The notes beneath the pieces were generated by a model. That model saw nothing but the letters and a program-made list of their open reading frames with translations. It did no database searches and was not told the DNA's origin. A DNA stretch of 64,000 nt, from NCBI RefSeq assembly GCF_008271695.1, contig NZ_VKKY01000001.1, positions 1,668,589 to 1,732,588 on the forward strand. The letters run 5' to 3'. The DNA comes from Rufibacter hautae (GTDB lineage Bacteria > Bacteroidota > Bacteroidia > Cytophagales > Hymenobacteraceae). Numbering within the stretch: the stretch's first letter is position 1; the number at the start of each line of letters is the position of its first letter. The translations under genes were made by a program, and so were the position numbers. Shown in pieces: positions 1 to 64,000 of this stretch.

Positions 1-531
1 CCAGAGTATGTGTGGGTGTTCCTGAAGTATTTCATCCCAACGGTTTCGGTGGTGTTCATCATGCTGTTCCGGATCAGGCTGCTCCGGCTCTTCGCGTACC
101 TGTTGCAGAAGATTGAGAAGCCCCTGGCTAAGATTATCCCCATCACCTCCTACGCCACCAAGCGCCTCATCACCGATATCCGCTCGCAGGAGTTCGTCTT
201 CTTCACCCGCGGTGATAACATTGCCAACATCAACCAGGTCATGCGCTACATTATTGAGAACGAGCAAACCAGCCGCATCAAAATAGTGAACGTGCTGCGG
301 GAGGGCGAGGAACCGCCCAAAAAGCTGATGCACGAGGTGGAGGTGCTGGATCGGGCCTATCCTGAACTGGAGGTGGATTTTATTGTCATCAGAGGGCACT
401 TCGGGCCCGATCTTATCCAGGAGCTGTCTTCCAAGTGGCAAATCCCGAAAAACTTCATGTTCATCGGCTCGCCCGGAGACCGTTTCATCTACGGTTTGCA
501 GGAACTGGGCGGCGTGCGACTAGTAATTTAA
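1..531 (+). CDS. C-terminal part of APC-type amino acid permease (partial)
   Basis: The reading frame is open from the first base, so the gene begins outside the window. The visible part starts in a hydrophobic stretch (about residues 4-25, a last transmembrane helix) followed by basic residues and a soluble tail of about 130 residues ending GGVRLVI. In Bacteroidota this layout fits APC-family permeases with a cytoplasmic universal-stress-like tail. The transporter assignment is an inference from the tail and the single helix; substrate cannot be read. A strong terminator follows about 60 bp after the stop, so it ends its transcription unit. Confidence 0.5.
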   Translation, partial: PEYVWVFLKYFIPTVSVVFIMLFRIRLLRLFAYLLQKIEKPLAKIIPITSYATKRLITDIRSQEFVFFTRGDNIANINQVMRYIIENEQTSRIKIVNVLREGEEPPKKLMHEVEVLDRAYPELEVDFIVIRGHFGPDLIQELSSKWQIPKNFMFIGSPGDRFIYGLQELGGVRLVI

Positions 532-542
532 CCTAGGCTGGT

Positions 543-580
543 CGTTTTACGCCTGTTTTTCTGAATACAGGGTGAAAACA
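543..580. repeat. Intergenic palindrome, family A
   Basis: Imperfect palindrome starting CGTTTTACGCCTG, directly after the permease stop. Member of the dispersed hairpin family found at gene ends throughout this window. Confidence 0.6.
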
Positions 581-589
581 ACCCGCCAC

Positions 590-627
590 AAAAAGCCCGG
601 ACTGCCATGGAGCAGTCCGGGCTTTTT
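590..627 (+). terminator. Intrinsic terminator of the permease gene
   Basis: A perfect 16-bp stem (AAAAAGCCCGGACTGC and its reverse complement) with a 6-nt loop ends in a run of five T. The A-tract on the other side would let it work in both directions. Confidence 0.85.
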
Positions 628-633
628 GCCTTC

Positions 634-678
634 TTTCCTGAAAAGGCCCGCAAAACGTTTGTGGCCCTTTTCAGGAAA
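634..678. repeat. Intergenic palindrome, family A (extended arms)
   Basis: Arms TTTCCTGAAAAGGCC and GGCCCTTTTCAGGAAA pair with one bulged C. The CAAAACG core sits in the loop. It lies just upstream of the TolB-like gene. Confidence 0.6.
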
Positions 679-719
679 ATACCCTATCTTATTGGTAAAT
701 GGATAACCACCAACCCGAT

Positions 720-2252
720 ATGAAAAAGAACTCCTGCAGTATGCTTCTGTTTTGCACGGCTTTGTTTGCCCTCCTCCGTCTGCCCGCCTTCGCGCAGGTG
801 AAACCGGTGGGGGTGTTTGACAGCAGCAAAGACATTGGCAGCGTGCTTAAACCCGGCTCCGCTTCCTACAACCCCAAAACCCAGGAGTACACTATCGCCG
901 GCTCGGGCTACAACATCTGGTTTGACAAAGACGAGTTCCACTACCTTTACAAGCGCATGTCCGGGGATTTTATTCTGTATACCCACGCTAGGTTTGTGGG
1001 CGAAGGCGTGGACCCGCACCGGAAGGTAGGCTGGATGGTACGCAAAGACCTGGAAGGGAACTCTGCGCACATCAATGCCGTCGTGCACGGCGATGGCCTG
1101 ACCTCGCTGCAATACCGCAAAGCCAAAGGCGACAGCACCCAGGAAATCAAATCAAGCCTTACCGGTGCCGATGTGATCCAACTGGAGCGGAAAGGCAACA
1201 CCTTCACCATGCGGGTGGCAAAATTCGGGCAGCCGTTTGTCACACAGGAGGTGTCTAACCTGGACTTGGGCAAGGACATCTATGTTGGGCTGTTTGTAGG
1301 ATCGCATAACAAAGACGTGCTGGAGAAAGGAATCTTCCGGGATGTGCGCCTTACCGTGCCCGCACCGGATAACCTGGTGCAGTACCGCCAATACCTGGGC
1401 AGCAACCTGGAGATTCTGGACGTGGCCACCGGCAACCGCGAGACCATCTACACCTCGCCCAAGTCACTGCAAGCTCCTAACTGGACACCCAACGGCAAAA
1501 CCCTCATCTACAACAGCGATGGCCTCATGTACACCTTTGATCTGGCCAGCCGCAAGCCCAAACTGCTGAACACCGGCAACGTCAAGAACAACAACAATGA
1601 CCATGTGCTATCCTTCGGGGGCAAGATGCTGGGCCTGAGCAGCGGCGTGGAGGAACTGGGCGGCTCCATTATCTACACCGTGCCGGTCACCGGCGGAACT
1701 CCCAAACAGATCACACCGCGGGGCCCCTCCTACCTGCACGGCTGGTCACCCGATAACAAGACGCTGACCTTTACCGCCGAGCGTAACGGCGAGTACGACA
1801 TCTACACCGTCCCTGCTAACGGTGGCCCGGAGAAACGCCTGACCACCGCCAAAGGCCTGGACGACGGCTCTGAATACTCGCCAGACGGCAAATACATCTA
1901 CTTCAACTCCAACCGCACCGGCACCATGCAGATCTGGCGCATGAAACCCGATGGCACCGCCCAGGAACCCGTTACCAAAGGCGACTTCCATGACTGGTTT
2001 CCGCACGTGTCGCCGGATGGCAAGTGGCTGGTGTTTGTGTCTTTTTTGAAAGAAGAAGTGCAGTCCGGCGACCATCCGTTCTACAAACACGTGTACCTGC
2101 GCCTGATGCCCATCAGTGGCGGTGAGCCCAAGGTTATTGCGTACGTCTACGGCGGGCAAGGCACCATCAACACTCCTTCGTGGTCACCAGACAGCAAGAA
2201 AGTCGCGTTCATCAGCAACTCAGCCGATATAGCCGCAGTTCCGGTGAAGTAA
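720..2252 (+). CDS. TolB-like PD40 beta-propeller protein, secreted
   Basis: This 510-residue protein opens with a signal peptide (MKKNSCSMLL..., cleavage near AFA-Q). Residues about 30-215 resemble a concanavalin/DUF1349-like beta-sandwich. The second half is a beta-propeller with PD40/WD40-like blades marked by SPDGKYIYFNSN, SPDNKTLTFTAE, SPDGKWLVFVS and SPDSKKVAFISN. I chose the second ATG because it puts the basic n-region at the start; an ATG seven codons upstream is possible. Such proteins act in the periplasm, often as binding or scaffold modules. No enzyme motif is visible, so the specific role is unknown. It stands alone between two terminators. Confidence 0.8.
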   Translation: MKKNSCSMLLFCTALFALLRLPAFAQVKPVGVFDSSKDIGSVLKPGSASYNPKTQEYTIAGSGYNIWFDKDEFHYLYKRMSGDFILYTHARFVGEGVDPHRKVGWMVRKDLEGNSAHINAVVHGDGLTSLQYRKAKGDSTQEIKSSLTGADVIQLERKGNTFTMRVAKFGQPFVTQEVSNLDLGKDIYVGLFVGSHNKDVLEKGIFRDVRLTVPAPDNLVQYRQYLGSNLEILDVATGNRETIYTSPKSLQAPNWTPNGKTLIYNSDGLMYTFDLASRKPKLLNTGNVKNNNNDHVLSFGGKMLGLSSGVEELGGSIIYTVPVTGGTPKQITPRGPSYLHGWSPDNKTLTFTAERNGEYDIYTVPANGGPEKRLTTAKGLDDGSEYSPDGKYIYFNSNRTGTMQIWRMKPDGTAQEPVTKGDFHDWFPHVSPDGKWLVFVSFLKEEVQSGDHPFYKHVYLRLMPISGGEPKVIAYVYGGQGTINTPSWSPDSKKVAFISNSADIAAVPVK

Positions 2253-2394
2253 GGGTTGGGCAAGTATCACCTAGGAAAGAAATGCGTTTAGAGGCTAAAA
2301 TTGGCAAATGGCTTCAAAAACGTTTGGGCTGAAGTGTATGCGTTAGGAGAAACCCACATTATAAAAGCCGATTTACCAGTTTTCAGATAACACA

Positions 2395-2425
2395 AAATAG
2401 CCGCTCTTTTCAGGAGCGGCTATTT
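2395..2425. terminator. Bidirectional terminator between convergent genes
   Basis: A perfect 12-bp stem AAATAGCCGCTC with a 7-nt loop lies between the TolB-like gene and the convergent beta-barrel gene. Both strands end in T/A-rich flanks. Confidence 0.75.
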
Positions 2426-2449
2426 CTTTACGCTTAGACCCAAATGCCT

Positions 2450-3910
2450 TTAATCGTTGAAACGTTTTCTAATTTGTAGGTTGAACCCCAAGGTGTAGGG
2501 ACGTAACCCGAAAGGCTCCCTCGCTTTGAACGTGGAGCCCAAAAAGTAATTGAGACTTGGCATGAACATCACTTCTACCTTGTTGAACAGCATAAAATTA
2601 TACCCGGCCCCAATGAGCAGGTTATAGTTAGACTGCTCCAACAGGTTTTCCTTAGAAGGAAAGGTGATAGTCTCTTTCCATTCTCCGTTGATGAATTCCT
2701 GGGTCCGGCCCTTCACCAGCAGGTTCATCCCGCCTGCTACGCTCAGATTGAACCGGCTGCGCGGCTTCTCCAGAAAGAAATACGTCAGACCAACGCGCAG
2801 TCCTCCGTAGGCAAACGAACTCTTCAATTGGCGTTCATCTACGGCATAATAGGGTCTCAACACCTGGGTTCCATCTGGGGAAGTGCTGGCCACCACGGAG
2901 TCTATCTGCCCCGAGGAGTACGAATACGAAACGTTTTCCCGAAGCTTCATCAAAGATAGGCTGGTTTCCAGGTACAGGTTCCGTTTGAGCATCTTGCCAA
3001 AGTTCAGCCCAAATTCATAGCCCATCCGCTCGGTATCCAAGCCCTTCCTGCTGGCCACCTTGGAGATGTACACCTCATCTGCTGCCTCCGGTTTAAACGA
3101 CCTGAACGCATAACGAGGCGCCACCGTGAAGCCCAAAAACCAAGGCTTGCCTGGTTTCACTTTCTTCTCCTCGGCGGTAGCCGAAGAATCTGTCTTAGGC
3201 ACTTCCTGCTTGTCTACTGTTACCGGTTCTTGCAAGGAGTCTGCCACCATCACGCCCGTGCTGGCGGTGTCTACCGTTACCTGGGCCTGCCCTTCTACAG
3301 GGGCGGTCTCACTGCTCTTTACTGAGTCTTTTACTACCAGCCGCACATCCTTCGCTATGCTTGAGTTGCGTGCCTCACGGGTACTACGGGTGTCCTGCGG
3401 AATGGAATCTTTCGGGTTAACCAGCACCAGGATTTTTCCTGCCGGTACCGGAACAGGAATTGAAACACGTCTGCGGCTTCGTTTAACGTTCTGAGTTTCG
3501 CCGCCGGGTGTTTTCGGTTCGTTTTGCGTGATCTGCCTTAAAACGGGCTCATCGGTTCTGCTTGCGGTTCTGGACTCAGGGGCTACTGAACTGGAGCGTG
3601 CTTCAGATTTGGTTGAAGAAGGAGTCTGTTTTCGGGCTGATTTAGGGATTTCTGCTTCAATCTGGGGCTTCGGCTGCTCCTGTTGGGCAACTTGGGTGAG
3701 CTGTGTTTCTGGTTTGTTTTCCATGATGTAATACACACCGCCGGGCACTACCAGCAACAGCAAAGCTGCCAGAAAAAACCATCCCAGAGGCCGCCGTTTT
3801 TTGGGTGGCCTGATCTCCGCGGCTATCTTGCTCCAGCTTCCCACGGGAGGCTCTTCTTCCAGCCCCAGCATTTTGCGCCGTATCTCTTCTTGTTCTTTAT
3901 CCGTCAGCAT
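2450..3910 (-). CDS. Membrane-anchored outer-membrane beta-barrel protein, partner of ECF sigma factor
   Basis: The 486-residue protein starts with a short cytoplasmic segment carrying the motif PPVGSWSKIAAEI, as in anti-sigma-like partners of Bacteroidota ECF factors. A single transmembrane helix follows (about residues 42-62, WFFLAALLLLVV). Next come a long Ser/Thr/Pro/Lys-rich linker (about 70-250) and a PorT-like eight-stranded barrel domain (about 255-486). Its start overlaps the stop of the upstream sigma factor by 7 bp, so the two are co-translated. I infer that it controls or reports to that sigma factor. The combination of an inner-membrane helix with a barrel domain is unusual in general but recurrent in this phylum. 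Confidence 0.75.
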   Translation of the reverse strand: MLTDKEQEEIRRKMLGLEEEPPVGSWSKIAAEIRPPKKRRPLGWFFLAALLLLVVPGGVYYIMENKPETQLTQVAQQEQPKPQIEAEIPKSARKQTPSSTKSEARSSSVAPESRTASRTDEPVLRQITQNEPKTPGGETQNVKRSRRRVSIPVPVPAGKILVLVNPKDSIPQDTRSTREARNSSIAKDVRLVVKDSVKSSETAPVEGQAQVTVDTASTGVMVADSLQEPVTVDKQEVPKTDSSATAEEKKVKPGKPWFLGFTVAPRYAFRSFKPEAADEVYISKVASRKGLDTERMGYEFGLNFGKMLKRNLYLETSLSLMKLRENVSYSYSSGQIDSVVASTSPDGTQVLRPYYAVDERQLKSSFAYGGLRVGLTYFFLEKPRSRFNLSVAGGMNLLVKGRTQEFINGEWKETITFPSKENLLEQSNYNLLIGAGYNFMLFNKVEVMFMPSLNYFLGSTFKAREPFGLRPYTLGFNLQIRKRFND

Positions 3911-4446
3911 TGTTCAGAGATTGAGTGTTTTTGGAGCATCTTCTTAAGATAGCTTTTCGCCTTGGCCAGTTGTGACTTGGAGGTTCCTTCCGCAATCTGC
4001 AGCATGTCACCTATCTCACGGTGGTTGAAGCCTTCCACAATATACAGGTTAAAGACAAGGCGATAGCCTTCGGGCAGTTGGTTGATCAAACCCAGCAGTT
4101 CCTGGGCCGAAATGGTGCTAATGATATCATCATCGTTGGGGACAACTTCTTCTACCGTGCTGTAATCCAGCTGTTCCTGGTACTTCTTGTTTTTATGGTA
4201 ATGGTTGATGGCCGTATGCACGAAGATCTGGCGCATCCAGCCCTCAAAAGAACCTCCGTGGTAGGTGTTTATGTTCTTGAAGACCTTCACAAATGCTTCC
4301 TGGAAGATATCCTCGGCCTCAAACCTAGACTTGGTATAGCGCGTGCAGACCGCCATCATACGGCGGGAGTACAGCTGAAACAGCTTCTCCTGGAAAGCAG
4401 CTTTCTCCTGCTTACAACCCGCTATGATTTCTTCTTCTGTGGCCAC
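3904..4446 (-). CDS. RNA polymerase ECF sigma factor (sigma-70 family)
   Basis: This 180-residue protein has the two-domain ECF layout. Region 2 (about residues 20-85) contains EAEDIFQEAFVKVFKNI and the GSFEGWMRQIFVHTAINHY helix. Region 4 (about 120-172) contains LPEGYRLVFNLYIVEGFNHR followed by a helix-turn-helix (HREIGDMLQIAEGTSKSQLA). Family members direct RNA polymerase to a small regulon and are held in check by a co-encoded membrane protein. Here that is the overlapping downstream barrel-fused gene. The regulon cannot be read from this window. Confidence 0.92.
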   Translation of the reverse strand: MATEEEIIAGCKQEKAAFQEKLFQLYSRRMMAVCTRYTKSRFEAEDIFQEAFVKVFKNINTYHGGSFEGWMRQIFVHTAINHYHKNKKYQEQLDYSTVEEVVPNDDDIISTISAQELLGLINQLPEGYRLVFNLYIVEGFNHREIGDMLQIAEGTSKSQLAKAKSYLKKMLQKHSISEQC

Positions 4447-4551
4447 CTATTCGTTTCTTAACTGGCGAGACGCGCAATAGTATAATTCAATCTGGTATAT
4501 GATCTGGGGGGAATCTGCTGGAGGGTAGGTACTCTTAGGCAAAGAGCTTCT

Positions 4552-5253
4552 TTAATTGGCTTTTACCTTCACTTTCACTTGCATGTCTTCATACCTGTTA
4601 GAACCAATGTTTGCCCGGTAGGTGAAAGAATCATCTCCCACATAGTTCCGGTTGGGCGTGTAGATGAAGGTGACGCTCTTGTAAGAGGTACCACCGTAGT
4701 CATAAAACCGGAGGGTGCCATGCTGCGGTTGCACCACAATGGGGCCGTAAGAACTGCCATCGGCGCAAAAAAGGATATCGTTCGCGAATGGCTTGATCTC
4801 CTTAGGTGTATTCATGGTCGTTTCCAAGGAATCTTTCCCAAGTTTTGTGATACATCGGGATGGGTCCAGGCGTTCTTCAATGTGAAGCAAAATTTTCTCT
4901 GTTTTACAGATCTTATCGCTACATACAGTATAGGTCAGGCTGTCATCTCCTATATAGCCTTTCTCATATACATAACACATCTTTTTTTCTCCGTAGCAAT
5001 CTGAGGTCAGTTGACCACGGGCAGGTTGGCTGTACTTAATGGTCACCTCGGTTTTGATGCTGTCATTTACCAAAGGAGAAAGTATCAACTTCTCAAAAAC
5101 GCCACCCTCGCTGGTATACATTTCATCTGAGTAAATACTGAATTGTTGAAACGAGAGGGGCAGTTCATCTCCTACTTCCTGGTCACAGCTCCAACTGAAA
5201 AGACCCAGCACTAAAAGCAGAAGTGCGGAGGCGTGTGCGGTGTATTTTTTCAT
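4552..5253 (-). CDS. Lipoprotein with bacterial Ig-like/cadherin-like domains
   Basis: The chosen start gives MKKYTAHASALLLLVLGLFS then WSC, a lipoprotein signal with the lipobox cysteine near residue 25. Upstream in-frame codons would bury the signal. The 233-residue product holds two Ig-like repeats, each ending in a GDDSLTY or GDDSFTY motif, as in Ig-like/VCBS modules of surface proteins. It contains several cysteines (for example SDCYGEKKMC), suggesting disulphides outside the inner membrane. Function is probably structural or adhesive; no catalytic motif is visible. Confidence 0.75.
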   Translation of the reverse strand: MKKYTAHASALLLLVLGLFSWSCDQEVGDELPLSFQQFSIYSDEMYTSEGGVFEKLILSPLVNDSIKTEVTIKYSQPARGQLTSDCYGEKKMCYVYEKGYIGDDSLTYTVCSDKICKTEKILLHIEERLDPSRCITKLGKDSLETTMNTPKEIKPFANDILFCADGSSYGPIVVQPQHGTLRFYDYGGTSYKSVTFIYTPNRNYVGDDSFTYRANIGSNRYEDMQVKVKVKAN

Positions 5254-5748
5254 AACCATGGGTTTTGGGTTCTGCTGGTAAGACAGGTCCCCACGGTGAA
5301 CCGTTGCCTGAGTTAAAAATAAATATAAAAAATTATGAGGGAACTCGCTTATCCCCTTGTCTAAATAAAATAGCCCTAAAACAGTTTCCACCTGCAGGAG
5401 GCTTCCCAGGCCAATGAGCTACTTACAAGCTTGATGAAAAGCAACATTTCTTGGTTGAGTGTCTTGATGGGCTCCGCTGAAGCTTATGCAACCAGGATAA
5501 AAGCTTTTGCTTAAGCCGAAGCAGGCGCCTGCACAATAGCTCATATCTTCTGAGTTGCCTACCCAAGATCTATCTTCCTACACGATGTAAAAATTTTCAG
5601 AATTTTTTTCAGAGCCGGGCAACCGTTCCGTTTTCGGCCCTGTCTTACCCTCAGAACCGCGATTCCAACCCAGCCAATCAAACTCTTTTGTCTAAACCCT
5701 TTGGTAGTCCCTCATCAGGATTACAAAGAATCCTTATGTCTAATTTTT
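5254..5748. other. Divergent intergenic region, no gene seen
   Basis: AT-rich spacer between two lipoprotein genes transcribed away from each other. It should carry both promoters, but I could not find a convincing TAnnTTTG box on either strand. Confidence 0.5.
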
Positions 5749-7917
5749 ATGAAAAATTCACTCATCACCTTGCTTTCTGCGGCCTTAAAAGGAAGGCGCG
5801 CCTTATTTTTCACCCGTAAAGCAGGCCTTGTTTCAGGGACGGTCAAGACCCTGACCTTGCTTTTGATTGCCCTTTCCACCTTTCTGGTGAGTTGCCAGGA
5901 AGACGAAGAAGATGCCCCTGCCCCTATTATAGGGGTACTTACGGTAGACGCCGGAGCAGACCAGACGGTAGAGGTAGGCCAGACCGTTACCCTGGACGGC
6001 TCCAGCACCAAAGACAGCCGCAACGATTCCATTTCTTACAACTGGTCTTTGGTAACCAAACCCACCGGAAGTACTTCTGCCGTAACCAACCCCAAGAAGG
6101 TGAAACCTACCTTTGTGCCAGATGCTGCCGGCCAGTACAAGCTGGAATTAACCGTTTTCAGCAAAAACGGGCAGAAAAAGGACACCGTGCAGGTTACCGC
6201 CACTCCCAAATCAGACCCTAACAGCGCCACCATCCTGAGTACCGACATCCTGTCTGATCTTGTTCTGGAAGACAAGTTCACTGAACCCGGCAAAGCCGAT
6301 TACATCGTGACCAACCTCCTGCAGGTAAAGGCCCGGCTAACGGTGAAACCAGGCGTCATCATTGAATTTGACGCCGACAAAGGACTGGAAATACTTGGCC
6401 AGGGATCCTTGATCGCGAACGGCACCCCCAGCCAGACCATCACCTTCACCGGCAAACAGAAAGTAAGAGGCTTCTGGAAAGGCATTTTTGTGGGCAGCAA
6501 CGCGGAGATGCACCTGGTAGAAGTAACCTACGGCGGAAGCAGCGCGCAAAGGGAAATTGAGGTAAAAGCCAACGTAGGCGTGTGGGGCGATCATATCAGC
6601 GGGGCCAGCCTCAAAGCCACCAACTGTTCCTTCAACAATGCCAATGGCTACGGTCTAGCGGTACTGGGAAGCCTTGGCGCGTTCTACAATAACTCCTTCA
6701 ATGACAACAGCAAGCTGCCCCTGTACATAGTAGCCTCCCAGATCCATACCCTGGACACCGAGTCTAGATACAACGGAGCAGACAAAGGCATAGGCATTGC
6801 GGGCATAGTGCCGCAGTACATCACCAACGTTACCTGGCCCCTCATGAAAGATGGAACCAACTATGTGGCCGTGGGCGACCTTACCATGGAAGGTAGTGTA
6901 GCCATTGCGCCAGGCGTTACCATTGAGTTCATGAAAGGAGCTGGAATGTACGTAAGAGAGATGGGCTCCCTCAAAGCCATTGGAACCGCAGCCAAGAAAA
7001 TAACCTTTACCGGCCGCGCCAAAGTCAAAGGCTCCTGGAGAGGCATCGTGTTCAGATCCATGAACCAGACAAGTGAATTTGCTTATACCGAGGTGTCTTA
7101 CGGCGGCGAAACGAGTTACAACATTGGGGGCAAAGAATACCGAGGCAACCTCCTGCTCTGGGGCGACGCAAGCCTGCCCGGCTACGAAGGTGCCCTGACC
7201 ATCACCAACTCTTCTTTGACGAACAGTGCAGGGTACGGCATGGTGGTAGCGCCCGGCGGCGGATATCTCAATGATTTCAGGAGCAATACCTTCAGCCAGA
7301 ATGCGGGTGCCGCCATGTACGTAGACCCCAACCAAATCCACAAGATAGACACCGGCTCCAGGCTATATGACAACAACGGCTACAACGGCCTGGAAACCGA
7401 GGGCACCTTGAACAATGGAGACGAAGTGGAGTGGAACATCCCAATTGGAGGGTTGAGGGTCCACGTGGTAGGTGACCTGTTTGTAAAATCTGGCCTTAAA
7501 ATGCACTTTGACCCAAGAGGCTCCATTGGCCTCCAGTTCGATGACAACAAAGGCATGTTTATTCAGAACGGTGGCTACCTTATCGCCAAAGGCGCCCCAG
7601 GGACCGAGGTTTCCTTTACCGGCTTCCACCGTCAGAGCCAATTAGGGTACTGGAAAGGCATCACCTTTGAGAGCAACAGCCCATTGAATGAGCTGAACGA
7701 TGTGAATGTAAGTTACGCCGGGGCCAGCGGAGCCACCACCTTGAATAACACAAGCAACATCATGGTGAAAGGCTCCGCCAAGATCATCAACTGTGAAATC
7801 TACAACGGCTTGGGCTGGGGACTTTACGTCACCAGAGCGGGAACTGTCAACGCAGATGCTTCCAGCGGAAACTTTTTTGGAAACAACAAGCGGGGAGCGT
7901 ACCTGAAAGAAAAGTAA
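5749..7917 (+). CDS. Lipoprotein with PKD/REJ domain and three beta-helix modules
   Basis: This is a 722-residue surface protein. The start was chosen at MKNSLITLL; a long n-region leads to a hydrophobic stretch and lipobox STFLVSC near residue 48. Residues about 60-152 form a PKD/REJ-like Ig fold (VDAGADQTVEVGQTVTLDGS). Three related modules of about 170 residues then follow. Each has a PGV-IEF segment, a line such as GSLIANGTPSQTITFTG, a WKGI or WRGI turn, and a YGG or YAG end, as in right-handed parallel beta-helix repeats. Such proteins often bind or cleave polysaccharide, but no active-site set is evident. A strong terminator follows. Confidence 0.8.
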   Translation: MKNSLITLLSAALKGRRALFFTRKAGLVSGTVKTLTLLLIALSTFLVSCQEDEEDAPAPIIGVLTVDAGADQTVEVGQTVTLDGSSTKDSRNDSISYNWSLVTKPTGSTSAVTNPKKVKPTFVPDAAGQYKLELTVFSKNGQKKDTVQVTATPKSDPNSATILSTDILSDLVLEDKFTEPGKADYIVTNLLQVKARLTVKPGVIIEFDADKGLEILGQGSLIANGTPSQTITFTGKQKVRGFWKGIFVGSNAEMHLVEVTYGGSSAQREIEVKANVGVWGDHISGASLKATNCSFNNANGYGLAVLGSLGAFYNNSFNDNSKLPLYIVASQIHTLDTESRYNGADKGIGIAGIVPQYITNVTWPLMKDGTNYVAVGDLTMEGSVAIAPGVTIEFMKGAGMYVREMGSLKAIGTAAKKITFTGRAKVKGSWRGIVFRSMNQTSEFAYTEVSYGGETSYNIGGKEYRGNLLLWGDASLPGYEGALTITNSSLTNSAGYGMVVAPGGGYLNDFRSNTFSQNAGAAMYVDPNQIHKIDTGSRLYDNNGYNGLETEGTLNNGDEVEWNIPIGGLRVHVVGDLFVKSGLKMHFDPRGSIGLQFDDNKGMFIQNGGYLIAKGAPGTEVSFTGFHRQSQLGYWKGITFESNSPLNELNDVNVSYAGASGATTLNNTSNIMVKGSAKIINCEIYNGLGWGLYVTRAGTVNADASSGNFFGNNKRGAYLKEK

Positions 7918-7949
7918 GAAACCTTGGCATAAGGGAACATTCATCTAGA

Positions 7950-7986
7950 CGGCACCCCACGTAATTGTGGGGTGCCGTTCTTTTTA
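7950..7986 (+). terminator. Intrinsic terminator after PKD/beta-helix gene
   Basis: An 11-bp GC-rich stem (CGGCACCCCAC with GTGGGGTGCCG), a 6-nt loop and a following T-rich tract. Confidence 0.85.
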
Positions 7987-8113
7987 TTTCCCTTTTTGCA
8001 TCGTTTTCAGAAAACAAGCGACCTTCTTTTCCGTTGTAGGTAGTAACCATTGAGGAGGTCTTACACCTTGTAGAACAATGGTTTATGTAAAACACCGCTT
8101 GAATTAGGATGCC

Positions 8114-8320
8114 ATGGATGAAGATACCCACATCTTGCTGAGACAAGGTTGGCGCTGGAGCCTGAAACCCGTTTACTTCATGGGGTTCAATATCTCCTGG
8201 CTGGTGATGGAAGAGGTATTCATCAGTCCGTTTGACCACCAGAAATACCCTTTCACCGAAGCCATGCACCTGGCCCGGTTCTACCAGGCTTGGCTTAACC
8301 TCCAGAGAAAATTGAGCTGA
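8114..8320 (+). CDS. Small hypothetical protein
   Basis: A 68-residue ORF rich in aromatic residues, with segments LKPVYFMGFNISWLVMEEVF and FTEAMHLARFYQAWLN. It lies in its own space between a terminator and the promoter of the next gene and has no overlapping alternative. I do not recognise the family. Composition looks like a genuine small protein, but there is no motif, signal peptide or neighbour that gives it a role. Confidence 0.45.
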   Translation: MDEDTHILLRQGWRWSLKPVYFMGFNISWLVMEEVFISPFDHQKYPFTEAMHLARFYQAWLNLQRKLS

Positions 8321-8337
8321 CAAAAGAGCAACCGGCT

Positions 8338-8372
8338 TTGCATGGTGCTTCTGGGGCAATTGCATACTTTTG
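8338..8372 (+). promoter_or_regulatory. Bacteroidota-type promoter (TTG...TACTTTTG)
   Basis: A TACTTTTG -7 box and an upstream TTTG separated by about 24 bp, slightly longer than usual. The predicted transcription start falls downstream of an in-frame upstream ATG, which supports the later start used for the following gene. Confidence 0.5.
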
Positions 8373-8395
8373 CCTTTCTTAGCCCCTCTCTGGAT

Positions 8396-9562
8396 ATGCA
8401 GTTACTTGAAGTCACCAACGCTTCCACCGTCAAAGCTTTCTTAGACCTTCCTTCCTCCATCTATCAAGACCACCCCAACTGGATCCGTCCGCTGGACCAG
8501 GACATTGAGCAGGTATTTGATCCTAAACAGAATCCTAACTTCAGGAACGGGACTGCCATCCGGTGGATTCTCCGGAATAGCCAGGGGCAAACCATTGGGC
8601 GGGTGGCCGCTTTCGTGAACAACAAAACCAAAGACGCTTCTGAGTACGTGACCGGCGGTATGGGCTTTTTTGAGTGCATCCATGACCAGGCGGCCGCCAA
8701 CCTGCTGTTTGACGCTTGCCAGAAATGGCTGGCGGCCCAAGGCATGGAAGCCATGGACGGGCCAATCAACTTCGGGGAGCGCGACCGGTGGTGGGGCTTG
8801 TTGGTGCAGGGTTTCACGGAGCCAAACTTCGGCATGTTCTACCATCCGCCGTACTACCAGCAGCTATTTGAGGCTTACGGGTTCCAGGTGTATTTCAAGC
8901 AGTACACCTATTACATGGATACGCACGCGCGGTTCGGGGAGAAGGTGTACCAGCGCTCAGCCGTGCTGGATGCTACCCCGGGGTACAGTTTTGGGCATCC
9001 TTCTAAAAACAACCTGGAAAAACTGGCGCAGGACTTTCTGGAAGTCTACAACAAAGCTTGGGCCGGGCACTCGGGAATCAATGAGATGACCTTGGAAAAG
9101 GCCATGAAGATGGTGAAAAGCATGAAACCCGTGATGGTGGAGCAGCTCATCAACTTCGTGTATTTTGAAGGCAAGCCCATCGCGTTCTTCATCATGCTGC
9201 CCGAGCTGAACCAGATCTTCAAGCACCTGAACGGAAAATTCAACGTACCGGCCAAACTCAAGTTCCTCTACCACCGCTGGCGCTACAACAAACGCCATGA
9301 CAAGAAAGTCTTCGGGTTGATCTTCGGGGTGGTGCCCGAGTTCCAGTCCAAAGGGGTGGATTCTTACATGATTGTGCATGCCCAGGCGCCGTTGAACGCC
9401 TATGGCGCCCGTGAGATAGAGATGAACTGGGTAGGTGATTTCAACCCGAAGATGATGCTGGTGACGCGTGGGCTGGGGGCTCGCATCTACAAAACGCATA
9501 TTACGTATCGTAAGATTTTTGATCCGTCTAAGCCTTTCACCCGGTATCCTATTATTAAATAG
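8396..9562 (+). CDS. GNAT-fold acetyltransferase-like protein (YghO-like)
   Basis: A 388-residue cytoplasmic protein. The N-terminal half has DGPINFGERDRWWGLLVQGF and the motif PPYYQQLFEAYGF, typical of a widespread uncharacterised GNAT-related family. The C-terminal part carries the acetyl-CoA-site-like stretch GVVPEFQSKGVDSYM followed by GAREIEMNWVGDFN, where the GNAT Q/RxxGxG/A loop is expected. The ATG used lies just downstream of a promoter-like element. Substrate is unknown. It appears monocistronic and ends in a palindrome. Confidence 0.65.
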   Translation: MQLLEVTNASTVKAFLDLPSSIYQDHPNWIRPLDQDIEQVFDPKQNPNFRNGTAIRWILRNSQGQTIGRVAAFVNNKTKDASEYVTGGMGFFECIHDQAAANLLFDACQKWLAAQGMEAMDGPINFGERDRWWGLLVQGFTEPNFGMFYHPPYYQQLFEAYGFQVYFKQYTYYMDTHARFGEKVYQRSAVLDATPGYSFGHPSKNNLEKLAQDFLEVYNKAWAGHSGINEMTLEKAMKMVKSMKPVMVEQLINFVYFEGKPIAFFIMLPELNQIFKHLNGKFNVPAKLKFLYHRWRYNKRHDKKVFGLIFGVVPEFQSKGVDSYMIVHAQAPLNAYGAREIEMNWVGDFNPKMMLVTRGLGARIYKTHITYRKIFDPSKPFTRYPIIK

Positions 9563-9568
9563 GGTTTC

Positions 9569-9606
9569 TGTTTAGGGGCTGTTTTTGGGAAAAGAAGCTG
9601 GAAACG
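9569..9606. repeat. Intergenic palindrome, family A
   Basis: TGTTTAGGGGCTGTTTTT paired imperfectly with GAAAAGAAGCTGGAAACG, seven bases after the stop of the GNAT-fold gene. Confidence 0.55.
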
Positions 9607-9760
9607 GATTGATTGCTTAGGTGTGGAGGTCTTTTTACGTGGCCGTTATCTGCTTGCGTTTGCTTGTGTATTCGTAGTCTGTTTGTGCTGGCGAAGGCCC
9701 GTTGTTTGCGTGGGTGCATGAACTAGGTTGTTGCATGGTTTCCCTCCGTGCGCTCACGGC

Positions 9761-9787
9761 CGCGAGGCCCCGCCTTCCGGCCTCGCG
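9761..9787. repeat. Short GC-rich hairpin
   Basis: Perfect 9-bp arms CGCGAGGCC and GGCCTCGCG around a 9-nt loop, in a gene-free stretch with strong GC skew toward degenerate repeat material. No T-tract follows. Confidence 0.5.
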
Positions 9788-9893
9788 CTGCGCCAGCTTC
9801 CTTTGCTCCCTTCGGTCGCAATGCCTGCGGCACCGGAACCTGACAAGGCGCTCAACCGAAAGGCTGGAAAAGGGTTTGATTCAAAGGCTCCAC

Positions 9894-9924
9894 ATTCCCC
9901 TCCTCGGAGGGGTAGGGGTGGGTT
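9894..9924 (+). repeat. Dispersed element D (CCCCTCCTCGGAGGGG core)
   Basis: The core palindrome CCCCTCCTCGGAGGGG is followed by TAGGGGTGGGTT. Nearly identical copies occur near 16.2 kb (same strand) and 31.6 kb (opposite strand). Confidence 0.7.
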
Positions 9925-9932
9925 ATTTTCCA

Positions 9933-9996
9933 TGGTTCAAGTCTGTGACTTGGACCCACAATGACCGGCAGTTTGCAACTGCCGTGAGCCGAAAGA
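9933..9996 (+). repeat. Dispersed element C (triple hairpin)
   Basis: Starts TGGTTCAAG, then a second palindrome GGCAGTTTGCAACTGCC, then GTGAGCCGAAAG. It is the most diverged of three copies (others near 15.6 and 31.5 kb) and lies 8 bp after element D in the same orientation. Confidence 0.65.
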
Positions 9997-10071
9997 TTTG
10001 AATAGTGAGACTATAAAGCAGTATTGATCCCCTTGCAGGAAGCAAAGAGGAATGTTTACACCAGCTATTTC

Positions 10072-10103
10072 TAGCCTGTTTTCTTGAAAACAGGTCAGAA
10101 ACG
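10072..10103. repeat. Intergenic palindrome, family A, at end of coaE
   Basis: CCTGTTTTC and GAAAACAGG form a perfect inner stem separated by two bases. It abuts the coaE stop codon and may act as the operon's terminator. Confidence 0.6.
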
Positions 10104-10104
10104 T

Positions 10105-10701
10105 CTATTGGGCTAGTTGCAGAAATTGCTCGTGCAGTTGAATAACCTGCGGCAAAACCAGGCGAGTGTCATCATTGTGGAGGACGAACTGCGCGCGGCT
10201 GACCCTTTCTTCTTCTGAGAGTTGTTTGGCGATGATGGCTTCTACATCAGTGGCACTACGATGGGCATCGCGTTGCAGGGTGCGGGTTAGGCGGAGGGCT
10301 ATCGGGGCTGATATGGTGAGCACATGGTCTACCTGGGTGTAGGCGTTGGACTCAAACATGAGGGCCGCTTCCTTGAGGATGTAAGGAGCATGCGCCTGTT
10401 GCTCTAACCAAGTGTAAAAGTCTTTGCGCACCTGCGGATGCACCAACCCGTTCAGTTTGGCTAATTCGGCGGCATTATGGAAAACTTTTTGGCTGAGGTA
10501 CGCGCGGTTCAGGTGCTGTTGGGCATCAAACGTTTCCGGGCCGAAGGTGGCGATGAGCTGCTCGCGCAACTCCGGATCATGGTTCATGACCCATTTGGCG
10601 CGGGTGTCAGAATCGTAGACGGGAACGCCCAACAACTGAAAACATCGGCAGACAATGCTTTTGCCCGAGCCAATACCACCGGTGATGCCTATCTTCAGCA
10701 T
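10105..10701 (-). CDS. coaE: Dephospho-CoA kinase
   Basis: This 198-residue enzyme catalyses the last step of coenzyme A synthesis, ATP-dependent phosphorylation of the 3'-hydroxyl of dephospho-CoA. It begins with the P-loop GITGGIGSGKS (residues about 5-15) and has the family's YDSDTRAKWVM segment and the EAALMFES motif. Length is normal for CoaE. It is the last gene of a seven-gene minus-strand run, with 3 bp separating it from the YbbR-like gene. The order yajC-ybbR-coaE is common in Bacteroidota. Confidence 0.95.
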   Translation of the reverse strand: MLKIGITGGIGSGKSIVCRCFQLLGVPVYDSDTRAKWVMNHDPELREQLIATFGPETFDAQQHLNRAYLSQKVFHNAAELAKLNGLVHPQVRKDFYTWLEQQAHAPYILKEAALMFESNAYTQVDHVLTISAPIALRLTRTLQRDAHRSATDVEAIIAKQLSEEERVSRAQFVLHNDDTRLVLPQVIQLHEQFLQLAQ

Positions 10702-10704
10702 GGC

Positions 10705-11685
10705 TTACTGCGGAGTTAAGGATATCTTCACCTTACCCGGCAAAATGGCTACCTGCTTAGTATTGGCCGCTTTCTGCAGCACTGTAGGCACAATGGTGGA
10801 ATCTGCGGAGTTGAACTTCTTGAAATCCAGGGCTACCTGAAACTGCTCTGGCAGGATTGTCTCGCGGTGGCGGGGCAGGTAGGAATAATGCAGGATTAAG
10901 GGTCCGTTTACCAACCGCAGTTGATGGTCGGCGGGGAAATTCTGCAGGACAGGCTGCACCGTAACCTCTTTTCGCTCCAGCGGCAACACGTTGAACTGCA
11001 CCTCGGCCTCGCTCACATCCGCTTTCACCAGAGAGGTATAGTCATGGGTTACCGGCACTTCTCCTTTGTACGGCCCCGTCAGGTTCTGCACCGGAAGGGA
11101 TAATAGGAAAGGATTGGAAAACTGGTTCAAGATAAGCTCTGGGCCGGTGAAGGTGACAGAATCTGGAAGGATCTTGGGTGGTCCTATAAACGCATGACCG
11201 GCCGCTACCTTTACCTGGGTGGTGTCAATGGTCAGCGGGAACTTGCGGGTGACCAATCGATCAAAATCAAAGCTGATGGTGTCTGTGACCACAAAGTTAA
11301 GGCTCAGGCCATCCAGCACATTGGCAATGGCCGGGCGTAGCGCCTGCCCGGGCAAGCGCTTCAACTGGGGCAGCCCACTGATGGTGAGTTGCGCCGGCCG
11401 CACGTTGAAAAGCAGGTTCTTACGGAGCAGTTTCCACCCTTTGCCGGTCACGTTGATCATCACCTCCTCGGGCAATGGTTTCACCGGCACCAGTTGCCTG
11501 GGGTTGTACTTGAACAGGATGGGGTAAGAAACTTGGGTGGTATAGCTCTTATTGAGCGCGTTCAGGAGCCAGAAAGTAGAGGCCGTAAAAAAACAAAGCA
11601 ACACCACCCTCCAGTACTGTTTCTGCTTGGGCGAGAATGGCCTCAGTAACCAGAGGAGGGCGTGCTTTGTCTTGTTAAATGGCAA
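10705..11685 (-). CDS. YbbR-like domain protein
   Basis: A 326-residue protein with one N-terminal membrane anchor (about residues 25-42, VVLLCFFTASTFWLLNAL) and an extracytoplasmic region of YbbR-like repeats. These are visible as segments such as PEEVMINVTGKGWKLL and PDSVTFTGPELILNQF. In Firmicutes the homologue CdaR regulates a diadenylate cyclase; here no such cyclase is adjacent. Its position between yajC and coaE is a conserved Bacteroidota arrangement. The exact role in this lineage is not known. Confidence 0.85.
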   Translation of the reverse strand: MPFNKTKHALLWLLRPFSPKQKQYWRVVLLCFFTASTFWLLNALNKSYTTQVSYPILFKYNPRQLVPVKPLPEEVMINVTGKGWKLLRKNLLFNVRPAQLTISGLPQLKRLPGQALRPAIANVLDGLSLNFVVTDTISFDFDRLVTRKFPLTIDTTQVKVAAGHAFIGPPKILPDSVTFTGPELILNQFSNPFLLSLPVQNLTGPYKGEVPVTHDYTSLVKADVSEAEVQFNVLPLERKEVTVQPVLQNFPADHQLRLVNGPLILHYSYLPRHRETILPEQFQVALDFKKFNSADSTIVPTVLQKAANTKQVAILPGKVKISLTPQ

Positions 11686-11693
11686 GGTGGCTC

Positions 11694-12029
11694 TTAGGTG
11701 TTAAGGGTATCGGCAGTGGTGTTGGCATTCACCCGACTAGTGGCTTCCACCGCAATGGCAACTTTGTCAAACTTAAGTTTGATGCCTTTGTCTACTTCAA
11801 TCCAGACGGTGTCATCGTCTATGCTAAGCAAGCGGCCGTGCAGACCGCCAATGGTTACTACGTTCATCCCGCGTTTCAGCTCCTCCCGGAATTTCTTCTG
11901 GTCCTTGGCTTTTTTCTGCTGCGGACGCACCATGAAAAAGTAGAACACCAGAATAATCAACCCGATGAACAGGAAGTTGGAATAAAGGTTTGCCCCCCCA
12001 GGGGAGGCTTGCAATAATACAGTTAACAT
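11694..12029 (-). CDS. yajC: Preprotein translocase subunit YajC
   Basis: A 111-residue inner-membrane protein with one transmembrane helix (about residues 19-38, FLFIGLIILVFYFFMV), followed at once by the family hallmark RPQQKKAKDQKKFREEL. The C-terminal domain includes VVTIGGLHGRLLSIDDDTVWIEV. YajC associates with SecDF and helps protein export. It lies 8 bp from the YbbR-like gene and 15 bp from the upstream DUF1573 gene, so it is clearly in the operon. Confidence 0.95.
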   Translation of the reverse strand: MLTVLLQASPGGANLYSNFLFIGLIILVFYFFMVRPQQKKAKDQKKFREELKRGMNVVTIGGLHGRLLSIDDDTVWIEVDKGIKLKFDKVAIAVEATSRVNANTTADTLNT

Positions 12030-12044
12030 AAGGATGTTCTAAGA

Positions 12045-12593
12045 TTACATGCGAACAGGTCCGTCTGCTCCTGCTTGTGGCACTGCGCCGGTGATGTTGG
12101 TTTTAATGCTTACCTGATTGATCTGCGGATCAGTGTTGGCCGTGATGGTGATTTGCTTTGACTGCTGACCAGATTTGCCGGTTGGGTCAAATACCACTTT
12201 GATCTGACCGGTTCCGCCCGGGGCAACTGGCTCATGCGGCCACTCAGGAACGGTACAGCCGCAGGTTGCGGAGGCGTTCTCAATGATCAAAGGCGCTTTA
12301 CCCGTGTTGGTGAAGGTGAAGGTGTGCTCCACTTTCTTGTCAGCCTTGATGTCACCAAAGTCAAACTCGGTCTCCTTGAACGTCATGACCGGCTTAGGGG
12401 CATTGGGGTTCACTGCCTCTTGCCCTGTTACGTTAGGGTTGGTGACGGGATCATTGGCGGCAACAGGGGCGCTGCCTTCAGACGCGTTCTGCTCAGTGGC
12501 AGTGGCGGTCTCATCTGTACTTGCTTTTTTCTCGCAGCTAGAGGTCCAAAGGCCACCAGCCAGGAGCAACGCGATTATAAATTGCTTTTTCAT
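12045..12593 (-). CDS. DUF1573 lipoprotein
   Basis: A 182-residue protein with a lipoprotein signal (MKKQFIIALLLAGGLWTSSC), an acidic, low-complexity linker and a DUF1573 Ig-like domain (about residues 75-175). The domain is marked by FDFGDIKADKKVEHTFTFTN and the cysteine pair in ATCGCTVPEWP. DUF1573 proteins are very common in Bacteroidota and are regularly found beside yajC. They are thought to be periplasmic, but no biochemical role is established that I know of. Confidence 0.9.
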   Translation of the reverse strand: MKKQFIIALLLAGGLWTSSCEKKASTDETATATEQNASEGSAPVAANDPVTNPNVTGQEAVNPNAPKPVMTFKETEFDFGDIKADKKVEHTFTFTNTGKAPLIIENASATCGCTVPEWPHEPVAPGGTGQIKVVFDPTGKSGQQSKQITITANTDPQINQVSIKTNITGAVPQAGADGPVRM

Positions 12594-12626
12594 AATAAAT
12601 TAAGCCTATTTAAAGAATAGGACAAG

Positions 12627-13625
12627 TTACAAATTAGAAATGATATGCTGCGCAAATTCTGAGGTGGAGGCAGTTCCGCCTAAATCACGGGTGCAGCAGC
12701 TTTTGTCCAGCAGGGTAATCTCCAGGGCATTCTCAATGCGGTCAGCGTGCTCGTGCAAGCCCATGTGCTGCAACATCATCAAGCCCGAACGCAGTAACGC
12801 CGTTGGGTTGGCCAGGCCTTGACCAGCAATGTCAGGGGCAGAGCCGTGCACGGCTTCAAAGATGGCCATGTCATCACCTATGTTGGCGCCAGATACCACA
12901 CCTAAACCGCCTACCAAACCGGCACACAGATCAGAGAGGATATCCCCGAAGAGGTTGGTGGTCACGATCACTTCAAACTGCTCTGGCTTGCTCACCAGCT
13001 GCATGCACATGTTGTCAATGATCTTCTCGTCCCACTGCACCTCCGGAAACTCCTTAGACACGTTGGCGGCAGCCTCCAGAATCAACCTTCCGGCCGATTT
13101 CAGGATGTTGGCTTTGTGGGCCACGGTTACTTTGGGGCGGTTATGCTTGGCAGCGTACTGGAACGCGGCACGCACAATCTTGTGGCAGCCTTCCACGGTT
13201 ACGCGGGCGATAGAGTCAGAGATGCCCAGGCGCTCATCGTACATCTCCAAACCGGAGTACAAACCTTCAGTGTTCTCTCTGAACAGCACCAGGTCTACGT
13301 CCTCAAAGCGGGTTTTCACACCGGCCGTGGTTTTGGCAGGGCGCACGTTGGAATATAAATCGAATTTCTGGCGCAGCTGCACGTTGATGCTCTTGAACCC
13401 TTTGCCCACCGGCGTGGTGATAGGGCCTTTCAAGGCGATTCTGTTCCGCTCCAGGGAGTCAATGAGGGATTGCGGGATAAGCTCGCCTTTAGATTCAAAG
13501 GTGGTTTGGCCGGCGTTTTCTTCTTCCCAGGTAAGGGGCACTTCTGCGGCTGCAAAGATCGCCTTCACGGCTTCTGTGATCTCAGGACCTATCCCGTCGC
13601 CGGGAATAAGGGTAACGGTTGTCAT
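12627..13625 (-). CDS. icd: NAD-dependent isocitrate dehydrogenase family protein
   Basis: This 332-residue enzyme belongs to the isocitrate/isopropylmalate dehydrogenase family. It begins [17 protein letters not shown] and contains [17 protein letters not shown] and the substrate loop [10 protein letters not shown]. It also has the metal-site signature region [15 protein letters not shown] and the nucleotide-binding stretch [15 protein letters not shown]. The [15 protein letters not shown] motif and the short length favour NAD-linked isocitrate dehydrogenase over isopropylmalate dehydrogenase; no leu genes are nearby. It would convert isocitrate to 2-oxoglutarate in the TCA cycle. Substrate choice is inferred. 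Confidence 0.85.
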
Positions 13626-13635
13626 GGTCAGGGGC

Positions 13636-13941
13636 TTATATTTCCTTTTTACTGTTTATTTCGTTGATGAGGGAGTCCACGTCCAGCAAAAGGCGCTCGG
13701 CTTTGTCACGGGCGTCTTTGATCACGCGCTGCCCTTCGGTTTTGGCGGCAGAGCCTTGTTCTTCTCTTCCGGCAATCAGGTCATTGGAAAGCTCCAACAG
13801 CCTGGCGCGGTATTTCTCTAATTGAAAACTCAGTTTGTCACGGGTCTCACGGCCTTTTTCCGGCGCAAACAGGATCCCTAAGACCGCCCCTGTGGCGATA
13901 CCGGAGGAAAAGGCAAGGATAGCATTGGTTTTTTTGCCCAT
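13636..13941 (-). CDS. YtxH-like membrane protein
   Basis: A 101-residue protein with a Gly/Ala-rich N-terminal helix ([20 protein letters not shown]) followed by [11 protein letters not shown] and a charged helical tail. This is the standard YtxH pattern (helix, AP, then KGxETR). Members are small stress-associated membrane proteins of unclear biochemical role. It sits between nusB and the dehydrogenase gene on the same strand, only 11 bp from the latter. Confidence 0.85.
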
Positions 13942-13985
13942 AGTTTAGGTAGTGTTATAGTAGGTTGTATCTGGGAGCCGCACCG

Positions 13986-14023
13986 CGTTTAGGGCTTGTT
14001 TTCATAAAATCAGCACCTAAACG
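13986..14023. repeat. Intergenic palindrome, family A, inside the nusB operon
   Basis: Near-symmetric CGTTTAGGGCTTGTTTTC ... CACCTAAACG between nusB and the YtxH gene. Because it sits inside a same-strand run, it could be a partial terminator or an mRNA-stability hairpin. Confidence 0.6.
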
Positions 14024-14072
14024 CCGCACGCAAAGCTCGTTTATATTCCTTACGAACGAAAACCGGCCCGGA

Positions 14073-15245
14073 TTATTTGTTATCCAGCAATCCTCGGCCC
14101 GATTTCCGGATGGCACCGCTGGAAAGCAGGTCCTGCGAGAGCTTGTCCAGCACCCCGTTGATGAACTGCTTGCTTTTAGGCGTGCTGTACACCTTGGAGA
14201 TGTCAATGTACTCGTTGATGGTCACCTTTACGGGGATGCTCAGGAAAATGTGCATCTCGCAGAGCGCCATCTTCAGGATGATCTTGTCCATGAGCGCCAC
14301 GCGCTCCACATCCCAGTTCTGCACACTCTCGGCGATCATGGCCTCGTACTTCTCGTCATTTTTCAGGGTTTCATTATAAAGGTCCTCAAAAAACGCCTTG
14401 TCATCTTCCCAGCTGGCAGACAAGTCCAGCAGCGGCAGGTTCTCATCGGTGTTCTCCTCCAGCATCTTGATGGATTTGTTCACCAGGTTCTTCACCACCG
14501 ATTTGTTCTCTACCCAGTTCAGGTCTTTTTCCTCAAACAGGGTCTGCAGGTTCTCGTCCTTAAAGATAACGTTTTTGAAGATATGTTTGAGCAAATCGTG
14601 GTCCTGCTCATAGGTAGGTTCCTGGATCTGCAGATAGGCCAGCACTTCCTCATCGGTCTTGAGGTGGTTGCGGTAAATTTTCTGGATGACCTCCATCTCG
14701 CCAGCCCAGCTCAGGTTTCTCCGGATCACGCGCTGCTCCAGGAATTTGTTGGCCAGCAGTTTCTGCAAGGCTTTGTTGTCCAGCAGTTTTCGCAGGTTCA
14801 CATCTTTGCGCTCGGTGAAGCGGGTGGCTGCTTTCTGCTCTTCGCTCTCAATGAGGTTGACCAGTTCCTGGCCCACTAACAGGGTAAGCAGGTAACGGTC
14901 ATAGATCTCCTCAGCGGCGGTGAGCATCTGATTCCCGAAGTACTTGAGGTCTTTACGCAGGGTATTCTGGTAGAAGTTGACGGCTGCCTGGGCAGCATCC
15001 AGGATCTCACGGTCTTTTTCCTCGGTGTCAAACTTTTTGGTCTCGTACCATTCTTTGAACAGCAGGCTGGCGATCTGCTTCTGCCCTTCCAGTTTTCTAC
15101 GGTCCTGGACCTCAATGGCCATCAGGTCGGGGGCAAATCTGTCCGCAATCAAGTCCAAGGCCAACTGGTAGTCAGACCCTTCTGCCTGCACGTAGGCGTA
15201 AATAGCTTGCATGGCTTTGATTCGGAGTATTCTGCGGTTGAGCAT
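14073..15245 (-). CDS. nusB: Transcription antitermination factor NusB (long form)
   Basis: A 390-residue protein, much longer than the roughly 140 residues of the E. coli protein but usual for Bacteroidota. The N-terminus MLNRRILRIKAMQAIYAYVQ matches the NusB start, and the canonical RNA-binding NusB fold occupies about residues 240-385 (including VERVALMDKIILKMALCEM and VTINEYIDISKVYSTPKS). The intervening segment is lineage-specific. NusB binds boxA RNA with S10 and supports rRNA antitermination. It is the first gene of the run. Confidence 0.92.
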   Translation of the reverse strand: MLNRRILRIKAMQAIYAYVQAEGSDYQLALDLIADRFAPDLMAIEVQDRRKLEGQKQIASLLFKEWYETKKFDTEEKDREILDAAQAAVNFYQNTLRKDLKYFGNQMLTAAEEIYDRYLLTLLVGQELVNLIESEEQKAATRFTERKDVNLRKLLDNKALQKLLANKFLEQRVIRRNLSWAGEMEVIQKIYRNHLKTDEEVLAYLQIQEPTYEQDHDLLKHIFKNVIFKDENLQTLFEEKDLNWVENKSVVKNLVNKSIKMLEENTDENLPLLDLSASWEDDKAFFEDLYNETLKNDEKYEAMIAESVQNWDVERVALMDKIILKMALCEMHIFLSIPVKVTINEYIDISKVYSTPKSKQFINGVLDKLSQDLLSSGAIRKSGRGLLDNK

Positions 15246-15533
15246 GATAATAAGGAAAGAACGTGGTGAACGTGAAAATTACGGTAAAAGTTGGCTTGAA
15301 ACGGGCCGCCTTGAAGGCTTATACGGCCCGGCCCCCAATTCAGCCGCAAAGGTCCGAACTAACGGGGCAAGAAGCAAACCGGAGTTATTTTAATTTAGTT
15401 TCGCCTGTGGCGAGGTTCCTCTATGCTTGCTTATTGTCACCGCTGTTGTTGGTGTTCTTACCCATAGACGGAGCCTGCACCTCTCTTTTTGCTTTTTTTG
15501 CTTCATTTTCTGGAAAACACTGGAAAAGCGCAC

Positions 15534-15563
15534 GTCCCCCTTTGAAGGGAGTAGGGGGATGAC
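15534..15563 (-). repeat. Dispersed element E (GTCATCCCCCTACCC type)
   Basis: GTCCCCCTTTGAAGGGAGTA leading into GGGGGATGAC. Two further copies lie near 40.65 and 40.75 kb, one of them in inverted orientation. Confidence 0.65.
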
Positions 15564-15593
15564 TTCCTCTGCTGATCTTTCTCCCTTCTTTCA

Positions 15594-15665
15594 TGGTTCA
15601 AGTTTTCAACTTGGACCTACCATGGCCTGCAGTTTGCAACTGCAGTGAGGCGCTAGCCTCAAAAC
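15594..15665 (+). repeat. Dispersed element C (triple hairpin)
   Basis: Three consecutive small palindromes: TTCAAGTTTTCAACTTGGA, GCAGTTTGCAACTGC and GTGAGGCGCTAGCCTCA. The copy near 31.5 kb matches it along almost the whole length. Confidence 0.7.
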
Positions 15666-16020
15666 TACTATGATGCGGATTTACTTCCGTGACTTTCTTT
15701 CTTCTGCCTTTACTTCTTATCTCTTTCCTTACAACCTTTTAGTTGCAGATGCGCTCTGCGGGCGTTTGTCACTTTTCTCCTTGATGAGAAAAGTAACCAA
15801 AAGAATCAAGAAGCCTCAAACTCGCTGACGCTCGGACAGTGAGGCTTCAGTCAAGGTACCACCGGGCCAAAGCTGTTTGTTTCATAGCACACGCAGGCCA
15901 CTACTGATTGAACAGTCCTTCCGTGCGGCAGGCCGTGTCTCGGCCTCACTGTAGGCCTTCGCCCCGGCCCGCCGCAGGATACTGGTGGTTGTGGTGTTTG
16001 CACGTATTATCTAATTATGT

Positions 16021-16045
16021 AGAGACAAGGCACTGCCTTGTCTCT
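16021..16045. repeat. Perfect palindrome AGAGACAAGGCA
   Basis: Two 12-bp arms, AGAGACAAGGCA and TGCCTTGTCTCT, around one central base. There is no T-tract, so a repeat-type hairpin rather than a terminator. Confidence 0.65.
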
Positions 16046-16080
16046 ATCAGGTCTTCCGCAAAGAACGGTTACTACCGGGA

Positions 16081-16104
16081 AGGGCACCCACCAGAGGTGC
16101 CCCT
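16081..16104. repeat. Palindrome AGGGCACC/GGTGCCCCT
   Basis: Short inverted repeat ending GGTGCCCCTACA. It is similar in style to the GGGGCAATCCC elements of the 31-kb island (shared CCCCTAC end). Confidence 0.55.
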
Positions 16105-16180
16105 ACATTCCTCATCGTTCTCTCGCCAATCTCAACCGTCGTTAAAACAATGGCTCAACTACCTCCTGACGAATTGCGGG

Positions 16181-16211
16181 ATTCCCCTCCTCGGAGGGGT
16201 TGGGGTGGGTT
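16181..16211 (+). repeat. Dispersed element D (CCCCTCCTCGGAGGGG core)
   Basis: One base different from the 9.9-kb copy over 31 bp (GGTTGGGG instead of GGTAGGGG). Confidence 0.7.
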
Positions 16212-16220
16212 AAAAAGCAG

Positions 16221-16266
16221 AATGCGTTTCAGGGCCAGTTTCTTCAAACCAGCCCCGAAACGCATT
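16221..16266. repeat. Intergenic palindrome, family A (long)
   Basis: Outer arms AATGCGTTTC and GAAACGCATT pair perfectly, with inner GGGC/GCCC pairs and an AGTTT/AAACC centre. It lies 37 bp beyond the leucine dehydrogenase stop and is a candidate 3'-end structure for that gene. Confidence 0.65.
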
Positions 16267-16302
16267 CACTATCTTTCTCTTTCCTTTTGGGAAAGGCGGC
16301 AA

Positions 16303-17403
16303 TTAGTAAGTCTGCTTGATCTTAGCCATGTCATCTACGCGTTTCTGCGCGATTTCTGTGGCGGCTCTTTGGGTGTGCGTACCGTCGGCCTCCGCTTTGG
16401 CGAAGATGTTGAGCGTGGTGTTGTAGATCTGCTCGGTCTGCTGCATGGCCCACTCGCGGTTCAGCTTCTTCACCTCTGAGTACACGTTGATGATACCGCC
16501 GGCGTTGATCAAAAAGTCTGGGGCGTACACGATGCCCATGTCCACCAGCGCTGGTCCGTGGATGTCTTCGTTCTTGAGCTGGTTGTTCGCGCAGCCGGCA
16601 ATCACCTGGCACTTCAGGCGGGACAGGGTGTTGTCGTTGATGGTGGCTCCCATGGCGCAAGGCGAATAGATGTCCACGTCTACGTCATAGATCTCGTCCA
16701 GACCAACCACGGTGGCACCGGTAGCCGCCGAGATGCGCTTCAAGCGCTCCTGGTCAATATCAGTGATGAACAGTTGGGCGTTTTCTTTCACCAGGTAGTC
16801 AATCAGGTAACCACCTACGTGACCGGTTCCTTGTACGGAGATCTTCTTTCCGGCCAAGCTGTCGTTGCCCCAGGCTTTTTTGGCGGCGGCTTTCATGCCC
16901 ATGTAGGTTCCGTAAGCCGTTACCGGCGATGGGTCGCCGCTTCCGCCCTGTGATTCTGGAAGACCGGCTACGTATTTGGTCTCCATCCCGATGTAGGCCA
17001 TGTCCTGAGTGGTCATACCCATGTCCTCGGCGGTGATGTACTTTCCGTTCAGGTTGTTCACGAAACGACCGAACTTGCGCATCATGGCTTCGGTCTTGTC
17101 TTTCTTGGAGTCCCCGATGATCACAGCCTTTCCGCCGCCCAAGTTCAGGCCTGAGATAGCCGATTTAAACGTCATTCCGCGGGAAAGACGCAGCACATCG
17201 CGCAGCGCTTCTGCCTCAGTTGCGTATGTCCACATACGGGTACCACCTAAGGCAGGCCCCAGCACGGTATTATGCACGCCAATAATCGCCTTTAAGCCAG
17301 TGTCATGGTCGTGGCAGAAAACCACTTGCTCATGGTTGTATTCGCTTATTTGGCTGAAAACCGAGGTTTCCTGCTCAGTCGTTAGATCTTTAACTTCTAT
17401 CAT
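16303..17403 (-). CDS. Glu/Leu/Phe/Val dehydrogenase, probably leucine dehydrogenase
   Basis: This 366-residue enzyme has the catalytic-lysine signature GLNLGGGKAVIIGD (about residues 85-98), preceded by GPALGGTRMW. The Rossmann motif GTGHVGG (about 192-198) binds NAD. Length and sequence style fit leucine/branched-chain amino acid dehydrogenase, which reversibly deaminates leucine, valine or isoleucine. In Bacteroidota this supplies branched-chain oxo acids for iso-fatty acids. It has its own promoter, divergent from the ABC exporter gene, and no co-transcribed partner. Confidence 0.88.
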   Translation of the reverse strand: MIEVKDLTTEQETSVFSQISEYNHEQVVFCHDHDTGLKAIIGVHNTVLGPALGGTRMWTYATEAEALRDVLRLSRGMTFKSAISGLNLGGGKAVIIGDSKKDKTEAMMRKFGRFVNNLNGKYITAEDMGMTTQDMAYIGMETKYVAGLPESQGGSGDPSPVTAYGTYMGMKAAAKKAWGNDSLAGKKISVQGTGHVGGYLIDYLVKENAQLFITDIDQERLKRISAATGATVVGLDEIYDVDVDIYSPCAMGATINDNTLSRLKCQVIAGCANNQLKNEDIHGPALVDMGIVYAPDFLINAGGIINVYSEVKKLNREWAMQQTEQIYNTTLNIFAKAEADGTHTQRAATEIAQKRVDDMAKIKQTY

Positions 17404-17466
17404 GTTTTGTTTTTACCTTAAATACCAATTGGACTTTGTTAGATATTGGGGAAGCTAATCGGTAAT

Positions 17467-17495
17467 TTTGATGCAAAATTAAATTTATATTTTTG
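17467..17495 (+). promoter_or_regulatory. Promoter of the ABC exporter gene
   Basis: TTTG, a 17-bp spacer and TATTTTTG match the Bacteroidota consensus TTG-N17-23-TAnnTTTG. The start codon follows about 55 bp downstream. It overlaps the divergent dehydrogenase promoter. Confidence 0.6.
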
Positions 17496-17503
17496 AAGAC
17501 CAA
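17474..17503 (-). promoter_or_regulatory. Promoter of leucine dehydrogenase gene
   Basis: On the minus strand TTG, a 19-bp spacer and TAATTTTG match the same consensus, about 70 bp upstream of the start codon. The two -7 boxes lie within 22 bp on opposite strands. Confidence 0.6.
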
Positions 17504-17549
17504 GAAAATCCTAACAAGTGTTAGTACGTATTTTCTTTAAACGCAGCCT

Positions 17550-19337
17550 GTGAAATCGCTCAAATACCTCAATAAATATCTGCTCAAATACAAGTTCCGG
17601 TTCTTCTGGGGCATTGTGTTTGTGATTGTCTCCAACATCTTCGCCATTATCCCGGCGCAGGTGGTGCGCCACGCCTTTGACCTGGTGCGCGAGGGCATTA
17701 CCATGTACAACCTTCATGACGGTTTTGCGCAACAGGAGCAGGTGTATGATTCCTTCGCCCGGAGTACTCTTTTCTATGGCGCCGTGATTGTGCTCATGGC
17801 TTTGCTGCGCGGCATTTTTCTATTTTTCATGCGGCAGACCATCATTGTGATGAGCCGCTTGATTGAAAACGACCTTAAAGACGAAATCTACGCGCATTAT
17901 CAGACGCTGCCCCTCTCCTTCTACCGCAAGAACAACACGGGTGACTTGATGGCCAGGATTTCTGAGGATGTGAGCCGCGTGCGCATGTACCTGGGGCCGG
18001 CCATCATGTACGGCATCAACCTAGTGGTTTTGTTCCTGATGGTGATCCCGTACATGCTCTCGGTGAACGTGGAGTTGACCATTTACACGCTGCTGCCGCT
18101 GCCTATTTTGTCAGTGAGCATCTACTACGTGAACAACATCATTGAGAAGAAATCAGACGAGATTCAGAAAAGCCTCTCCGGTATCACCACGTTTGTGCAG
18201 GAGGCGTTCTCGGGCATCAGGGTGCTGAAATCGTTTGTGCGGGAGCAGGATTCGCATGCCAATTTCACGACGGCCAGCAACACCTACAAAGACAAGTCGC
18301 TGGAGTTGAACTTCGTGAACTCCTTGTTCTTTCCGCTGATTTTGTTTCTGATTGGGCTGAGTACCATCATTACTGTGTGGTTTGGCGGCAAGGAAGTGAT
18401 CAACGGCAGCATCACGCCGGGGGTAATCGCGGAGTTCCTGATTTACGTGAACATGCTCACCTGGCCGGTGACCGCGCTGGGTTGGACGACTTCTTTGGTG
18501 CAACGGGCGGCAGCCTCGCAGCAGCGCATCAACGAGTTCCTGCACACCAAAACCGATATCATCTCGCAGCAGAATCTGGAGAAAGAAATTACGGGCGCCA
18601 TTGTCTTTGACGAGGTAGACTTCCTGTACCCAGACACGGGTATCCACGCGCTCAAAAAGCTTTCCTTTGAGATCCACCCCGGTGAGACGCTGGCCGTGAT
18701 AGGCAACACCGGCTCGGGCAAGAGTACCATCGCGGCGCTCGTGTGCCGCCTGTATGACACCACCGGCGGACGCATTCTCATTGACGGCGAGGACATCCGG
18801 AATTACAGCCTGTCCAGCCTCCGGAGCCAGATTGGGTACGTGCCGCAGGATGTGTTCCTGTTCTCAGACTCCATCCGGAACAACATCGGGTTTGGGGTAG
18901 AGGCGCTGCCCGAGGAGAAGATGCTGCAGGCCGCCAAGGACGCCGATGTCTACGAGAATATCATGCATTTCCCGGCGCAGTTTGACACGGTGCTGGGCGA
19001 GCGCGGCATCACGCTTTCCGGCGGCCAGAAGCAACGCGTGTCCATCGCCCGCGCCCTGGCCCGCGAGCCTAAGATTCTGATTCTGGACGATTCGCTCTCG
19101 GCGGTAGACACCAAAACCGAGAACGCCATTCTCAACAGCTTGCAGCGCGTGATGAAAAACCGCACCTCCATCATCATCTCGCACCGCGTGAGCTCCGTGA
19201 AACTGGCCAACCGCATTCTGGTGCTGGACGACGGTGTGGTAGTGCAGCACGGCACCCACGAGGAACTGATGCTGGAAACGGACGGCCTGTACCGCGCCCT
19301 CTATGAGCGCCAGTTGCAGACCGAGGACATGGAATAA
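17550..19337 (+). CDS. ABC exporter half-transporter (MdlA-like), degenerate catalytic site
   Basis: A 595-residue fused permease/ATPase. Six transmembrane helices fill about residues 1-320. The ATPase domain has Walker A GNTGSGKST, signature LSGGQKQR and Walker B ILILDDSLSAVD. The residue after the Walker B aspartate is Asp, not the usual catalytic Glu, as in one half of heterodimeric exporters. The start is GTG (coding MKSLKYLNKYLLKYKFRF). Substrate is not readable; lipid or drug export is typical. Another half-transporter near 54-56 kb has a canonical Glu and could be its partner. Confidence 0.85.
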   Translation: MKSLKYLNKYLLKYKFRFFWGIVFVIVSNIFAIIPAQVVRHAFDLVREGITMYNLHDGFAQQEQVYDSFARSTLFYGAVIVLMALLRGIFLFFMRQTIIVMSRLIENDLKDEIYAHYQTLPLSFYRKNNTGDLMARISEDVSRVRMYLGPAIMYGINLVVLFLMVIPYMLSVNVELTIYTLLPLPILSVSIYYVNNIIEKKSDEIQKSLSGITTFVQEAFSGIRVLKSFVREQDSHANFTTASNTYKDKSLELNFVNSLFFPLILFLIGLSTIITVWFGGKEVINGSITPGVIAEFLIYVNMLTWPVTALGWTTSLVQRAAASQQRINEFLHTKTDIISQQNLEKEITGAIVFDEVDFLYPDTGIHALKKLSFEIHPGETLAVIGNTGSGKSTIAALVCRLYDTTGGRILIDGEDIRNYSLSSLRSQIGYVPQDVFLFSDSIRNNIGFGVEALPEEKMLQAAKDADVYENIMHFPAQFDTVLGERGITLSGGQKQRVSIARALAREPKILILDDSLSAVDTKTENAILNSLQRVMKNRTSIIISHRVSSVKLANRILVLDDGVVVQHGTHEELMLETDGLYRALYERQLQTEDME

Positions 19338-19340
19338 AGC

Positions 19341-19378
19341 TGTTTCGGGCCTGGATTCTGAAAAACGGGCCTGAAACT
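19341..19378. repeat. Intergenic palindrome, family A
   Basis: GTTTCGGGCC pairs with GGCCTGAAAC (one G-U pair), three bases after the ABC exporter stop codon. Confidence 0.6.
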
Positions 19379-19468
19379 GCTTTATTCTGCTAAAATCCTG
19401 CCCACATTTTTCAGGACACCTTTCGTCAAATCTGAATTTTGTTTTACTTTGCAGCAGATACCAATGAT

Positions 19469-19542
19469 CGGGATGTAGCGTAGCCTGGTATCGCGCCAGC
19501 ATGGGGTGCTGGAGGTCGCAGGTTCGAATCCTGCCATTCCGA
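19469..19542 (+). tRNA. tRNA-Pro (anticodon GGG)
   Basis: All four stems fold: acceptor CGGGATG/CATTCCG with one G-U pair, D arm with TGGTA loop, anticodon stem CCAGC/GCTGG and T arm GCAGG-TTCGAAT-CCTGC. The seven-base anticodon loop ATGGGGT puts GGG at positions 34-36, reading CCC and CCU. The 3' CCA is not encoded. A possible promoter TACTTTG lies about 17 bp upstream, and a terminator follows. Confidence 0.95.
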
Positions 19543-19548
19543 CGAAAA

Positions 19549-19594
19549 TCAGAAAGCCCGTTGTTCTTCTCAGAGCAACGGGCTTTCTGATTTT
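19549..19594 (+). terminator. Terminator of tRNA-Pro gene
   Basis: A 15-bp perfect stem (TCAGAAAGCCCGTTG and its complement), a 12-nt loop and a TTTT end, starting seven bases after the tRNA. Confidence 0.85.
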
Positions 19595-19665
19595 AGATCT
19601 CCTCTGTTTCTAGGCTGATTTTAAGGAATTGGCTGCAAAACGACTACCAGCTTTACTCCCTGCCA

Positions 19666-20352
19666 CTACTCCATCCGCCCGAAATCGTGCCGCAGGAGGA
19701 ACATGGTGAAGTGCTGGTGGTTTCCGCCGCCGGCCAGTTGGGACATCCACATGCCTTCCAGGGTGAGGTGCTTGTTGAACGTGTATCCTACCCCGCCGAA
19801 GACCCGGTTGGAGTCAAAGGGTTGGTCGCGGATGATGACCCGCACCTCGTTGCGTAGAATGCCGTACCAGGGCCGCTGCTCCTCTTTCTTGGGACCGAAT
19901 GGAATCCGGAGGGCCACCTGATAGCGCAGGCGTGTGTGGTAGCCCTGCGTGAGCCACCGTTCCTCTACCTGGTACCTATGCACCATCCCCACGTTGCCCA
20001 GTTTACCCCGCACGGATACCTGCTGGTAGAACCGGTTCTCGTTGGTGAGGTTGGTCTCCTCAGCGGAGACGTAGTTGCGGTTGAACAGGTGCACATAGCC
20101 TGCGCCAAACGTAACCGGAATCTCTTTCAGGTTGTACTGTACTTCGGCGCCCAGAAAGCCAGTTCTGGGGTCTTTGAAGGGTTTGTAGGTACGGTACTGC
20201 AGGTTGGTAGTGGCCACCCACCGGGGGCTGAACCAGTAAGAACCTGAGTATTGCAACCAGTGGTTGATGGTATTGGGCTGCCCCTGCGCAACCAACGCCA
20301 GACCTACCCCACACACCAAGAATAGCACAAAGAGCCGTGACTTCATTTTCAT
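19666..20352 (-). CDS. DUF2490 outer-membrane protein
   Basis: A 228-residue protein with a signal peptide (MKMKSRLFVLFLVCGVGLAL, cleavage near GQ-P). The remainder alternates polar and aromatic residues as in an outer-membrane barrel, for example HWLQYSGSYWFSPRW and NRFYQQVSVRGKLG. It carries the DUF2490 hallmarks EERW and LRYQVALRIPFG and ends in HDFGRME. DUF2490 proteins are presumed outer-membrane proteins of unknown function. It is convergent with the tRNA gene and separated from the DUF3857 genes by a terminator. Confidence 0.8.
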   Translation of the reverse strand: MKMKSRLFVLFLVCGVGLALVAQGQPNTINHWLQYSGSYWFSPRWVATTNLQYRTYKPFKDPRTGFLGAEVQYNLKEIPVTFGAGYVHLFNRNYVSAEETNLTNENRFYQQVSVRGKLGNVGMVHRYQVEERWLTQGYHTRLRYQVALRIPFGPKKEEQRPWYGILRNEVRVIIRDQPFDSNRVFGGVGYTFNKHLTLEGMWMSQLAGGGNHQHFTMFLLRHDFGRME

Positions 20353-20403
20353 CTTCCCATAAATTACACCCAGGAGGCTAGGGCCTCACCATCTTGGTTC
20401 TAC

Positions 20404-20442
20404 AAAAACCAGAAAGCCTTGCGGGTGGGCAAGGCTTTCTGG
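20404..20442 (-). terminator. Terminator of the DUF3857 gene run
   Basis: A perfect 14-bp stem (CCAGAAAGCCTTGC and its complement) with a 6-nt loop, followed on the minus strand by TTTTT. Confidence 0.8.
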
Positions 20443-20480
20443 GTGCGGTTGGTTTACGAAGAGGCAATACTGCTTGCAAG

Positions 20481-20517
20481 CGTTTCAGAGGCTTTTTAGG
20501 TAAAACACCCTCAAAAC
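20481..20517. repeat. Intergenic palindrome, family A
   Basis: CGTTTCAGAGGCTTTTT with CACCCTCAAAAC, a few bases beyond the stop of the last DUF3857 gene. Confidence 0.5.
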
Positions 20518-20522
20518 AAAGA

Positions 20523-22544
20523 TCAGCTTTTCTTCTTCAGTACAATTTTCTCTGCGTGCTTGGCGACCAACCTATTATAGAACTCCCGCAGGTTTCCGTA
20601 CTCAGAGGCTTCAAATAAGGTTTTGTTTATGTTAAGTTTACTGATGATCTGCAGCTGGCCGTTGGTCATCTGCACTACATAGGAGAACTTGGCGGCGTTG
20701 CCGGGCAGAACGGCGGTGGCACTTTTAGGCATCTCCTCCACCTCGTAGCCTTGGGGCAACTGGTAGGTGAACATATAGGTCTCATCTACCGGCGTCCCGA
20801 AGTCAATGGGGTATAGCCGCGTGGCTAGCTTAAACGGGTTCTCGCCCAAGGCATGGGTGAGCATAGGCGAAATGTAGAGCAGATCGGAGGAGGCAGCCTC
20901 ACCAGTTTTGCTGAGCTGGTACTCTTTTTTGAAAGTCTCTTGCAGGTTCTCCAGGTTATGGATCTTCACGCCCTGGCGCACCCAGTCGGTTCCGGCGTTG
21001 GCAAACTCCTTGATATAGGCCTCCTGGCCTTTGTCCCGGATAGCGGAGCGGGCCTGCAGCGCCGGTACCCCACGGTAATCCTCGGTGAGCAGCGCGCTGA
21101 CTTCGCCGGTAGGCTGGATTTTGATGTTCCCGGATACCAACTGGGCATTTCTCTCGGTACCGGTGAGCGGCAGCCATTTTCCGGCGGTGCCGGTCATGAC
21201 CCAACCCTGCACGTTGAGGCAGCGCAATGGCAGCATCCCGAAGGGCAGGTCTTTTTCCGTGGCATCCAGCAGGTAGTTCTTTCCGCCGATGGCTACGTGG
21301 GAGATCACGTAGTCAAACTTGCTGATCATGGGCGAGTTGGTCACAGGGCGGCCGTGCTCGCGGGTACTCACCAGCATGGGATTGGCGTCCAGGCCTGCCT
21401 GGCGCAGCATGGCGGTGAGCACCAGGTTGACCTCAGAAGAAGAACCCAGGTGGTTGTCAAAGGCTTTGCGCAGGTTCTCGGTGTAGATGCGGTGCTTGCC
21501 ATCCCAGCGCATGTTGCTTTTCACGTAGTTCAGCACCGCCTTCACTTTCTCCAGGGAGTCTGTCTTGCCGGCGATAAGCCCATCGGTGGTTTTCTTCAGG
21601 AAGGTGGCGTTGGCGAGCTGGCCCCCAAACTCTTCTTCCTTCACCAGTTCCTTTGTGAAGCTTTCCCAGTCCCCGGTCATGTACACCGGCTTCTGCTCTG
21701 GATATTCCACCTTGGCTAGTTCAAACTCTATTTTGGAGAGGTAATCCTTGGCATTGGTGAGGTACGGTTCCTCGGTGAAAGCGGGCACATCTTTCATTAC
21801 CCACTGGTACTGTACTATGGACATGGAGAGAGAGCCGTTTTTGTCTACTTTGGCAAAACCCACGTCATCGGTGTAGGCATAGGCCACCGTTTTGCGCTCT
21901 ACTTTGGCGTCCTTTATATGGAACGGGCGCCCGCCGTAGATAATGTGTTTGTAGTCGTAGAAAGGCACCATGCCCACGCGGTACTCGCTCCACTTCACCG
22001 GAACGGTGTGCTGGAACGCCCACTCCCGCAGAAGCCTGAAGAAATCTGAGGTAATGGTATAGGAGAGCTCAATTACTGACCCCACTTTCACCCCGGGCAT
22101 GGTCAGTTTCTTCAGGTACCAGTTGGCGTCCTGCTTCTCGTCAAAGATGGCATTGTCTTCCAGTTTCACCTTTACCGTCTCGCCGTTCTCCACGTTGTAG
22201 GTAAAGCCTCTCACATTCTCTACCACCTCCTTACTGCCGTCGCGGCGGCGGTAATACGGGATAAGGAAATCGGCTTGGTTTAACCCGCTCTTCTTCAGAA
22301 TCTTTATCCTGACAATGCGTTTGAACTGCAGCTGGGTGCCCTTGGTGAAACGGAACGAGGATTCGCCCAAATCATACAGGATCACGGCGCCGGCGCTGGT
22401 ATCCGGGGCGTAGGAGGTCATCTTCAGCTCCTCGGGCGTGACCTGGCCCAGTTTGAAAGGATCGGCGGAAAAGCCCGGCGTGCTGAGGCCCATGGCCAGG
22501 CACAGCAAAATCAGCCAAGGCTTACAAAAAACGTTGGTCTTCAT
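20523..22544 (-). CDS. DUF3857 protein with inactive transglutaminase-like domain (third of three)
   Basis: The 673-residue exported protein has a signal peptide (cleaved near GFSA-D). A DUF3857 domain covers about residues 45-260 (KRIVRIKILKKSGLNQ, PGVKVGSVIELSYTITSD). A transglutaminase-fold region lies at about 315-440. Where active enzymes have GDC, this one reads LGSSSEVNL, and the catalytic His position in FDYVISHV is Tyr, so peptidase or cross-linking activity is unlikely. It ends ENIVLKK-like (AEKIVLKKKS), shared with the first gene of the trio. Role unknown; an extracytoplasmic scaffold or binding function is possible. Confidence 0.8.
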   Translation of the reverse strand: MKTNVFCKPWLILLCLAMGLSTPGFSADPFKLGQVTPEELKMTSYAPDTSAGAVILYDLGESSFRFTKGTQLQFKRIVRIKILKKSGLNQADFLIPYYRRRDGSKEVVENVRGFTYNVENGETVKVKLEDNAIFDEKQDANWYLKKLTMPGVKVGSVIELSYTITSDFFRLLREWAFQHTVPVKWSEYRVGMVPFYDYKHIIYGGRPFHIKDAKVERKTVAYAYTDDVGFAKVDKNGSLSMSIVQYQWVMKDVPAFTEEPYLTNAKDYLSKIEFELAKVEYPEQKPVYMTGDWESFTKELVKEEEFGGQLANATFLKKTTDGLIAGKTDSLEKVKAVLNYVKSNMRWDGKHRIYTENLRKAFDNHLGSSSEVNLVLTAMLRQAGLDANPMLVSTREHGRPVTNSPMISKFDYVISHVAIGGKNYLLDATEKDLPFGMLPLRCLNVQGWVMTGTAGKWLPLTGTERNAQLVSGNIKIQPTGEVSALLTEDYRGVPALQARSAIRDKGQEAYIKEFANAGTDWVRQGVKIHNLENLQETFKKEYQLSKTGEAASSDLLYISPMLTHALGENPFKLATRLYPIDFGTPVDETYMFTYQLPQGYEVEEMPKSATAVLPGNAAKFSYVVQMTNGQLQIISKLNINKTLFEASEYGNLREFYNRLVAKHAEKIVLKKKS

Positions 22545-22644
22545 ACAGAAAGGGTTTTGAGGATGGGTTAAGTACCGTGATTTGGTAAAAACCCCGGACA
22601 GCGCTGAAACGACACCGCCCGGGGCTTACATGGATTTACTCGCA

Positions 22645-24558
22645 TCAAGTGGTTTCTGCGGCCAGCACCACCTGCTGCTGATCTGCCCTAGAAACCTGCT
22701 TGAGAAAGTTGACCAGTTCTTTGTACTGCTCTGCCTTGTGCCGGCCTTTGTGCATGGTAAGCTGGCGCACATAGATAAGCTTGGTGCCTTTCATCTGCAC
22801 CTGGGCCTGGTACTCGCCAAAAGCGGTGGTGATCTTCACCGGCTGCGGCATGCTCTCGGCTTTGTAACCGGCCGGGATCTCGTACTCCACAGAATCTACG
22901 TCATGGAAAGACATAGGCCAGATGACCTCATGCTTCCGGTTTTCATTCACGGCGGGCGCCGAGCTCCAGCGGTTCATGAGGTTAGGTGTGATGAAGAGCC
23001 GCTTCCCGCTGACCGAGGCCAGCCTGGGCAGTTCCAGTTGCAGTTTCTCTTTGACAATGGGAGCGTTCTTTACCTTCTCCAGGTTGTAGGTTTTGATCTC
23101 AAACGCTGGGATTTTGGTGTTTTTGTACAGCCACTTCAGTTGCTCCTCAGGGTTGTAATGCTGCAGCACGCCATTGCGCTCCTCGTGCTGCATGCCCGTG
23201 TAATTGGTAAGCGCCTCGCCTACTCCGCTGCCTTGGGCGTTCAGTTTCACCTGCACTGTGCGCTTCTGGATATTGTCAAACGCCTTGAACGTGGGCGTGG
23301 ACACCAGTTTGCCGCCTTCGGGCGTGATGAGGAGCGAGTAACGGTCGCCGGTAGAGGAACCGGTGTACCCGGCATCGGCCATCTGGCTTGTGCATTCGAG
23401 CCAGATAGAGTCTTTGGGCATGGGCACGCACACCACCACGTGGTTGAACTGGCTGTTAGGGAAATCCTTCAACACCGGCCGGTTGTCGTCTCCGGCATAG
23501 ATGAGGGCGTAATGGCTTTTGATGCCGGCCACTTCCAGTAAGGCTTTGGTGTAGTTGCTCAAGGCCTTGCAGTCTCCGTAGCCTTTGCTGTCTACCATGG
23601 AGGCCTCAAAAGGCTGCCAGCCGCCAATTCCCAACTGAATAGACACATATCGCGTCTTGTTCTGCATGAACTGGTAAATGGCTTTGACCTTCTCCTCGGG
23701 TGTGCGCAGGTCTTTCACCAAGGCCAGAACCTGCGCTTTGGTCGCCTCCGGGATCAGGTCACGGCCCAGGTTGAGCTTGTTCTGCCACTCCCCGAAAGAC
23801 TTCCAGGTCTCCAGGGTTCCGGCGTAGCCCTGCACTTCAAAATTGGCCGGCGCCGTCCGCACCAAAGGCACCAACTCACTGAAGGCCGGACCGAAGGGCT
23901 CCCGCTCAACAGGCGCCAGGTCTTTCACTTGCCATTGGTACACCTGCTGCGAACCATCTTGTTTGACGCTTGCCTTGTCCAGCACCAGTTGCTCATGGTA
24001 CCGCAGCGGCATGCCGGCGGGCATGATCACCTGGAACGTGGCTTTCTCCACCGCCAGCTTCTCCCCGCCCAGAGGAGCCCACTGCGTGTAGAACAGCATG
24101 TTGTTAGACGTGGTCTGGTACTCATACTCTATGGTATACGGGTAAGTGGAATGGGCCACCCCCGCCACCTTCACCCGGTTGTCTTCATAGAGCGAGAAAT
24201 CGCTGGTGTTGCTGTAGTCTTTGATGTCAGACGCTTTCAAGGTGCCCGCCTTCTTCCCGAACATATCGTAGAGCGTTCCCTTGATGTAGTCCACCTTGTT
24301 GAGTTTGTCATACGGAACCACCAGTTGGGCAAAGCCTTTCCCTTCCTCGTTCAAAATGGTGACTACCCGTTTGATGCGTTCTGTGGCCGATTTTGGAGAA
24401 TTCACCGTAAAGGTGGTCTCCTCCACCCGGACCACGGCGTTGGCGCCTTTAGACAAGGCGGAGCTGATGGACAATGCCGCGTAGTTGGGCGTATCGCCGG
24501 CCCAGGAGGGGGCACTCACCAGCAGGCAGAGCAGGAGCGACAAAAATCGTTTTTGCAT
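22645..24558 (-). CDS. DUF3857/transglutaminase-like protein with intact catalytic Cys-His (second of three)
   Basis: A 637-residue exported protein (signal peptide MQKRFLSLLLCLLVSAPSWA). The DUF3857 domain spans about residues 40-240. The transglutaminase-like core at about 270-400 keeps SKGYGDCKALSNYTKALLEV with the nucleophile Cys and FNHVVVCV with the His. The usual Asp position reads WLECTS. It is therefore the only member of the trio likely to be enzymatically active, acting in the periplasm or at the surface on an unknown protein or peptide. It lies 100 bp downstream of its larger homologue and on the same strand. Confidence 0.82.
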   Translation of the reverse strand: MQKRFLSLLLCLLVSAPSWAGDTPNYAALSISSALSKGANAVVRVEETTFTVNSPKSATERIKRVVTILNEEGKGFAQLVVPYDKLNKVDYIKGTLYDMFGKKAGTLKASDIKDYSNTSDFSLYEDNRVKVAGVAHSTYPYTIEYEYQTTSNNMLFYTQWAPLGGEKLAVEKATFQVIMPAGMPLRYHEQLVLDKASVKQDGSQQVYQWQVKDLAPVEREPFGPAFSELVPLVRTAPANFEVQGYAGTLETWKSFGEWQNKLNLGRDLIPEATKAQVLALVKDLRTPEEKVKAIYQFMQNKTRYVSIQLGIGGWQPFEASMVDSKGYGDCKALSNYTKALLEVAGIKSHYALIYAGDDNRPVLKDFPNSQFNHVVVCVPMPKDSIWLECTSQMADAGYTGSSTGDRYSLLITPEGGKLVSTPTFKAFDNIQKRTVQVKLNAQGSGVGEALTNYTGMQHEERNGVLQHYNPEEQLKWLYKNTKIPAFEIKTYNLEKVKNAPIVKEKLQLELPRLASVSGKRLFITPNLMNRWSSAPAVNENRKHEVIWPMSFHDVDSVEYEIPAGYKAESMPQPVKITTAFGEYQAQVQMKGTKLIYVRQLTMHKGRHKAEQYKELVNFLKQVSRADQQQVVLAAETT

Positions 24559-24588
24559 GGTTTTAAGGAAAATAAGCCTAAATCAGGA

Positions 24589-26628
24589 TTAACCTTTCTT
24601 TTTCAAGACAATCTGCTCTGCGTGTTTCGCCACCATTTGGGTGAAGAACTCTTTCAGGTGCTCGTACTCCTCGGTGTAGAAGATAGGCTTGGAGATGGTC
24701 ACTTTGCTCATCACCTGGATTTTGTTGCCCGTTACCTGCAGCAGGTAGGTGAATTTGCCGCCGTTCTCCGGCAGCGCCAGAATCATGTTCTTGGGCATCT
24801 CCTCAATAGCGTAACCCTCCGGGATGACGAAGTTGCAGATGTACACCTCCTCAGAGCCATGGCCAAAGTCTACAGGGTACTTGCGGGTGGCGTTCTTGAA
24901 GGGATTTTCCTGCTGCGTTTTCAGCATCATGGGATTGAGGTAGATGATGTCTTTGTTCTGGGTGTCTCCCACACTGGTCACCTCATATTGCAGGGCCACC
25001 GGCTTGTGCAGCTCCTTCAGGTTCTGCAGAACTGGCGTTTTCCGCTCCAGTTGGCTTTGGGTGCTCACCAGTTTCTCCAGGTACTTAGACTCTCCGGCTT
25101 CCTGCACGCTATGGCGCGTGTTCAGGGCCCACAGGCCGCTGGTAGATTCCATCACTTTCCCGCTGAGTACGCCGGTGGCCAGAATCTGCACGTCTGCGTT
25201 GATCAGCTCGGTGGTACGGCTGGTGGACTGCAAGGAAATCCAATCGCCGGCGTCTTTGGCCACCAGCCAGCCATTGCCGTTGAGGCAACGCTTCGGCAGC
25301 ATGCCCATTGGCACCAGAGGATCAGTGGCGTCCATCAGAATCTGCTTGCCGCCAACCTTGGCATAGGCAATCACATAGTTGAACCTGCTAAGGATGGGTG
25401 AGTAGGGAACGCGTCCGTTGTCACGGGTACTCAAGATCACCGGATGGGCCTCAAAGCCGGCATCGCGCAGCATGGCAACCAGCATGAGGTTGATGTCTGC
25501 CACGTTTCCGGTCTTGGTGTCAAAAGCCTTGCGCAAGCTGGTGGTCACGTATTTGCCGCCGTTTCCGTTCCACTTCACAGAGTTCTTCACAAACTCATAG
25601 ATGGTGTTGAGGCGGGTTAAGGTGTCTTTCACAGACTGAAGGGCAGCCACTTCGTTCTTGAAGAACCCGGTGCGGTTCAACTGCAACCCGAAGCTTTCAT
25701 CGGTCATCAACTCCTCGGTGAGGCTGTTCCAGTTACCCGCAATCCGCTTGGCGATTTGGTTAGGCATCCGCACCCACTCCAACTCAAACTCGATCTTGGA
25801 GACATAATCATCCAAGGTGGTGATGTACGATTCTGGGGTAATGGCCGGCACGTCTTTCATCACCCACCGGTGGTTCATGGATTTGGCGGTGATGTTATCC
25901 ACACCTCCGGGAATTCGGGTTGAGGCAAGTCCACGGTTCACATCCTGGGAACTGTAGCGCACCGAGAAACTCATGTTGCCGGGAACCGACTCGTTCAACG
26001 CGAAAGGCTCATAGCCTTGTGGGTTCTGCTTGTATTCAAAGTACTCCGGAATGTTGGCTCTGTACTCACTGTACACCACCGGAATGGATTTCTGGAAGGT
26101 CCAGTCACGCAGGTTGAAGAGGAAGTCTGAGGTAATGGTGTACGAGATCTCCAGCACCGATCCCTCTTTCACAGCAGGCAGGGTGAATTTTTTGTTTGAC
26201 CAGTTGGCGCTGGCTTTTTCATCAAAAACGGCTTTGTCCTCCATTTTCACCTTCACCATCTTGCCGGCTTCCAGGTTGTAGGTAACACCTTTGATGTTGA
26301 TGACCTGCTCCTTGTTGCTGTTCTGCTGGAAATACGGCACCACCATGTTGGCCCAGTCATAACCGGTCTTCTTCAGAATCTTTATGCGCAAAACGCGCTC
26401 AAAATTCACTTTGAAGTCTTCCTGGACATAGGTGAAATAAGACCGGCCGTAATCTGCCAGAATAACGGCGGCGGCGCTGGTGTCTTTGTCATAGACTTTC
26501 ATCTTGAGCTCATCTTCCGTCACCTTCCCGAATTTGACCGGGGCTTCCTGGCCAGCGGCCACAAAATGGAACAGAAGGAATACCACGGCCAGCAAAGACC
26601 GTGTGTTAAAAAGGGTAGAGTTGGGCAT
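24589..26628 (-). CDS. DUF3857 protein with inactive transglutaminase-like domain (first of three)
   Basis: A 679-residue exported protein. The start was chosen at MPNSTLFNTRSLLAVVFLL, which opens a normal signal peptide; an earlier in-frame ATG adds 26 residues lacking signal features. DUF3857 covers about 45-265 (ERVLRIKILKKTGYDW, PAVKEGSVLEISYTITSD). The transglutaminase-like part reads KTGNVADINLMLVAML where active enzymes have the GDC nucleophile, and FNYVIAYA where the His is expected. It is closer to the third gene of the trio than to the middle one (same AEQIVLKKKG-type ending). The tandem arrangement suggests duplication. Confidence 0.8.
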   Translation of the reverse strand: MPNSTLFNTRSLLAVVFLLFHFVAAGQEAPVKFGKVTEDELKMKVYDKDTSAAAVILADYGRSYFTYVQEDFKVNFERVLRIKILKKTGYDWANMVVPYFQQNSNKEQVINIKGVTYNLEAGKMVKVKMEDKAVFDEKASANWSNKKFTLPAVKEGSVLEISYTITSDFLFNLRDWTFQKSIPVVYSEYRANIPEYFEYKQNPQGYEPFALNESVPGNMSFSVRYSSQDVNRGLASTRIPGGVDNITAKSMNHRWVMKDVPAITPESYITTLDDYVSKIEFELEWVRMPNQIAKRIAGNWNSLTEELMTDESFGLQLNRTGFFKNEVAALQSVKDTLTRLNTIYEFVKNSVKWNGNGGKYVTTSLRKAFDTKTGNVADINLMLVAMLRDAGFEAHPVILSTRDNGRVPYSPILSRFNYVIAYAKVGGKQILMDATDPLVPMGMLPKRCLNGNGWLVAKDAGDWISLQSTSRTTELINADVQILATGVLSGKVMESTSGLWALNTRHSVQEAGESKYLEKLVSTQSQLERKTPVLQNLKELHKPVALQYEVTSVGDTQNKDIIYLNPMMLKTQQENPFKNATRKYPVDFGHGSEEVYICNFVIPEGYAIEEMPKNMILALPENGGKFTYLLQVTGNKIQVMSKVTISKPIFYTEEYEHLKEFFTQMVAKHAEQIVLKKKG

Positions 26629-26686
26629 AGGGCGGGGTTTGTTTTTAAATATATAAATAATTGAATGTAATTCGATGTATATGCAT

Positions 26687-26723
26687 GGCTTCTCCCTGAA
26701 GCCCAAGGGAAAAGCCTTTTTTT
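26687..26723 (+). terminator. Plus-strand terminator with no plus-strand gene
   Basis: GGCTTCTCCCT and AGGGAAAAGCC pair with one G-U, followed by seven T on the plus strand. The only gene nearby is on the minus strand and starts about 60 bp to the left, so an antisense or leader RNA could end here. Confidence 0.55.
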
Positions 26724-27023
26724 ATTCATTTTCTCTACAGGAGCCAAAAAGCACTTTCAGAAGAGATTTCTATCCAGAAAATATTTTATAAAATTTTAGT
26801 ACTAATGTAGAAAATAGATTCTTACACTACCTATCCCCGCAGAACCCACTACACTTTTCGCAAAAAATTAGCATTAATGGCTGTTCGTACTGAATTTAGA
26901 CCCAATATATGATTATTCCGACTGAATATTTCTATAGCCGAAATAAATTCAGAAAGATTCTAATGTAATTATTCAAACCAAGGTTGCCTCTGCCGCTTGG
27001 CTGCAGCTCTCTGACCAGAGGCT
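26724..27023. other. AT-rich intergenic region, nothing identified
   Basis: Low-GC spacer upstream of the DUF3857 run. It holds loosely repeated words around CTGAATTTAGACC and CCGAAATAAATTCAG, but no ORF or clear promoter box was seen. Confidence 0.4.
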
Positions 27024-28331
27024 CTATTCTGGGCGAGGGGAATAATCCAAGGGCAGCATCTCGGCTAGCTTTTCCCAGGCCCAGTAGCCTTCCACCAGGT
27101 GCGAATAGGGGTTCAGGATCATGCCGTTAGGCTCAATAAAGGTATAGGGCTCCGTTAAAGTGAGCAGCGAGGTCTGGAAGCCGGAAGCCCGGCGCTTGGA
27201 GAAAACACGTTGGTTCACAAAACCCAGTTCCTCCTTTTCTTTGGTGTACACCACGTTTAGATTATCCTTAAACTGTAGCCTCAGCCTTTCGCCGGAAGCA
27301 TCTGGGGCCACTAATTGTTCATAAGGAATAGGATCTTTGTACAAAAAGGCCACTGTCTTGTCTAGCCCGGCCATCCGGCTCCAGTAGCTGAGGCTGTCTT
27401 CCTGCGCACCTCCCTGGCTTATTCTCATAATGGTGCCCATCTGCTGGTTTCTAGCCCGGTTCAGCCCAGCCTGGATCTCGGCTTCCGGCGGTCGGTTGGG
27501 GTTGGGCCGCCGCTCCAGCCTTCTCACGTTGAAGCCCTCGGCCTCCAGGTTTTTCCGGTAGAGCGCGCGCGTGAAATGCATAAGTGAGCCGTTATAGGCG
27601 TTGAGACGCGCCTCCTCCCAGCGTTTCTGCTGGGCGTTGCTGCGGGGTTTCATCTTCTCAAACCTGGGGTACCCGGCATGAAACGTCTGGCTATTGGCAA
27701 AGTTTACCTGGAAGTCTTCCAGCACAAAATGCAGCCGGTACCCCAAGGCCCTGTTTTCAATAATCAAAGGTTTTATCGCCTCGGCGGTCAGCAACCGGGC
27801 CTCTGGGTCGAATTGGAAATAGAGCACATCTGCGTTGATGATCTCGGTCTTGGCCGCATTTTCTGTCTGCCCAATGAAATTCTTCAGAAAGATGGAATAA
27901 TTCTGTTTCCAGTTGGTGTCTGGCCTGATAACGATTTCCTGCAGCGCATTGGCCTTGGGCATGAGCTCAAACCTGAAGGAAAGCTGCTGCCCGGCCTGCA
28001 GAGTGAATTTATGTGACAGCGTTTCGTACCCCAGGAAAGACACCACCAGTTCATGGGTGCCGGCAGGGAGGGAAGAAAGCTTGAAAGTACCATTCTCGGC
28101 GGAGTTAGTGCCGTAGGTGGTTTGGGCGATGAAGACCGTGGCGAAGCCCAGCGGCTTCTTGGTTTGGGCATCAACCACGGTGCCGGCCACGCTGGCAGAA
28201 TTGCCCGCTTGTCCCTGCGCCGGCCTGCCCGGGCCGCACCACAGCAGCAGCAACATGAAAAAGCAAAGCAGGTGCGGGGTTCTAGAGGCGGAGGAAAACA
28301 TAGCGAAGACGTATCTCAGAAAGATACGCAT
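27024..28331 (-). CDS. CarboxypepD_reg-like domain protein, exported
   Basis: This 435-residue protein has an N-terminal hydrophobic segment (about residues 20-38) ending AQGQ. A carboxypeptidase-regulatory-like Ig domain occupies about 48-130: SVAGTVVDAQTKKPLGFATV, then GTFKLSSLPAGTHELVVSFLG. The rest (about 140-435) is a region commonly found with this domain in Bacteroidota, including NFANSQTFHAGYPRFEKM and a basic segment. There is no TonB-dependent receptor barrel, so it is not a SusC-type transporter. An alternative start ten codons later is possible. Role unknown. Confidence 0.75.
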   Translation of the reverse strand: MRIFLRYVFAMFSSASRTPHLLCFFMLLLLWCGPGRPAQGQAGNSASVAGTVVDAQTKKPLGFATVFIAQTTYGTNSAENGTFKLSSLPAGTHELVVSFLGYETLSHKFTLQAGQQLSFRFELMPKANALQEIVIRPDTNWKQNYSIFLKNFIGQTENAAKTEIINADVLYFQFDPEARLLTAEAIKPLIIENRALGYRLHFVLEDFQVNFANSQTFHAGYPRFEKMKPRSNAQQKRWEEARLNAYNGSLMHFTRALYRKNLEAEGFNVRRLERRPNPNRPPEAEIQAGLNRARNQQMGTIMRISQGGAQEDSLSYWSRMAGLDKTVAFLYKDPIPYEQLVAPDASGERLRLQFKDNLNVVYTKEKEELGFVNQRVFSKRRASGFQTSLLTLTEPYTFIEPNGMILNPYSHLVEGYWAWEKLAEMLPLDYSPRPE

Positions 28332-28388
28332 CTGCCTTTACTCCGCAGAGACACGCCCTTGGTTTTAACACTCTTTAACTAAAACGGC

Positions 28389-29747
28389 CTAGAAACGCAT
28401 GGTGAACGTGGTGCCCTGCCCCAACTCAGAACTCACCGTCAAAGAGCCTTTGTGCAACCGCATGATCTGCCGGGATAAACTCAACCCGATGCCCGTACCG
28501 GTAGCCTTAGTGGTATAAAACGGCAGGAAAATCTGCTCCAGCGCTTCCTCAGCAATGCCGCTGCCGTTGTCGGTGATTTGGATGACCACGCGGCTGTCTT
28601 GGTCCGGGAAGGCTTCTATCTGCAGGGTTTTGGTGGGCTGATCGGCCAAAGCGTGGATAGCATTCCGGATAAGGTTGATGAGCACCTGCTCCACCAGTTC
28701 GCGGTCAGCGAGGACCTGCAGGCCTGTAGAAAGACAATTGACCAGCAGGAGAATGTTCTCGTGCATCAGTTCTTCCTGGAACAGCGTCTGGAGTTGCTTG
28801 AGCATATCGGCCACGGAGAAGAATTTCTTCTTTGGCACCGGCACGCGAGCCAGACTCCGGAAATCCTGCACAAAACGCACCAGTCCCTGGCTGCGGCGCT
28901 CAATGGTCTGCAGGGCCATGCCCATGTCTTCGGTTTCCTCGCGCTGCAGCAGAATCTGCCCATCAGGCTGCGCCTCCAGCACATCCTGGATATCGGCGGC
29001 CACGCTGCCTGCCAGGGAGGAGATAGGCGTCACGGAGTTCATGATCTCGTGGGTGAGCACCCGGATGAGGTTCTGCCAGGCCTCCATCTCCTTTTCCTCC
29101 AGCTCGCGCTGGATGTTCTGGATAGAGGCCAGCCGGAAATCCTCGCCGCGCATCACCAGATCCACCACAAACAGAGACACTGGCACTCGCTCTTTGCTGT
29201 GCTTCAGTTGCAGCACTACGCTCTGCCCGGCAGGCAAAGAAAGTAATTGATCCACCAACTGAGGCGCCTCATTCTTAAGATGTTCCACGTGGGTGAGCTG
29301 CGAAACCTGCAGCAGGCGCTTGGCTGCGTTGTTGATGAGCTGAATCTCGCCCGTTTTCCGGAACGTGATGATGCCGATGCCGATGTGCTGCACCACGGTC
29401 TGGAAATACTGGGTGGTGGCCTCCTTCTCAGAGCGGATGTCGCGGAACTTACTGATGACCTCGTTGTAGCGTTGGTAGAGCTCGTCAAAGACTTTCCCTT
29501 CGCCGCGCGAGGAGAAAACCTCCGAGAAATCATCGTACTTGATGGTGTTCAGGAATTTGATGAGACGTTCGGTGGTGCGCTCAATGAACAAGATCAGTGC
29601 TATGGTCTGCACGGCAATCAGGAGGCCCAACGCTACCTCTGTAGCCACCAGGGAAGACTTGAAATCGAGGCGAAAGAAAAGGAACACGGAGGCTACCAGC
29701 AGCAGCACCCGCAAGATGACCTGAAACCTGAAGTTCTTAAAGCCCAT
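28389..29747 (-). CDS. Sensor histidine kinase (NtrB/PAS type)
   Basis: A 452-residue kinase. Two transmembrane helices lie at about residues 10-26 and 36-55, with almost no periplasmic loop, so the signal is probably sensed in the membrane or cytoplasm. A PAS-like domain covers about 112-205. The phospho-acceptor His233 is in RVLTHEIMNSVTPI, and the ATPase domain has NLIRNAIHAL, DNGSGI and TGTGIGLSLSRQI. The start was chosen at MGFKNFRF; it overlaps the regulator gene's end by 11 bp, showing coupled translation. It should phosphorylate the adjacent NtrC-type regulator. Confidence 0.92.
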   Translation of the reverse strand: MGFKNFRFQVILRVLLLVASVFLFFRLDFKSSLVATEVALGLLIAVQTIALILFIERTTERLIKFLNTIKYDDFSEVFSSRGEGKVFDELYQRYNEVISKFRDIRSEKEATTQYFQTVVQHIGIGIITFRKTGEIQLINNAAKRLLQVSQLTHVEHLKNEAPQLVDQLLSLPAGQSVVLQLKHSKERVPVSLFVVDLVMRGEDFRLASIQNIQRELEEKEMEAWQNLIRVLTHEIMNSVTPISSLAGSVAADIQDVLEAQPDGQILLQREETEDMGMALQTIERRSQGLVRFVQDFRSLARVPVPKKKFFSVADMLKQLQTLFQEELMHENILLLVNCLSTGLQVLADRELVEQVLINLIRNAIHALADQPTKTLQIEAFPDQDSRVVIQITDNGSGIAEEALEQIFLPFYTTKATGTGIGLSLSRQIMRLHKGSLTVSSELGQGTTFTMRF

Positions 29748-31116
29748 ACTTCTCCAGGCGGCGGTACAATGATGCGCGGGACAAGCCCAGTTCCTTTGCG
29801 GCCTTGGAGATGTTACCATCGTACTTGCCCATGGCTTTGACTACGGTGGCCCGTTCCACCTCATCCAGGTTGTGCGTTTGGGGCACGTTTTCAGAAAAGG
29901 CCGGTGATTGCATCTGCAGAAAGAAGAAGTCCTGCGGCTGCAGCACGTGGTTTTCTGAGATGATGGACGCCCGCTCCAGCACGTGTTCCAGCTCCCGGAT
30001 GTTACCCGGCCAGTCATACCGTTTCAGCCGCTCCAGCGCCGCCGCTGAAACCGACTTGGCCGGTTGCTTGTATTTCTGGGCGTAGCGTTTCAGGAAATGG
30101 TCTACCAAGAGCGGCAAATCTTCCAGACGGTCGCGCAATGCCGGCAAATTCAGCTCGATGGTATTGATGCGGTAGAGTAAATCTTGCCGGAAACGGCCCT
30201 GCTGCACCATCTGCTGCAAAGGCATGTTGGTGGCGCAGATCAACCGCACATTGATGGGAATGGGCTGCCCTGTCCCTACCCTGATGACCTCCCGGCGTTG
30301 CAGCACCGTGAGCAGTTTGGCCTGCATGGCCATGGACAGGTTGCCTATTTCGTCCAAAAACAACGTCCCACCGTTGGCCATCTCAAAACGGCCTACTCGG
30401 TCTTCCTTCGCATCGGTGAACGCGCCTTTCTTGTGCCCGAAGAGTTCGCTTTCAAACAAGGTCTCGGTGAGAGAACCCATGTCCACGGAGATGAACACTT
30501 TATCGGCGCGCGCCGATTGCTGATGCAGGCTGCGCGCGATGACTTCCTTGCCCGTGCCGTTCTCGCCCAGAAGCAGGACATCGGCATCGGTTTTGGCCAC
30601 GCGGTTCATGAGGTGCAACAACTGCTGCATGGCCGGGCTTTGGCCGGTGACCAGGTTCACGCCCTGGCTCAGCTGAGAGGCCAGCGCCGAGTTCGTTTTC
30701 TTGAGCGTGGAAATCTCTTTGTAAGAAGTCTTGAGCTTGGACGCCGCCGAGAGCGTGGCAATCAGTTTCTCGTTCTGCCAGGGCTTGAGGACAAAATCGG
30801 TGGCACCTTCTTTCAACGCCCTTACCGCCATCTCCACATCCCCGAAGGCCGTAATCATAATCACCACCGCGCTAGGGTCTTTGGCCAGGATTTCCTTGAG
30901 CCAGTAAAAACCCTCGTTGCCGCTGGTGGTATCCTCGTGGAAGTTCATGTCCAGCAGAATAAGGTCGTAGGTGTCATGGTTCAGGAGGAACGGAATCTTG
31001 CGCGGGTCTTTCTCAATGAGTACCTGCTGGGCATACTTCTTCAGCAGCATCTTGGCTGAGAAAAGAATGTCCTCGTTGTCGTCTATGATCAGGATCTTGC
31101 CTAGGTTCTGTTCCAC
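29737..31116 (-). CDS. Sigma-54-dependent response regulator (NtrC family)
   Basis: A 459-residue regulator in three domains. The receiver (1-120) has Asp56 in LILLDMNFHED. The AAA+ domain (about 155-390) has Walker A GENGTGKE, the sigma-54 contact loop as GAFTDA (a known variant of GAFTGA) and Walker B GGTLFLDEIGNL. A Fis-type helix-turn-helix ends the protein (GNISKAAKELGLSRASLYRR). I chose the GTG start (VEQNLGKILIIDDNED), since an upstream ATG lies beyond the likely transcription start and adds an unlike N-terminus. Tandem palindromic sites upstream suggest autoregulation. Confidence 0.9.
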   Translation of the reverse strand: MEQNLGKILIIDDNEDILFSAKMLLKKYAQQVLIEKDPRKIPFLLNHDTYDLILLDMNFHEDTTSGNEGFYWLKEILAKDPSAVVIMITAFGDVEMAVRALKEGATDFVLKPWQNEKLIATLSAASKLKTSYKEISTLKKTNSALASQLSQGVNLVTGQSPAMQQLLHLMNRVAKTDADVLLLGENGTGKEVIARSLHQQSARADKVFISVDMGSLTETLFESELFGHKKGAFTDAKEDRVGRFEMANGGTLFLDEIGNLSMAMQAKLLTVLQRREVIRVGTGQPIPINVRLICATNMPLQQMVQQGRFRQDLLYRINTIELNLPALRDRLEDLPLLVDHFLKRYAQKYKQPAKSVSAAALERLKRYDWPGNIRELEHVLERASIISENHVLQPQDFFFLQMQSPAFSENVPQTHNLDEVERATVVKAMGKYDGNISKAAKELGLSRASLYRRLEKYGL

Positions 31117-31144
31117 GGGTTTTGGTTGCGTTTTGTAAAAAGTA

Positions 31145-31160
31145 CACCTAAACTGTGCCA
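31145..31160 (-). promoter_or_regulatory. Sigma-54-like promoter of the NtrC-type gene
   Basis: Minus strand TGGCACAGTTTAGGTG: the -24 part (TGGCAC) is perfect, while the -12 part (AGGT) is poor. The implied start site lies between this element and the GTG codon. Confidence 0.4.
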
Positions 31161-31223
31161 GACCCGGCAAAAGGCGCTTTCTGGTGCTGGCAAGGTGAAT
31201 TTACAAAATCCCCGGATAGGGTA

Positions 31224-31263
31224 GTGTCCGCGGCTGAACAAAAAAGTGTCCGCTGGTGAACAC
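31224..31263. promoter_or_regulatory. Tandem enhancer-like sites (GTGTCCGC type)
   Basis: Two 18-bp sites start 22 bp apart: GTGTCCGC-GG-CTGAACAA (a half site) and GTGTCCGC-TG-GTGAACAC (14 of 16 positions symmetric with the consensus). They lie roughly 90-130 bp upstream of the expected start of the NtrC-type gene, a normal distance for bacterial enhancer-binding proteins. The same arrangement occurs upstream of the exporter operon near 39.2 kb. Confidence 0.65.
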
Positions 31264-31281
31264 TTGCTTCAGCCTTATTCT

Positions 31282-31320
31282 CTGTTTTGGACCTCTTTTA
31301 CCGAAAACGATGCTAAAACG
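31282..31320. repeat. Intergenic palindrome, family A
   Basis: CTGTTTTGGACCTCTTTT with GAAAACGATGCTAAAACG. It lies just upstream of the enhancer-like sites. Confidence 0.5.
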
Positions 31321-31355
31321 GATTTCAGGTTAATTTGCCATCGGGCACGTTTTTG

Positions 31356-31382
31356 TAGGGGCAATCCCTTGTGGTTGCCCTA
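31356..31382 (+). repeat. Palindromic element F (TAGGGGCAATCCC)
   Basis: TAGGGGCAATCCC-TTG-TGGTTGCCCTA forms an imperfect hairpin. An inverted copy 330 bp downstream brackets elements C and D. Confidence 0.65.
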
Positions 31383-31491
31383 CCGCCGGCCACCGCTAAA
31401 CAAGTTGTTATTGATAACACCAACATGGCGTAACGGAACACGCATTCCGTACTCCTGTGAAGGCTCAGGATGATTCATTCACAAGAAATTC

Positions 31492-31560
31492 TGGTTCAAG
31501 TTTTTAACTTGGACCTACCATGCCTGGAAGTTTGCAACTTCCGTGAGGCGAAAGCCTCAA
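31492..31560 (+). repeat. Dispersed element C (triple hairpin)
   Basis: TTCAAGTTTTTAACTTGGA, GGAAGTTTGCAACTTCC and GTGAGGCGAAAGCCTCA in order. The middle stem differs from the 15.6-kb copy on both arms, so pairing is kept by compensating changes. Confidence 0.7.
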
Positions 31561-31604
31561 ACTGGTTTTGCTGATCTGAAAACAGTAAGTTTGACGCCAG
31601 AAAG

Positions 31605-31635
31605 AACCCACCCCTACCCCTCCGAGGAGGGGAAT
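31605..31635 (-). repeat. Dispersed element D, inverted copy
   Basis: Reverse complement of the 9.9-kb copy, with the full CCCCTCCGAGGAGGGG palindrome. Confidence 0.7.
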
Positions 31636-31709
31636 CTCCCCCTATGGCCATTGTTGCCGCCGTTGTTGCGTGTTCTCACGGACAACCCCAATAACTGTGG
31701 CATGCGAAA

Positions 31710-31734
31710 GGGCAACCACAAGGGATTGCCCCTA
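31710..31734 (-). repeat. Palindromic element F, inverted copy
   Basis: GGGCAACCACAAGGGATTGC followed by CCCTA, the reverse complement of the copy near 31.36 kb. Confidence 0.65.
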
Positions 31735-31765
31735 CTTTGAAATGCGCAGGAACTTATGTAAAGTC

Positions 31766-31804
31766 CTGTTTAGGGCCTCTTTTCTGAATAACAGGCTCAA
31801 AAAG
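31766..31804. repeat. Intergenic palindrome, family A, at end of cyclase gene
   Basis: CTGTTTAGGGCCTCTTTTC with AACAGGCTCAAAAAGG, 20 bp beyond the cyclase stop codon. Confidence 0.55.
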
Positions 31805-31824
31805 GAAATCTTTGCCAACGGCCT

Positions 31825-32787
31825 TTACTCTACCTTGGCGGCAGCGGCGGCATACTCATAAGGTTTCCCGATGAGCATGACCTCAAAGGCGTTGCTCACC
31901 CCCTTGAGGTTGATTTTGGCGGTTCTCACCGAATAAGGAGGATTCCTTAGCATGCCGTAGGCGGCCTCGGAGATCACGAAGCTGTTGTTCAGTTCTTTGG
32001 TGGCGGCCTGCAAACGCGCCGCTACGTTCACCGGAAAGCCCATCACCGAGAGGCTGTTGTTCAGCCCGATGCCCACGTTGCCGTAGATCACCTGCCCCAC
32101 GTGCACGCCAATGCCTACCTCAAAGAAATGGTTGAAATACGCCCGCATGTAGGTGTTGTTGAAGATCTTGACATCCTCCAGAATCTTGATCCCGGCAAAT
32201 ACCGCCGACTCGGTGGCCATTTTGATGTTCGTGTCCAGACCGAAAACGGCATACACGCCATCGCCGGCCGTGTCAATGATCTTGCCGCCGTAATGTTCAA
32301 TGGCGTTCCGGAAGAGGGTGATGATACGGCGCATGATGTGGATCACATCAAACGGAAGGTTGGCTTCCATGAAGGGCGTGAAATTGCGGATGTCAATGAA
32401 GAACAAGGCCATTTTCCGCCGTTTCCCTATGGCTTCTGAGCCGTCTTCGGGGGCTCCGTTGAGGAAGATGTAGCGGTCTGTGTCGTCTTTGATGAGCCGG
32501 TGCACCTGCACGCCCTCTCCTTTTACGTTGGTCTGGCAGGCCAACCGCACGTTGTCGGGGAGCTTTCTAACTTCGCGCACCATCCTTTCGCAGCTGTTGA
32601 TCTCGGAGAGTTGCTCGGCGCCCTGCAGCACCAGCACGCGGCAGGTGGTGCACTCCCCTTTTCCGCCGCAGGCGTGGTAATGCGGGATGCCAGCAGCCAA
32701 AGATGCCTCCAACAGGGTTTGGCTTTCCGCTATTTGGACTGTTTTCTCGCCTTTGAACTCTACCTGCACGGTCATATTCTGGCACAT
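31825..32787 (-). CDS. Ferredoxin-class III nucleotide cyclase fusion
   Basis: A 320-residue protein. The N-terminal 2Fe-2S ferredoxin domain has ligands Cys40, Cys46, Cys49 and Cys84 (CGGKGECTTC then LACQ). The C-terminal class III cyclase domain (about 122-300) has metal aspartates Asp132 (FFIDIRNFT) and Asp176 (DTAGDGVYAVFG) and catalytic Asn254/Arg258 (PVNVAARL). The two purine-recognition positions are unusual: Lys is replaced by Asp172, and the Asp/Thr position by Phe251. Redox control of nucleotide synthesis is an inference. A second Met at codon 5 may be the true start. Last gene of a minus-strand run. Confidence 0.82.
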   Translation of the reverse strand: MCQNMTVQVEFKGEKTVQIAESQTLLEASLAAGIPHYHACGGKGECTTCRVLVLQGAEQLSEINSCERMVREVRKLPDNVRLACQTNVKGEGVQVHRLIKDDTDRYIFLNGAPEDGSEAIGKRRKMALFFIDIRNFTPFMEANLPFDVIHIMRRIITLFRNAIEHYGGKIIDTAGDGVYAVFGLDTNIKMATESAVFAGIKILEDVKIFNNTYMRAYFNHFFEVGIGVHVGQVIYGNVGIGLNNSLSVMGFPVNVAARLQAATKELNNSFVISEAAYGMLRNPPYSVRTAKINLKGVSNAFEVMLIGKPYEYAAAAAKVE

Positions 32788-32816
32788 TAACGGTTAGGGT
32801 AGTACCTGCGGGCGCC

Positions 32817-33095
32817 CTACTTTTTCACCAGCGACTGGTACTCGGGGTGTTTCTTCAGGTAAGCCGCCATGTACGGGCACAGCGGAATCAGCTCCATGTT
32901 CTCCTTCTGCAGGTATTCCAGCACCTGCTTGGACAAAGCCGCCGCAATGCCCCGGCCTTCCAGTTCCTCGGGGACCTCGGTGTGCAGCACGGTCATGACC
33001 TTGTCTTTCAGCCTATAGCTCACCAGGGCGGTTTTGCCCTCCATAGTGGTTTCAAATTGATGCTTGGCCGTGTTGTTCCTGATCTCTGCTTCCAT
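32817..33095 (-). CDS. Small GNAT-family acetyltransferase (YjdJ-like)
   Basis: A 92-residue minimal GNAT protein of the COG2388 type. The acetyl-CoA loop is ELEGRGIAAALSKQVLEYL (residues about 44-62), followed by the conserved ELIPLCPYMAAYLKKHPEY end with its cysteine. Such small GNATs are often found in stress operons; substrates are generally unknown. It lies 32 bp from the esterase gene upstream and 29 bp from the cyclase gene downstream, all on one strand. Confidence 0.85.
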   Translation of the reverse strand: MEAEIRNNTAKHQFETTMEGKTALVSYRLKDKVMTVLHTEVPEELEGRGIAAALSKQVLEYLQKENMELIPLCPYMAAYLKKHPEYQSLVKK

Positions 33096-33127
33096 GTAAA
33101 GGGTTCTTTCTCTCTAAGATAAGAAGA

Positions 33128-33766
33128 TTATTCACTCTCCTGGGTTCTGGTCAGGATTTCTTTTGCCAGTTCCAGCTCTTCCTGCAGAATGGTGTGGGGC
33201 CGGCCTTTGTAGATTTTCTTCGTGACCACGGCGATGTGCGCCTCCAGCACCTGCACCGTCTCCTCTACCCGGCTCACGGGCACGTGTGGGTCTGGGTCAC
33301 CGGTGGTAATCAGAACGGGGGTGTTTTTGAAATTGCCTTTGTAGTTGCTGGTATCCAGTTGGGGACCTATCAGCCCGCCGGTAAACAGGAACAGACCGCC
33401 GAATTGCTGGGCGTTTCTGGCAGCGTACTCAGAGGTAAGGCAGGCACCCTGGGAAAAGCCCAGCAAATAGATGTTCTGACTGCTGATTCCCTCGCCCGCC
33501 ATGGATTTCACCAGGTCATGGATCTGGTCCAACGCCGAGTCCAGCGCCGGTTGGTTCTGCTCGGTGGGCGCCATGAAACTGTAGGGGTACCAGCTGTGGT
33601 TAGAGGCCTGCGGCGCGAAAAGCGAGAAATCATCTACCGGCAGGTAATCAGCCAAAGAAAGAATACTTTCCGCGGAGGCGCCTCGCCCGTGGATCATGAT
33701 CAGGGCCTTACCGGTCTGGGACAAAGGCTTGCCGTGGGTGATAACGTGTCTTTCGTGCGTATACAT
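33128..33766 (-). CDS. Phospholipase/carboxylesterase-family alpha/beta hydrolase (MhqD-like)
   Basis: A 212-residue cytoplasmic hydrolase. The oxyanion region is MIHGRGASAESIL and the nucleophile elbow GFSQGACL (Ser near residue 111). The acid is in TGDPDPHVP and the His in KGRPHTI. Members called MhqD act with quinone-cleaving dioxygenases in the Bacillus electrophile response, which fits the dioxygenase, flavin reductase and pirin genes in this run. It sits 9 bp from the flavin reductase gene. Confidence 0.85.
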   Translation of the reverse strand: MYTHERHVITHGKPLSQTGKALIMIHGRGASAESILSLADYLPVDDFSLFAPQASNHSWYPYSFMAPTEQNQPALDSALDQIHDLVKSMAGEGISSQNIYLLGFSQGACLTSEYAARNAQQFGGLFLFTGGLIGPQLDTSNYKGNFKNTPVLITTGDPDPHVPVSRVEETVQVLEAHIAVVTKKIYKGRPHTILQEELELAKEILTRTQESE

Positions 33767-33775
33767 AAGAAGGCT

Positions 33776-34339
33776 TTAGTGTAACACTTGGTTGACCTGG
33801 GTGGCCTGAATGGCTTGCCCTAACCACAGAAAATCTTCCAGAAATTTATCCAGCCGGCCAGCGTATGCGGCATCTGTCAACTGCCCGTCCTGGAACAGCG
33901 TCTGCACTTTGGGGGTGAGAAGCGCATTGGGCAGCACAATCCCGTTCAGGGTAAGGGCGTAGTGCTGCAGGCTTTTGGCCGCGTTGATCCCGCCCAGCAT
34001 GCCCGCCGAGACCGCCACAATCCCGAAGGGTTTATGGAAGTACTCTTTGTAGAAGTAGTCCAGGGTATTTTTCAGAGCACCGGAGTAGCTTCCGTTGTGC
34101 TCCGGCGACACCATCACCAAACCGTCGCTCTGGGCAATGGCAGCGCTGGTCTCCTTCATCAGATCAGAAGGGTTGGGGGTTTTGTCAAAGGTGTTCTCCA
34201 GTAACGGGAAATTGAGCTCCCGCACGTCCAGCAGGTGAACGCTGTGTCCCTTTTCTTCCAGTCTTCGCCCTACTTCCAACGCCACCTGGTGTGACTGCCG
34301 CTGCGGGCGGGCACTCCCAGATACTACTACTAGTTTCAT
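33776..34339 (-). CDS. NAD(P)H-dependent FMN reductase
   Basis: This 187-residue flavodoxin-fold oxidoreductase begins KLVVVSGSARPQRQSHQVAL, the FMN phosphate loop, and has the family motif SPEHNGSYSGALKNTLDYF (about residues 79-97) with GGINAAKSLQ. It likely reduces quinones or azo compounds with NAD(P)H through FMN. In this gene run it would supply two-electron quinone reduction next to ring cleavage. Confidence 0.9.
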   Translation of the reverse strand: MKLVVVSGSARPQRQSHQVALEVGRRLEEKGHSVHLLDVRELNFPLLENTFDKTPNPSDLMKETSAAIAQSDGLVMVSPEHNGSYSGALKNTLDYFYKEYFHKPFGIVAVSAGMLGGINAAKSLQHYALTLNGIVLPNALLTPKVQTLFQDGQLTDAAYAGRLDKFLEDFLWLGQAIQATQVNQVLH

Positions 34340-34372
34340 GTGTGTTTTTTTAGAATGATGGGCAAACCGCCG

Positions 34373-34738
34373 CTATTGCGGTTTCAAGGTAACAAAAATG
34401 GAGCTCCTAACCGCGGGCAGCAGGTTTCTGGTGCGGTGGCCTTTGCCAGTGGTGTCTTCCACCAGCAGAATGTCGCCGGTTTTGAAGGGCCGTTTCTCGC
34501 CCAGTGAGGTTTCTATCTCAATCTCGCCGTCCAGGAGCACTATGTATTGCCGGGCGGGGGCGCAGTGAAAATCATAGTCATAGCTGGGCAACACCTTCCG
34601 GAAGATGATGCTTTCCACTTCCTCGGCATCAGAGAGAAAGCCAATCTCCCCTGCGGAGTGCAGGGGCTTGGCCAATTGGGCAAAATGGCTCTCGCCGCTT
34701 TCATCCGCGTACACGCGGGTGATGTTGAATACTTCCAT
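34373..34738 (-). CDS. Cupin-fold protein
   Basis: A single-domain 121-residue cupin-like protein with HCAPARQYIVLLDGEIEIET (motif 1 area) and KTGDILLVEDTTGKGHRTRN (motif 2 area with His). It is small and lacks a signal peptide. Single cupins beside dioxygenases are often small-molecule-binding or isomerising proteins; this one has no assignable reaction. Same-strand spacing suggests co-transcription. Confidence 0.75.
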   Translation of the reverse strand: MEVFNITRVYADESGESHFAQLAKPLHSAGEIGFLSDAEEVESIIFRKVLPSYDYDFHCAPARQYIVLLDGEIEIETSLGEKRPFKTGDILLVEDTTGKGHRTRNLLPAVRSSIFVTLKPQ

Positions 34739-34741
34739 TTT

Positions 34742-34774
34742 GGGGCTGTTTTTCCCGAAACGGCCCTATAACCG
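34742..34774. repeat. Intergenic palindrome, family A-like
   Basis: GGGGCTGTTTTTCCC with an adjoining CCGAAACGG/CCGTTTCGG inverted pair between the cupin and dioxygenase genes. Confidence 0.5.
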
Positions 34775-34802
34775 TTTCGGGAGTGATGGTGCCTAGACCG
34801 GT

Positions 34803-35744
34803 TTAGTCAAGGTTGGGCAGAACCGCTTCAATATCGGCACGGCGCGGCTCATACTGCGGCGGCAGCAACAGGCTGGAGCCCAGCTGGTCCCAAGGCTCGT
34901 CAATCCCGAAGCCCGGGTTGTCCGTCGCGATCTCAAACAGCACCCCACCCGGCTCGCGGAAGTAGAGCGAGTAGAAGTAGTTGCGGTCAATTTTCTCGGT
35001 GATCTGCAGCCCCAAACCGGCACGTCTTACCTTCTCCTGGAACTGCATGAGGGTTTCCTCATCTTTCACCCGGAAGGCGATGTGGTGGTTGGTGCCGGCC
35101 CCGCCGATGCCACGGGCCTCGTTGGGCAACTCTACCAGGTCAATGATGGCCGCATGCTCCACCGCATCGGTGCTATAGCGGTAACGATTGCCGCTTTTCT
35201 CCTGCAGGGTGTAGCCAAACACATCCGTAAGGACGGCGGCGGTGCCTTTGATGTCGCGCAATGTTAGCGTCACACTGTGGAAACCTTTGGTGGCCACGGC
35301 GGCTTTGATTTCGTCGGTTTCCCAGGCCACGCGGTTGTCAGGGTTTTTAGGGATCACCAACTCCAGCTTGAGGCCATCAGGGTCCAGGAAGGTCAGGTAC
35401 TGCTCCCCGAATTTCTCAGAGGGCTTGTTGTAGATGACGTTGTGCTTCTCAAAACGGTCTATCCAGAAATCGAAGCTACCCTCGGGCACCGAGTAGCCGA
35501 TGTTGGTGGCCATACCGGTGCCGGCGCTGCCGCGGCGGGCTTCTTCGTAGGGGAAGAACGTCAGAATAGTGCCAGCACTGCCGCGCTCATCGCCGTAGTA
35601 CAGGTGGTAGGTGCCCGGATCGTCAAAGTTGACGGTTTTCTTGAGCAGGCGCAGCCCCAACACTTTGGTGTAGAAGTCCACGTTCTTTTTGGCCTTTCCG
35701 GCAATAGCCGTGATATGGTGCAGGCCTAATATTCTGTTTTCCAT
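34803..35744 (-). CDS. Ring-cleaving dioxygenase (VOC family, MhqO-like)
   Basis: A 313-residue two-module VOC protein. The first module starts ILGLHHITAIAGKAKKNVDF with the metal-ligand His. The second (from about residue 150) includes GFHSVTLTLRDIKGTAAVL and GGAGTNHHIAFRVKDEE, and FREPGGVLFEIATDNPGF supplies the Glu. Family members cleave hydroquinone or catechol rings with Fe(II); MhqA/MhqO types belong to quinone-stress regulons. It is 6 bp from pirin, and neighbours are consistent with electrophile detoxification. Confidence 0.9.
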   Translation of the reverse strand: MENRILGLHHITAIAGKAKKNVDFYTKVLGLRLLKKTVNFDDPGTYHLYYGDERGSAGTILTFFPYEEARRGSAGTGMATNIGYSVPEGSFDFWIDRFEKHNVIYNKPSEKFGEQYLTFLDPDGLKLELVIPKNPDNRVAWETDEIKAAVATKGFHSVTLTLRDIKGTAAVLTDVFGYTLQEKSGNRYRYSTDAVEHAAIIDLVELPNEARGIGGAGTNHHIAFRVKDEETLMQFQEKVRRAGLGLQITEKIDRNYFYSLYFREPGGVLFEIATDNPGFGIDEPWDQLGSSLLLPPQYEPRRADIEAVLPNLD

Positions 35745-35750
35745 GATGGC

Positions 35751-36461
35751 TTAGTGATTGATAGGCACCTCTATGAGGAGGAATTTACTATCGGTTGAAA
35801 AGCTGAAATCTAAGGTATCCGTTTCCCAGATGCCCACGGCATCGCGCTGGTTTAGCGTCTGGCCGTTTACCTGGAGCGTACCGCTGATGTTGAAGACGAA
35901 CACGCCTTTGTTCAGCGGCTTGAAGGAATACGTGTACGTCTGCCCTTGTTCAAAGGAGCCCAGGGAGAGCTTCGCGTTCTGGTTTATCCAGCAGTGGGCC
36001 TGGCCTTCCTCGTTGCTCACGATGGTGACCAGCTGGTTCAGGCGCTTTTCCTCTGGGAAGAACCGGCGCTGGTAGCGGGGCGTGATGTTCTGCAACTTGG
36101 GTTCAATCCAGATCTGCAGAAAGTTCACCTCGTCCTGGCCCACGTTGTGTTCCTCGTGGCGCAGGCCGCTGCCGGCGCTCATGATCTGCACCCAGTCTTT
36201 GTGCACCACCTCTTTGTAGCCCAGTGAGTCTATGTGGTTCATGGCCCCCGAGAGCATCACCGAGATAATCTCCATGTTGGCGTGCGGATGGATGCCGAAA
36301 CCGTTCTCAGGCTGCACGTAGTCATCATTGAAGACCCGCAGCAACCCAAAACCCGCCCGCACCGGGTTGTAGTGGCTAGAGAAACTGAAGATGAAATTAC
36401 TCTTCAGCCAGCCCAGGTCTTTGAGGCCTCTGTCTCCGGGATAATATCTTTTGAATTGCAT
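35751..36461 (-). CDS. Pirin-family protein
   Basis: A 236-residue bicupin. The metal site is in FGIHPHANMEIISVMLSG and SGLRHEEHN (His, His, His and Glu ligands). The first domain begins FKRYYPGDRGLKDLGWLKSN. Pirins bind iron, and some, like E. coli YhhW, oxygenate quercetin. Their presence with MhqO-type dioxygenases is common. I chose MQFKRYYPG as the start; an ATG 11 codons upstream lies in non-conserved sequence. Confidence 0.9.
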   Translation of the reverse strand: MQFKRYYPGDRGLKDLGWLKSNFIFSFSSHYNPVRAGFGLLRVFNDDYVQPENGFGIHPHANMEIISVMLSGAMNHIDSLGYKEVVHKDWVQIMSAGSGLRHEEHNVGQDEVNFLQIWIEPKLQNITPRYQRRFFPEEKRLNQLVTIVSNEEGQAHCWINQNAKLSLGSFEQGQTYTYSFKPLNKGVFVFNISGTLQVNGQTLNQRDAVGIWETDTLDFSFSTDSKFLLIEVPINH

Positions 36462-36560
36462 TTTAGGTCGATTTAATGATGTTTGTACGAGCAAAACCCG
36501 AAAAGGACCAGAATCTACTCACCAGAAACCGAAGCCGCAGCCTCGGTCTCCGGTGGCGTC

Positions 36561-37109
36561 TTAGCCTTGTTTCACCAACTGGATCTCGGCCTGCAGTTTG
36601 ATCTCGTCGCTTACCACTACGCTTCCGGCCTCGGTTACGGCGTTCCAGGTTAACCCGAACTCTTTGCGGCTGATTTTACCTGTTACTGTGAAACCGGCTT
36701 TGGTCTGGCCGTAAGGGTCTACCACAATCCCGCCGAACTCCACTTTCACCGTCACTGGTTTGGTGATGCCTCTTATGGTCAAATCGCCGTGCAGTTGGTA
36801 ATCATCGTCGCCTACGTTCTCGTATTTGCTGCCCACAAACCGGATCTCCCCGTGGTTTTCCGCGTCAAAGAAATCAGCTGATTTCAGGTGGGTGTCGCGC
36901 TGCTCGTTGTTGGTGTTGATGGAGTTCACATCGGCGGAGAACACTACGCTGCTGGCGCTGGTGAACTGCTCATCCTCGGTCTCCGCCTCCACGTGGAAGC
37001 TCTGGAAATAGCCGGTCACGGTGGTGATCATCAAGTGTTTCACCTTGAACTGTACTTCTGAGTGCATTGGGTCTACTGCCCATTTGGTAGTTGCGATGGT
37101 AGTTTCCAT
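36561..37109 (-). CDS. YceI-family protein (cytoplasmic form)
   Basis: A 182-residue lipocalin-like protein without signal peptide. Hallmarks are KWAVDPMHSEVQFKVKHLMI at the start, DFFDAENHGEIRFVG in the middle and DLTIRGITKPVTVKVEF. YceI proteins bind isoprenoid quinones or similar lipids in a beta-barrel. As the first gene after the palindromic operator it probably leads the electrophile-stress operon. Confidence 0.92.
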   Translation of the reverse strand: METTIATTKWAVDPMHSEVQFKVKHLMITTVTGYFQSFHVEAETEDEQFTSASSVVFSADVNSINTNNEQRDTHLKSADFFDAENHGEIRFVGSKYENVGDDDYQLHGDLTIRGITKPVTVKVEFGGIVVDPYGQTKAGFTVTGKISRKEFGLTWNAVTEAGSVVVSDEIKLQAEIQLVKQG

Positions 37110-37156
37110 TATCTTACTTTTTGGTTAGTTTAAATTCTCTTTCTGTGTTGATAAAA

Positions 37157-37164
37157 CAAATGTA
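37157..37164 (-). promoter_or_regulatory. Promoter -7 box (TACATTTG) of the YceI-led operon
   Basis: TACATTTG on the minus strand, about 48 bp before the YceI start codon, matches TAnnTTTG. It lies inside the palindromic operator. The upstream -33 element is not obvious. Confidence 0.5.
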
Positions 37165-37192
37165 TATACATTTAATGTACATACATACATTT
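37158..37192. promoter_or_regulatory. Palindromic operator (tandem ATGTA..TACAT sites)
   Basis: A perfect 16-bp palindrome AAATGTATATACATTT is followed directly by AATGTACATACATACATT, an imperfect second site. It overlaps the -7 box, so a repressor bound here would block transcription. MarR/HxlR-type dimers bind such sites. No regulator gene is found beside it. Confidence 0.6.
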
Positions 37193-37193
37193 T

Positions 37194-37476
37194 GACCCAA
37201 AAGTTTCAAAATATTTTCACGAGGTCTGTGCAACATTGAAAGCTGGGTTTATTCAACCAGTGAAGAACGCTCAGAATCAGACTTGCCTACCCTACCGAAA
37301 AACCTTTTTTCGCCAACTCCTCAATGGCAGCACAAAACAAAAATAAGGCAAGTACTATAGGATGTATCTCCACTCCATGTAGCGCCTGCCATGAATTAAG
37401 CCTGATATTGTAAAATTGGCTTCAAAATGAGGTAAGTAGGGTGCCGCAATGCCATGGGGTTATATGAGTGGTTAAG
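37194..37476. other. Intergenic region, nothing further identified
   Basis: Spacer between the operator and the convergent end of the next hydrolase gene; no ORF, hairpin or promoter was recognised. Confidence 0.4.
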
Positions 37477-38376
37477 CTATTGGATGCCCACAATCCAGTT
37501 CTTTAGATCTGCGGCATCGGCAATGTTCCAGGAGTGGAATCCTCTGCCTTTTGTTTGAATAAGCTCAGCCCTTAGATTGCCTATTTTCTTAAGGAACGTA
37601 GAAAGGCCTTCTAAATCCGTGGCGTTTATATCTGCCATCTGTAGTTTTTGGCAGTACTTCTTTCTGACAAATTCCAGATCTGGCTCACAGTATAACCTGA
37701 TTGGAATATCTTTCAGGAGGCGGGCATTTCCCCCATCCTGGGCAGTAGCTGAATAGGCAGAGGAATTTAAGTACGCTGCTGGCTTTGCCTCGGGAGGGCC
37801 TCCTAAGCGTGTGTCAAGGGTGTTCTTCAGACTATGCCCCTCCTTGCTTATCAGGTCAGAACAGTGATAACCTATCTTATTCACGGCCGAGCGATAAATC
37901 CTTTCTAGGTCTAGGGGCGCATCTATCACAAAGACTCCTTTGATTTTCCGGGATGAACCAGATTTGATTAAGTATTCTGCATAGCCTACGGCCACTGCCC
38001 CTCCCGCGGAAAACCCACCGATTACAATAGGTATGTCCTGCAGGTTGTATTTGGCATATTCTGCTTCCAGTATTTGGTCAAGCTTAAACTTTGCATGGTC
38101 ATCTGCAAACAAAGTGTGCTGGAGTTCCGGGAAAATGACCAGATAGCCTTGTTTCTCTAACAGGGCAGGAATTTGGGTCTTCTGGGGTATTTCTTTGGTC
38201 TTTTCGCCAAAACCCTGCAAAAGGACCAGCACGCCTTTCACCTCCTTTTCAGGTTTGGTTGTAAAGTAAGCATCCGCTCCTTTGGCACTGGCAATTTTAA
38301 CTCTCTGTAACCTCTGACCTATACAAGTAACACAGACCAGAAAACTCAAGCCTATAAATAGAGCTACCCTTTTCAT
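37477..38376 (-). CDS. Exported alpha/beta-hydrolase-like protein
   Basis: A 299-residue protein with a signal peptide or lipoprotein-like start (MKRVALFIGLSFLVCVTCIG). The core has LVLLQGFGEKTKEIPQ, the nucleophile elbow IGGFSAGGAVAVGYAEYL (Ser near residue 118) and a late GFHSWNIAD where a His could complete the triad. It resembles an esterase or peptidase of the dienelactone-hydrolase class, but substrate is unknown. Its base composition is lower in GC than its neighbours, which could reflect transfer. Confidence 0.65.
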   Translation of the reverse strand: MKRVALFIGLSFLVCVTCIGQRLQRVKIASAKGADAYFTTKPEKEVKGVLVLLQGFGEKTKEIPQKTQIPALLEKQGYLVIFPELQHTLFADDHAKFKLDQILEAEYAKYNLQDIPIVIGGFSAGGAVAVGYAEYLIKSGSSRKIKGVFVIDAPLDLERIYRSAVNKIGYHCSDLISKEGHSLKNTLDTRLGGPPEAKPAAYLNSSAYSATAQDGGNARLLKDIPIRLYCEPDLEFVRKKYCQKLQMADINATDLEGLSTFLKKIGNLRAELIQTKGRGFHSWNIADAADLKNWIVGIQ

Positions 38377-38481
38377 GCCTATCCTTACAATTGATACAGG
38401 ACTAAGCTACCCGAAATTCTTGGGTTATCTAAAAGCCTGCCCAAGAAATAATTTATGAGGCTTCTCAGGAGCGCCTTATCC

Positions 38482-38937
38482 TTATTTCTGCTGCGGTACA
38501 GACTGCCACAACACGTTCATGACCCACCACTTGCCTTCTTCTTTCACCAGGTGTATGTAGTCAATGCCCCATACCGCCGTGACTTTCGCCGAGGCTGTTT
38601 TGTCGCAAATGTCCAGGATCTGCACTTTCTGCACGGAGTTCTCATTAGCCTGCTTGCCGTTAGCGTTCCAGCGCTTGGCCAAACTCACCAGTGCTTGAAA
38701 AGGCATCTCCAGCTGTTTTGAATAGGTCTGGTTCGCGGCCGAATAGGAAAAGCCGCGCTTCTGCAGCAAAGGATGCACGCTGCGGTAGGCAATGGTGGTG
38801 TCTGCCTTGTAGAAGGCCTGAATGTAGTCTTGGCAGGCAGCGGTGACCCCGGCTCGGTCCTGCTCCGTGGACACACACTGGGCCCAACCAGCCGAGAGAG
38901 AGAACGAAAACAGCAAGGCAGCGAAAAGTTTCTTCAT
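38482..38937 (-). CDS. Exported NTF2-like (putative lumazine-binding type) protein
   Basis: This 151-residue protein has a signal peptide (MKKLFAALLFSFSLSAGWAQ). The mature part follows the NTF2-like/Lumazine_bd_2 pattern: GVTAACQDYIQAFYKADTT, HPLLQKRGF, and the closing DYIHLVKEEGKWWVMNVLW. Such periplasmic proteins are common in Bacteroidota and mostly lack a known role. Confidence 0.75.
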   Translation of the reverse strand: MKKLFAALLFSFSLSAGWAQCVSTEQDRAGVTAACQDYIQAFYKADTTIAYRSVHPLLQKRGFSYSAANQTYSKQLEMPFQALVSLAKRWNANGKQANENSVQKVQILDICDKTASAKVTAVWGIDYIHLVKEEGKWWVMNVLWQSVPQQK

Positions 38938-39101
38938 ATTATAGTTAGGGTTTAGGTTTAGTCAAGACCATGAACAGCCCGCAGCCTATCTGTGGCCGCT
39001 TTCACTACTTTAGACATTCTTCAGGGGAAACTCCCTTAAGCGGATATAAAACTTAGCTGGGCATTGGGCAGCCTGTCACTTGCGGTTCTGGGAAGCGAAG
39101 C

Positions 39102-39138
39102 TGTTTTTGCCCTGTTTCCCAGAAAAGACGCAGAAAAC
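39102..39138. repeat. Intergenic palindrome, family A (degenerate)
   Basis: GTTTTTGCCCTGTTTCCC with GAAAAGACGCAGAAAAC upstream of the enhancer-like sites. Confidence 0.45.
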
Positions 39139-39166
39139 CCCAATGGGCTGCACGCTGGGCGGGGGA

Positions 39167-39205
39167 ATGTTCGGGCATGAACAAAAAGTGTACGCCAGCG
39201 GACAC
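39167..39205. promoter_or_regulatory. Tandem enhancer-like sites upstream of exporter operon
   Basis: The proximal site GTGTACGC-CA-GCGGACAC is symmetric at 14 of 16 positions. A distal, degenerate site TGTTCGGGCATGAACA starts 21 bp earlier. The proximal site lies about 80-95 bp upstream of the predicted sigma-54 start. Both sequence and spacing match the pair near 31.24 kb. Confidence 0.65.
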
Positions 39206-39257
39206 TTTTCAAATTAACAAAATAATAAATCTACTGATTATCAACAGTTTATAAACC

Positions 39258-39273
39258 CGGCACAGCAATTGGG
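39258..39273 (+). promoter_or_regulatory. Sigma-54-like promoter of the HlyD/MacB operon
   Basis: CGGCACAGCAATTGGG keeps GGCAC at -24 and TTG at -12 with exact 10-bp spacing; only the -12 C is G. The start codon lies 28 bp downstream. Confidence 0.55.
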
Positions 39274-39300
39274 AGAGAATAACAAAATTGCCTTAACACC

Positions 39301-40551
39301 ATGGACCGTATCATAGAAAAGAAGCGTTGGACACCCAAGAAGATCGCAGCCTACATAGGAGGCATCCTGCTGATCGCCTTGGCCACCTACCTCATCGCCT
39401 TCGCCGATAACAGCTCTAAACTGAACGTGGAAAGCCAGAAGATCACCATGGCCACTGTGAGCCAGGGTTCTTTCCAAGAGTTTATTCCGGTAGACGGCAC
39501 CGTGCACCCCATCAAAACCATCCTGATTCCGGCGGTGGAAGGCGGCACCGTAGACGAGAAATACCTGGAGGGCGGCAAGCCCGTGAAACAAGGCGATCCC
39601 ATCCTGAAACTCACGAACAACCGCCTGGTGCTGGACTTCATGAACCAGGAAACGCTCATGAATGACCTTATCAACAACCTGCAGAACTCCAAGCTGAGCC
39701 TGCAGCAGAACAAATTCAACCTGCGCCGCCGCCTGGCTACCTTAAACGCCCAGGTAGATGCCGCCAAAGATATCTATGAGCGCAACATTTCTTTGTATGA
39801 GGCCAAGGCCGTGTCACAGCAAGAATTCCTAGGTTTTAAAAGAGAATATGACCGCCTGAAAGCCGAACGGGTCATTGAACTGGAATCGCAGAAGTTTGAG
39901 GAAAGCAACGCCCGCCAGCAGATTGCCCAACTGGAAACCACCATTGCCCGCACCAGCCGCAACCTGCACATGATGGAAGACAACCTCAAGAACCTGTACA
40001 TCAAAGCACCTATCTCAGGGCAGCTTTCCTCTATTCAGGTGGAGTTGGGAACACCGGTGCAGTCGGGCCAGGTAATTGGTCAGATAGATGACCTGAGCGG
40101 CTTCAAAGTGAAAGCCGAGCTGGACCAGCATTACGTGAGCCGCGTCTTTGCCGGGCAGCAAGCATCCTTCACCTACAACGGCCAAAGCTATCCGCTGGAA
40201 ATTGCCCTGGTGTACTCAGAGGTGACCAACGGCCGCTTCCCGATTGACATGAAGTTCATTGGCAAGGTACCGGAGGGCATCCGGCGCGGTCAGACCCTGC
40301 AGATCAGATTGCAGTTGTCAGACCCGGCTCCGGCAGTGTTGCTACCCCGCGGAGGGTTCTACCAGAGTACCGGCGGCGCCTGGGCCTACGTTTTGGATGG
40401 ATCCGGAAAAGTAGCCTCGAAACGCAGCATCCGGTTGGGCCGCCAGAACCCAGAGTACTATGAGGTACTGGAAGGCCTGAAACCCGGCGAGCAAGTGATT
40501 GTCTCCTCCTATGACGCCTTCAACGACAAGGATAAGCTGGAGCTGAAGTAA
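39301..40551 (+). CDS. HlyD-family efflux adaptor (RND/MacA-like periplasmic subunit)
   Basis: A 416-residue adaptor with one N-terminal membrane anchor (about residues 15-35). A lipoyl half-motif occurs before and after a long alpha-hairpin: VDEKYLEGGKPVKQGDPIL and IKAPISGQLSSIQVELGTPV. The hairpin covers about 125-225. Beta-barrel and membrane-proximal domains follow, ending GLKPGEQVIVSSYDAF. It would link the MacB-like ABC permease downstream to an outer-membrane channel. No TolC-type gene lies in the window. Confidence 0.9.
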   Translation: MDRIIEKKRWTPKKIAAYIGGILLIALATYLIAFADNSSKLNVESQKITMATVSQGSFQEFIPVDGTVHPIKTILIPAVEGGTVDEKYLEGGKPVKQGDPILKLTNNRLVLDFMNQETLMNDLINNLQNSKLSLQQNKFNLRRRLATLNAQVDAAKDIYERNISLYEAKAVSQQEFLGFKREYDRLKAERVIELESQKFEESNARQQIAQLETTIARTSRNLHMMEDNLKNLYIKAPISGQLSSIQVELGTPVQSGQVIGQIDDLSGFKVKAELDQHYVSRVFAGQQASFTYNGQSYPLEIALVYSEVTNGRFPIDMKFIGKVPEGIRRGQTLQIRLQLSDPAPAVLLPRGGFYQSTGGAWAYVLDGSGKVASKRSIRLGRQNPEYYEVLEGLKPGEQVIVSSYDAFNDKDKLELK

Positions 40552-40552
40552 G

Positions 40553-40592
40553 CTGTTTTCAAGCCGTTTCGGCCAGAACAGCCTTAAAACAG
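40553..40592. repeat. Intergenic palindrome, family A, after adaptor gene
   Basis: GTTTTCAAGCCGTTTC paired imperfectly with GAACAGCCTTAAAAC, directly after the stop codon within a same-strand operon. Confidence 0.5.
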
Positions 40593-40644
40593 ACTAGTTC
40601 AGCTTCAGTTCTGAATTTTGAGTTCTGAGTTGAACACGCATTCC

Positions 40645-40670
40645 GTCCCCCTTTGAAGGCCCGGGATGAC
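40645..40670 (-). repeat. Dispersed element E, shortened copy
   Basis: GTCCCCCTTTGAAGGCC leading to CGGGATGAC. It forms an inverted pair with the full copy 80 bp downstream. The preceding GAACACGCATTCCGT also occurs near 31.44 kb. Confidence 0.6.
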
Positions 40671-40750
40671 CAAGGCAGTTGAAGAACCAGAAAGCAATAG
40701 CTATAGAATCAATAAAAATGAATCTCGGGAATGCCTGATCTGCAAGAGAA

Positions 40751-40780
40751 GTCATCCCCCTACCCCCTTCAAAGGGGGAC
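40751..40780 (+). repeat. Dispersed element E
   Basis: GTCATCCCCCTACCCCCTTC followed by AAAGGGGGAC. Reverse complement of the 15.5-kb copy apart from a few bases. Confidence 0.65.
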
Positions 40781-40832
40781 AATATGCTCGAGTAGCTAAA
40801 CAATCAACCATAGACAATTAACAACCAACCAT

Positions 40833-41522
40833 ATGTTAAAGACCGTCAACCTTCAAAAGAAATATACCACCGATGAGGTGGAGACTACCGCGTTGGTGAA
40901 TGTGAACCTGAACGTGCGCCAGGGCGAGTTCGTGGCCATCATGGGGCCATCGGGCTGCGGAAAATCCACGCTGCTCAACATCATTGGGTTGCTGGACAAC
41001 CCAACCAGCGGTGAGTTCTTTTTCCTGGAGAAGGAGATCTCTAAGTTCAGTGAGCGCCAGCGCGCGAACCTGCGCAAAGAGCACCTGGGGTTTGTGTTCC
41101 AGAGCTTCAACCTGATTGATGAACTGACGGTGTACGAGAACGTGGAACTGCCTTTGATCTACCTGAAGGTGAGCAACGCCGAGCGCAAACAGCGCGTGGA
41201 GCAGGTGCTGGAGCAGATGCAGATCGCGCACCGCCGCAACCACTTCCCGCAGCAACTCTCGGGCGGTCAGCAGCAACGGGTGGCCATTGCCCGCGCCGTG
41301 GTGTCTAAACCTAAATTGCTTCTAGCGGATGAGCCCACCGGTAACCTGGACTCGGCCCACGGCCAGGAAGTGATGCAACTCCTGAGCAGCCTTAACGAGC
41401 AAGGCACCACCATTGTGATGGTAACCCACTCCCCCACCGATGCCGACTACGCCCACCGCATTGTGAATCTGTTTGACGGTCAGATCATCTCTGAGAATGT
41501 GAAAGAGCTCGCCATTCTGTAA
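40833..41522 (+). CDS. ABC transporter ATPase (MacB/LolD type)
   Basis: A 229-residue stand-alone ATPase. Walker A is GPSGCGKST, the signature LSGGQQQR and Walker B LLLADEPTGNLDS, with the His switch in MVTHSPTDADYA. The LADEPTGNLDS motif is characteristic of the MacB/LolD/FtsE group, which power mechanotransmission permeases. It is 11 bp from the FtsX-type permease gene, with which it should form the transporter. Confidence 0.93.
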   Translation: MLKTVNLQKKYTTDEVETTALVNVNLNVRQGEFVAIMGPSGCGKSTLLNIIGLLDNPTSGEFFFLEKEISKFSERQRANLRKEHLGFVFQSFNLIDELTVYENVELPLIYLKVSNAERKQRVEQVLEQMQIAHRRNHFPQQLSGGQQQRVAIARAVVSKPKLLLADEPTGNLDSAHGQEVMQLLSSLNEQGTTIVMVTHSPTDADYAHRIVNLFDGQIISENVKELAIL

Positions 41523-41533
41523 GCCCAGAAGCC

Positions 41534-43945
41534 ATGTTCAAAAACTATTTTTTAGTTGCGGTGCGCACGCTGCGCCGCAACCTGGGGTATACTATGCTCA
41601 ATGTGATCGGCCTGGCCCTGGGCATCACCTGCAGTCTATTGTTGTTTTTGGTCATTCGGCACGAGCTCAGCTATGACACCTTCCACAGCAAGGCAGACCG
41701 CATCTACCGCATCAACGTAGACAAAATCACCGCCAATGGCCCCGAGGACAACGCGGGTACCCCGTTCCCCATGCTGGCTACCATCAAGGCCTCCTTGCCT
41801 GAGCTTTCTCCGGCCACGCACCTTTACAACGCCGAAGGCGGCACATTCACGATTGTATCTAACAACGACAGAGTGCCCGCCAAGAAGTTCAGGGAGGAGA
41901 AGAACGTGCTGTTTGTTGAGCCGGCGTTCTTTGACCTGTTTGACTTTCCCACCAACGGCGTCAACGCCAAACAGGCCCTGAAAGACGTGAACACCGTGCT
42001 GCTCACCCAAACCATTGCTGACCGGTTTTTCCCCGGCGAGAACCCGGTGGGCAAGGTCCTGCGCATGGACAACGTGGTGAACCTGAAAGTAACCGGCGTT
42101 ATACCAGACGCTCCCGAGAACACAGACCTGCCTTACGTGATGCTCATTGACTACGAGTCTTCCAAGAAGATCAACACGTTCATGAACGATACCTGGAACA
42201 GCACCAACAGCAACCAGCAGGTGTACTTTGCCATGGCGCCGGAAGCATCTGTGAAGCAGGCCGAAGACCGGCTCAACCAGATCACGTCCAAGTACCGGCG
42301 CATCTCCCCCGGCGAGCAGGAGCGGTACACGTTCCAGCCTATCACGCAGGTGCACTTTGACGAACGATACGGAAACTTCACTGGCCGCACCATCAGCAAA
42401 ACCACGCTCTGGGCCCTGGGTCTGATTGGCATGTTCCTGGTGCTGGTGGCGTCCATCAACTTCGTGAACCTGGCCACTGCCCAAGCGCTGCGCCGCGCCA
42501 AAGAGGTAGGCATGCGCAAAGTGCTGGGCGCCAGCAAACCACAATTGATGACGCAGTTCCTCTGCGAGACCGGACTTATCACCTTGGTGGCCCTTCTGCT
42601 GTCGGTGGTGTTTGCTGAGCTGTTGTTGCCCTTCCTGAACCAGTTGCTGGAACTGCAGATATCCTTCTCCATCTTGCGTGACGCCCAGATGCTGCTGTTC
42701 TTGCTGGTGGTACTGGTGGCGGTGACTTTCTTCGCGGGCTTCTACCCGGCCCTGGTGATCTCCGGGTTCCAGCCCATCTCGGCGCTCAAGAGCAAGGTGG
42801 CTACCGCCCGGGTGGCAGGTCTTTCGCTGCGCCGCACGCTGGTGGTGGTACAGTTCACCATTTGCCAGGTCCTCATCATCTGCACCATCATTGTGCACAA
42901 CCAGATGGAGTATTTCCGGAGCGCCTCGCTGGGCTTTGACCAGGAAGCCATTGTGAACATTCCGGTGCCGGCCGGCAAAGCGGGAGATCTGATGGCGCTG
43001 CGTTCCCAGTTGGAGTCCCACTCTGCGGTGAAGGCTACCTCGTTTGCCATCGCGCCGCCCTCTGCCAACATTGACATGAACTCTTCTTTCCAGTACGATG
43101 ACTTCTCTGTGAACCGCAACTTCAGCGTGAACCTAAAGCTCGCCGATGAGAACTATCTGAAAACGTTTGGTATTCCGTTGCTGGCCGGCCGCATGTACGA
43201 GAAAAGTGATACCATGCAGGAATTTGTGGTGAACGAGACGTTCCTTGAGAAAGTGGGCGTTAAAGATCCGCAGGAGGCAGTGGGCAAAAAACTGCTCGTG
43301 AACGGCGGCCAAACCGAAGGCAAGATTGTGGGTGTGGTCAAAGACTACCACCTGTCTTCATTGCGCAATGAGATTCCGCCGGTGGTCATGTCTACCATGA
43401 CCCAGGTGTACTTCTACCTCAATGCTAAGATAGAGCAGAAAAACGCCAAAGCCGCCCTGGCTCACCTGCAGAACGTATGGCAGACCGCTTACCCAGATGA
43501 CGTCTTTTACTATGAGTTCTTCGATGATTCCCTTGCCCGGTTCTACGAGGAAGAACAGCGCCAGGCGCACCTGTTCAAGGTCTTCTCCTTTATTGCCATT
43601 GTCATTGGCTGCCTGGGCTTGTATGGGCTGGTCTCGTTCATGGTGGCGCAGCGCACGAAAGAAGTGGGCGTACGCAAGGTCTTGGGGGCCTCGTCAGCGA
43701 GCATCGTGGGCCTTTTCTCCGCCGATTTTGTGAAACTGGTCTTAATCGCCTTTGTCATTGCCGGGCCCATCTCCTATTACTTCATGGACAAATGGCTGCA
43801 GGATTTCACGTACCGCATTGACATTGGCTACTGGGTGTTCCTGGCGGCCGGCGCCCTGACGCTCTTCATCGCCTTGACCACGGTGAGCGTGCAAGCTTTG
43901 CGGGCGGCGTTCTCCAACCCGGTTCGCGCCCTGAAAACTGAGTAG
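41534..43945 (+). CDS. FtsX/MacB-type ABC permease (duplicated)
   Basis: An 803-residue permease made of two MacB_PCD-FtsX halves. A helix at about residues 20-42 precedes a periplasmic domain. Three helices lie at about 290-440 (containing FVNLATAQALRRAKEVGMRKVLGA), then a second periplasmic domain, then three helices at about 680-790 (with FMVAQRTKEVGVRKVLGASS). The repeated R-KEVG-RKVLGA motifs show internal duplication. Bacteroidota have many such long permeases, which extrude peptides, lipids or antibiotics with an HlyD adaptor. Confidence 0.92.
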   Translation: MFKNYFLVAVRTLRRNLGYTMLNVIGLALGITCSLLLFLVIRHELSYDTFHSKADRIYRINVDKITANGPEDNAGTPFPMLATIKASLPELSPATHLYNAEGGTFTIVSNNDRVPAKKFREEKNVLFVEPAFFDLFDFPTNGVNAKQALKDVNTVLLTQTIADRFFPGENPVGKVLRMDNVVNLKVTGVIPDAPENTDLPYVMLIDYESSKKINTFMNDTWNSTNSNQQVYFAMAPEASVKQAEDRLNQITSKYRRISPGEQERYTFQPITQVHFDERYGNFTGRTISKTTLWALGLIGMFLVLVASINFVNLATAQALRRAKEVGMRKVLGASKPQLMTQFLCETGLITLVALLLSVVFAELLLPFLNQLLELQISFSILRDAQMLLFLLVVLVAVTFFAGFYPALVISGFQPISALKSKVATARVAGLSLRRTLVVVQFTICQVLIICTIIVHNQMEYFRSASLGFDQEAIVNIPVPAGKAGDLMALRSQLESHSAVKATSFAIAPPSANIDMNSSFQYDDFSVNRNFSVNLKLADENYLKTFGIPLLAGRMYEKSDTMQEFVVNETFLEKVGVKDPQEAVGKKLLVNGGQTEGKIVGVVKDYHLSSLRNEIPPVVMSTMTQVYFYLNAKIEQKNAKAALAHLQNVWQTAYPDDVFYYEFFDDSLARFYEEEQRQAHLFKVFSFIAIVIGCLGLYGLVSFMVAQRTKEVGVRKVLGASSASIVGLFSADFVKLVLIAFVIAGPISYYFMDKWLQDFTYRIDIGYWVFLAAGALTLFIALTTVSVQALRAAFSNPVRALKTE

Positions 43946-43962
43946 CAGGTTTTATTTTCAGC

Positions 43963-44002
43963 CTGTTTTGGGGCTGGTTTGCTAAAATCGGCCTTAAAAC
44001 GG
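43963..44002. repeat. Intergenic palindrome, family A, at end of permease gene
   Basis: CTGTTTTGGGGCTGGTTTGC with AAAATCGGCCTTAAAACGG. Outer CAGGT/ACCTG extends the symmetry. Confidence 0.6.
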
Positions 44003-44053
44003 GACCTGAGTTCTCTTTCGGCTCACTCCTTTTATTCTGATTATTATTCTCTG

Positions 44054-44085
44054 ATCCCCGCCATCTTTCTGGCGGGGATTTTTTT
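44054..44085 (+). terminator. Terminator of the exporter operon
   Basis: A 9-bp stem ATCCCCGCC/GGCGGGGAT with an 8-nt loop and seven following T. It separates the exporter operon from the stressosome-type genes. Confidence 0.85.
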
Positions 44086-44200
44086 GTGGTATACCGCAGG
44101 AGTCTGTTCTCTTCAAAAACAACTTGCCCTTATGCCCGTTTGGCCGCTTTATTTACTACTTTTACCCAAATTACTACTTTCAACCCAATGCCTCTCCCCA

Positions 44201-44238
44201 TGTTCTGGGGCTGTTTTCAGGAAAGAGGCAGGAAAACG
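44201..44238. repeat. Intergenic palindrome, family A, upstream of rsbR-like gene
   Basis: TGTTCTGGGGCTGTTTTC with GGAAAGAGGCAGGAAAACG, 35 bp before the RsbR-like start. Confidence 0.5.
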
Positions 44239-44272
44239 AATACTGTCTACTTACCCCTGACAACCACCCTTT

Positions 44273-45160
44273 ATGAACAAAGAAAGCGCCGCAGCCCTCA
44301 AAGGCAAGAAAAAGCAAATTCTGGATACCTGGATGGCCAACCAGACCAAAGATGCCGCCCTCCGCGATGACCTTATGAGCGTAGCAGAGTTGCAGCAGCA
44401 ATCAGAGGAATTCCTGAACTCCTTGCTAAAAGCTTTTGCCTCCTCCCAGGCAGAAAACCCTGACTCGGCGGGGTATGAGCCCATCCACGATATCCTGAGC
44501 GAGATCTCCATCTCCCGGGCGCGCCAGGGCTTTTCTCCGCGCGAGACCAGTGCCTACATCCTCAGCCTCAAAGAGGTGTTGAGCCAGACCCTGGAAGAGC
44601 GCTACAAAGATGACACCACCGTTTTGTACCGCGAGATTATCTCCATGAACAAAATCATGGACAGCCTGAGCCTGGTAACCACGGAAACCTACATCAAAGG
44701 CCGCGAAGAGGTCATCCTGCGCCAGACCAGCGAGATGAGTGAGATTTCCACCCCCGTGATCAGGGTTTGGGAAGGCATCCTGGCGCTCCCTATCATCGGA
44801 ACCCTGGACAGTGCCCGCACTCAGGTGGTAATGGAAGCCCTGCTGGAGGAGATTGTAGCCACGGGCAGCCGTATTGCCATCCTGGACATCTCCGGGGTGC
44901 CTACCGTTGACTCCCTGGTGGCCCAGCATTTGATCAAAACCGTGAGCGCCGCCCGCCTGATGGGGGCCGAGTGCATCATCAGCGGTATCCGCGCCGAGAT
45001 CGCCCAGACCATTGTGCACCTGGGTATTGACCTCACCAACATCTACACCAAAGCCACCCTGGCTAGCGCCTTGAAGATGTCCTTCAGCATGCTGAATATT
45101 CAGGTAACACGGGCATCCCAGAACGGCCCGATTGGCTCTAAACAGAATTTCGGGTTTTAA
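44273..45160 (+). CDS. rsbR: RsbR-like stressosome protein (RsbRD N-terminus plus STAS)
   Basis: A 295-residue protein. Residues about 10-145 are helical, in the style of RsbRD-type sensor domains, and lack a membrane segment. A STAS domain spans about 155-275 with AILDISGVPTVDSLVAQHL and ISGIRAEIAQTIVHLGIDL. Ser214 (in PTVDS) and Thr246 (in AEIAQT) fall near the two phospho-acceptor positions known for this family. RsbR and RsbS build the stressosome core that captures RsbT. Gene order R-S-T-X follows. Confidence 0.9.
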   Translation: MNKESAAALKGKKKQILDTWMANQTKDAALRDDLMSVAELQQQSEEFLNSLLKAFASSQAENPDSAGYEPIHDILSEISISRARQGFSPRETSAYILSLKEVLSQTLEERYKDDTTVLYREIISMNKIMDSLSLVTTETYIKGREEVILRQTSEMSEISTPVIRVWEGILALPIIGTLDSARTQVVMEALLEEIVATGSRIAILDISGVPTVDSLVAQHLIKTVSAARLMGAECIISGIRAEIAQTIVHLGIDLTNIYTKATLASALKMSFSMLNIQVTRASQNGPIGSKQNFGF

Positions 45161-45172
45161 CGCAGGACTGCC

Positions 45173-45571
45173 ATGGAAAGAATTCCTATTTTAAAAATGG
45201 GCCCCTTCCTGTTGGTCACCATCCAAGTGGATTTGTATGACCGGCTGGCCCTTACCCTGGAGAACGACCTCATCAACATGGTGAGCAAGACCGAAGCCAA
45301 AGGTGTATTGATTGATATCTCTGCCGTAAGCATAGTAGACTCCTTCATGGGTCGTATTCTGGGCAATATTGCGTCTATGTCTAAAATCATGGATGCCGCC
45401 ACGGTTGTGGTAGGCATGCAGCCAGCGGTAGCCATTACGCTGGTAGAACTAGGCCTTACCCTCGCCGGCGTTCACACCGCCTTAGACGTGGAGCAAGGCA
45501 TGGAACTGTTGCGCAACAAAATTGGCCAACTAGACACCGACGAAGAAGGCCTCTATGATAGTTTTATCTAA
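45173..45571 (+). CDS. rsbS: RsbS-like STAS protein
   Basis: A 132-residue single STAS domain starting RIPILKMGPFLLVTIQVDLYD. The phospho-acceptor region GVLIDISAVSIVDSFMGRIL places Ser57 at the RsbS phosphorylation site. With RsbR it forms the stressosome scaffold; phosphorylation by RsbT would release RsbT. It starts 12 bp after the RsbR-like gene and overlaps the RsbT-like gene by 17 bp. Confidence 0.92.
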   Translation: MERIPILKMGPFLLVTIQVDLYDRLALTLENDLINMVSKTEAKGVLIDISAVSIVDSFMGRILGNIASMSKIMDAATVVVGMQPAVAITLVELGLTLAGVHTALDVEQGMELLRNKIGQLDTDEEGLYDSFI

Positions 45572-45968
45572 GGAGAAGCTGAGTATACAGAAAGAGCAGG
45601 ACGTAGTTTTGTTCCGGAACCGGATAAAGGAGCTGGCTACTAAAATTGGCATGAGCCTGGTGAACCAGACCAAATTGATCACGGCCGCCAGTGAATTGGT
45701 CCGGAACATGTTGCGCTACGGCGGCGGCGGCATCACCCAACTGGAAATTGTGAGCAAAAACAGCATTCCTGGCGTGCGTCTGGTCTTCGCCGATGAAGGA
45801 CCAGGCATCAAAGACGTAACCTTAGCCATGAAAGACGGTTATTCTACCGGAAAGAGTTTAGGACTAGGGTTACCGGGCGCCAAGCGGTTAGTAAATGAGT
45901 TTGATATCAAGAGCGAACCCGGCAAAGGCACCACAGTCACCATAATCCGGTGGAAAAATGGACTTTAA
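45555..45968 (+). CDS. rsbT: RsbT-like serine/threonine kinase
   Basis: A 137-residue GHKL-fold kinase without histidine-kinase domains. The N-box is AASELVRNMLRYGGGGI, the G1 box DEGPGI and the G2 box SLGLGLPGAKRL. RsbT phosphorylates RsbS and RsbR and, when free, activates a downstream partner. In Bacillus that partner is the RsbU phosphatase; no RsbU-type gene is present here. Overlaps on both sides show translational coupling. Confidence 0.92.
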   Translation: MIVLSKEKLSIQKEQDVVLFRNRIKELATKIGMSLVNQTKLITAASELVRNMLRYGGGGITQLEIVSKNSIPGVRLVFADEGPGIKDVTLAMKDGYSTGKSLGLGLPGAKRLVNEFDIKSEPGKGTTVTIIRWKNGL

Positions 45969-47001
45969 TTTCTCTGAACACCATCATTTCGCGCTCACAG
46001 ACCGAACCTTCCTGAACATTATCCGGCGCGATATTGGCAAGATTGCTGAGGCCACCGGGTTCACCGAGGCCGAGGCCGGCCGCGTGAGTCTGGTGATCAC
46101 GGAGATGTCTACCAACCTGGTCAAGCACGCCAACTCCAAAGGCGGCGAACTGCTGGTGAAGGCTATCTGCGAGGAAAACGGGAAAACCTGCGGCGTAGAA
46201 CTGATCTGCCTGGACAACGGCCCCGGCATGAGCGATCCGCAGCGCATGATGGAAGACGGGGTCTCTACCTATGGCAGCATGGGCCAGGGCCTTGGAGCCA
46301 TCAAGCGGCAGTCAGACTTCTTTGACATCTATTCCCAGCGCGGAATTGGCACGGTCATTCTTTCCCGGGTTTACCGGAAAGGGAAAGCTCCAAAATCAGG
46401 GGCAAGAAGTGAGCAGAAATTTCAGGTGGGCGCGGTATTGGTGCCCAAAGCTGGAGAGAAAGTAAGCGGCGATGGCTGGGGTATGCGTTTGTCTTTGCAA
46501 GGAGCACACTTAATCATCCTGGACGGGCTAGGCCACGGCGAACATGCTCATGATGCGGCCCAAAACGCATTGCAGGCTTTCCAACAGCAGTCTAAACAAG
46601 CCCCTTCTGAGATGCTGCGCGGCGTTCATGCTCTCATCAAACGTACCCGCGGTGCGGTGGGCGCCATTGCCCAGTGGAACACGGAGAACAGCAGTCTGTT
46701 GTTCTGCGGCATCGGCAATATTGCCGGCCGGCTTATCATGGCAGACCGGGCCAAAAGCCTGCTCTCCTATAACGGCACTCTGGGCATGAGCATGCCCAAC
46801 ACCATCAATGACCAGCACCTTACCTGGGAACGGGGCAATCTCATGATCCTGCACTCAGACGGCCTGAAAAGCCGGTGGGATTTAAGCAAGTACCCGGAAC
46901 TGACCAGGCATGACCCAACGTTGATTGCAGCAGTACTCTACAAAGACAATACCCGTACCACCGATGACACTTTGGTTGTAGTGGTACGCGCTACTGATTG
47001 A
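45958..47001 (+). CDS. rsbX: RsbT-like ATPase fused to RsbX/SpoIIE-type phosphatase
   Basis: A 347-residue fusion. An N-terminal GHKL domain (about 1-135) has VITEMSTNLVKHAN, DNGPGM and GSMGQGLGAIKR. A PP2C-type phosphatase (about 155-347) has metal-ligand aspartates in GDGWGMRL, LDGLGHGEHA, HSDGLKSRW and TDDTLVVVV. RsbX-type enzymes dephosphorylate RsbR and RsbS and reset the stressosome. Start overlaps the RsbT-like gene by 11 bp. The fused ATPase half is typical of non-Bacillus modules. Confidence 0.88.
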   Translation: MDFNFSEHHHFALTDRTFLNIIRRDIGKIAEATGFTEAEAGRVSLVITEMSTNLVKHANSKGGELLVKAICEENGKTCGVELICLDNGPGMSDPQRMMEDGVSTYGSMGQGLGAIKRQSDFFDIYSQRGIGTVILSRVYRKGKAPKSGARSEQKFQVGAVLVPKAGEKVSGDGWGMRLSLQGAHLIILDGLGHGEHAHDAAQNALQAFQQQSKQAPSEMLRGVHALIKRTRGAVGAIAQWNTENSSLLFCGIGNIAGRLIMADRAKSLLSYNGTLGMSMPNTINDQHLTWERGNLMILHSDGLKSRWDLSKYPELTRHDPTLIAAVLYKDNTRTTDDTLVVVVRATD

Positions 47002-47008
47002 ACCTGCT

Positions 47009-48376
47009 ATGGACCAGCCCATCACCACTATAAAGCTGCAGAACGAACTTGACGTTGTATTGGCGTACAAAAGAGCCATGCAGCTTTCTGAGTTCTCGGG
47101 GCTACCCGTGGCCTCCCAGACCAAATTCGCGACCGCCGTTTCTGAAATCTGCCGTAATGTTTTGGAGCACGTGGGCGAGGGTACTATCAGGTTCAGTATG
47201 CTGGAGAGCAGAGGCATCATGTTACTGGAAGCTTTTGTGACAGACCGGGGCCGGGGCATCCCCAACATACAAACCCTGCTGGACCGGCAATACACCCCTC
47301 CGGCCAGCGGCAAAGGCCAGGGCATCTACAGCTCCCGCAAACTGGTGGACTATTTCTCCCTGGACAGCGATTTTGACAAAGGCACCCGCGTGCGCCTGCA
47401 GAAACGCATCCCGGCCAATCATCCGCCCATCAACAAAGCCATTATCCAGGGCTGGGCAGACTATTTCAACCATGAGTCTGAGATATCGCCGTACGCCGAG
47501 ATAAAGCGGCAGAACATGCAGCTCATTGAACTCATGGAGCAGCTGCGGGTACGCACCATTGAGGCAGAATACCAACTGCGGGAAATCCAGCACCTGAACC
47601 AGGAACTACAGACCTCTAACCAGGAAGTGAACGCCCTGCTGCAGGAACGCGAAATCAAAAACCAGCAGCTGGAGAAAGTAAACAAAACCCTGGATGAGTT
47701 TGCCCACACAGTCACCCATGACCTCAAGGCGCCGCTCCAGAACATCAAAGGCCTGGCAGACGCCATCACCGATTTTATGGAGGATGGCAGCATTGACGAG
47801 GCGCAGGCCGTGATGCCCATGATCCAGCTGCAACTCAAGCGCATGGACCACCTGATTACGGACGTGCTGGCGTATTCCTTAACCGGGCGCCAGCAGATCC
47901 AGAAGAAGCCGGTCTCTGTGGGAAAACTGGTATACAATGTGGTTACATCGCTCACCGTTCCGGAGGGCATTTCCATCTACATCCCAGACAACCTTCCGGT
48001 GCTAGAGGCCGAGGAGATCTATCTGCAGCAAATTTTCAGCAACCTGTTAAGCAACGCCGTCAAGTACCACGATCTGCCCTCTGGCAGCATCTGGGTAAGG
48101 GCTTTTGAAAGAAACAACTTCTGGGAGTTTGTGGTAGAGGATGACGGCCCGGGCATTCCGGCCGGTGACCAGGAGAAGATCTTTGAGTTATTTGAGACTA
48201 CCAGTGACGTGAACCACGCAGACAGCACGGGCATTGGCCTAGCCATTGTGCGCAAGATCATGGAAGAGAAAGGCGGCCGGGTATGGGTACGCTCAGAAGA
48301 CCGCGGCACGGCCATGCATTTCACCTGGCCCCTTGAGCCAGACTCTGTCCGGCAAGTATCTGACCACCTGGTCTAA
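47009..48376 (+). CDS. Hybrid protein: RsbT-like ATPase plus coiled coil plus histidine kinase
   Basis: A 455-residue soluble protein with two GHKL domains. The first (about 1-130) is RsbT/anti-sigma-like: VSEICRNVLEHVGEG, DRGRGIP and GKGQGIYSSRKL. A coiled coil (about 165-235) rich in Gln and Glu leads into a HisKA segment EFAHTVTHDLKAPLQNIKGL and a kinase ATPase domain with NLLSNAVKYH, DDGPGIP and STGIGLAIV. It begins 7 bp after the phosphatase gene. I infer that it converts the stressosome signal into histidine phosphorylation; the convergent response regulator is the obvious candidate receiver. Confidence 0.88.
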   Translation: MDQPITTIKLQNELDVVLAYKRAMQLSEFSGLPVASQTKFATAVSEICRNVLEHVGEGTIRFSMLESRGIMLLEAFVTDRGRGIPNIQTLLDRQYTPPASGKGQGIYSSRKLVDYFSLDSDFDKGTRVRLQKRIPANHPPINKAIIQGWADYFNHESEISPYAEIKRQNMQLIELMEQLRVRTIEAEYQLREIQHLNQELQTSNQEVNALLQEREIKNQQLEKVNKTLDEFAHTVTHDLKAPLQNIKGLADAITDFMEDGSIDEAQAVMPMIQLQLKRMDHLITDVLAYSLTGRQQIQKKPVSVGKLVYNVVTSLTVPEGISIYIPDNLPVLEAEEIYLQQIFSNLLSNAVKYHDLPSGSIWVRAFERNNFWEFVVEDDGPGIPAGDQEKIFELFETTSDVNHADSTGIGLAIVRKIMEEKGGRVWVRSEDRGTAMHFTWPLEPDSVRQVSDHLV

Positions 48377-48383
48377 GACGTAT

Positions 48384-48422
48384 AAAAGCAAAAGGCGCAG
48401 GTTTACTGCGCCTTTTGCTTTT
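48384..48422. terminator. Bidirectional terminator between kinase and response regulator
   Basis: A perfect 17-bp stem (AAAAGCAAAAGGCGCAG and its complement) with a 5-nt loop; T-runs occur on both strands. Confidence 0.88.
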
Positions 48423-48438
48423 ATGGAGATATATAATC

Positions 48439-48861
48439 TTAGTTTTTCTGGTAATAGTCGGCCATGATTTCCTTGACATCGCTCTCTGTCAAAGCCTTGG
48501 AGAAATGCTTCTTCACCGATGCATATCCTTTGAGCCGCTCCAGGTCATAGAAACTGGCCGAGGACGTGAGCATAAGGATAATCATGCTCCCGAACTGCGA
48601 TAAAGCCTGGTTGTGGTATTCGTCCAGAAAGCTGAACCCGTCCATCACCGGCATTTTGATGTCCAGGAAGATGAGGTCTGGGTACGCCAGTCCGTTCTTC
48701 GCCGAATTCTGCAGATACTCAAGGGCCTCCGCTCCGTTTTTCTTGACCAGTATCTCCTTGGCTACGCCCAACTTGGTCAATAAGCGCTTATTCACAAAGT
48801 TGGTGGTATCATCGTCATCAACCAACATGATCAAATTCAAGGGCTCATACTGAGTCTTCAT
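48439..48861 (-). CDS. Single-domain response regulator
   Basis: A 140-residue receiver with no output domain. The acidic pocket is LVDDDDTTNFVN, the phospho-acceptor Asp is in DLIFLDIKMPVMDGF (near residue 67), the Thr switch in MLTSSAS and the Lys in VKKHF. It resembles the CheY-like receivers that follow hybrid kinases in Bacteroidota. Its closeness to the kinase of the stressosome operon, tail to tail, suggests it is its partner. Confidence 0.9.
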   Translation of the reverse strand: MKTQYEPLNLIMLVDDDDTTNFVNKRLLTKLGVAKEILVKKNGAEALEYLQNSAKNGLAYPDLIFLDIKMPVMDGFSFLDEYHNQALSQFGSMIILMLTSSASFYDLERLKGYASVKKHFSKALTESDVKEIMADYYQKN

Positions 48862-48911
48862 GCAAAATCTTTAAAAAGTAGGTAAGGAATGGTCCCTTTA
48901 TCTTCAACCGC

Positions 48912-48919
48912 CAAATATA
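48912..48919 (-). promoter_or_regulatory. Promoter -7 box (TATATTTG) of response regulator gene
   Basis: TATATTTG on the minus strand matches TAnnTTTG and lies about 50 bp before the start codon. No clear -33 box was found. Confidence 0.45.
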
Positions 48920-49211
48920 GCAAATCTGTGGTAATTCTTATTTGAAGAAAGTCTTTAAAGCTGGATTTCAGTGGATAAACGCAGGACCCACTTCTGATTC
49001 GGCTACAGGTTATTGCTCCCTTGCCTTGGCATGGGTTTGTTTAGGCGTCCTTTTCTGAAAACAGCCCTAAAACCGCTTTGCACCACCTTTAACACAAGTC
49101 GCAGGTATTGCGTATGAGGAAATGGACTGACATCGCGCCTCGTACGGTTTTTTCCCTGTGTACAAAGATCCGGATGCACCCGTTTACTCGTACTTATAAA
49201 TCATTGAGAAC
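48920..49211. other. Divergent intergenic region
   Basis: Apart from a family A palindrome near its middle, nothing is recognised. The HTH gene's promoter should be here, but no TAnnTTTG box is apparent. Confidence 0.4.
49039..49073. repeat. Intergenic palindrome, family A
   Basis: GTTTAGGCGTCCTTTTC with GAAAACAGCCCTAAAAC, located in a divergent region and not at a gene end. Confidence 0.6.
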
Positions 49212-49616
49212 ATGGCCATTAACTTACAGCAAACCAGTGCCCGCCTGAACTTCTACATGCGCATTAAAGAGTTGGATGTGTACCAGCTCAGTGTACTTAC
49301 CCAAACGCCCCCAGACGTTGTGGGCTGTATTCTGCAAGGGGAAGACTATTGTATGGATGACTTGGTTACGCTGCTGAAGCAGTTGCCGGACCTGAACTCC
49401 AGGTGGGTGATCTACGGGGAGGGAAACGTATTTAAATGCGAGACGAAAGAAGGGGAAGCCGCCCTACCAGCCGGCCTGAAGAAAGACCGCTCTGCCTATT
49501 TAGCCGAGATGCAGGCCCTATTGCACCAATTGGAGGAGATTGACAAACAGAAACAACAGCAGAACCATTTAGACCAGTTGCGCAACAGAATACGGGACCT
49601 CACCAAGCATATTTAG
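49212..49616 (+). CDS. Small XRE-like helix-turn-helix protein with coiled-coil tail
   Basis: A 134-residue cytoplasmic protein. Residues about 8-70 resemble a degenerate lambda-repressor-type HTH: RLNFYMRIKELDVYQLSVLT, then LNSRWVIYGEGNVF, which matches the 'L-WLL-GEG' end of many Bacteroidota XRE domains. The last 40 residues (AEMQALLHQLEEIDKQKQQQ onward) predict a coiled coil, so it probably dimerises. DNA target and role are unknown. Confidence 0.7.
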   Translation: MAINLQQTSARLNFYMRIKELDVYQLSVLTQTPPDVVGCILQGEDYCMDDLVTLLKQLPDLNSRWVIYGEGNVFKCETKEGEAALPAGLKKDRSAYLAEMQALLHQLEEIDKQKQQQNHLDQLRNRIRDLTKHI

Positions 49617-49659
49617 GTCTGTTTCTGGCATAGTTTTAGCGGATTAGCTTATAACTGCG

Positions 49660-49770
49660 CTACTCATGTACGGGAGTGGTAGAAGGTAGTCTGCTGGCCC
49701 TGTTATCTGTTAAATCTTGGTAGAGTTGGAAACCAAACAACCCTAAGGCTAGTACTATGCACAAAAGCAT
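49660..49770 (-). CDS. Candidate 36-residue membrane peptide
   Basis: A short ORF starting ATG encodes MLLCIVLALGLFGFQLYQDL then a polar tail ending PVHE. The frame stays open upstream for another 23 codons with a positively charged segment (ERPPAGQRTPKTPGQYL), but no ATG. One transmembrane helix with a basic side is plausible. It lies just downstream of another candidate membrane peptide on the same strand. No family recognised; a pseudogene fragment is possible. Confidence 0.3.
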   Translation of the reverse strand: MLLCIVLALGLFGFQLYQDLTDNRASRLPSTTPVHE

Positions 49771-49839
49771 GAGGTACTGCCCGGGTGTTTTAGGGGTTCT
49801 TTGTCCGGCAGGAGGCCGTTCTCCGGACAGTGCTGCCCA

Positions 49840-49998
49840 TTAACCCAAACTACCCCAGGTCGCGGCTGCTATATACCCATAAGAGAATGCCTGCAGCAAC
49901 GCCACTCCCAGCAGCAGAGTTACTGCAAGTATTCGCCCTGTTTTGTTTTCATTTCTGCGTTTGGTGCCCAAAGCCCAAGATGAATGAGAAACGCTCAA
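49840..49998 (-). CDS. Candidate 52-residue membrane peptide (TTG start)
   Basis: The ORF reads KRRNENKTGRILAVTLLLGV followed by more hydrophobic residues and ends AAATWGSLG. A basic segment followed by one helix fits a small inner-membrane protein. The best start is TTG; no ATG exists in frame. Its stop overlaps an ATG in a different frame. No family recognised. Confidence 0.28.
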   Translation of the reverse strand: MSVSHSSWALGTKRRNENKTGRILAVTLLLGVALLQAFSYGYIAAATWGSLG

Positions 49999-49999
49999 G

Positions 50000-50850
50000 A
50001 ATAAATTTAAAGGAAGTGACGTGTTTAGGTAGGGGTAAAACCTTGAATTTCAATCTTTATAGTAGGAGGTATACATATCATGGGACAACACCGAAAACTA
50101 GAATTGCCGAAAGAGTTGTACTACTGCAACCGAAACCGATGGGGTTTTGAGTCAACTCACAACCCACCGCTGGTGCTGCAAGAAACCCTGCCACCAGTAG
50201 CTCCGCTGGCTGAGATCTATAACTTCTGCGGTTATACCTTCTCAGATAATTAGAAACACTTTTACAATAGATACCCAAGTACTAGCCTGCAGATTGCTCA
50301 CTAGTGCTTGGGCTTTTTCTTGCCCTGCCTTTTGTCGGGCTATGCCATTCTCTTGTTCCGTTCTGCCAAAGCCTAAAAACGCTCTCCTTCTGGCCCAACA
50401 CTAGAAGTGAGCTGACCTACTGTTCCCCGGAAATTAAAAAGCAAAAGCGATTCACAAGCCTCTCCTAGCTGTTCATTCATCCAAGATTCTTCCTCTTGCA
50501 ACCATTTTCTGGCTTATTGCAGCATTTTAGGAGAATTTTTGTATTATTCGCATAAATGCATTGTACCTAATAAAGTTAAATATGGTACCAAGCGATGTAT
50601 TTACTTCCTATAGTCTCGACCTTTAAAACCTTTTAATAAGATTCTTTAGCTTTTCGTAGAAAAAGCCTAAACATTCTTACCCCTCAAAGGTTATATACTA
50701 GTCCAACAGGCACAATACAAGCATTTTACCAGGCGCTAAGCCTTCAGTATTACGTGTAGAATACAATTTGAATCTATTTTTTTTACCGTAACTACCACCT
50801 TCAATTTAAGTATAACTACTCTACAAACTCTTGCCAAAGAGGAGTAAAGA
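50000..50850. other. Low-GC intergenic stretch, no convincing gene
   Basis: This stretch is distinctly AT-richer than the rest of the window, especially after 50.5 kb. Reading frames here are short, and I see no repeat copy, tRNA or known RNA. It may be decayed or recently acquired sequence. Confidence 0.4.
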
Positions 50851-51075
50851 GTGATGATGAAAAAACTGAGGCAGATAAAGTTGGGACTGTATAATTTAAA
50901 GACGAAAGCCAGAAAGATTTTCAGACGCGGATACGAGGACTTAACCATGTTGATTTACTACCATGACTTGAAACAGCAATTTCAGCTCTTGATTGTAAAC
51001 ACCAATAACCTCTTGCTTCTGAAAAGAGAGATCACCCGGGCCGAGGCGTTCAGGATCATGAACACCCGCGCCTAA
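50851..51075 (+). CDS. Small basic hypothetical protein
   Basis: A 74-residue ORF starting with three Met codons, rich in Lys, Arg, Leu and Tyr (KKLRQIKLGLYNLKTKARK, RRGYEDLTMLIYYHDLKQQ). It is preceded by AGAGGAG about 17 bp upstream and followed by its own intrinsic terminator, both arguing for expression. No known domain. Confidence 0.5.
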   Translation: MMMKKLRQIKLGLYNLKTKARKIFRRGYEDLTMLIYYHDLKQQFQLLIVNTNNLLLLKREITRAEAFRIMNTRA

Positions 51076-51139
51076 GCTAAACTGTACCCCTACATGGGGC
51101 TTGTATATAATAGATAAGGCGCAAGCCAAGCATAAACGA

Positions 51140-51174
51140 AAGGACCAGCCGTAGAAAGCTGGTCCTTCTTTTTT
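51140..51174 (+). terminator. Terminator after small basic ORF
   Basis: A 10-bp stem AAGGACCAGC/GCTGGTCCTT with an 8-nt loop and a run of T. Confidence 0.85.
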
Positions 51175-51400
51175 GTATTAAAAGTTAGTTCATATTAGTT
51201 ACTCTCTAGCTCTGCTCTAACCTTCATTTACTTTCTAATGCACTTGCTACCTGCCTTTAAAATAAATACTCACCAGACCCGTTACTTAGGTGTTCTTAAA
51301 TATTAAAATTCCATATATAAAGTTAACAACATATTTAATCTAGAAACTTAGCTTTTATCCAATAGTCATCTATTCTTTAACCTATACTAGTAAAACCTTC
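51175..51400. other. AT-rich promoter-side region, nothing identified
   Basis: Low-GC spacer before the outer-membrane protein gene; TAGCTTTTA near 51.35 kb is only a weak match to a -7 box. Confidence 0.35.
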
Positions 51401-52072
51401 ATGAAAAGAACTTTGATTATTCTTATCCTCTGCGGTGCCTCGGCATTGGCAAACGCCCAAAACTTTGGTAAGACGCTTATTTCGGGATCAGTCAACTTCA
51501 CTTCAAGTAAGAACAACTTCAACCAGTCAGCAGGGCAAGAAGCCAAAATCAACTCATTTTCTATCAATCCACAAGTTGGCTTCTTCCTTAGTCCTATCGT
51601 AGCCCTCGGGGTTTCTGCCACATACACCAGAGGAACCTATAGCTCGTCCTATCCCACTAACTATCCTGACAATGTTCCAAGGAATATTTCTTATACGTCC
51701 ATTTCAAACTCGTATTCCGGAGGACCTTTTGTGCGCGTGTACAAATCAATAACTCCTAAATTCGGTTTTTTTGGGCACGGAACGGGCTATTATACCTATT
51801 CCAAAAGCAAAACTGAACACGAAGATGATTTTGTTCAAACAACTCCTTCCATAGGAAAAGGCGGAGGAGTAAGTATAAACCCGGGCGTGGTATTTTTCCC
51901 AACCAACACCATAGGAGTGGAGGCCACGTTAGGAAGAATAGGATACAGTAGTCATAAAACAGAAAGCGAAGGTTATACGCCAATAGATTCAAGTGGCTTT
52001 GAGGCTAACTTGGGTTTAAGCACCTTTACTTTAGGCATCTCCTTATATCTGGGCCGGACTGCTTCTGAATAA
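51401..52072 (+). CDS. Outer-membrane beta-barrel protein (OmpW/OMP_b-brl-like)
   Basis: A 223-residue protein with a signal peptide (MKRTLIILILCGASALANAQ). The mature part alternates strands and turns (TLISGSVNFTSSKNNF, NPQVGFFLSPIVALGVSATY, GGPFVRVYKSITPKFGFFG) and ends TLGISLYLGRTASE, in the manner of small eight-stranded Bacteroidota porin-like proteins. Function unknown. A 23-bp inverted repeat follows its stop. Confidence 0.82.
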   Translation: MKRTLIILILCGASALANAQNFGKTLISGSVNFTSSKNNFNQSAGQEAKINSFSINPQVGFFLSPIVALGVSATYTRGTYSSSYPTNYPDNVPRNISYTSISNSYSGGPFVRVYKSITPKFGFFGHGTGYYTYSKSKTEHEDDFVQTTPSIGKGGGVSINPGVVFFPTNTIGVEATLGRIGYSSHKTESEGYTPIDSSGFEANLGLSTFTLGISLYLGRTASE

Positions 52073-52081
52073 AGATTTCTG

Positions 52082-52140
52082 TATGCCCTATTCACTCCAA
52101 AGCCGCAGTCCGCCCAGGGCTTTGGAGTGGATAGGGCATA
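52082..52140. repeat. Long inverted repeat (23-bp arms)
   Basis: Arms of 23 bp containing TGCCCTATTCACTCCAAAGC and its complement pair with a single G-U position around a 13-nt loop. There is no T-tract; it may still serve as a 3'-end hairpin for the barrel gene. Confidence 0.7.
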
Positions 52141-52181
52141 GAAACTGCATCCCGGCTCGTACCTGGGCCGTACCTTGACGT

Positions 52182-53312
52182 ATGCATCACCTCAAAAATT
52201 GGCTTTCTTTTTTCCTGCTGCTTTCCCTTTTTTCCTGCACCTCGGCAGACACAGATCGAGGTTTAGAGACCCTGCCGCTGGCTAACAGCCAAACGCCGCT
52301 ATCCATTATTGCGCTGGGTTCCTGCAACTCCCAGGACCGCGAACAGCCGCTGTGGCGCGAGATCCTCAAGAACCAGCCGCAACTCTGGATTTGGCTCGGG
52401 GATAACATCTACGGCGACACCGATGACATGGGCGTTTTAAAGGCGAAATACGAAAAACAGCTCCAGAATGAGGATTACCAGAAGTTGGTGCAGAACGTGC
52501 CGGTAATTGGCATCTGGGATGACCATGACTACGGCCGCAACAATGCGGGCAAAGAATACCAACATAAAAGCCAAAGCGCCCAACTGTTCTGGGATTTCTT
52601 GGAGGAGCCCCTGCAGAGCCCGCGCAGAAAGCAGAAAGGCGTCTACAGCGCCCACACCTACGGACCGCCGGGCCAGCAAGTGAAAGTCATTCTCCTGGAC
52701 GGGCGCTTCCACCGTGATTCCCTGCAAGGCCAGGAACCTGCTTACCAGAACAACACCAAAGGCGATATGCTGGGTGAAGCCCAATGGCGATGGCTGGAAA
52801 AGGAGCTCAGGAACAGCAAAGCCCAGTTCCACCTCATCGGGACGGGCCTGCAGATTATCGCCGATGACCACGGCTACGAACGCTGGGGCAATTTCCCCAA
52901 ATCCCGGGAAAGGCTGTTCAACCTCATTGCCCAAACCAAGGCGCCCAACGTGATCCTGCTGTCCGGGGACCGGCACTTTGCCGAGCTTTCCAAGATCTCG
53001 TGGCCCGGTGTGCCCTACCCCATCTACGACTTCACTTCCAGCGGCCTTACCCATTTCTGGAAAGGCGGCCTGGTCAATGAACCCAACCGTTACCGCGTGG
53101 GCGACATGCACGACAAACTCAACTTCGGGGTGATGCGCTTCCAATGGGAGCAGACTTCCGCCGAGGTGAGTTTTGAGATCAGGGGCCGTGACAATGACCT
53201 GCACCAGCTGGTGAAAGCAGAATACGCCCTGCCCAAACCACCTACGCCGGTATCCTCCGCCACGCCTTCTACAATCCAAGAAACACGGCAGACCAAAGCG
53301 CTGCACAAGTAA
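52182..53312 (+). CDS. PhoD-like alkaline phosphatase, lipoprotein
   Basis: A 376-residue metallophosphatase with a lipoprotein signal (lipobox LFSC near residue 19). Metal-binding motifs occur in order: ALGSCNSQ, IWLGDNIYGDTDD, GIWDDHDYGRNNAG, LLDGRFHRD and LLSGDRHFAEL. PhoD-type enzymes are Ca/Fe-dependent phosphomonoesterases or diesterases at the cell surface, often induced by low phosphate. It appears to be monocistronic and has a strong terminator. Confidence 0.9.
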   Translation: MHHLKNWLSFFLLLSLFSCTSADTDRGLETLPLANSQTPLSIIALGSCNSQDREQPLWREILKNQPQLWIWLGDNIYGDTDDMGVLKAKYEKQLQNEDYQKLVQNVPVIGIWDDHDYGRNNAGKEYQHKSQSAQLFWDFLEEPLQSPRRKQKGVYSAHTYGPPGQQVKVILLDGRFHRDSLQGQEPAYQNNTKGDMLGEAQWRWLEKELRNSKAQFHLIGTGLQIIADDHGYERWGNFPKSRERLFNLIAQTKAPNVILLSGDRHFAELSKISWPGVPYPIYDFTSSGLTHFWKGGLVNEPNRYRVGDMHDKLNFGVMRFQWEQTSAEVSFEIRGRDNDLHQLVKAEYALPKPPTPVSSATPSTIQETRQTKALHK

Positions 53313-53400
53313 AACCAGCCAAACAAAGACGAGAAAAGCCAGTATTTTAGACGGTACCAACCACACGCCAAAGCAGTCTATACCACCTTTGACACCTAAA

Positions 53401-53446
53401 AAGCAAGCGCCCTCAGGAACAGATTCCTGAGGGCGCTTGCTTTTCT
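53401..53446 (+). terminator. Terminator of PhoD-like gene
   Basis: A perfect 19-bp stem (AAGCAAGCGCCCTCAGGAA and its complement) with a 4-nt loop, then TTTTCT. Confidence 0.85.
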
Positions 53447-53447
53447 A

Positions 53448-53483
53448 TTTTGGGGCTGATTTTTTAAAATCAGCCTTAAAACG
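53448..53483. repeat. Intergenic palindrome, family A (very regular)
   Basis: GGCTGATTTT and AAAATCAGCC form a perfect inner stem with outer TTTTGGG/CTTAAAA. It abuts the stop of the convergent GyrI-like gene. Confidence 0.7.
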
Positions 53484-53488
53484 ACTAT

Positions 53489-54013
53489 TTACTTTTGGGC
53501 CAGGGCTACCTCAATGACGGCAGGTTTTCCCTCGGGGAAACGTTCCACGTAAAACTCCTGCAGGGTGAGTTTCTGTTCTTCCGCGTAGTCAAAAAGGGTG
53601 CTGTAAATGCGTTTGGGAGCGATGGTGATGTTGGCTTCTACCTCGCCTCGCAGAACTTGCCTGCCGGCGGGTACCACTCTGAAAGAGAATCCAGAGGGCA
53701 GAGTCGCGCTGGAGTCCTTCACGGCCACGCCAATGAACGCCTTCAGGGTTTTAGAGTCTTTGCCCGGGTTGTTATAATAGATCCCCGCGAAATCGCCGGC
53801 GAGTTGCTTCTGCTCCACGGCTTTGCCTACCTGCTGATAGATCTGGCCCAGTTCCTCCGAGTCGGTGGAACCTTCATAATATTTACCGGCCACGATCACC
53901 TGCGAAGACTCCGCCCGGGAGACCTTCACTTCGGCAAAGCCGCCCATGTACGTATACACTACCAGCCCCAGCCCGATAATCACCGCCAAGACAATCAAAA
54001 ACTTTTTACCCAT
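53489..54013 (-). CDS. Membrane-anchored GyrI-like/SOUL-type small-molecule-binding protein
   Basis: A 174-residue protein with an N-terminal membrane helix (KFLIVLAVIIGLGLVVYTYM). The remainder resembles a GyrI-like effector-binding domain: SSQVIVAGKYYEGSTDSEEL, GIYYNNPGKDSKTLKAFIGV and GEVEANITIAPKRIYSTLFD. Such domains bind hydrophobic ligands. I began at MGKKFL, since the longer frame adds 12 residues ahead of the membrane helix. It is the last of a same-strand run after truA and the ABC exporter gene. Confidence 0.7.
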   Translation of the reverse strand: MGKKFLIVLAVIIGLGLVVYTYMGGFAEVKVSRAESSQVIVAGKYYEGSTDSEELGQIYQQVGKAVEQKQLAGDFAGIYYNNPGKDSKTLKAFIGVAVKDSSATLPSGFSFRVVPAGRQVLRGEVEANITIAPKRIYSTLFDYAEEQKLTLQEFYVERFPEGKPAVIEVALAQK

Positions 54014-54094
54014 CTGTTTATCTATTCTGCTTTGCGCATGTCCAGGCAAAGGTAAGGCTCAGCCCTGAACCAAACCCAGCCGGCCAGTAAAAAC

Positions 54095-54134
54095 CCGTTT
54101 CTACCCCGATTTTAGCAAATCAGCCCTGAAACGG
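54095..54134. repeat. Intergenic palindrome, family A, after ABC exporter
   Basis: CCGTTTCTACCCCGATTTT with AAATCAGCCCTGAAACGG, 12 bp beyond the exporter's stop codon. Confidence 0.65.
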
Positions 54135-54145
54135 ATTCTTTGCTT

Positions 54146-55912
54146 TTACACGAAGTTCTTGTACTGCATCTCGTGGAGCTGGGCATAATACCCACCCGAC
54201 TGGATCAATTCCTCGTGACGACCGCTTTCCTTGATCTCGCCACGATCCAGCACAATGATGTTATCGGCTTTCTGGATGGTGGAGAGGCGGTGGGCAATCA
54301 CGATGGAGGTACGGCCTTCCATCAACTGCGCGATTGCGAACTGAATCAGTTCCTCGGTCTCAGAGTCCACGCTTGAGGTGGCTTCGTCCAAGATGATGAT
54401 TTTAGGGTTGTACACCATGGCGCGCACAAACGAGATCAATTGCCGTTGACCCACCGAGAGCGTAGCGCCGCGCTCCATCACGTTGTAGTGCAAACCTCCC
54501 GGCAGGCGCTCAATGAATCTGTCGGCGCCTACCAAACGGGCGGCTTCCCACATCTGGGCCTCGGTGATGTCTTTGTTCCCCAAGCTGATGTTATCGGCGA
54601 TGGTGCCGGAGAAAAGGAACACATCTTGCAACACCACGCCTATCTGACGGCGCAGCAAATCCAGGTCATACTCCCTAATATCGGTGCCGTCTACCCTGAT
54701 GGTGCCTTTGTTGATCTCATAGAAGCGGCTGAGCAGATTGATGATGGACGTTTTACCGGCTCCCGTGGCGCCTACCAGGGCCACCGTTTGCCCGGCGTAC
54801 ACGTCAAAGGAAACGCCGCGCAAGACCCAGTTTTCGTCATTGTACGCAAACCAGACATCGTCAAACTGCACATCGCCGCTGATCTCTTTCGGCGCGTACG
54901 TGCCCGAGTCTGAGATCATTTCTTCGCTTTCCAGCAGCCGCATAATCCGCTCAGAACTCACCACGCCCAGTTGCAGCGTGTTGAACCTATCCGCAATCTG
55001 CCGGATGGGCCTGAAGAACATGGCGATGTACATGATAAACGCGATGAGCGAGCCCAGCGTCACGGTGTCCTGGATCACGCCTTTGGCTCCATACCACACC
55101 AGCAGACCCGTTCCGGCTGCGCCGATGACCTCGGCCACCGGGAAATAGATGGAGTAATACAGCACCGATTTGATGTTGGCGCGGGTGTGCTCCTTGTTGA
55201 TGGCCTGGAACTTCTTCATCTCGCGCTCCTCGTTGTTGAAGATCTGCACCACCATCATACCCGTGAGGTGTTCCTGCACAAAGGCGTTGAGTTTAGACAC
55301 CGCGCCGCGCACCTCCTGGAAAGAGGCCTTCACCTTCTCCTTGAAGATATAGGTACTGATGATGAGCAGCGGAAACATGGAAAGGCTCACCAGGGTTAGT
55401 TTCCAGTCAATCCAGAACATGTAAGCCAGGATGAAGAGCAATTGCAGCACATCGCCAATCATAGCCGCCAGGCCTTCGGAGAACACGTCTGACAGGGTTT
55501 CAACGTCGCTCACGTTACGGGTCACCAGCGTCCCGATGGGCGTACGGTCATAGAATTTGAGCCGCAGCTTGAGGATGTGCTCATAGAGCTTCACCCTAAT
55601 GTCGCGCACCACGTACTGCCCCAGCCAACCGGCGAAGTAGGTGTGGAAGTACGAGACCGCCGTGTGGGCCACCAGCAGTACAATGAGCCAGATGAACATG
55701 CGGTTCACCCCTTGCCAGTTGTACTGCAGAATCTGCTTGTCCACCATCTCCTGGATCAGGAACGGACGGATAGTAGCCAGGATCGCCGAGGCCACGGTTA
55801 AAAAAATCACCAGATAGAACACCTTCTGGTACGGTTTCACAAACCGGAATATCTTGCGCAGGACTTCCCAGTCAAACGCGCTCCCGGTTTTGTTGCCTCC
55901 TATTTCACTCAT
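54146..55912 (-). CDS. ABC exporter half-transporter (MdlB-like)
   Basis: A 588-residue fused permease/ATPase with six transmembrane helices in about residues 25-315. The ATPase has Walker A GATGAGKTS, signature LSVGQRQL (Val instead of the second Gly), Walker B IIILDEATSSVDSETE with the catalytic Glu and the switch His in IVIAHRLSTI. The DEATSSVDSETE version is usual for MdlB-like halves. It follows truA by about 120 bp on the same strand. A complementary half near 17.5 kb lacks the Glu. Confidence 0.9.
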   Translation of the reverse strand: MSEIGGNKTGSAFDWEVLRKIFRFVKPYQKVFYLVIFLTVASAILATIRPFLIQEMVDKQILQYNWQGVNRMFIWLIVLLVAHTAVSYFHTYFAGWLGQYVVRDIRVKLYEHILKLRLKFYDRTPIGTLVTRNVSDVETLSDVFSEGLAAMIGDVLQLLFILAYMFWIDWKLTLVSLSMFPLLIISTYIFKEKVKASFQEVRGAVSKLNAFVQEHLTGMMVVQIFNNEEREMKKFQAINKEHTRANIKSVLYYSIYFPVAEVIGAAGTGLLVWYGAKGVIQDTVTLGSLIAFIMYIAMFFRPIRQIADRFNTLQLGVVSSERIMRLLESEEMISDSGTYAPKEISGDVQFDDVWFAYNDENWVLRGVSFDVYAGQTVALVGATGAGKTSIINLLSRFYEINKGTIRVDGTDIREYDLDLLRRQIGVVLQDVFLFSGTIADNISLGNKDITEAQMWEAARLVGADRFIERLPGGLHYNVMERGATLSVGQRQLISFVRAMVYNPKIIILDEATSSVDSETEELIQFAIAQLMEGRTSIVIAHRLSTIQKADNIIVLDRGEIKESGRHEELIQSGGYYAQLHEMQYKNFV

Positions 55913-55984
55913 TAGATCAATTGCTGGTTAAGTCTGCCCCTGGCAATGCCTGGATTAGAACGTAAAAGTAAGGTAAGCCTCTCT

Positions 55985-56022
55985 GCGTTTAGGCCTTGGT
56001 TTCTTAAAAGAAAGCGTAAAAC
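55985..56022. repeat. Intergenic palindrome, family A (degenerate)
   Basis: GCGTTTAGGCCTTGGTTTC with GAAAGCGTAAAAC between the truA stop and the ABC exporter start. Confidence 0.5.
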
Positions 56023-56033
56023 AAGAGGTTTTG

Positions 56034-56843
56034 TTACGAAGATGGTTCCTCTGTTCTCACCTGTGCGGCAAGGACTTCCTCAAAGAGTACCCGCTGTTGG
56101 GCAAAATAGTTCTCTGGATATTCCACACGGTGCAGAAACAGCCCTTGCGCGGGGGCCGCGCCGCTGGCCAAGCTCCTATCTTGGCGCTCAATCAGGTGTC
56201 TGAACTGAGCCACGGTGAGCTTGCCTTTGCCCACGTCCAGCAAGGTACCCACCACCAGCCGCACCATGCCGCGCAGAAATCGGTTGGCCTTGATGGTGAA
56301 GACCAGTTGCGGTCCGTTCTCCTGCCAGAAAGCTTGGGTAATGGCGCAACGGTAGTGCTTAGTATCGCCTTTCACTTTGGAGAAGGTGGTGAAATCTTCT
56401 AGTTGCAACAGCACCTGCGCCGCCTCGTTCATCAGGGCTACGTCGGGCTTTCTGGAGAGATAGTACGCGTGCCGCACCAGAAAAGGATTCTTTTCCAGGG
56501 TAATGCAGTATTCGTACGCCCGGCTGGTGGCATCAAAACGCGTGTGCGCCTCAGGCCCTACCGGCAGCACCTGCCCCACGGAGATATCTGGAGGAAGAAT
56601 GCGGTTGAGTCTGTGCTGGATTTCCTCTGGATAGTAAGCCTGCGGCAAGTCTACGTGTACCCACTGCTGGGATGCGTGCACGCCGGTATCGGTGCGGCCG
56701 CTGCCTACGGTTTCTACCTGGGTCAACCGGAACACCCGGCGCAGGCAGTCGTCCAGCACCTCCTGCACGGTGAGCGCATTGGGTTGCAGTTGCCAACCGT
56801 GGAACCTGGTGCCGTCATACGCCACTTCTAAAAAATACCGCAT
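56034..56843 (-). CDS. truA: tRNA pseudouridine synthase A
   Basis: A 269-residue enzyme that makes pseudouridine at positions 38-40 of the tRNA anticodon arm. The catalytic Asp is in GSGRTDTGVHASQQWVHVDL (about residues 49-68). The start MRYFLEVAYDGTRFHGWQ and the FLRGMVRLVVGTLLDVGKGK helix are family hallmarks. It leads a run continuing into the ABC exporter gene. Confidence 0.96.
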   Translation of the reverse strand: MRYFLEVAYDGTRFHGWQLQPNALTVQEVLDDCLRRVFRLTQVETVGSGRTDTGVHASQQWVHVDLPQAYYPEEIQHRLNRILPPDISVGQVLPVGPEAHTRFDATSRAYEYCITLEKNPFLVRHAYYLSRKPDVALMNEAAQVLLQLEDFTTFSKVKGDTKHYRCAITQAFWQENGPQLVFTIKANRFLRGMVRLVVGTLLDVGKGKLTVAQFRHLIERQDRSLASGAAPAQGLFLHRVEYPENYFAQQRVLFEEVLAAQVRTEEPSS

Positions 56844-56847
56844 GGCA

Positions 56848-56855
56848 CAAAGATA
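56848..56855 (-). promoter_or_regulatory. Possible -7 box (TATCTTTG) next to truA start
   Basis: TATCTTTG on the minus strand ends five bases before the ATG. If used, the transcript would be almost leaderless. No -33 box was found. Confidence 0.3.
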
Positions 56856-56910
56856 CGCAATTACCGGGTGAGTCTCAGGTTCTGGCGCATGGCTGTAACG
56901 CAGCCGGTTC

Positions 56911-56947
56911 TATTTTGAGGCCGTTTTCTGGAAAAGAGGCCTTAAAC
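56911..56947. repeat. Intergenic palindrome, family A
   Basis: TATTTTGAGGCCGTTTTC with GAAAAGAGGCCTTAAAC, in the gap between the coiled-coil gene's end and truA's start. Confidence 0.65.
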
Positions 56948-57017
56948 ACCCACTGTCCATCGGCGGGAAATACCCGAAAAAGAAATCGGCCTCCAGAAAG
57001 GAGGCCGATGGTTTACT

Positions 57018-57476
57018 TTAGAAAGGATTGGTGAAAGAGGTGCCCGTAGGCGCGTTTCTTTCGGCTTGCCAGGCGGCTTGACGGGCATCGCGCTGGCGTT
57101 CGTATTTGGTCTGCAGGGCTTGTCTTTCCTGCTCATAGTCATTTTTCAGGCGGGCCATCTCCTCCTCGTAAGAACCGGTGGTATTACCGGCCTTGGTTAA
57201 CCGGTCATTCAGCCGGTGCTGCTTTCTATTGTATTCTTCTTTCAGGTTGGCCTGGTCGCGTTCGTATTTGGCTTTGGATTTGGCAAGCGCATGCTGGTAT
57301 TTCTCGTCTTTTCGGGCTGCCTTGGCCAGCAACTTGGCGCGCTTCTTTTCGGCTTTGGCAGATTGCTTGTCTCTGACCACCGTTGAATACTCTGTCCCGG
57401 CAATTTCCACTGCCGATGCTGTTCCACCACTTACTAACAGCAACCCTACTAAACTGAATACCGCAAGTCTTTTCAT
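57018..57476 (-). CDS. Exported coiled-coil protein
   Basis: A 152-residue protein with a signal peptide (MKRLAVFSLVGLLLVSGGTASA). The mature part is almost wholly charged helix (AKAEKKRAKLLAKAARKDEK, AKSKAKYERDQANLKEEYNR, RLKNDYEQERQALQTKYE), a predicted coiled coil. There is no domain I recognise. A role in the periplasm or cell surface is likely from the signal peptide; nothing more can be said. Confidence 0.75.
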   Translation of the reverse strand: MKRLAVFSLVGLLLVSGGTASAVEIAGTEYSTVVRDKQSAKAEKKRAKLLAKAARKDEKYQHALAKSKAKYERDQANLKEEYNRKQHRLNDRLTKAGNTTGSYEEEMARLKNDYEQERQALQTKYERQRDARQAAWQAERNAPTGTSFTNPF

Positions 57477-57702
57477 GATTCCAAGATTTTAATATAACTG
57501 GCTTTGCAACGTTCATGCCAACCAGAGCAAGTTAACGGCTTTGGCCAGACCAAAAAATCTTTTCTTTGCACATCAGCCTGTGGAAAACCTCTTGCAACGT
57601 TTATAACTATTCAAAGTTCTTTGCGCTCAACATCTTACCAAAGCCCTTGACGGCCTAACTGAATGTGTTCCGCACAGGTATAGGCGATAGCAAAGTTTTA
57701 TG

Positions 57703-57710
57703 TAGTTTTG
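57703..57710 (+). promoter_or_regulatory. Promoter -7 box (TAGTTTTG) of DUF4293 gene
   Basis: TAGTTTTG matches TAnnTTTG about 30 bp before the start codon. A -33 element is not clear. Confidence 0.5.
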
Positions 57711-57738
57711 CAAAAGATTTAGAAACCAATAAATAACT

Positions 57739-58215
57739 ATGATTCAGAGAATCCAGAGCGTTTTCCTGTTTTTGATTGTAATTGCCATGGTGGCTTTGTT
57801 TTTCCTGCCTATCTGGGCTAAAACCAATCCGGCTAATAACCAGGAGTATGCCTTAACCGCTTTTTCTTTAGGTCCCGTGAATGGTGCTGCTGATGCCGCC
57901 TCTACTAACACTATTTTCATCGCTATTCTGGCTGGGGCCGCGGCCCTTATTGCCTTGTATGAGATCTTCCAGTACAAGAGCCGCCTGACCCAAATGAAAC
58001 TGGGCTTGTTGAACTCCCTGGTGATGGCCGCTCTCATGGGCTGTGCCTTCTACTTCTCTTCTTATGTGGGCGAGGACCTGATCAAAACCAATACCCAGGG
58101 CGAGTACCTTTCTGGTTTCTACCTGCCTGCCTTCGGGTTGCTCATGAACGTGCTGGCCAACCGGTTCATCAAACGTGACGAGGACCTGGTGCGCTCTATG
58201 GACCGCCTGCGCTAG
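57739..58215 (+). CDS. DUF4293 integral membrane protein
   Basis: A 158-residue protein with four predicted transmembrane helices (about 7-27, 55-73, 87-105 and 125-141). It begins MIQRIQSVFLFLIVIAMVAL, the conserved DUF4293 start, and ends in the cytoplasmic KRDEDLVRSMDRLR, also typical. DUF4293 is widespread in Bacteroidota without known function. It is monocistronic with its own terminator. Confidence 0.92.
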   Translation: MIQRIQSVFLFLIVIAMVALFFLPIWAKTNPANNQEYALTAFSLGPVNGAADAASTNTIFIAILAGAAALIALYEIFQYKSRLTQMKLGLLNSLVMAALMGCAFYFSSYVGEDLIKTNTQGEYLSGFYLPAFGLLMNVLANRFIKRDEDLVRSMDRLR

Positions 58216-58233
58216 AACCTTAGCTTTCTCCAC

Positions 58234-58269
58234 AAAAGAGGCCCCGCTTGCAGAAGCGGGGCCTCTTTT
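58234..58269 (+). terminator. Terminator of DUF4293 gene
   Basis: A perfect 16-bp stem (AAAAGAGGCCCCGCTT and its complement) with the tetraloop GCAG and a TTTTG end. Confidence 0.9.
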
Positions 58270-58569
58270 GTTTTAGCATGGTTCTTCAACTGTTCATCAA
58301 AGCAACCTGCGGCCTTTTACTACTATGTCATACTTCACGACACCTTAGCGAAGAAAAGATGAACGGGAGAGAAAACCGCCCTAAGTTCCCTCCAAAATTT
58401 TCTTTATAAATTATAATAATAATCTATATTGGATAAATATTCATAAAACAGAAGACGCGCCTACTAGCTATGGACTTAACCAACCTATACACTGGTAAAG
58501 CATTCATCTTCAAAAGAATTGCCTTCAGAGATTATTTCCCTATTGAATTTCTATTCTGATATACGACAC
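58270..58569. other. AT-rich intergenic region upstream of porin gene
   Basis: Contains an unusually AT-rich stretch near 58.39-58.45 kb. No clear promoter box, repeat copy or ORF. Confidence 0.4.
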
Positions 58570-59592
58570 ATGAGGTATTTTCTGAAAAGCAGTGTTTACA
58601 TGCTTTTATCTGTTTTGTTTTGTTCGGCTTCCGTAGATGCTTACGGCCAAAACAACACCCAAATAAGGGGATTTGTAGATGCCTCGGCTACGTTCAATGG
58701 CAAGAAACTCTCTTTTGGCTTAGGAGAACAGGACTTGTTCATTACCTCAGACATCACCGATCGATTATCTTTTCTGGGCGAAACGGTTTTCAAATTCGAT
58801 CCTTTCTCCGAAACCGATTTCTCGGTGAGCATTGAAAGAATCGTGTTGAAATACAACATCAAGGGGAACCACAACATCCTGCTTGGCAAGCACCACACCC
58901 CTATCAATTACTGGAACGACACCTACCACCATGGCAGGGTGTTCTTTCCTACTATCTCTCGGCCCTTGTTCTTTTCCACGAACCTTTTTCCCTTGCATAC
59001 CACGGGGGTAAGTTTTCAGGGCCAGAATTTGGGCACGTTGAAGTTTGGGTACGATGTGATGTTTGGCAACGGGTTGAGCTCTTCTGATGTCTTAGACAAT
59101 GATGCCAGTAAATCAATGACGGTAGCCGTGCACATCAGGCCGCAGAATGCCCTTCGCATCGGGCTTTCCTACTACCGTGATATCATTGCTAAGGGAGCCG
59201 ACCTGCACCATGGTGCATCTAGCAGCTGGCAAATAGATGAACACCTGATCACGGCCTCGGTGGCCAGCTTTGGCGAGAAGGTAGAAGTACTGGCGGAAAG
59301 CATGGCCGGCGTGACGCAAACCGATTCTACCGGCTCCAGAAAATCTGTTGCCTCATACGTGTACGCCGGGTACAAAGTCACCGATAAGATAACTCCCTAC
59401 GTTCGGTTTGACCATCTCCGGTACCAGCAAGGGGAAATTGGCTTTCTGAAAAACAACACCGAGTCTTTCTTGGCGGGCATACGCTACCAGCTGAATTACC
59501 TGGCTGTGATCAAGCTGGAGTACCAACGCCATAACTCAGAAATGACGGCTCCGGCAAATACAATTTCCACCCAAGTTGCCATTGGCTTTTAG
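58570..59592 (+). CDS. Porin-like outer-membrane protein
   Basis: A 340-residue protein. The start was chosen at MRYFLKSSVYMLLSVLFCSA, which gives a signal peptide ending near AYGQ. The mature part is made of amphipathic strands (NNTQIRGFVDASATFNGKKL, GNHNILLGKHHTPINYW) and ends in Phe (STQVAIGF), a barrel C-terminal signature. It resembles porins found beside PstS-like proteins. The next gene starts 28 bp after its stop, so the two are probably co-transcribed. Confidence 0.75.
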   Translation: MRYFLKSSVYMLLSVLFCSASVDAYGQNNTQIRGFVDASATFNGKKLSFGLGEQDLFITSDITDRLSFLGETVFKFDPFSETDFSVSIERIVLKYNIKGNHNILLGKHHTPINYWNDTYHHGRVFFPTISRPLFFSTNLFPLHTTGVSFQGQNLGTLKFGYDVMFGNGLSSSDVLDNDASKSMTVAVHIRPQNALRIGLSYYRDIIAKGADLHHGASSSWQIDEHLITASVASFGEKVEVLAESMAGVTQTDSTGSRKSVASYVYAGYKVTDKITPYVRFDHLRYQQGEIGFLKNNTESFLAGIRYQLNYLAVIKLEYQRHNSEMTAPANTISTQVAIGF

Positions 59593-59620
59593 CATGAGGA
59601 ACTGCAGAGATAGAAACCTT

Positions 59621-60067
59621 ATGTCAGGAGTTTTCAAAGGGTTGGTGCTGGCGTGCTTGTTGGTTTTGCTGGCTTTACAGGCGCAGGCCCAGCAAACGCT
59701 GGCCGTGATTGCCCACCAGAATGGCGCTCCCACTACCCTGTCGTTTAAAGAACTGAGATCTGTGTTCAGGGGTGAAAAGCAACGGTGGAGCAACGGAACC
59801 AAGGTGATGATTGCTTTGATCAAAACCAATAACACGCTAGGCGAGACCATCAGCGAGAAAGTGTATGCCATGAAACCAGATGCCCTGAACAAGTATTGGC
59901 TGGCGCTGGTGTTTCAAGGGAGGGCTTCGGCGCCTTACTTTTTCAATTCCGTTCCTGAACTGCAGACCTTCGTCTCCCAGAATCCCGGCGCTATTGGCAT
60001 CATTGACCAGCCCATCAGCACCCCAGAGATCAGGACAGTGGTCGTTGACGGGAAACGGACCTTGTAA
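59621..60067 (+). CDS. Short PstS-like substrate-binding protein
   Basis: A 148-residue exported protein (signal peptide MSGVFKGLVLACLLVLLALQ). It is about half the size of PstS, retaining LSFKELRSVFRGEKQRWSNG, DALNKYWLALVFQGRASAP and FVSQNPGAIGIIDQPI. These match the short PstS-like family found with porins and two-component systems in other phyla. It would bind phosphate or a similar oxyanion in the periplasm. An alternative Met lies nine codons upstream. No ABC permease is adjacent, which points to sensing and not uptake. Confidence 0.8.
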   Translation: MSGVFKGLVLACLLVLLALQAQAQQTLAVIAHQNGAPTTLSFKELRSVFRGEKQRWSNGTKVMIALIKTNNTLGETISEKVYAMKPDALNKYWLALVFQGRASAPYFFNSVPELQTFVSQNPGAIGIIDQPISTPEIRTVVVDGKRTL

Positions 60068-60112
60068 GGGCATCTAAAAGCATACGAGCACACCTGTTTT
60101 AACGCATAGCAA

Positions 60113-61666
60113 ATGATCCTACACCTAAAATCGAAGATTTGGCTGACTGTTGCTGCTATCGTTTTAATGTTCTCGTTTTTCACCCTCTATTACTTTCCTG
60201 ACCAGCAAGCCAAGCTTTTACTCAACAACTACAACAATGAGGTGCAGAACCTGGCCAACACGGTTTCTTTGGGAGTGAAGATTGCCATCACCGAACAGAA
60301 CTTTGAAGGCGTACAGACGGCTCTGGAATTTGTGAAAGATGATTCGCGGCTGGAGTTCATCAGTATGGTACAAACTGATACTATATGGAATGAGGCCCGC
60401 ACGTCTTACCAGGTGCAGGAAAAGTTGTTCAAAAGCTTCCCCGAAGACAGCCGGTTTGATGCTACTGCCGTGTCCAATGATTCTATTCTGGTGAAACGGT
60501 CCCCTTTTCAGACGTCCATGATGTCGGGCGCCATTCTGATCGGTTTCTCCACTAAGGCCATCAACGAAGGGAAAGCCAAGATCATGAACACCTCTTTGCT
60601 GGTGAGCACTTTGGTCTTCAGTATTGGCATTCTCATTGGGTTCTGGCTGTCTAAAACCATCTCTAAACCGGTGCTAGCCTTACGTGATGCGGCCAATAAG
60701 GTAAGCGAAGGAGATTTCACCACCCGGGTCCATAACGTCTCGGGAGATGAGATTGGAGAACTCGGGAAGTCTTTCAACGAGATGGTGGAATACTTGTCTG
60801 TCACTACTCACAAACTGAAAGAAGCCAACCATTCGCTGGCCACTACCAACGGCACCCTGAATACTACCCTGCTGGAACTGAAGGAAACCCAGGCCCAGCT
60901 GATCCAGAAAGAAAAGATGGCGTCTTTGGGAGAGCTCACCGCCGGGATTGCCCATGAAATACAGAACCCGCTGAACTTCGTGAACAACTTTTCTGAGATT
61001 AACCAGGAATTGATAGACGAAATGGTGCAGGAGCTTCAGGACGGAAACACAGAAGACGCGGTTGCCATTGCCCAGGATATAAAAGCCAATGAGCAGAAAA
61101 TCAGCGCCCACGGCAAACGGGCCGATGCCATTGTAAAAGGAATGCTGCAGCACTCCAGAACAAGTACCGGCAAAAAAGAACCCACCGACCTCAACAGGCT
61201 GGCCGATGAGTTCCTGCGCTTAAGCTACCATGGCCTTCGGGCGAAAAACAAATCGTTTAATGCCGGGTTTAAGACCCATTTAGACCAAAACATAGGAAAA
61301 GTAGACATTGCCCCCGAAGAGATAGGCCGGGTACTGTTAAACCTGTACAACAACGCGTTCTACTCCATCAATCAGAAGAAACAACAACTGAACGGCACGT
61401 TTGAGCCCGAGGTGGTTGTCACGACTTCCCTGGGGAAAGACATGGTAGAGATTTCAGTGAAGGACAACGGGCTAGGCATTCCGCAGAACATTCTGGATAA
61501 GATTTACCAGCCTTTCTTCACTACCAAGCCCACGGGTGAGGGAACCGGCTTGGGACTATCGCTGAGCTACGACATCATCACCAAAGGGCACGGGGGAGGA
61601 ATGCGCGTAGAAACAGAAGAAGGAAAAGGAGCCGAATTTATCATTCAGCTCCCTGTTTCCTCCTGA
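60113..61666 (+). CDS. Membrane sensor histidine kinase with HAMP domain
   Basis: This 517-residue kinase has a transmembrane helix at about residues 9-27, a periplasmic sensor of about 130 residues and a second helix at about 163-183. A HAMP domain follows (SKPVLALRDAANKVSEGDFT), then a coiled coil. HisKA carries the phospho-acceptor in LTAGIAHEIQNPLNFVNNF, and the ATPase domain has LYNNAFYSIN, DNGLGIP and GTGLGLSLSYDI. It follows the PstS-like gene by 45 bp, so a binding protein feeding a kinase is a reasonable model. No response regulator is adjacent. Confidence 0.92.
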   Translation: MILHLKSKIWLTVAAIVLMFSFFTLYYFPDQQAKLLLNNYNNEVQNLANTVSLGVKIAITEQNFEGVQTALEFVKDDSRLEFISMVQTDTIWNEARTSYQVQEKLFKSFPEDSRFDATAVSNDSILVKRSPFQTSMMSGAILIGFSTKAINEGKAKIMNTSLLVSTLVFSIGILIGFWLSKTISKPVLALRDAANKVSEGDFTTRVHNVSGDEIGELGKSFNEMVEYLSVTTHKLKEANHSLATTNGTLNTTLLELKETQAQLIQKEKMASLGELTAGIAHEIQNPLNFVNNFSEINQELIDEMVQELQDGNTEDAVAIAQDIKANEQKISAHGKRADAIVKGMLQHSRTSTGKKEPTDLNRLADEFLRLSYHGLRAKNKSFNAGFKTHLDQNIGKVDIAPEEIGRVLLNLYNNAFYSINQKKQQLNGTFEPEVVVTTSLGKDMVEISVKDNGLGIPQNILDKIYQPFFTTKPTGEGTGLGLSLSYDIITKGHGGGMRVETEEGKGAEFIIQLPVSS

Positions 61667-61725
61667 TAGCAAAATAGGAGGCATTCCCTTCTTTTTACCT
61701 TTGATTATGGTTTCTGGCAGAGGGG

Positions 61726-62421
61726 CTATCTTATCTCTTTGTAGAGGAAATCCTGCAACTCCCGTTTACTATTGCTGAAGTCCAGAGCATCTAACACGCG
61801 GCTGAAACGTTGGCGGTCGCAGACATAGTTATAGGCGAATTTGGCCAGGGCTACCCGCCTATCCTCAAAAGAGATGGCTTTCATAAGCAGGTACAGGTCT
61901 TCGGTCATGATGCCCCCGGCCAGTTTTATCTCGCCTTTGGCGATGTCCAGCCTCCGGTCATCAAAGCCTTCGTCCTTCATGAACCGTAAAACGCGGTCCA
62001 CATCCTGTTGGTCCATCACGTACTGGCAAACCTCATTTCCGCCGGCGGGTGGCAGAGGCCGGGAATAAGGCACATCCTCCACTTTGCGCAGCACCAGCGG
62101 GAAAGCCCGCCCCGGCACGGTAGGCACCAAGGTGTACACGCTTTCATAACCACTTGCCAGGATGATCTCTGCGGTGATGTTCTGGGCCCGGCGCCCTCTG
62201 CCCAGCACCCGCAGGTTAAGGATGTGGCGGCCGGCCGGCAACTCACCCACCGCTACCCTGGGCGCCGGCGCCGGATTGATCAAACGGCCCCCAATGGTGA
62301 GTTGGAAATATTCGCCTCGTTGAGTCTCCACCAGGATGGCGGCGTCTAAGGCGGGCTGTTGCGCATGCACTACCTGCATTAGGCACAGCATGAGAATACT
62401 CAGGATGTAAAATCGTTTCAT
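61726..62421 (-). CDS. DUF4476 protein, exported
   Basis: A 231-residue protein with a signal peptide (MKRFYILSILMLCLMQVVHA). The middle has an Ig-like or PEGA-like strand region (VAVGELPAGRHILNLRVLGR). The C-terminal DUF4476 domain (about 132-231) has VLRFMKDEGFDDRRLDIAKG and RFSRVLDALDFSNSKRELQD, two related helical repeats. Function unknown; common in Bacteroidota. Convergent with the kinase gene, with no obvious terminator between. Confidence 0.85.
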   Translation of the reverse strand: MKRFYILSILMLCLMQVVHAQQPALDAAILVETQRGEYFQLTIGGRLINPAPAPRVAVGELPAGRHILNLRVLGRGRRAQNITAEIILASGYESVYTLVPTVPGRAFPLVLRKVEDVPYSRPLPPAGGNEVCQYVMDQQDVDRVLRFMKDEGFDDRRLDIAKGEIKLAGGIMTEDLYLLMKAISFEDRRVALAKFAYNYVCDRQRFSRVLDALDFSNSKRELQDFLYKEIR

Positions 62422-62490
62422 AGGAGTAGTGGCTAACTGCTACGTAGGTTCTAACCCAATATTGTGCCAAACCTATATAACAACAAAAGT

Positions 62491-62540
62491 CCTTTCTATT
62501 TAGAGACTGTTTTCAGCAAACAAGCCCCTAAACAGAAAGG
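62491..62540. repeat. Intergenic palindrome, family A (extended), after purM
   Basis: Outer arms CCTTTCT and AGAAAGG extend the usual core CTGTTTTC...AAGCCCCTAAACAG; located between the purM stop and the DUF4476 start. Confidence 0.65.
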
Positions 62541-62569
62541 ACATTTATTTTCGCCTTCTCCTCTATCGT

Positions 62570-63739
62570 CTATCCCTGGTAGTAAAACTGGCCGTACGGG
62601 CTCTTAATGGTGAGTTCGTTTTTCTCGCTGGCCTCTACCCGGCCAATGATCTGCGCATCCAGGTTGAACGATTGACTGATGCTGATCAAGTCTTGCGCAA
62701 TGGCCTCAGGCACGTAGATCTCCAGGCGGTGGCCCATGTTGAAGACCTTGTACATCTCCTGCCAGCTAGTATTGCTCTGCTCCTGAATGAGTCTGAACAG
62801 CGGCGGCACCGGCAACAGGTTGTCTTTGATGATGTGCACGTTCTCGGTGAAATGCAGCACTTTGGTTTGCGCCCCACCGCTGCAATGCACCATGCCGTGC
62901 AGTTGGCTGCGGTAGTCTTTCAAGATGGCCTGCACCAGCGGCGCGTAGGTTCTGGTTGGCGACAGCACCAGTTTGCCCACGGTCAGGCCAGTTTCTTCGT
63001 TTACATCGGTGAGTTGGCAATTGCCGGAGTACACCAGGTCAGACGGTACCGCCGGGTCAAAGCTCTCGGGGTAGTTCTTGGCTAAATAGTTAGCGAACAC
63101 ATCATGCCTAGCCGAAGTGAGGCCGTTGCTGCCCATGCCACCGTTGTACTCGCTTTCGTAGGTCGTCTGGCCATAGGACGAGAAACCCACGATCACATCG
63201 CCGGGTTGGATGGTGTGGTTAGAGATGACTTCGCTGCGTTTCATGCGGGCGGTTACGGTGCTGTCCACAATGATGGTACGTACCAGGTCGCCTACATCGG
63301 CGGTCTCGCCGCCGGTGCTGTAGATGCCGATGCCGTTGTCCCTCAGCATCTGCAACACTTCCTCGGTACCGTTGATGATGGCCGCAATGACCTCGCCGGG
63401 CACCAGGTTCTTGTTTCTGCCTATGGTGGAAGAGAGCAGGATGTTATCGGTGGCGCCCACGCAGAGCAGGTCATCGGTGTTCATCACGATGGCGTCCTGG
63501 GCAATGCCTTTCCAGACGGAGAGGTCACCGGTCTCGCGCCAGTACAGGTAGGCTAGGGCAGATTTGGTGCCGGCCCCGTCGGCGTGCATGATGTTGCAGA
63601 ACTCGGGGTCACCCACCAGCAGATCCGGGATGATTTTGCAGAACGCTTTGGGGAACAAGCCTTTGTCAATGTTCTTGATGGCGTTGTGCACATCTTCTTT
63701 GGAGGCGGACACGCCGCGCTGCAGATACCGGTTTTCCAT
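62570..63739 (-). CDS. purM: Phosphoribosylformylglycinamidine cyclo-ligase (AIR synthase)
   Basis: A 389-residue enzyme of purine synthesis that closes FGAM to aminoimidazole ribotide using ATP. Family motifs include HADGAGTKSALAYLYWRE near residue 53, AQDAIVMNTDDLLCVGA, GETADVGDLVRTIIVDSTV and GMVHCSGGAQTKVLHF. The form is the longer one seen in Bacteroidota. No other pur gene is in view. Confidence 0.95.
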   Translation of the reverse strand: MENRYLQRGVSASKEDVHNAIKNIDKGLFPKAFCKIIPDLLVGDPEFCNIMHADGAGTKSALAYLYWRETGDLSVWKGIAQDAIVMNTDDLLCVGATDNILLSSTIGRNKNLVPGEVIAAIINGTEEVLQMLRDNGIGIYSTGGETADVGDLVRTIIVDSTVTARMKRSEVISNHTIQPGDVIVGFSSYGQTTYESEYNGGMGSNGLTSARHDVFANYLAKNYPESFDPAVPSDLVYSGNCQLTDVNEETGLTVGKLVLSPTRTYAPLVQAILKDYRSQLHGMVHCSGGAQTKVLHFTENVHIIKDNLLPVPPLFRLIQEQSNTSWQEMYKVFNMGHRLEIYVPEAIAQDLISISQSFNLDAQIIGRVEASEKNELTIKSPYGQFYYQG

Positions 63740-63762
63740 GGCGGGAAGATAATAGTAAAAGC

Positions 63763-63800
63763 CGTTTAGGGCCAGATTTCACAAAAACAGCCCTAAAACG
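63763..63800. repeat. Intergenic palindrome, family A (near consensus)
   Basis: CGTTTAGGGCCAGATTTC with AAAACAGCCCTAAAACG upstream of purM. Confidence 0.7.
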
Positions 63801-63828
63801 AGGAGCCGCCCTTTGCTGGGCAAAAATA

Positions 63829-63858
63829 AGAAAGCCTCCCGGTTCTGGGAGGCTTTTC
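63829..63858 (-). terminator. Terminator of the OmpA-domain gene
   Basis: A 10-bp stem AAAGCCTCCC/GGGAGGCTTT with a 6-nt loop. On the minus strand TTTCTTATTTTT follows. Confidence 0.8.
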
Positions 63859-63889
63859 TTTTGGTATTTCAGTTCTTTACGCTTCTTAG

Positions 63890-64000
63890 TTACGGAGCGG
63901 GCTCGTCAATGCGCGTCACCTTGAACTCGGTACGGCGGTTGCGCTGGTGCTGGGCCTCAGTTTTGGCGTTGCGCACCACCGGTCTTGATTCGCCATAACC
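63890..64000 (-). CDS. OmpA-family protein, C-terminal end (partial)
   Basis: Only the last 36 residues are in the window: GYGESRPVVRNAKTEAQHQR then NRRTEFKVTRIDEPAP. The GYGESRP and QRNRRTEF motifs are the end of an OmpA/Pal peptidoglycan-binding domain. The gene continues beyond the right edge. Such proteins tether the outer membrane to the cell wall. Confidence 0.88.
   Translation of the reverse strand, partial: GYGESRPVVRNAKTEAQHQRNRRTEFKVTRIDEPAP

Follow-up and report, generated by a model that had tools for sequence, protein, structure and literature searches.

It is highly probable that the NtrC-type response regulator encoded in this stretch of DNA (hereafter REG; the window is the whole 64,000-nucleotide stretch that was analysed) switches on a HlyD-ABC-permease exporter operon through paired enhancers, and that a second pair serves the control of REG itself. 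Activation of the exporter is very likely, judged from sequence, because related species retain both the sites and the pairing of the two genes. The genes concerned are the following.

28389..29750, minus strand: sensor histidine kinase, overlapping the end of REG (PF02518, called on the open reading frame 28389-29819)
29737..31116, minus strand: REG, a response regulator with receiver, sigma-54 AAA+ and Fis-type HTH domains (PF00072, PF00158 and PF02954, called on a longer open reading frame extending to 31170)
39301..40551, plus strand: HlyD/RND-type periplasmic adaptor (PF13437; TIGR01730 above cut-off)
40833..41522, plus strand: ABC exporter ATPase (PF00005)
41534..43945, plus strand: duplicated MacB/FtsX-type permease of 803 aa (PF12704 twice, PF02687 twice)

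REG thus combines the three domains of an NtrC-type protein in one chain, and its start is probably the GTG at 31116, a codon kept in 15/15 genus loci when aligned with orthologs. The position of the GAFTGA loop is occupied by the variant GAFTDA, as the earlier note had read it, and GA[FY]TDA is present in 9/9 aligned orthologs. The kinase adjoins REG across the genus loci. Several named identities were considered and rejected on score: for REG, NifA (TIGR01817, 342.6 vs a cut-off of 528.85 bits) and PrsR (TIGR02915, 400.3 vs 502.6 bits); for the exporter, MacB proper (PRK10535; the ATPase is separate rather than fused, and the permease reaches 70 vs 966 bits), the ADOP duplicated permease (TIGR03434, 320.8 vs 622.3 bits, with a match across almost the full length) and the darobactin exporter DarBCD (DarB 166.3 vs 700, DarC 197.3 vs 450 and DarD 295.3 vs 375 bits).

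Two copies of a 16-bp palindrome of the form TGTNC-N6-GNACA lie at REG and two at the exporter operon.

31225..31240, unstranded: REG-proximal palindrome TGTCCGCGGCTGAACA (pair in 15/15 genus REG promoters)
31247..31262, unstranded: REG-distal palindrome TGTCCGCTGGTGAACA (genome pattern matches and genus alignment)
39168..39183, unstranded: exporter-distal palindrome TGTTCGGGCATGAACA (read in the window, genus alignment)
39189..39204, unstranded: exporter-proximal palindrome TGTACGCCAGCGGACA (read in the window, genome pattern match, genus alignment)

On re-reading the window, the site sequences and coordinates first given for these pairs proved right. The palindromes are spaced 22 bp apart at REG vs 21 bp at the exporter, and both pairs share TGAACAAAAA on the same plus strand, despite the divergent orientation of the REG and exporter genes. 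The strict operator proposed at first, GTGTCCGC-N2-GCGGACAC, turned out to be too narrow, as the fourth and the inner letters vary within the genus; the predicted operator frame is TGTYCR-N4-YGRACA.

The paired sites are genuine, well outside what chance would produce. Within the window, GTGTCCGCNNGCGGACAC with up to 3 mismatches gives 2 matches vs 0.24 expected, and 4/100 shuffles also reach 2, so that the strict form by itself is just moderately improbable there. In the 5.84-Mb genome, exact GTGTNCGCNNGNGNACAC occurs at two places, both at these pairs. When up to 2 mismatches are allowed, the forward strand gives 35 matches and the reverse strand 36, little above the 24 and 28 of a reversed-pattern control; isolated loose matches are thus uninformative and were dropped. 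Searched as a tandem allowing 1 mismatch at most, the pattern yields 4 matches on the forward strand, 2 at a gap of 5 bases and 2 at a gap of 6, vs 0 in the reversed-pattern control; two of the four are the REG and exporter pairs.

The pairs are also conserved at orthologous genes. Among 16 genomes of the genus, the 15 that bear REG keep both pairs with up to 1 mismatch. In alignment, the tandem pair is present at 15/15 REG loci and 13/13 exporter loci, and two more exporters with the pair lie on other contigs. REG and permease orthologs co-occur in 15/16 genomes and are both absent from the sixteenth (G015), a single case of shared absence, in which REG, kinase and permease are gone from the locus and HlyD, ABC and RsbR are retained. 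The link between regulator, tandem enhancers and exporter put forward in the earlier note is thereby strongly supported by conservation, synteny and shared absence, together with the sigma-54-type exporter promoter. The promoter elements are given below.

39239..39251, plus strand: IHF-like site TATCAACAGTTTA in the enhancer-promoter interval of the exporter (match to the consensus WATCAANNNNTTR)
39259..39272, plus strand: sigma-54-type promoter GGCACAGCAATTGG of the exporter (GGCAY-N5-TTG in 13/13 genus exporter promoters)
31147..31160, minus strand: -24-like element TGGCACAGTTTAGG of REG, with a non-canonical -12 (TGGCAYARTTTNRG in 15/15 genus loci)

The exporter promoter has GG at -24 and TTG at -12, and one rpoN is present in the genome. 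In the genus alignment the -12 element is TTGG or TTGA, not TTGC, and in the window it is TTGG at 39269-39272. WATCAANNNNTTR is the consensus of E. coli IHF, and exporter promoters match it perfectly in 3/13 cases and with up to 1 mismatch in 6/13 (shuffles, 0.3% and 8%), the remaining 7/13 matching at 2 mismatches only; the site lies 33-34 bases past the operator. GGCACA boxes, claimed as -24 elements at both genes, are located at 39259-39264 (plus) and 31159-31154 (minus), at distances of about 54 and 65 bp from the closer palindrome core; a TTG follows at -12 in the exporter promoter, and the REG box has no canonical -12 after it.

NtrC-family response regulators use tandem upstream sites, an IHF site and sigma-54 -24/-12 promoters. 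By this scheme, the adjacent membrane kinase would probably phosphorylate REG, which would occupy, ahead of the exporter operon, two TGTYCR-N4-YGRACA palindromes separated by two helical turns. A bend in the DNA, at an IHF-like site in many species, would then deliver the AAA+ ring of REG to sigma-54 polymerase at GGCAY-N5-TTG, leading to HlyD-ABC-permease expression, with the direction of control itself presumed. Through the pair upstream of its own gene, REG may set its own amount, and sigma-54 activation is a less certain means of doing so, because the -24 box is retained but the normal -12 is missing.

With regard to this second pair, a variant compatible with the main model is that REG binds both pairs but represses or modulates its own, non-sigma-54 promoter, sigma-54 activation being confined to the exporter. 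It is a serious contender, somewhat short of probable: GGCAY-N5-TTG is found in 0/15 genus REG promoters, and an IHF-like site with up to 1 mismatch to the E. coli consensus is likewise absent from all 15, whereas TGGCAYARTTTNRG is kept in 15/15 and the distance from -24 box to start codon in the window (43 bases) is close to that of the exporter (42). The self-activation via sigma-54 that had been proposed for REG is accordingly upheld for the -24 box and not for the -12 element or the IHF-like site.

Activation of the exporter by REG also has to be weighed against another regulator, a repressor or global factor, binding the palindromes with REG nearby by coincidence. G015, though lacking REG, does retain the promoter of the exporter as well as one exact palindrome ahead of HlyD. 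This reading is nevertheless improbable, given that the genome has no further copy of the exact form, that the pairs follow REG relatives across several phyla and that paralogous regulators have variant palindromes of their own. Pairs at 20-23 bp with up to 1 mismatch are present in 26/78 upstream regions of distant REG relatives, vs 0/390 shuffles, 0/390 stretches elsewhere and 0/78 for the reversed-pattern control, and pairs at other spacings number 0-3/78 per class. In 45/78 of these regions no pair is found even at up to 2 mismatches. A divergent exporter gene lies within 1 kb in 20/80 named loci of REG relatives and within 10 kb in 33/80; none was found within 10 kb in the other 47/80, with 9 kb of upstream sequence present for 60/80. 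Of the 20 loci whose exporter lies no farther than 1 kb away, 11 carry a pair at up to 1 mismatch and 9 do not; in view of this and of the 45/78 and 47/80, neither pair nor exporter is universal.

In the genome that holds the window, four NtrC-type regulators adjoin exporters; the palindrome variant differs from one regulator to the next, and paralog groups B, C and D have separate palindromes. A single 18-mer common to every MacB-type exporter is thus excluded, and the search for it before FtsX/MacB genes in general, suggested in the earlier note, would literally fail, because the other MacB-type exporters adjoin these paralogs. Among half-sites fitting TGTnC in group A relatives, TGTCC accounts for 37/38 with the recognition helix SRG vs 25/68 with SRAS (kinship ignored). 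In group D, which has the SRG helix, TGTCC occupies 30/30 half-sites of 15 exact palindromes (kinship ignored); only these 15 count, because one survey of this group picked its sites by the TGTCC pattern. Exchanging recognition helices among the four regulators could test regulator-operator specificity.

That the palindromes work at the RNA level, as hairpins or terminators, and not as operators in the DNA is very improbable: past the stop of a gene judged GroES-like by eye, the similar-looking pairs at L298 and L118 do make up a single long inverted repeat followed by a run of T, but the window pairs lie upstream of predicted start sites and only the 20-23 bp spacing is kept in distant relatives.

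The switch is of an ordinary kind and, in its details, apparently undescribed. It resembles the NtrC family in domain order, palindromes two turns apart, IHF-like site and -24/-12 promoter, and differs from known systems of that family in its HlyD-ABC-duplicated permease target, in TGTYCR-N4-YGRACA and in GAFTDA for GAFTGA. The upstream activator sites of NifA are TGT-N10-ACA, an outer layout shared by the REG palindromes; unlike NifA, REG has a receiver domain, and the inner C and R of its palindromes are constrained. As far as the available part of PMC1569441 goes, PrsK/PrsR is likewise a kinase with an NtrC-like regulator, a predicted operator and a sigma-54 box, and the PrsR model TIGR02915 is the top NCBIfam match of REG; its targets are PEP-CTERM genes, whereas the predicted target of REG is an exporter. 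A 2025 promoter survey (PMC12316311) reports, in the portion accessible, that COG0577 permeases are enriched among predicted sigma-54 genes, with Bacteroidia among the classes, and presents its connection with FtsX-type systems as first evidence; that portion names neither an activator nor an operator for these permeases, whereas both are proposed here. A concrete activator and operator are thereby put forward for a class of Bacteroidota exporter operons for which this statistical link was the only one found in print. The literature searched, which included few subscription papers, yielded no description of the operator or regulator; the terms bacteroid, exporter, ABC transport and palindrom were not found in the text of PMC3162934, and the palindromes treated in the accessible part of PMC4641369 are others.

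A third unit encodes a small protein of 54-69 aa (68 aa in this genome, L152 from 7761), which has a hydrophobic N-terminus and is perhaps exported. In 11/16 genus genomes it is preceded by a TGGCAY box and by tandem palindromes at a spacing of exactly 21 bp, and 10 of those 11 promoters have an IHF-like site with up to 1 mismatch to the E. coli consensus. Control by REG of a small exported protein along with the exporter is a doubtful, if possible, extension; if true, the pair would form a circuit for peptide release or envelope sensing, and a family of regulator paralogs, their palindromes having diverged, would keep parallel exporter circuits in one cell insulated from each other. At C1:507/509 kb, C1:325 kb and C1:104 kb a good tandem pair is absent, and L054 and L154 have weak pairs only, with spacings of 18, 19, 25 and 34 bp. 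The TGTTCGCTTCCGAACA... pairs at L298 and L118, which look like terminator hairpins, were left uncounted, and pairs resembling this form also occur at other places in the genus. In addition, an outer-membrane protein is preceded by a candidate pair with three sites (L153, 8048-8105).

A sigma-54-type enhancer arrangement, as predicted from the sequence, links the NtrC-type response regulator gene (REG) with the HlyD-ABC-permease exporter operon; it is real and conserved, and is classical in kind. The genes concerned are:

29737-31116, minus strand: REG, with receiver, sigma-54 AAA+ and Fis HTH domains
Overlapping the end of REG: histidine kinase gene
From 39301, plus strand: exporter operon, comprising an HlyD-type adaptor, an ABC ATPase and an 803-aa duplicated MacB/FtsX permease

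In many loci of the genus, REG is flanked upstream by a gene (31825-32787 here) that fuses a 2Fe-2S ferredoxin domain to an adenylate/guanylate cyclase domain. Directly 3′ of the exporter operon (44273-45160 and downstream) lies a gene for a protein with an RsbR-like N-terminal domain and STAS, which persists in genome G015 as well as across the genus loci.

The tandem palindromes (frame TGTNC-N6-GNACA) lie where the earlier note had placed them, and a whole-genome scan found exact GTGTNCGCNNGNGNACAC (0 mismatches) at two places in 5.84 Mb, the REG and exporter sites. With at most one mismatch, the tandem pattern occurs in the same genome at two forward places with a 5-base gap (the exporter and a small-protein gene) and at two with a 6-base gap (REG and an outer-membrane-protein gene), and the reversed-pattern control gives 0. 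The 5-base form has 1 to 5 places in each of the 16 genus genomes, its reversed control being nonzero in three (1, 1 and 2 forward). A stricter pattern (5-base gap, at most three mismatches) has three places in the own genome: those of the exporter and the small-protein gene recur, and the third adjoins a GroES-like gene; the control again gives 0. An inverted repeat past the stop of a GroES-like gene, at about 1500-1540 in both L298 and L118 (fetched stretches), mimics a tandem operator and looks like a terminator.

REG is present at 90-100% identity in 15/16 genus genomes. In 13 genomes, the window included, the exporter is divergent from REG and 0.9 to 8.2 kb away in the same stretch; in G002 and G004 it lies on another contig, that of REG having ended, and also has a tandem pair. 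All 15 REG pairs match TGTNC-N6-GNACA with 0 mismatches, as do 10/13 exporter pairs, the other three having one, and in alignments the pairs stand as conserved islands amid otherwise diverged promoters. Position 4 of the genus sites is T (52%) or C (35%) and position 6 is A or G; the fixed letters of TGTNC, the pattern used to pick the sites, are in part built in.

The earlier note held that REG acts on itself and on the exporter from these sites, with a sigma-54-like element at each. The link between the two is upheld by the conserved pairs and by GGCAY-N5-TTG in 13/13 exporter promoters, but this box is found in 0/15 REG promoters, which carry TGGCAYARTTTNRG in 15/15. Between enhancer and -24, the exporter promoters contain WATCAANNNNTTR, an IHF-like site by the E. 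coli IHF consensus, perfectly in 3/13 and with at most one mismatch in 6/13. The respective counts are 1/15 and 12/15 for exporter promoters of group D (paralogous regulators beside other exporters), 8/11 and 10/11 for the small-protein gene, and 0/15 and 0/15 for REG, with shuffles at 0.2-0.4% and 3-10%. Matches with at most one mismatch lie 33-35 bases past the operator in groups A (REG and its relatives) and D, and in 7/10 cases at the small-protein gene.

The own genome has one rpoN and 11 PF00158 matches, seven of them strong. Four of the seven strong regulators have MacB-type permeases nearby (REG within about 11 kb, the other three closer). An additional MacB-type gene lies ~11 kb from a fifth, with no good palindrome pair in the stretches read there. 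The paralogous groups B, C and D each retain a palindrome in a common frame with that of REG: TGCACG, TGTACG or TGTCCG with CGTACA in group B (8/8 loci); a 5′ half TGTGCG with CGCACG or a weaker other half in group C (11/11); and, together with TGGCAY-N5-TTGG, TGTCCA-N4-YGGACA beginning 110-114 bases ahead of HlyD in group D (15/15). The recognition-helix letters co-vary with the fourth half-site base, relatedness being uncorrected. An SRG helix goes with TGTCC in 37/38 half-sites of group A relatives and in 30/30 of group D, the latter counted from conserved group D palindromes and not from a set picked with the TGTCC pattern; SRAS goes with TGTTC in 43/68. Because TRTA accompanies both TGTAC (group B, 16/19) and TGTGC (group C, 9/9), other helix letters matter too. 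These paralogous regulators with variant palindromes form a set open to testing.

Beyond the genus, three genomes of two other genera have REG at 70-74% identity with a divergent permease starting within about 0.6 kb, and three of other families have it at 61-64% with no exporter gene in the 20-kb stretches. A wider set comprised 80 named loci with REG relatives (best 80 of 436) from Pontibacter, Cyclobacteriaceae, Roseivirga, Labilibaculum and a few MAGs labelled Ignavibacteriae, Zixibacteriota, KSB1, Aminicenantes and others. Among the 78 with 450 bp upstream, a pair at 20-23 bp occurs in 26 with at most one mismatch and in 33 with at most two (shuffles 0/390, stretches elsewhere 0/390, reversed pattern 0/78), and other spacing classes give 0 to 3 of 78. 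An exporter gene starts divergently within 1 kb in 20/80 of these best loci, 11 of which have a pair with at most one mismatch, and within 10 kb in 33/80; it is upstream on the same strand in 1/80 and downstream in 2/80. Pairing of a REG relative with an exporter is thus common, not universal, 47/80 loci having no divergent exporter within the stretches covered.

A natural loss is seen in G015, the best matches of which to REG and the permease are at 51% and 34% identity, respectively, so that neither ortholog is present; both are found in the other 15/16 genus genomes. The regulator, kinase and permease are gone together in this single case, and the rest of the operon (HlyD, ABC, RsbR) is kept. 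The sites are:

L155 2990-3460 and 11478-12199: loss sites, with no REG or kinase gene found between their flanking genes; ABC is followed by some 0.7 kb in which no permease can be recognised

Predicted sigma-54 promoters have been described as over-represented upstream of COG0577 permease genes in several classes, Bacteroidia included, a link to FtsX-type systems that the authors term "first evidence" (PMC12316311); the accessible portion of that paper names no activator or operator for them. The nearest precedent found is, from the portion available, a predicted kinase-regulator-operator-sigma-54 system (PMC1569441). The literature search found no published description naming the operator of REG and the exporter, which is apparently undescribed.

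A small-protein gene is a possible third target of this kind of site. In 11/16 genus genomes it is preceded by a TGGCAY box and a tandem pair whose spacing is exactly 21 bp (at most one mismatch); G003 has such a pair in a stretch that stops short of the gene. The stretches read of G001, G004, G009 and G015 yielded no such gene; the first three of these genomes have REG. The protein (54-69 aa; 68 aa in the own genome) matches no NCBIfam model and, judged by eye from its hydrophobic start, is perhaps exported. A predicted leader of ~130 bases in the transcript looks conserved by eye. The two further units are:

L152 7512-7964 (own genome, contig C1:1995511 onwards): small-protein unit, in which a sigma-54-type box and an IHF-like site accompany the tandem palindromes
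L153 8048-8105: three successive palindromes and a TGGCAC box, preceding the gene for an outer membrane beta-barrel/TonB-dependent-like protein

The latter gene and one for a class II tRNA synthetase are divergently oriented. In G005 (L160, about 6622), an exact pair likewise adjoins an ORF for an outer-membrane protein, which is 32% identical to the L153 protein.
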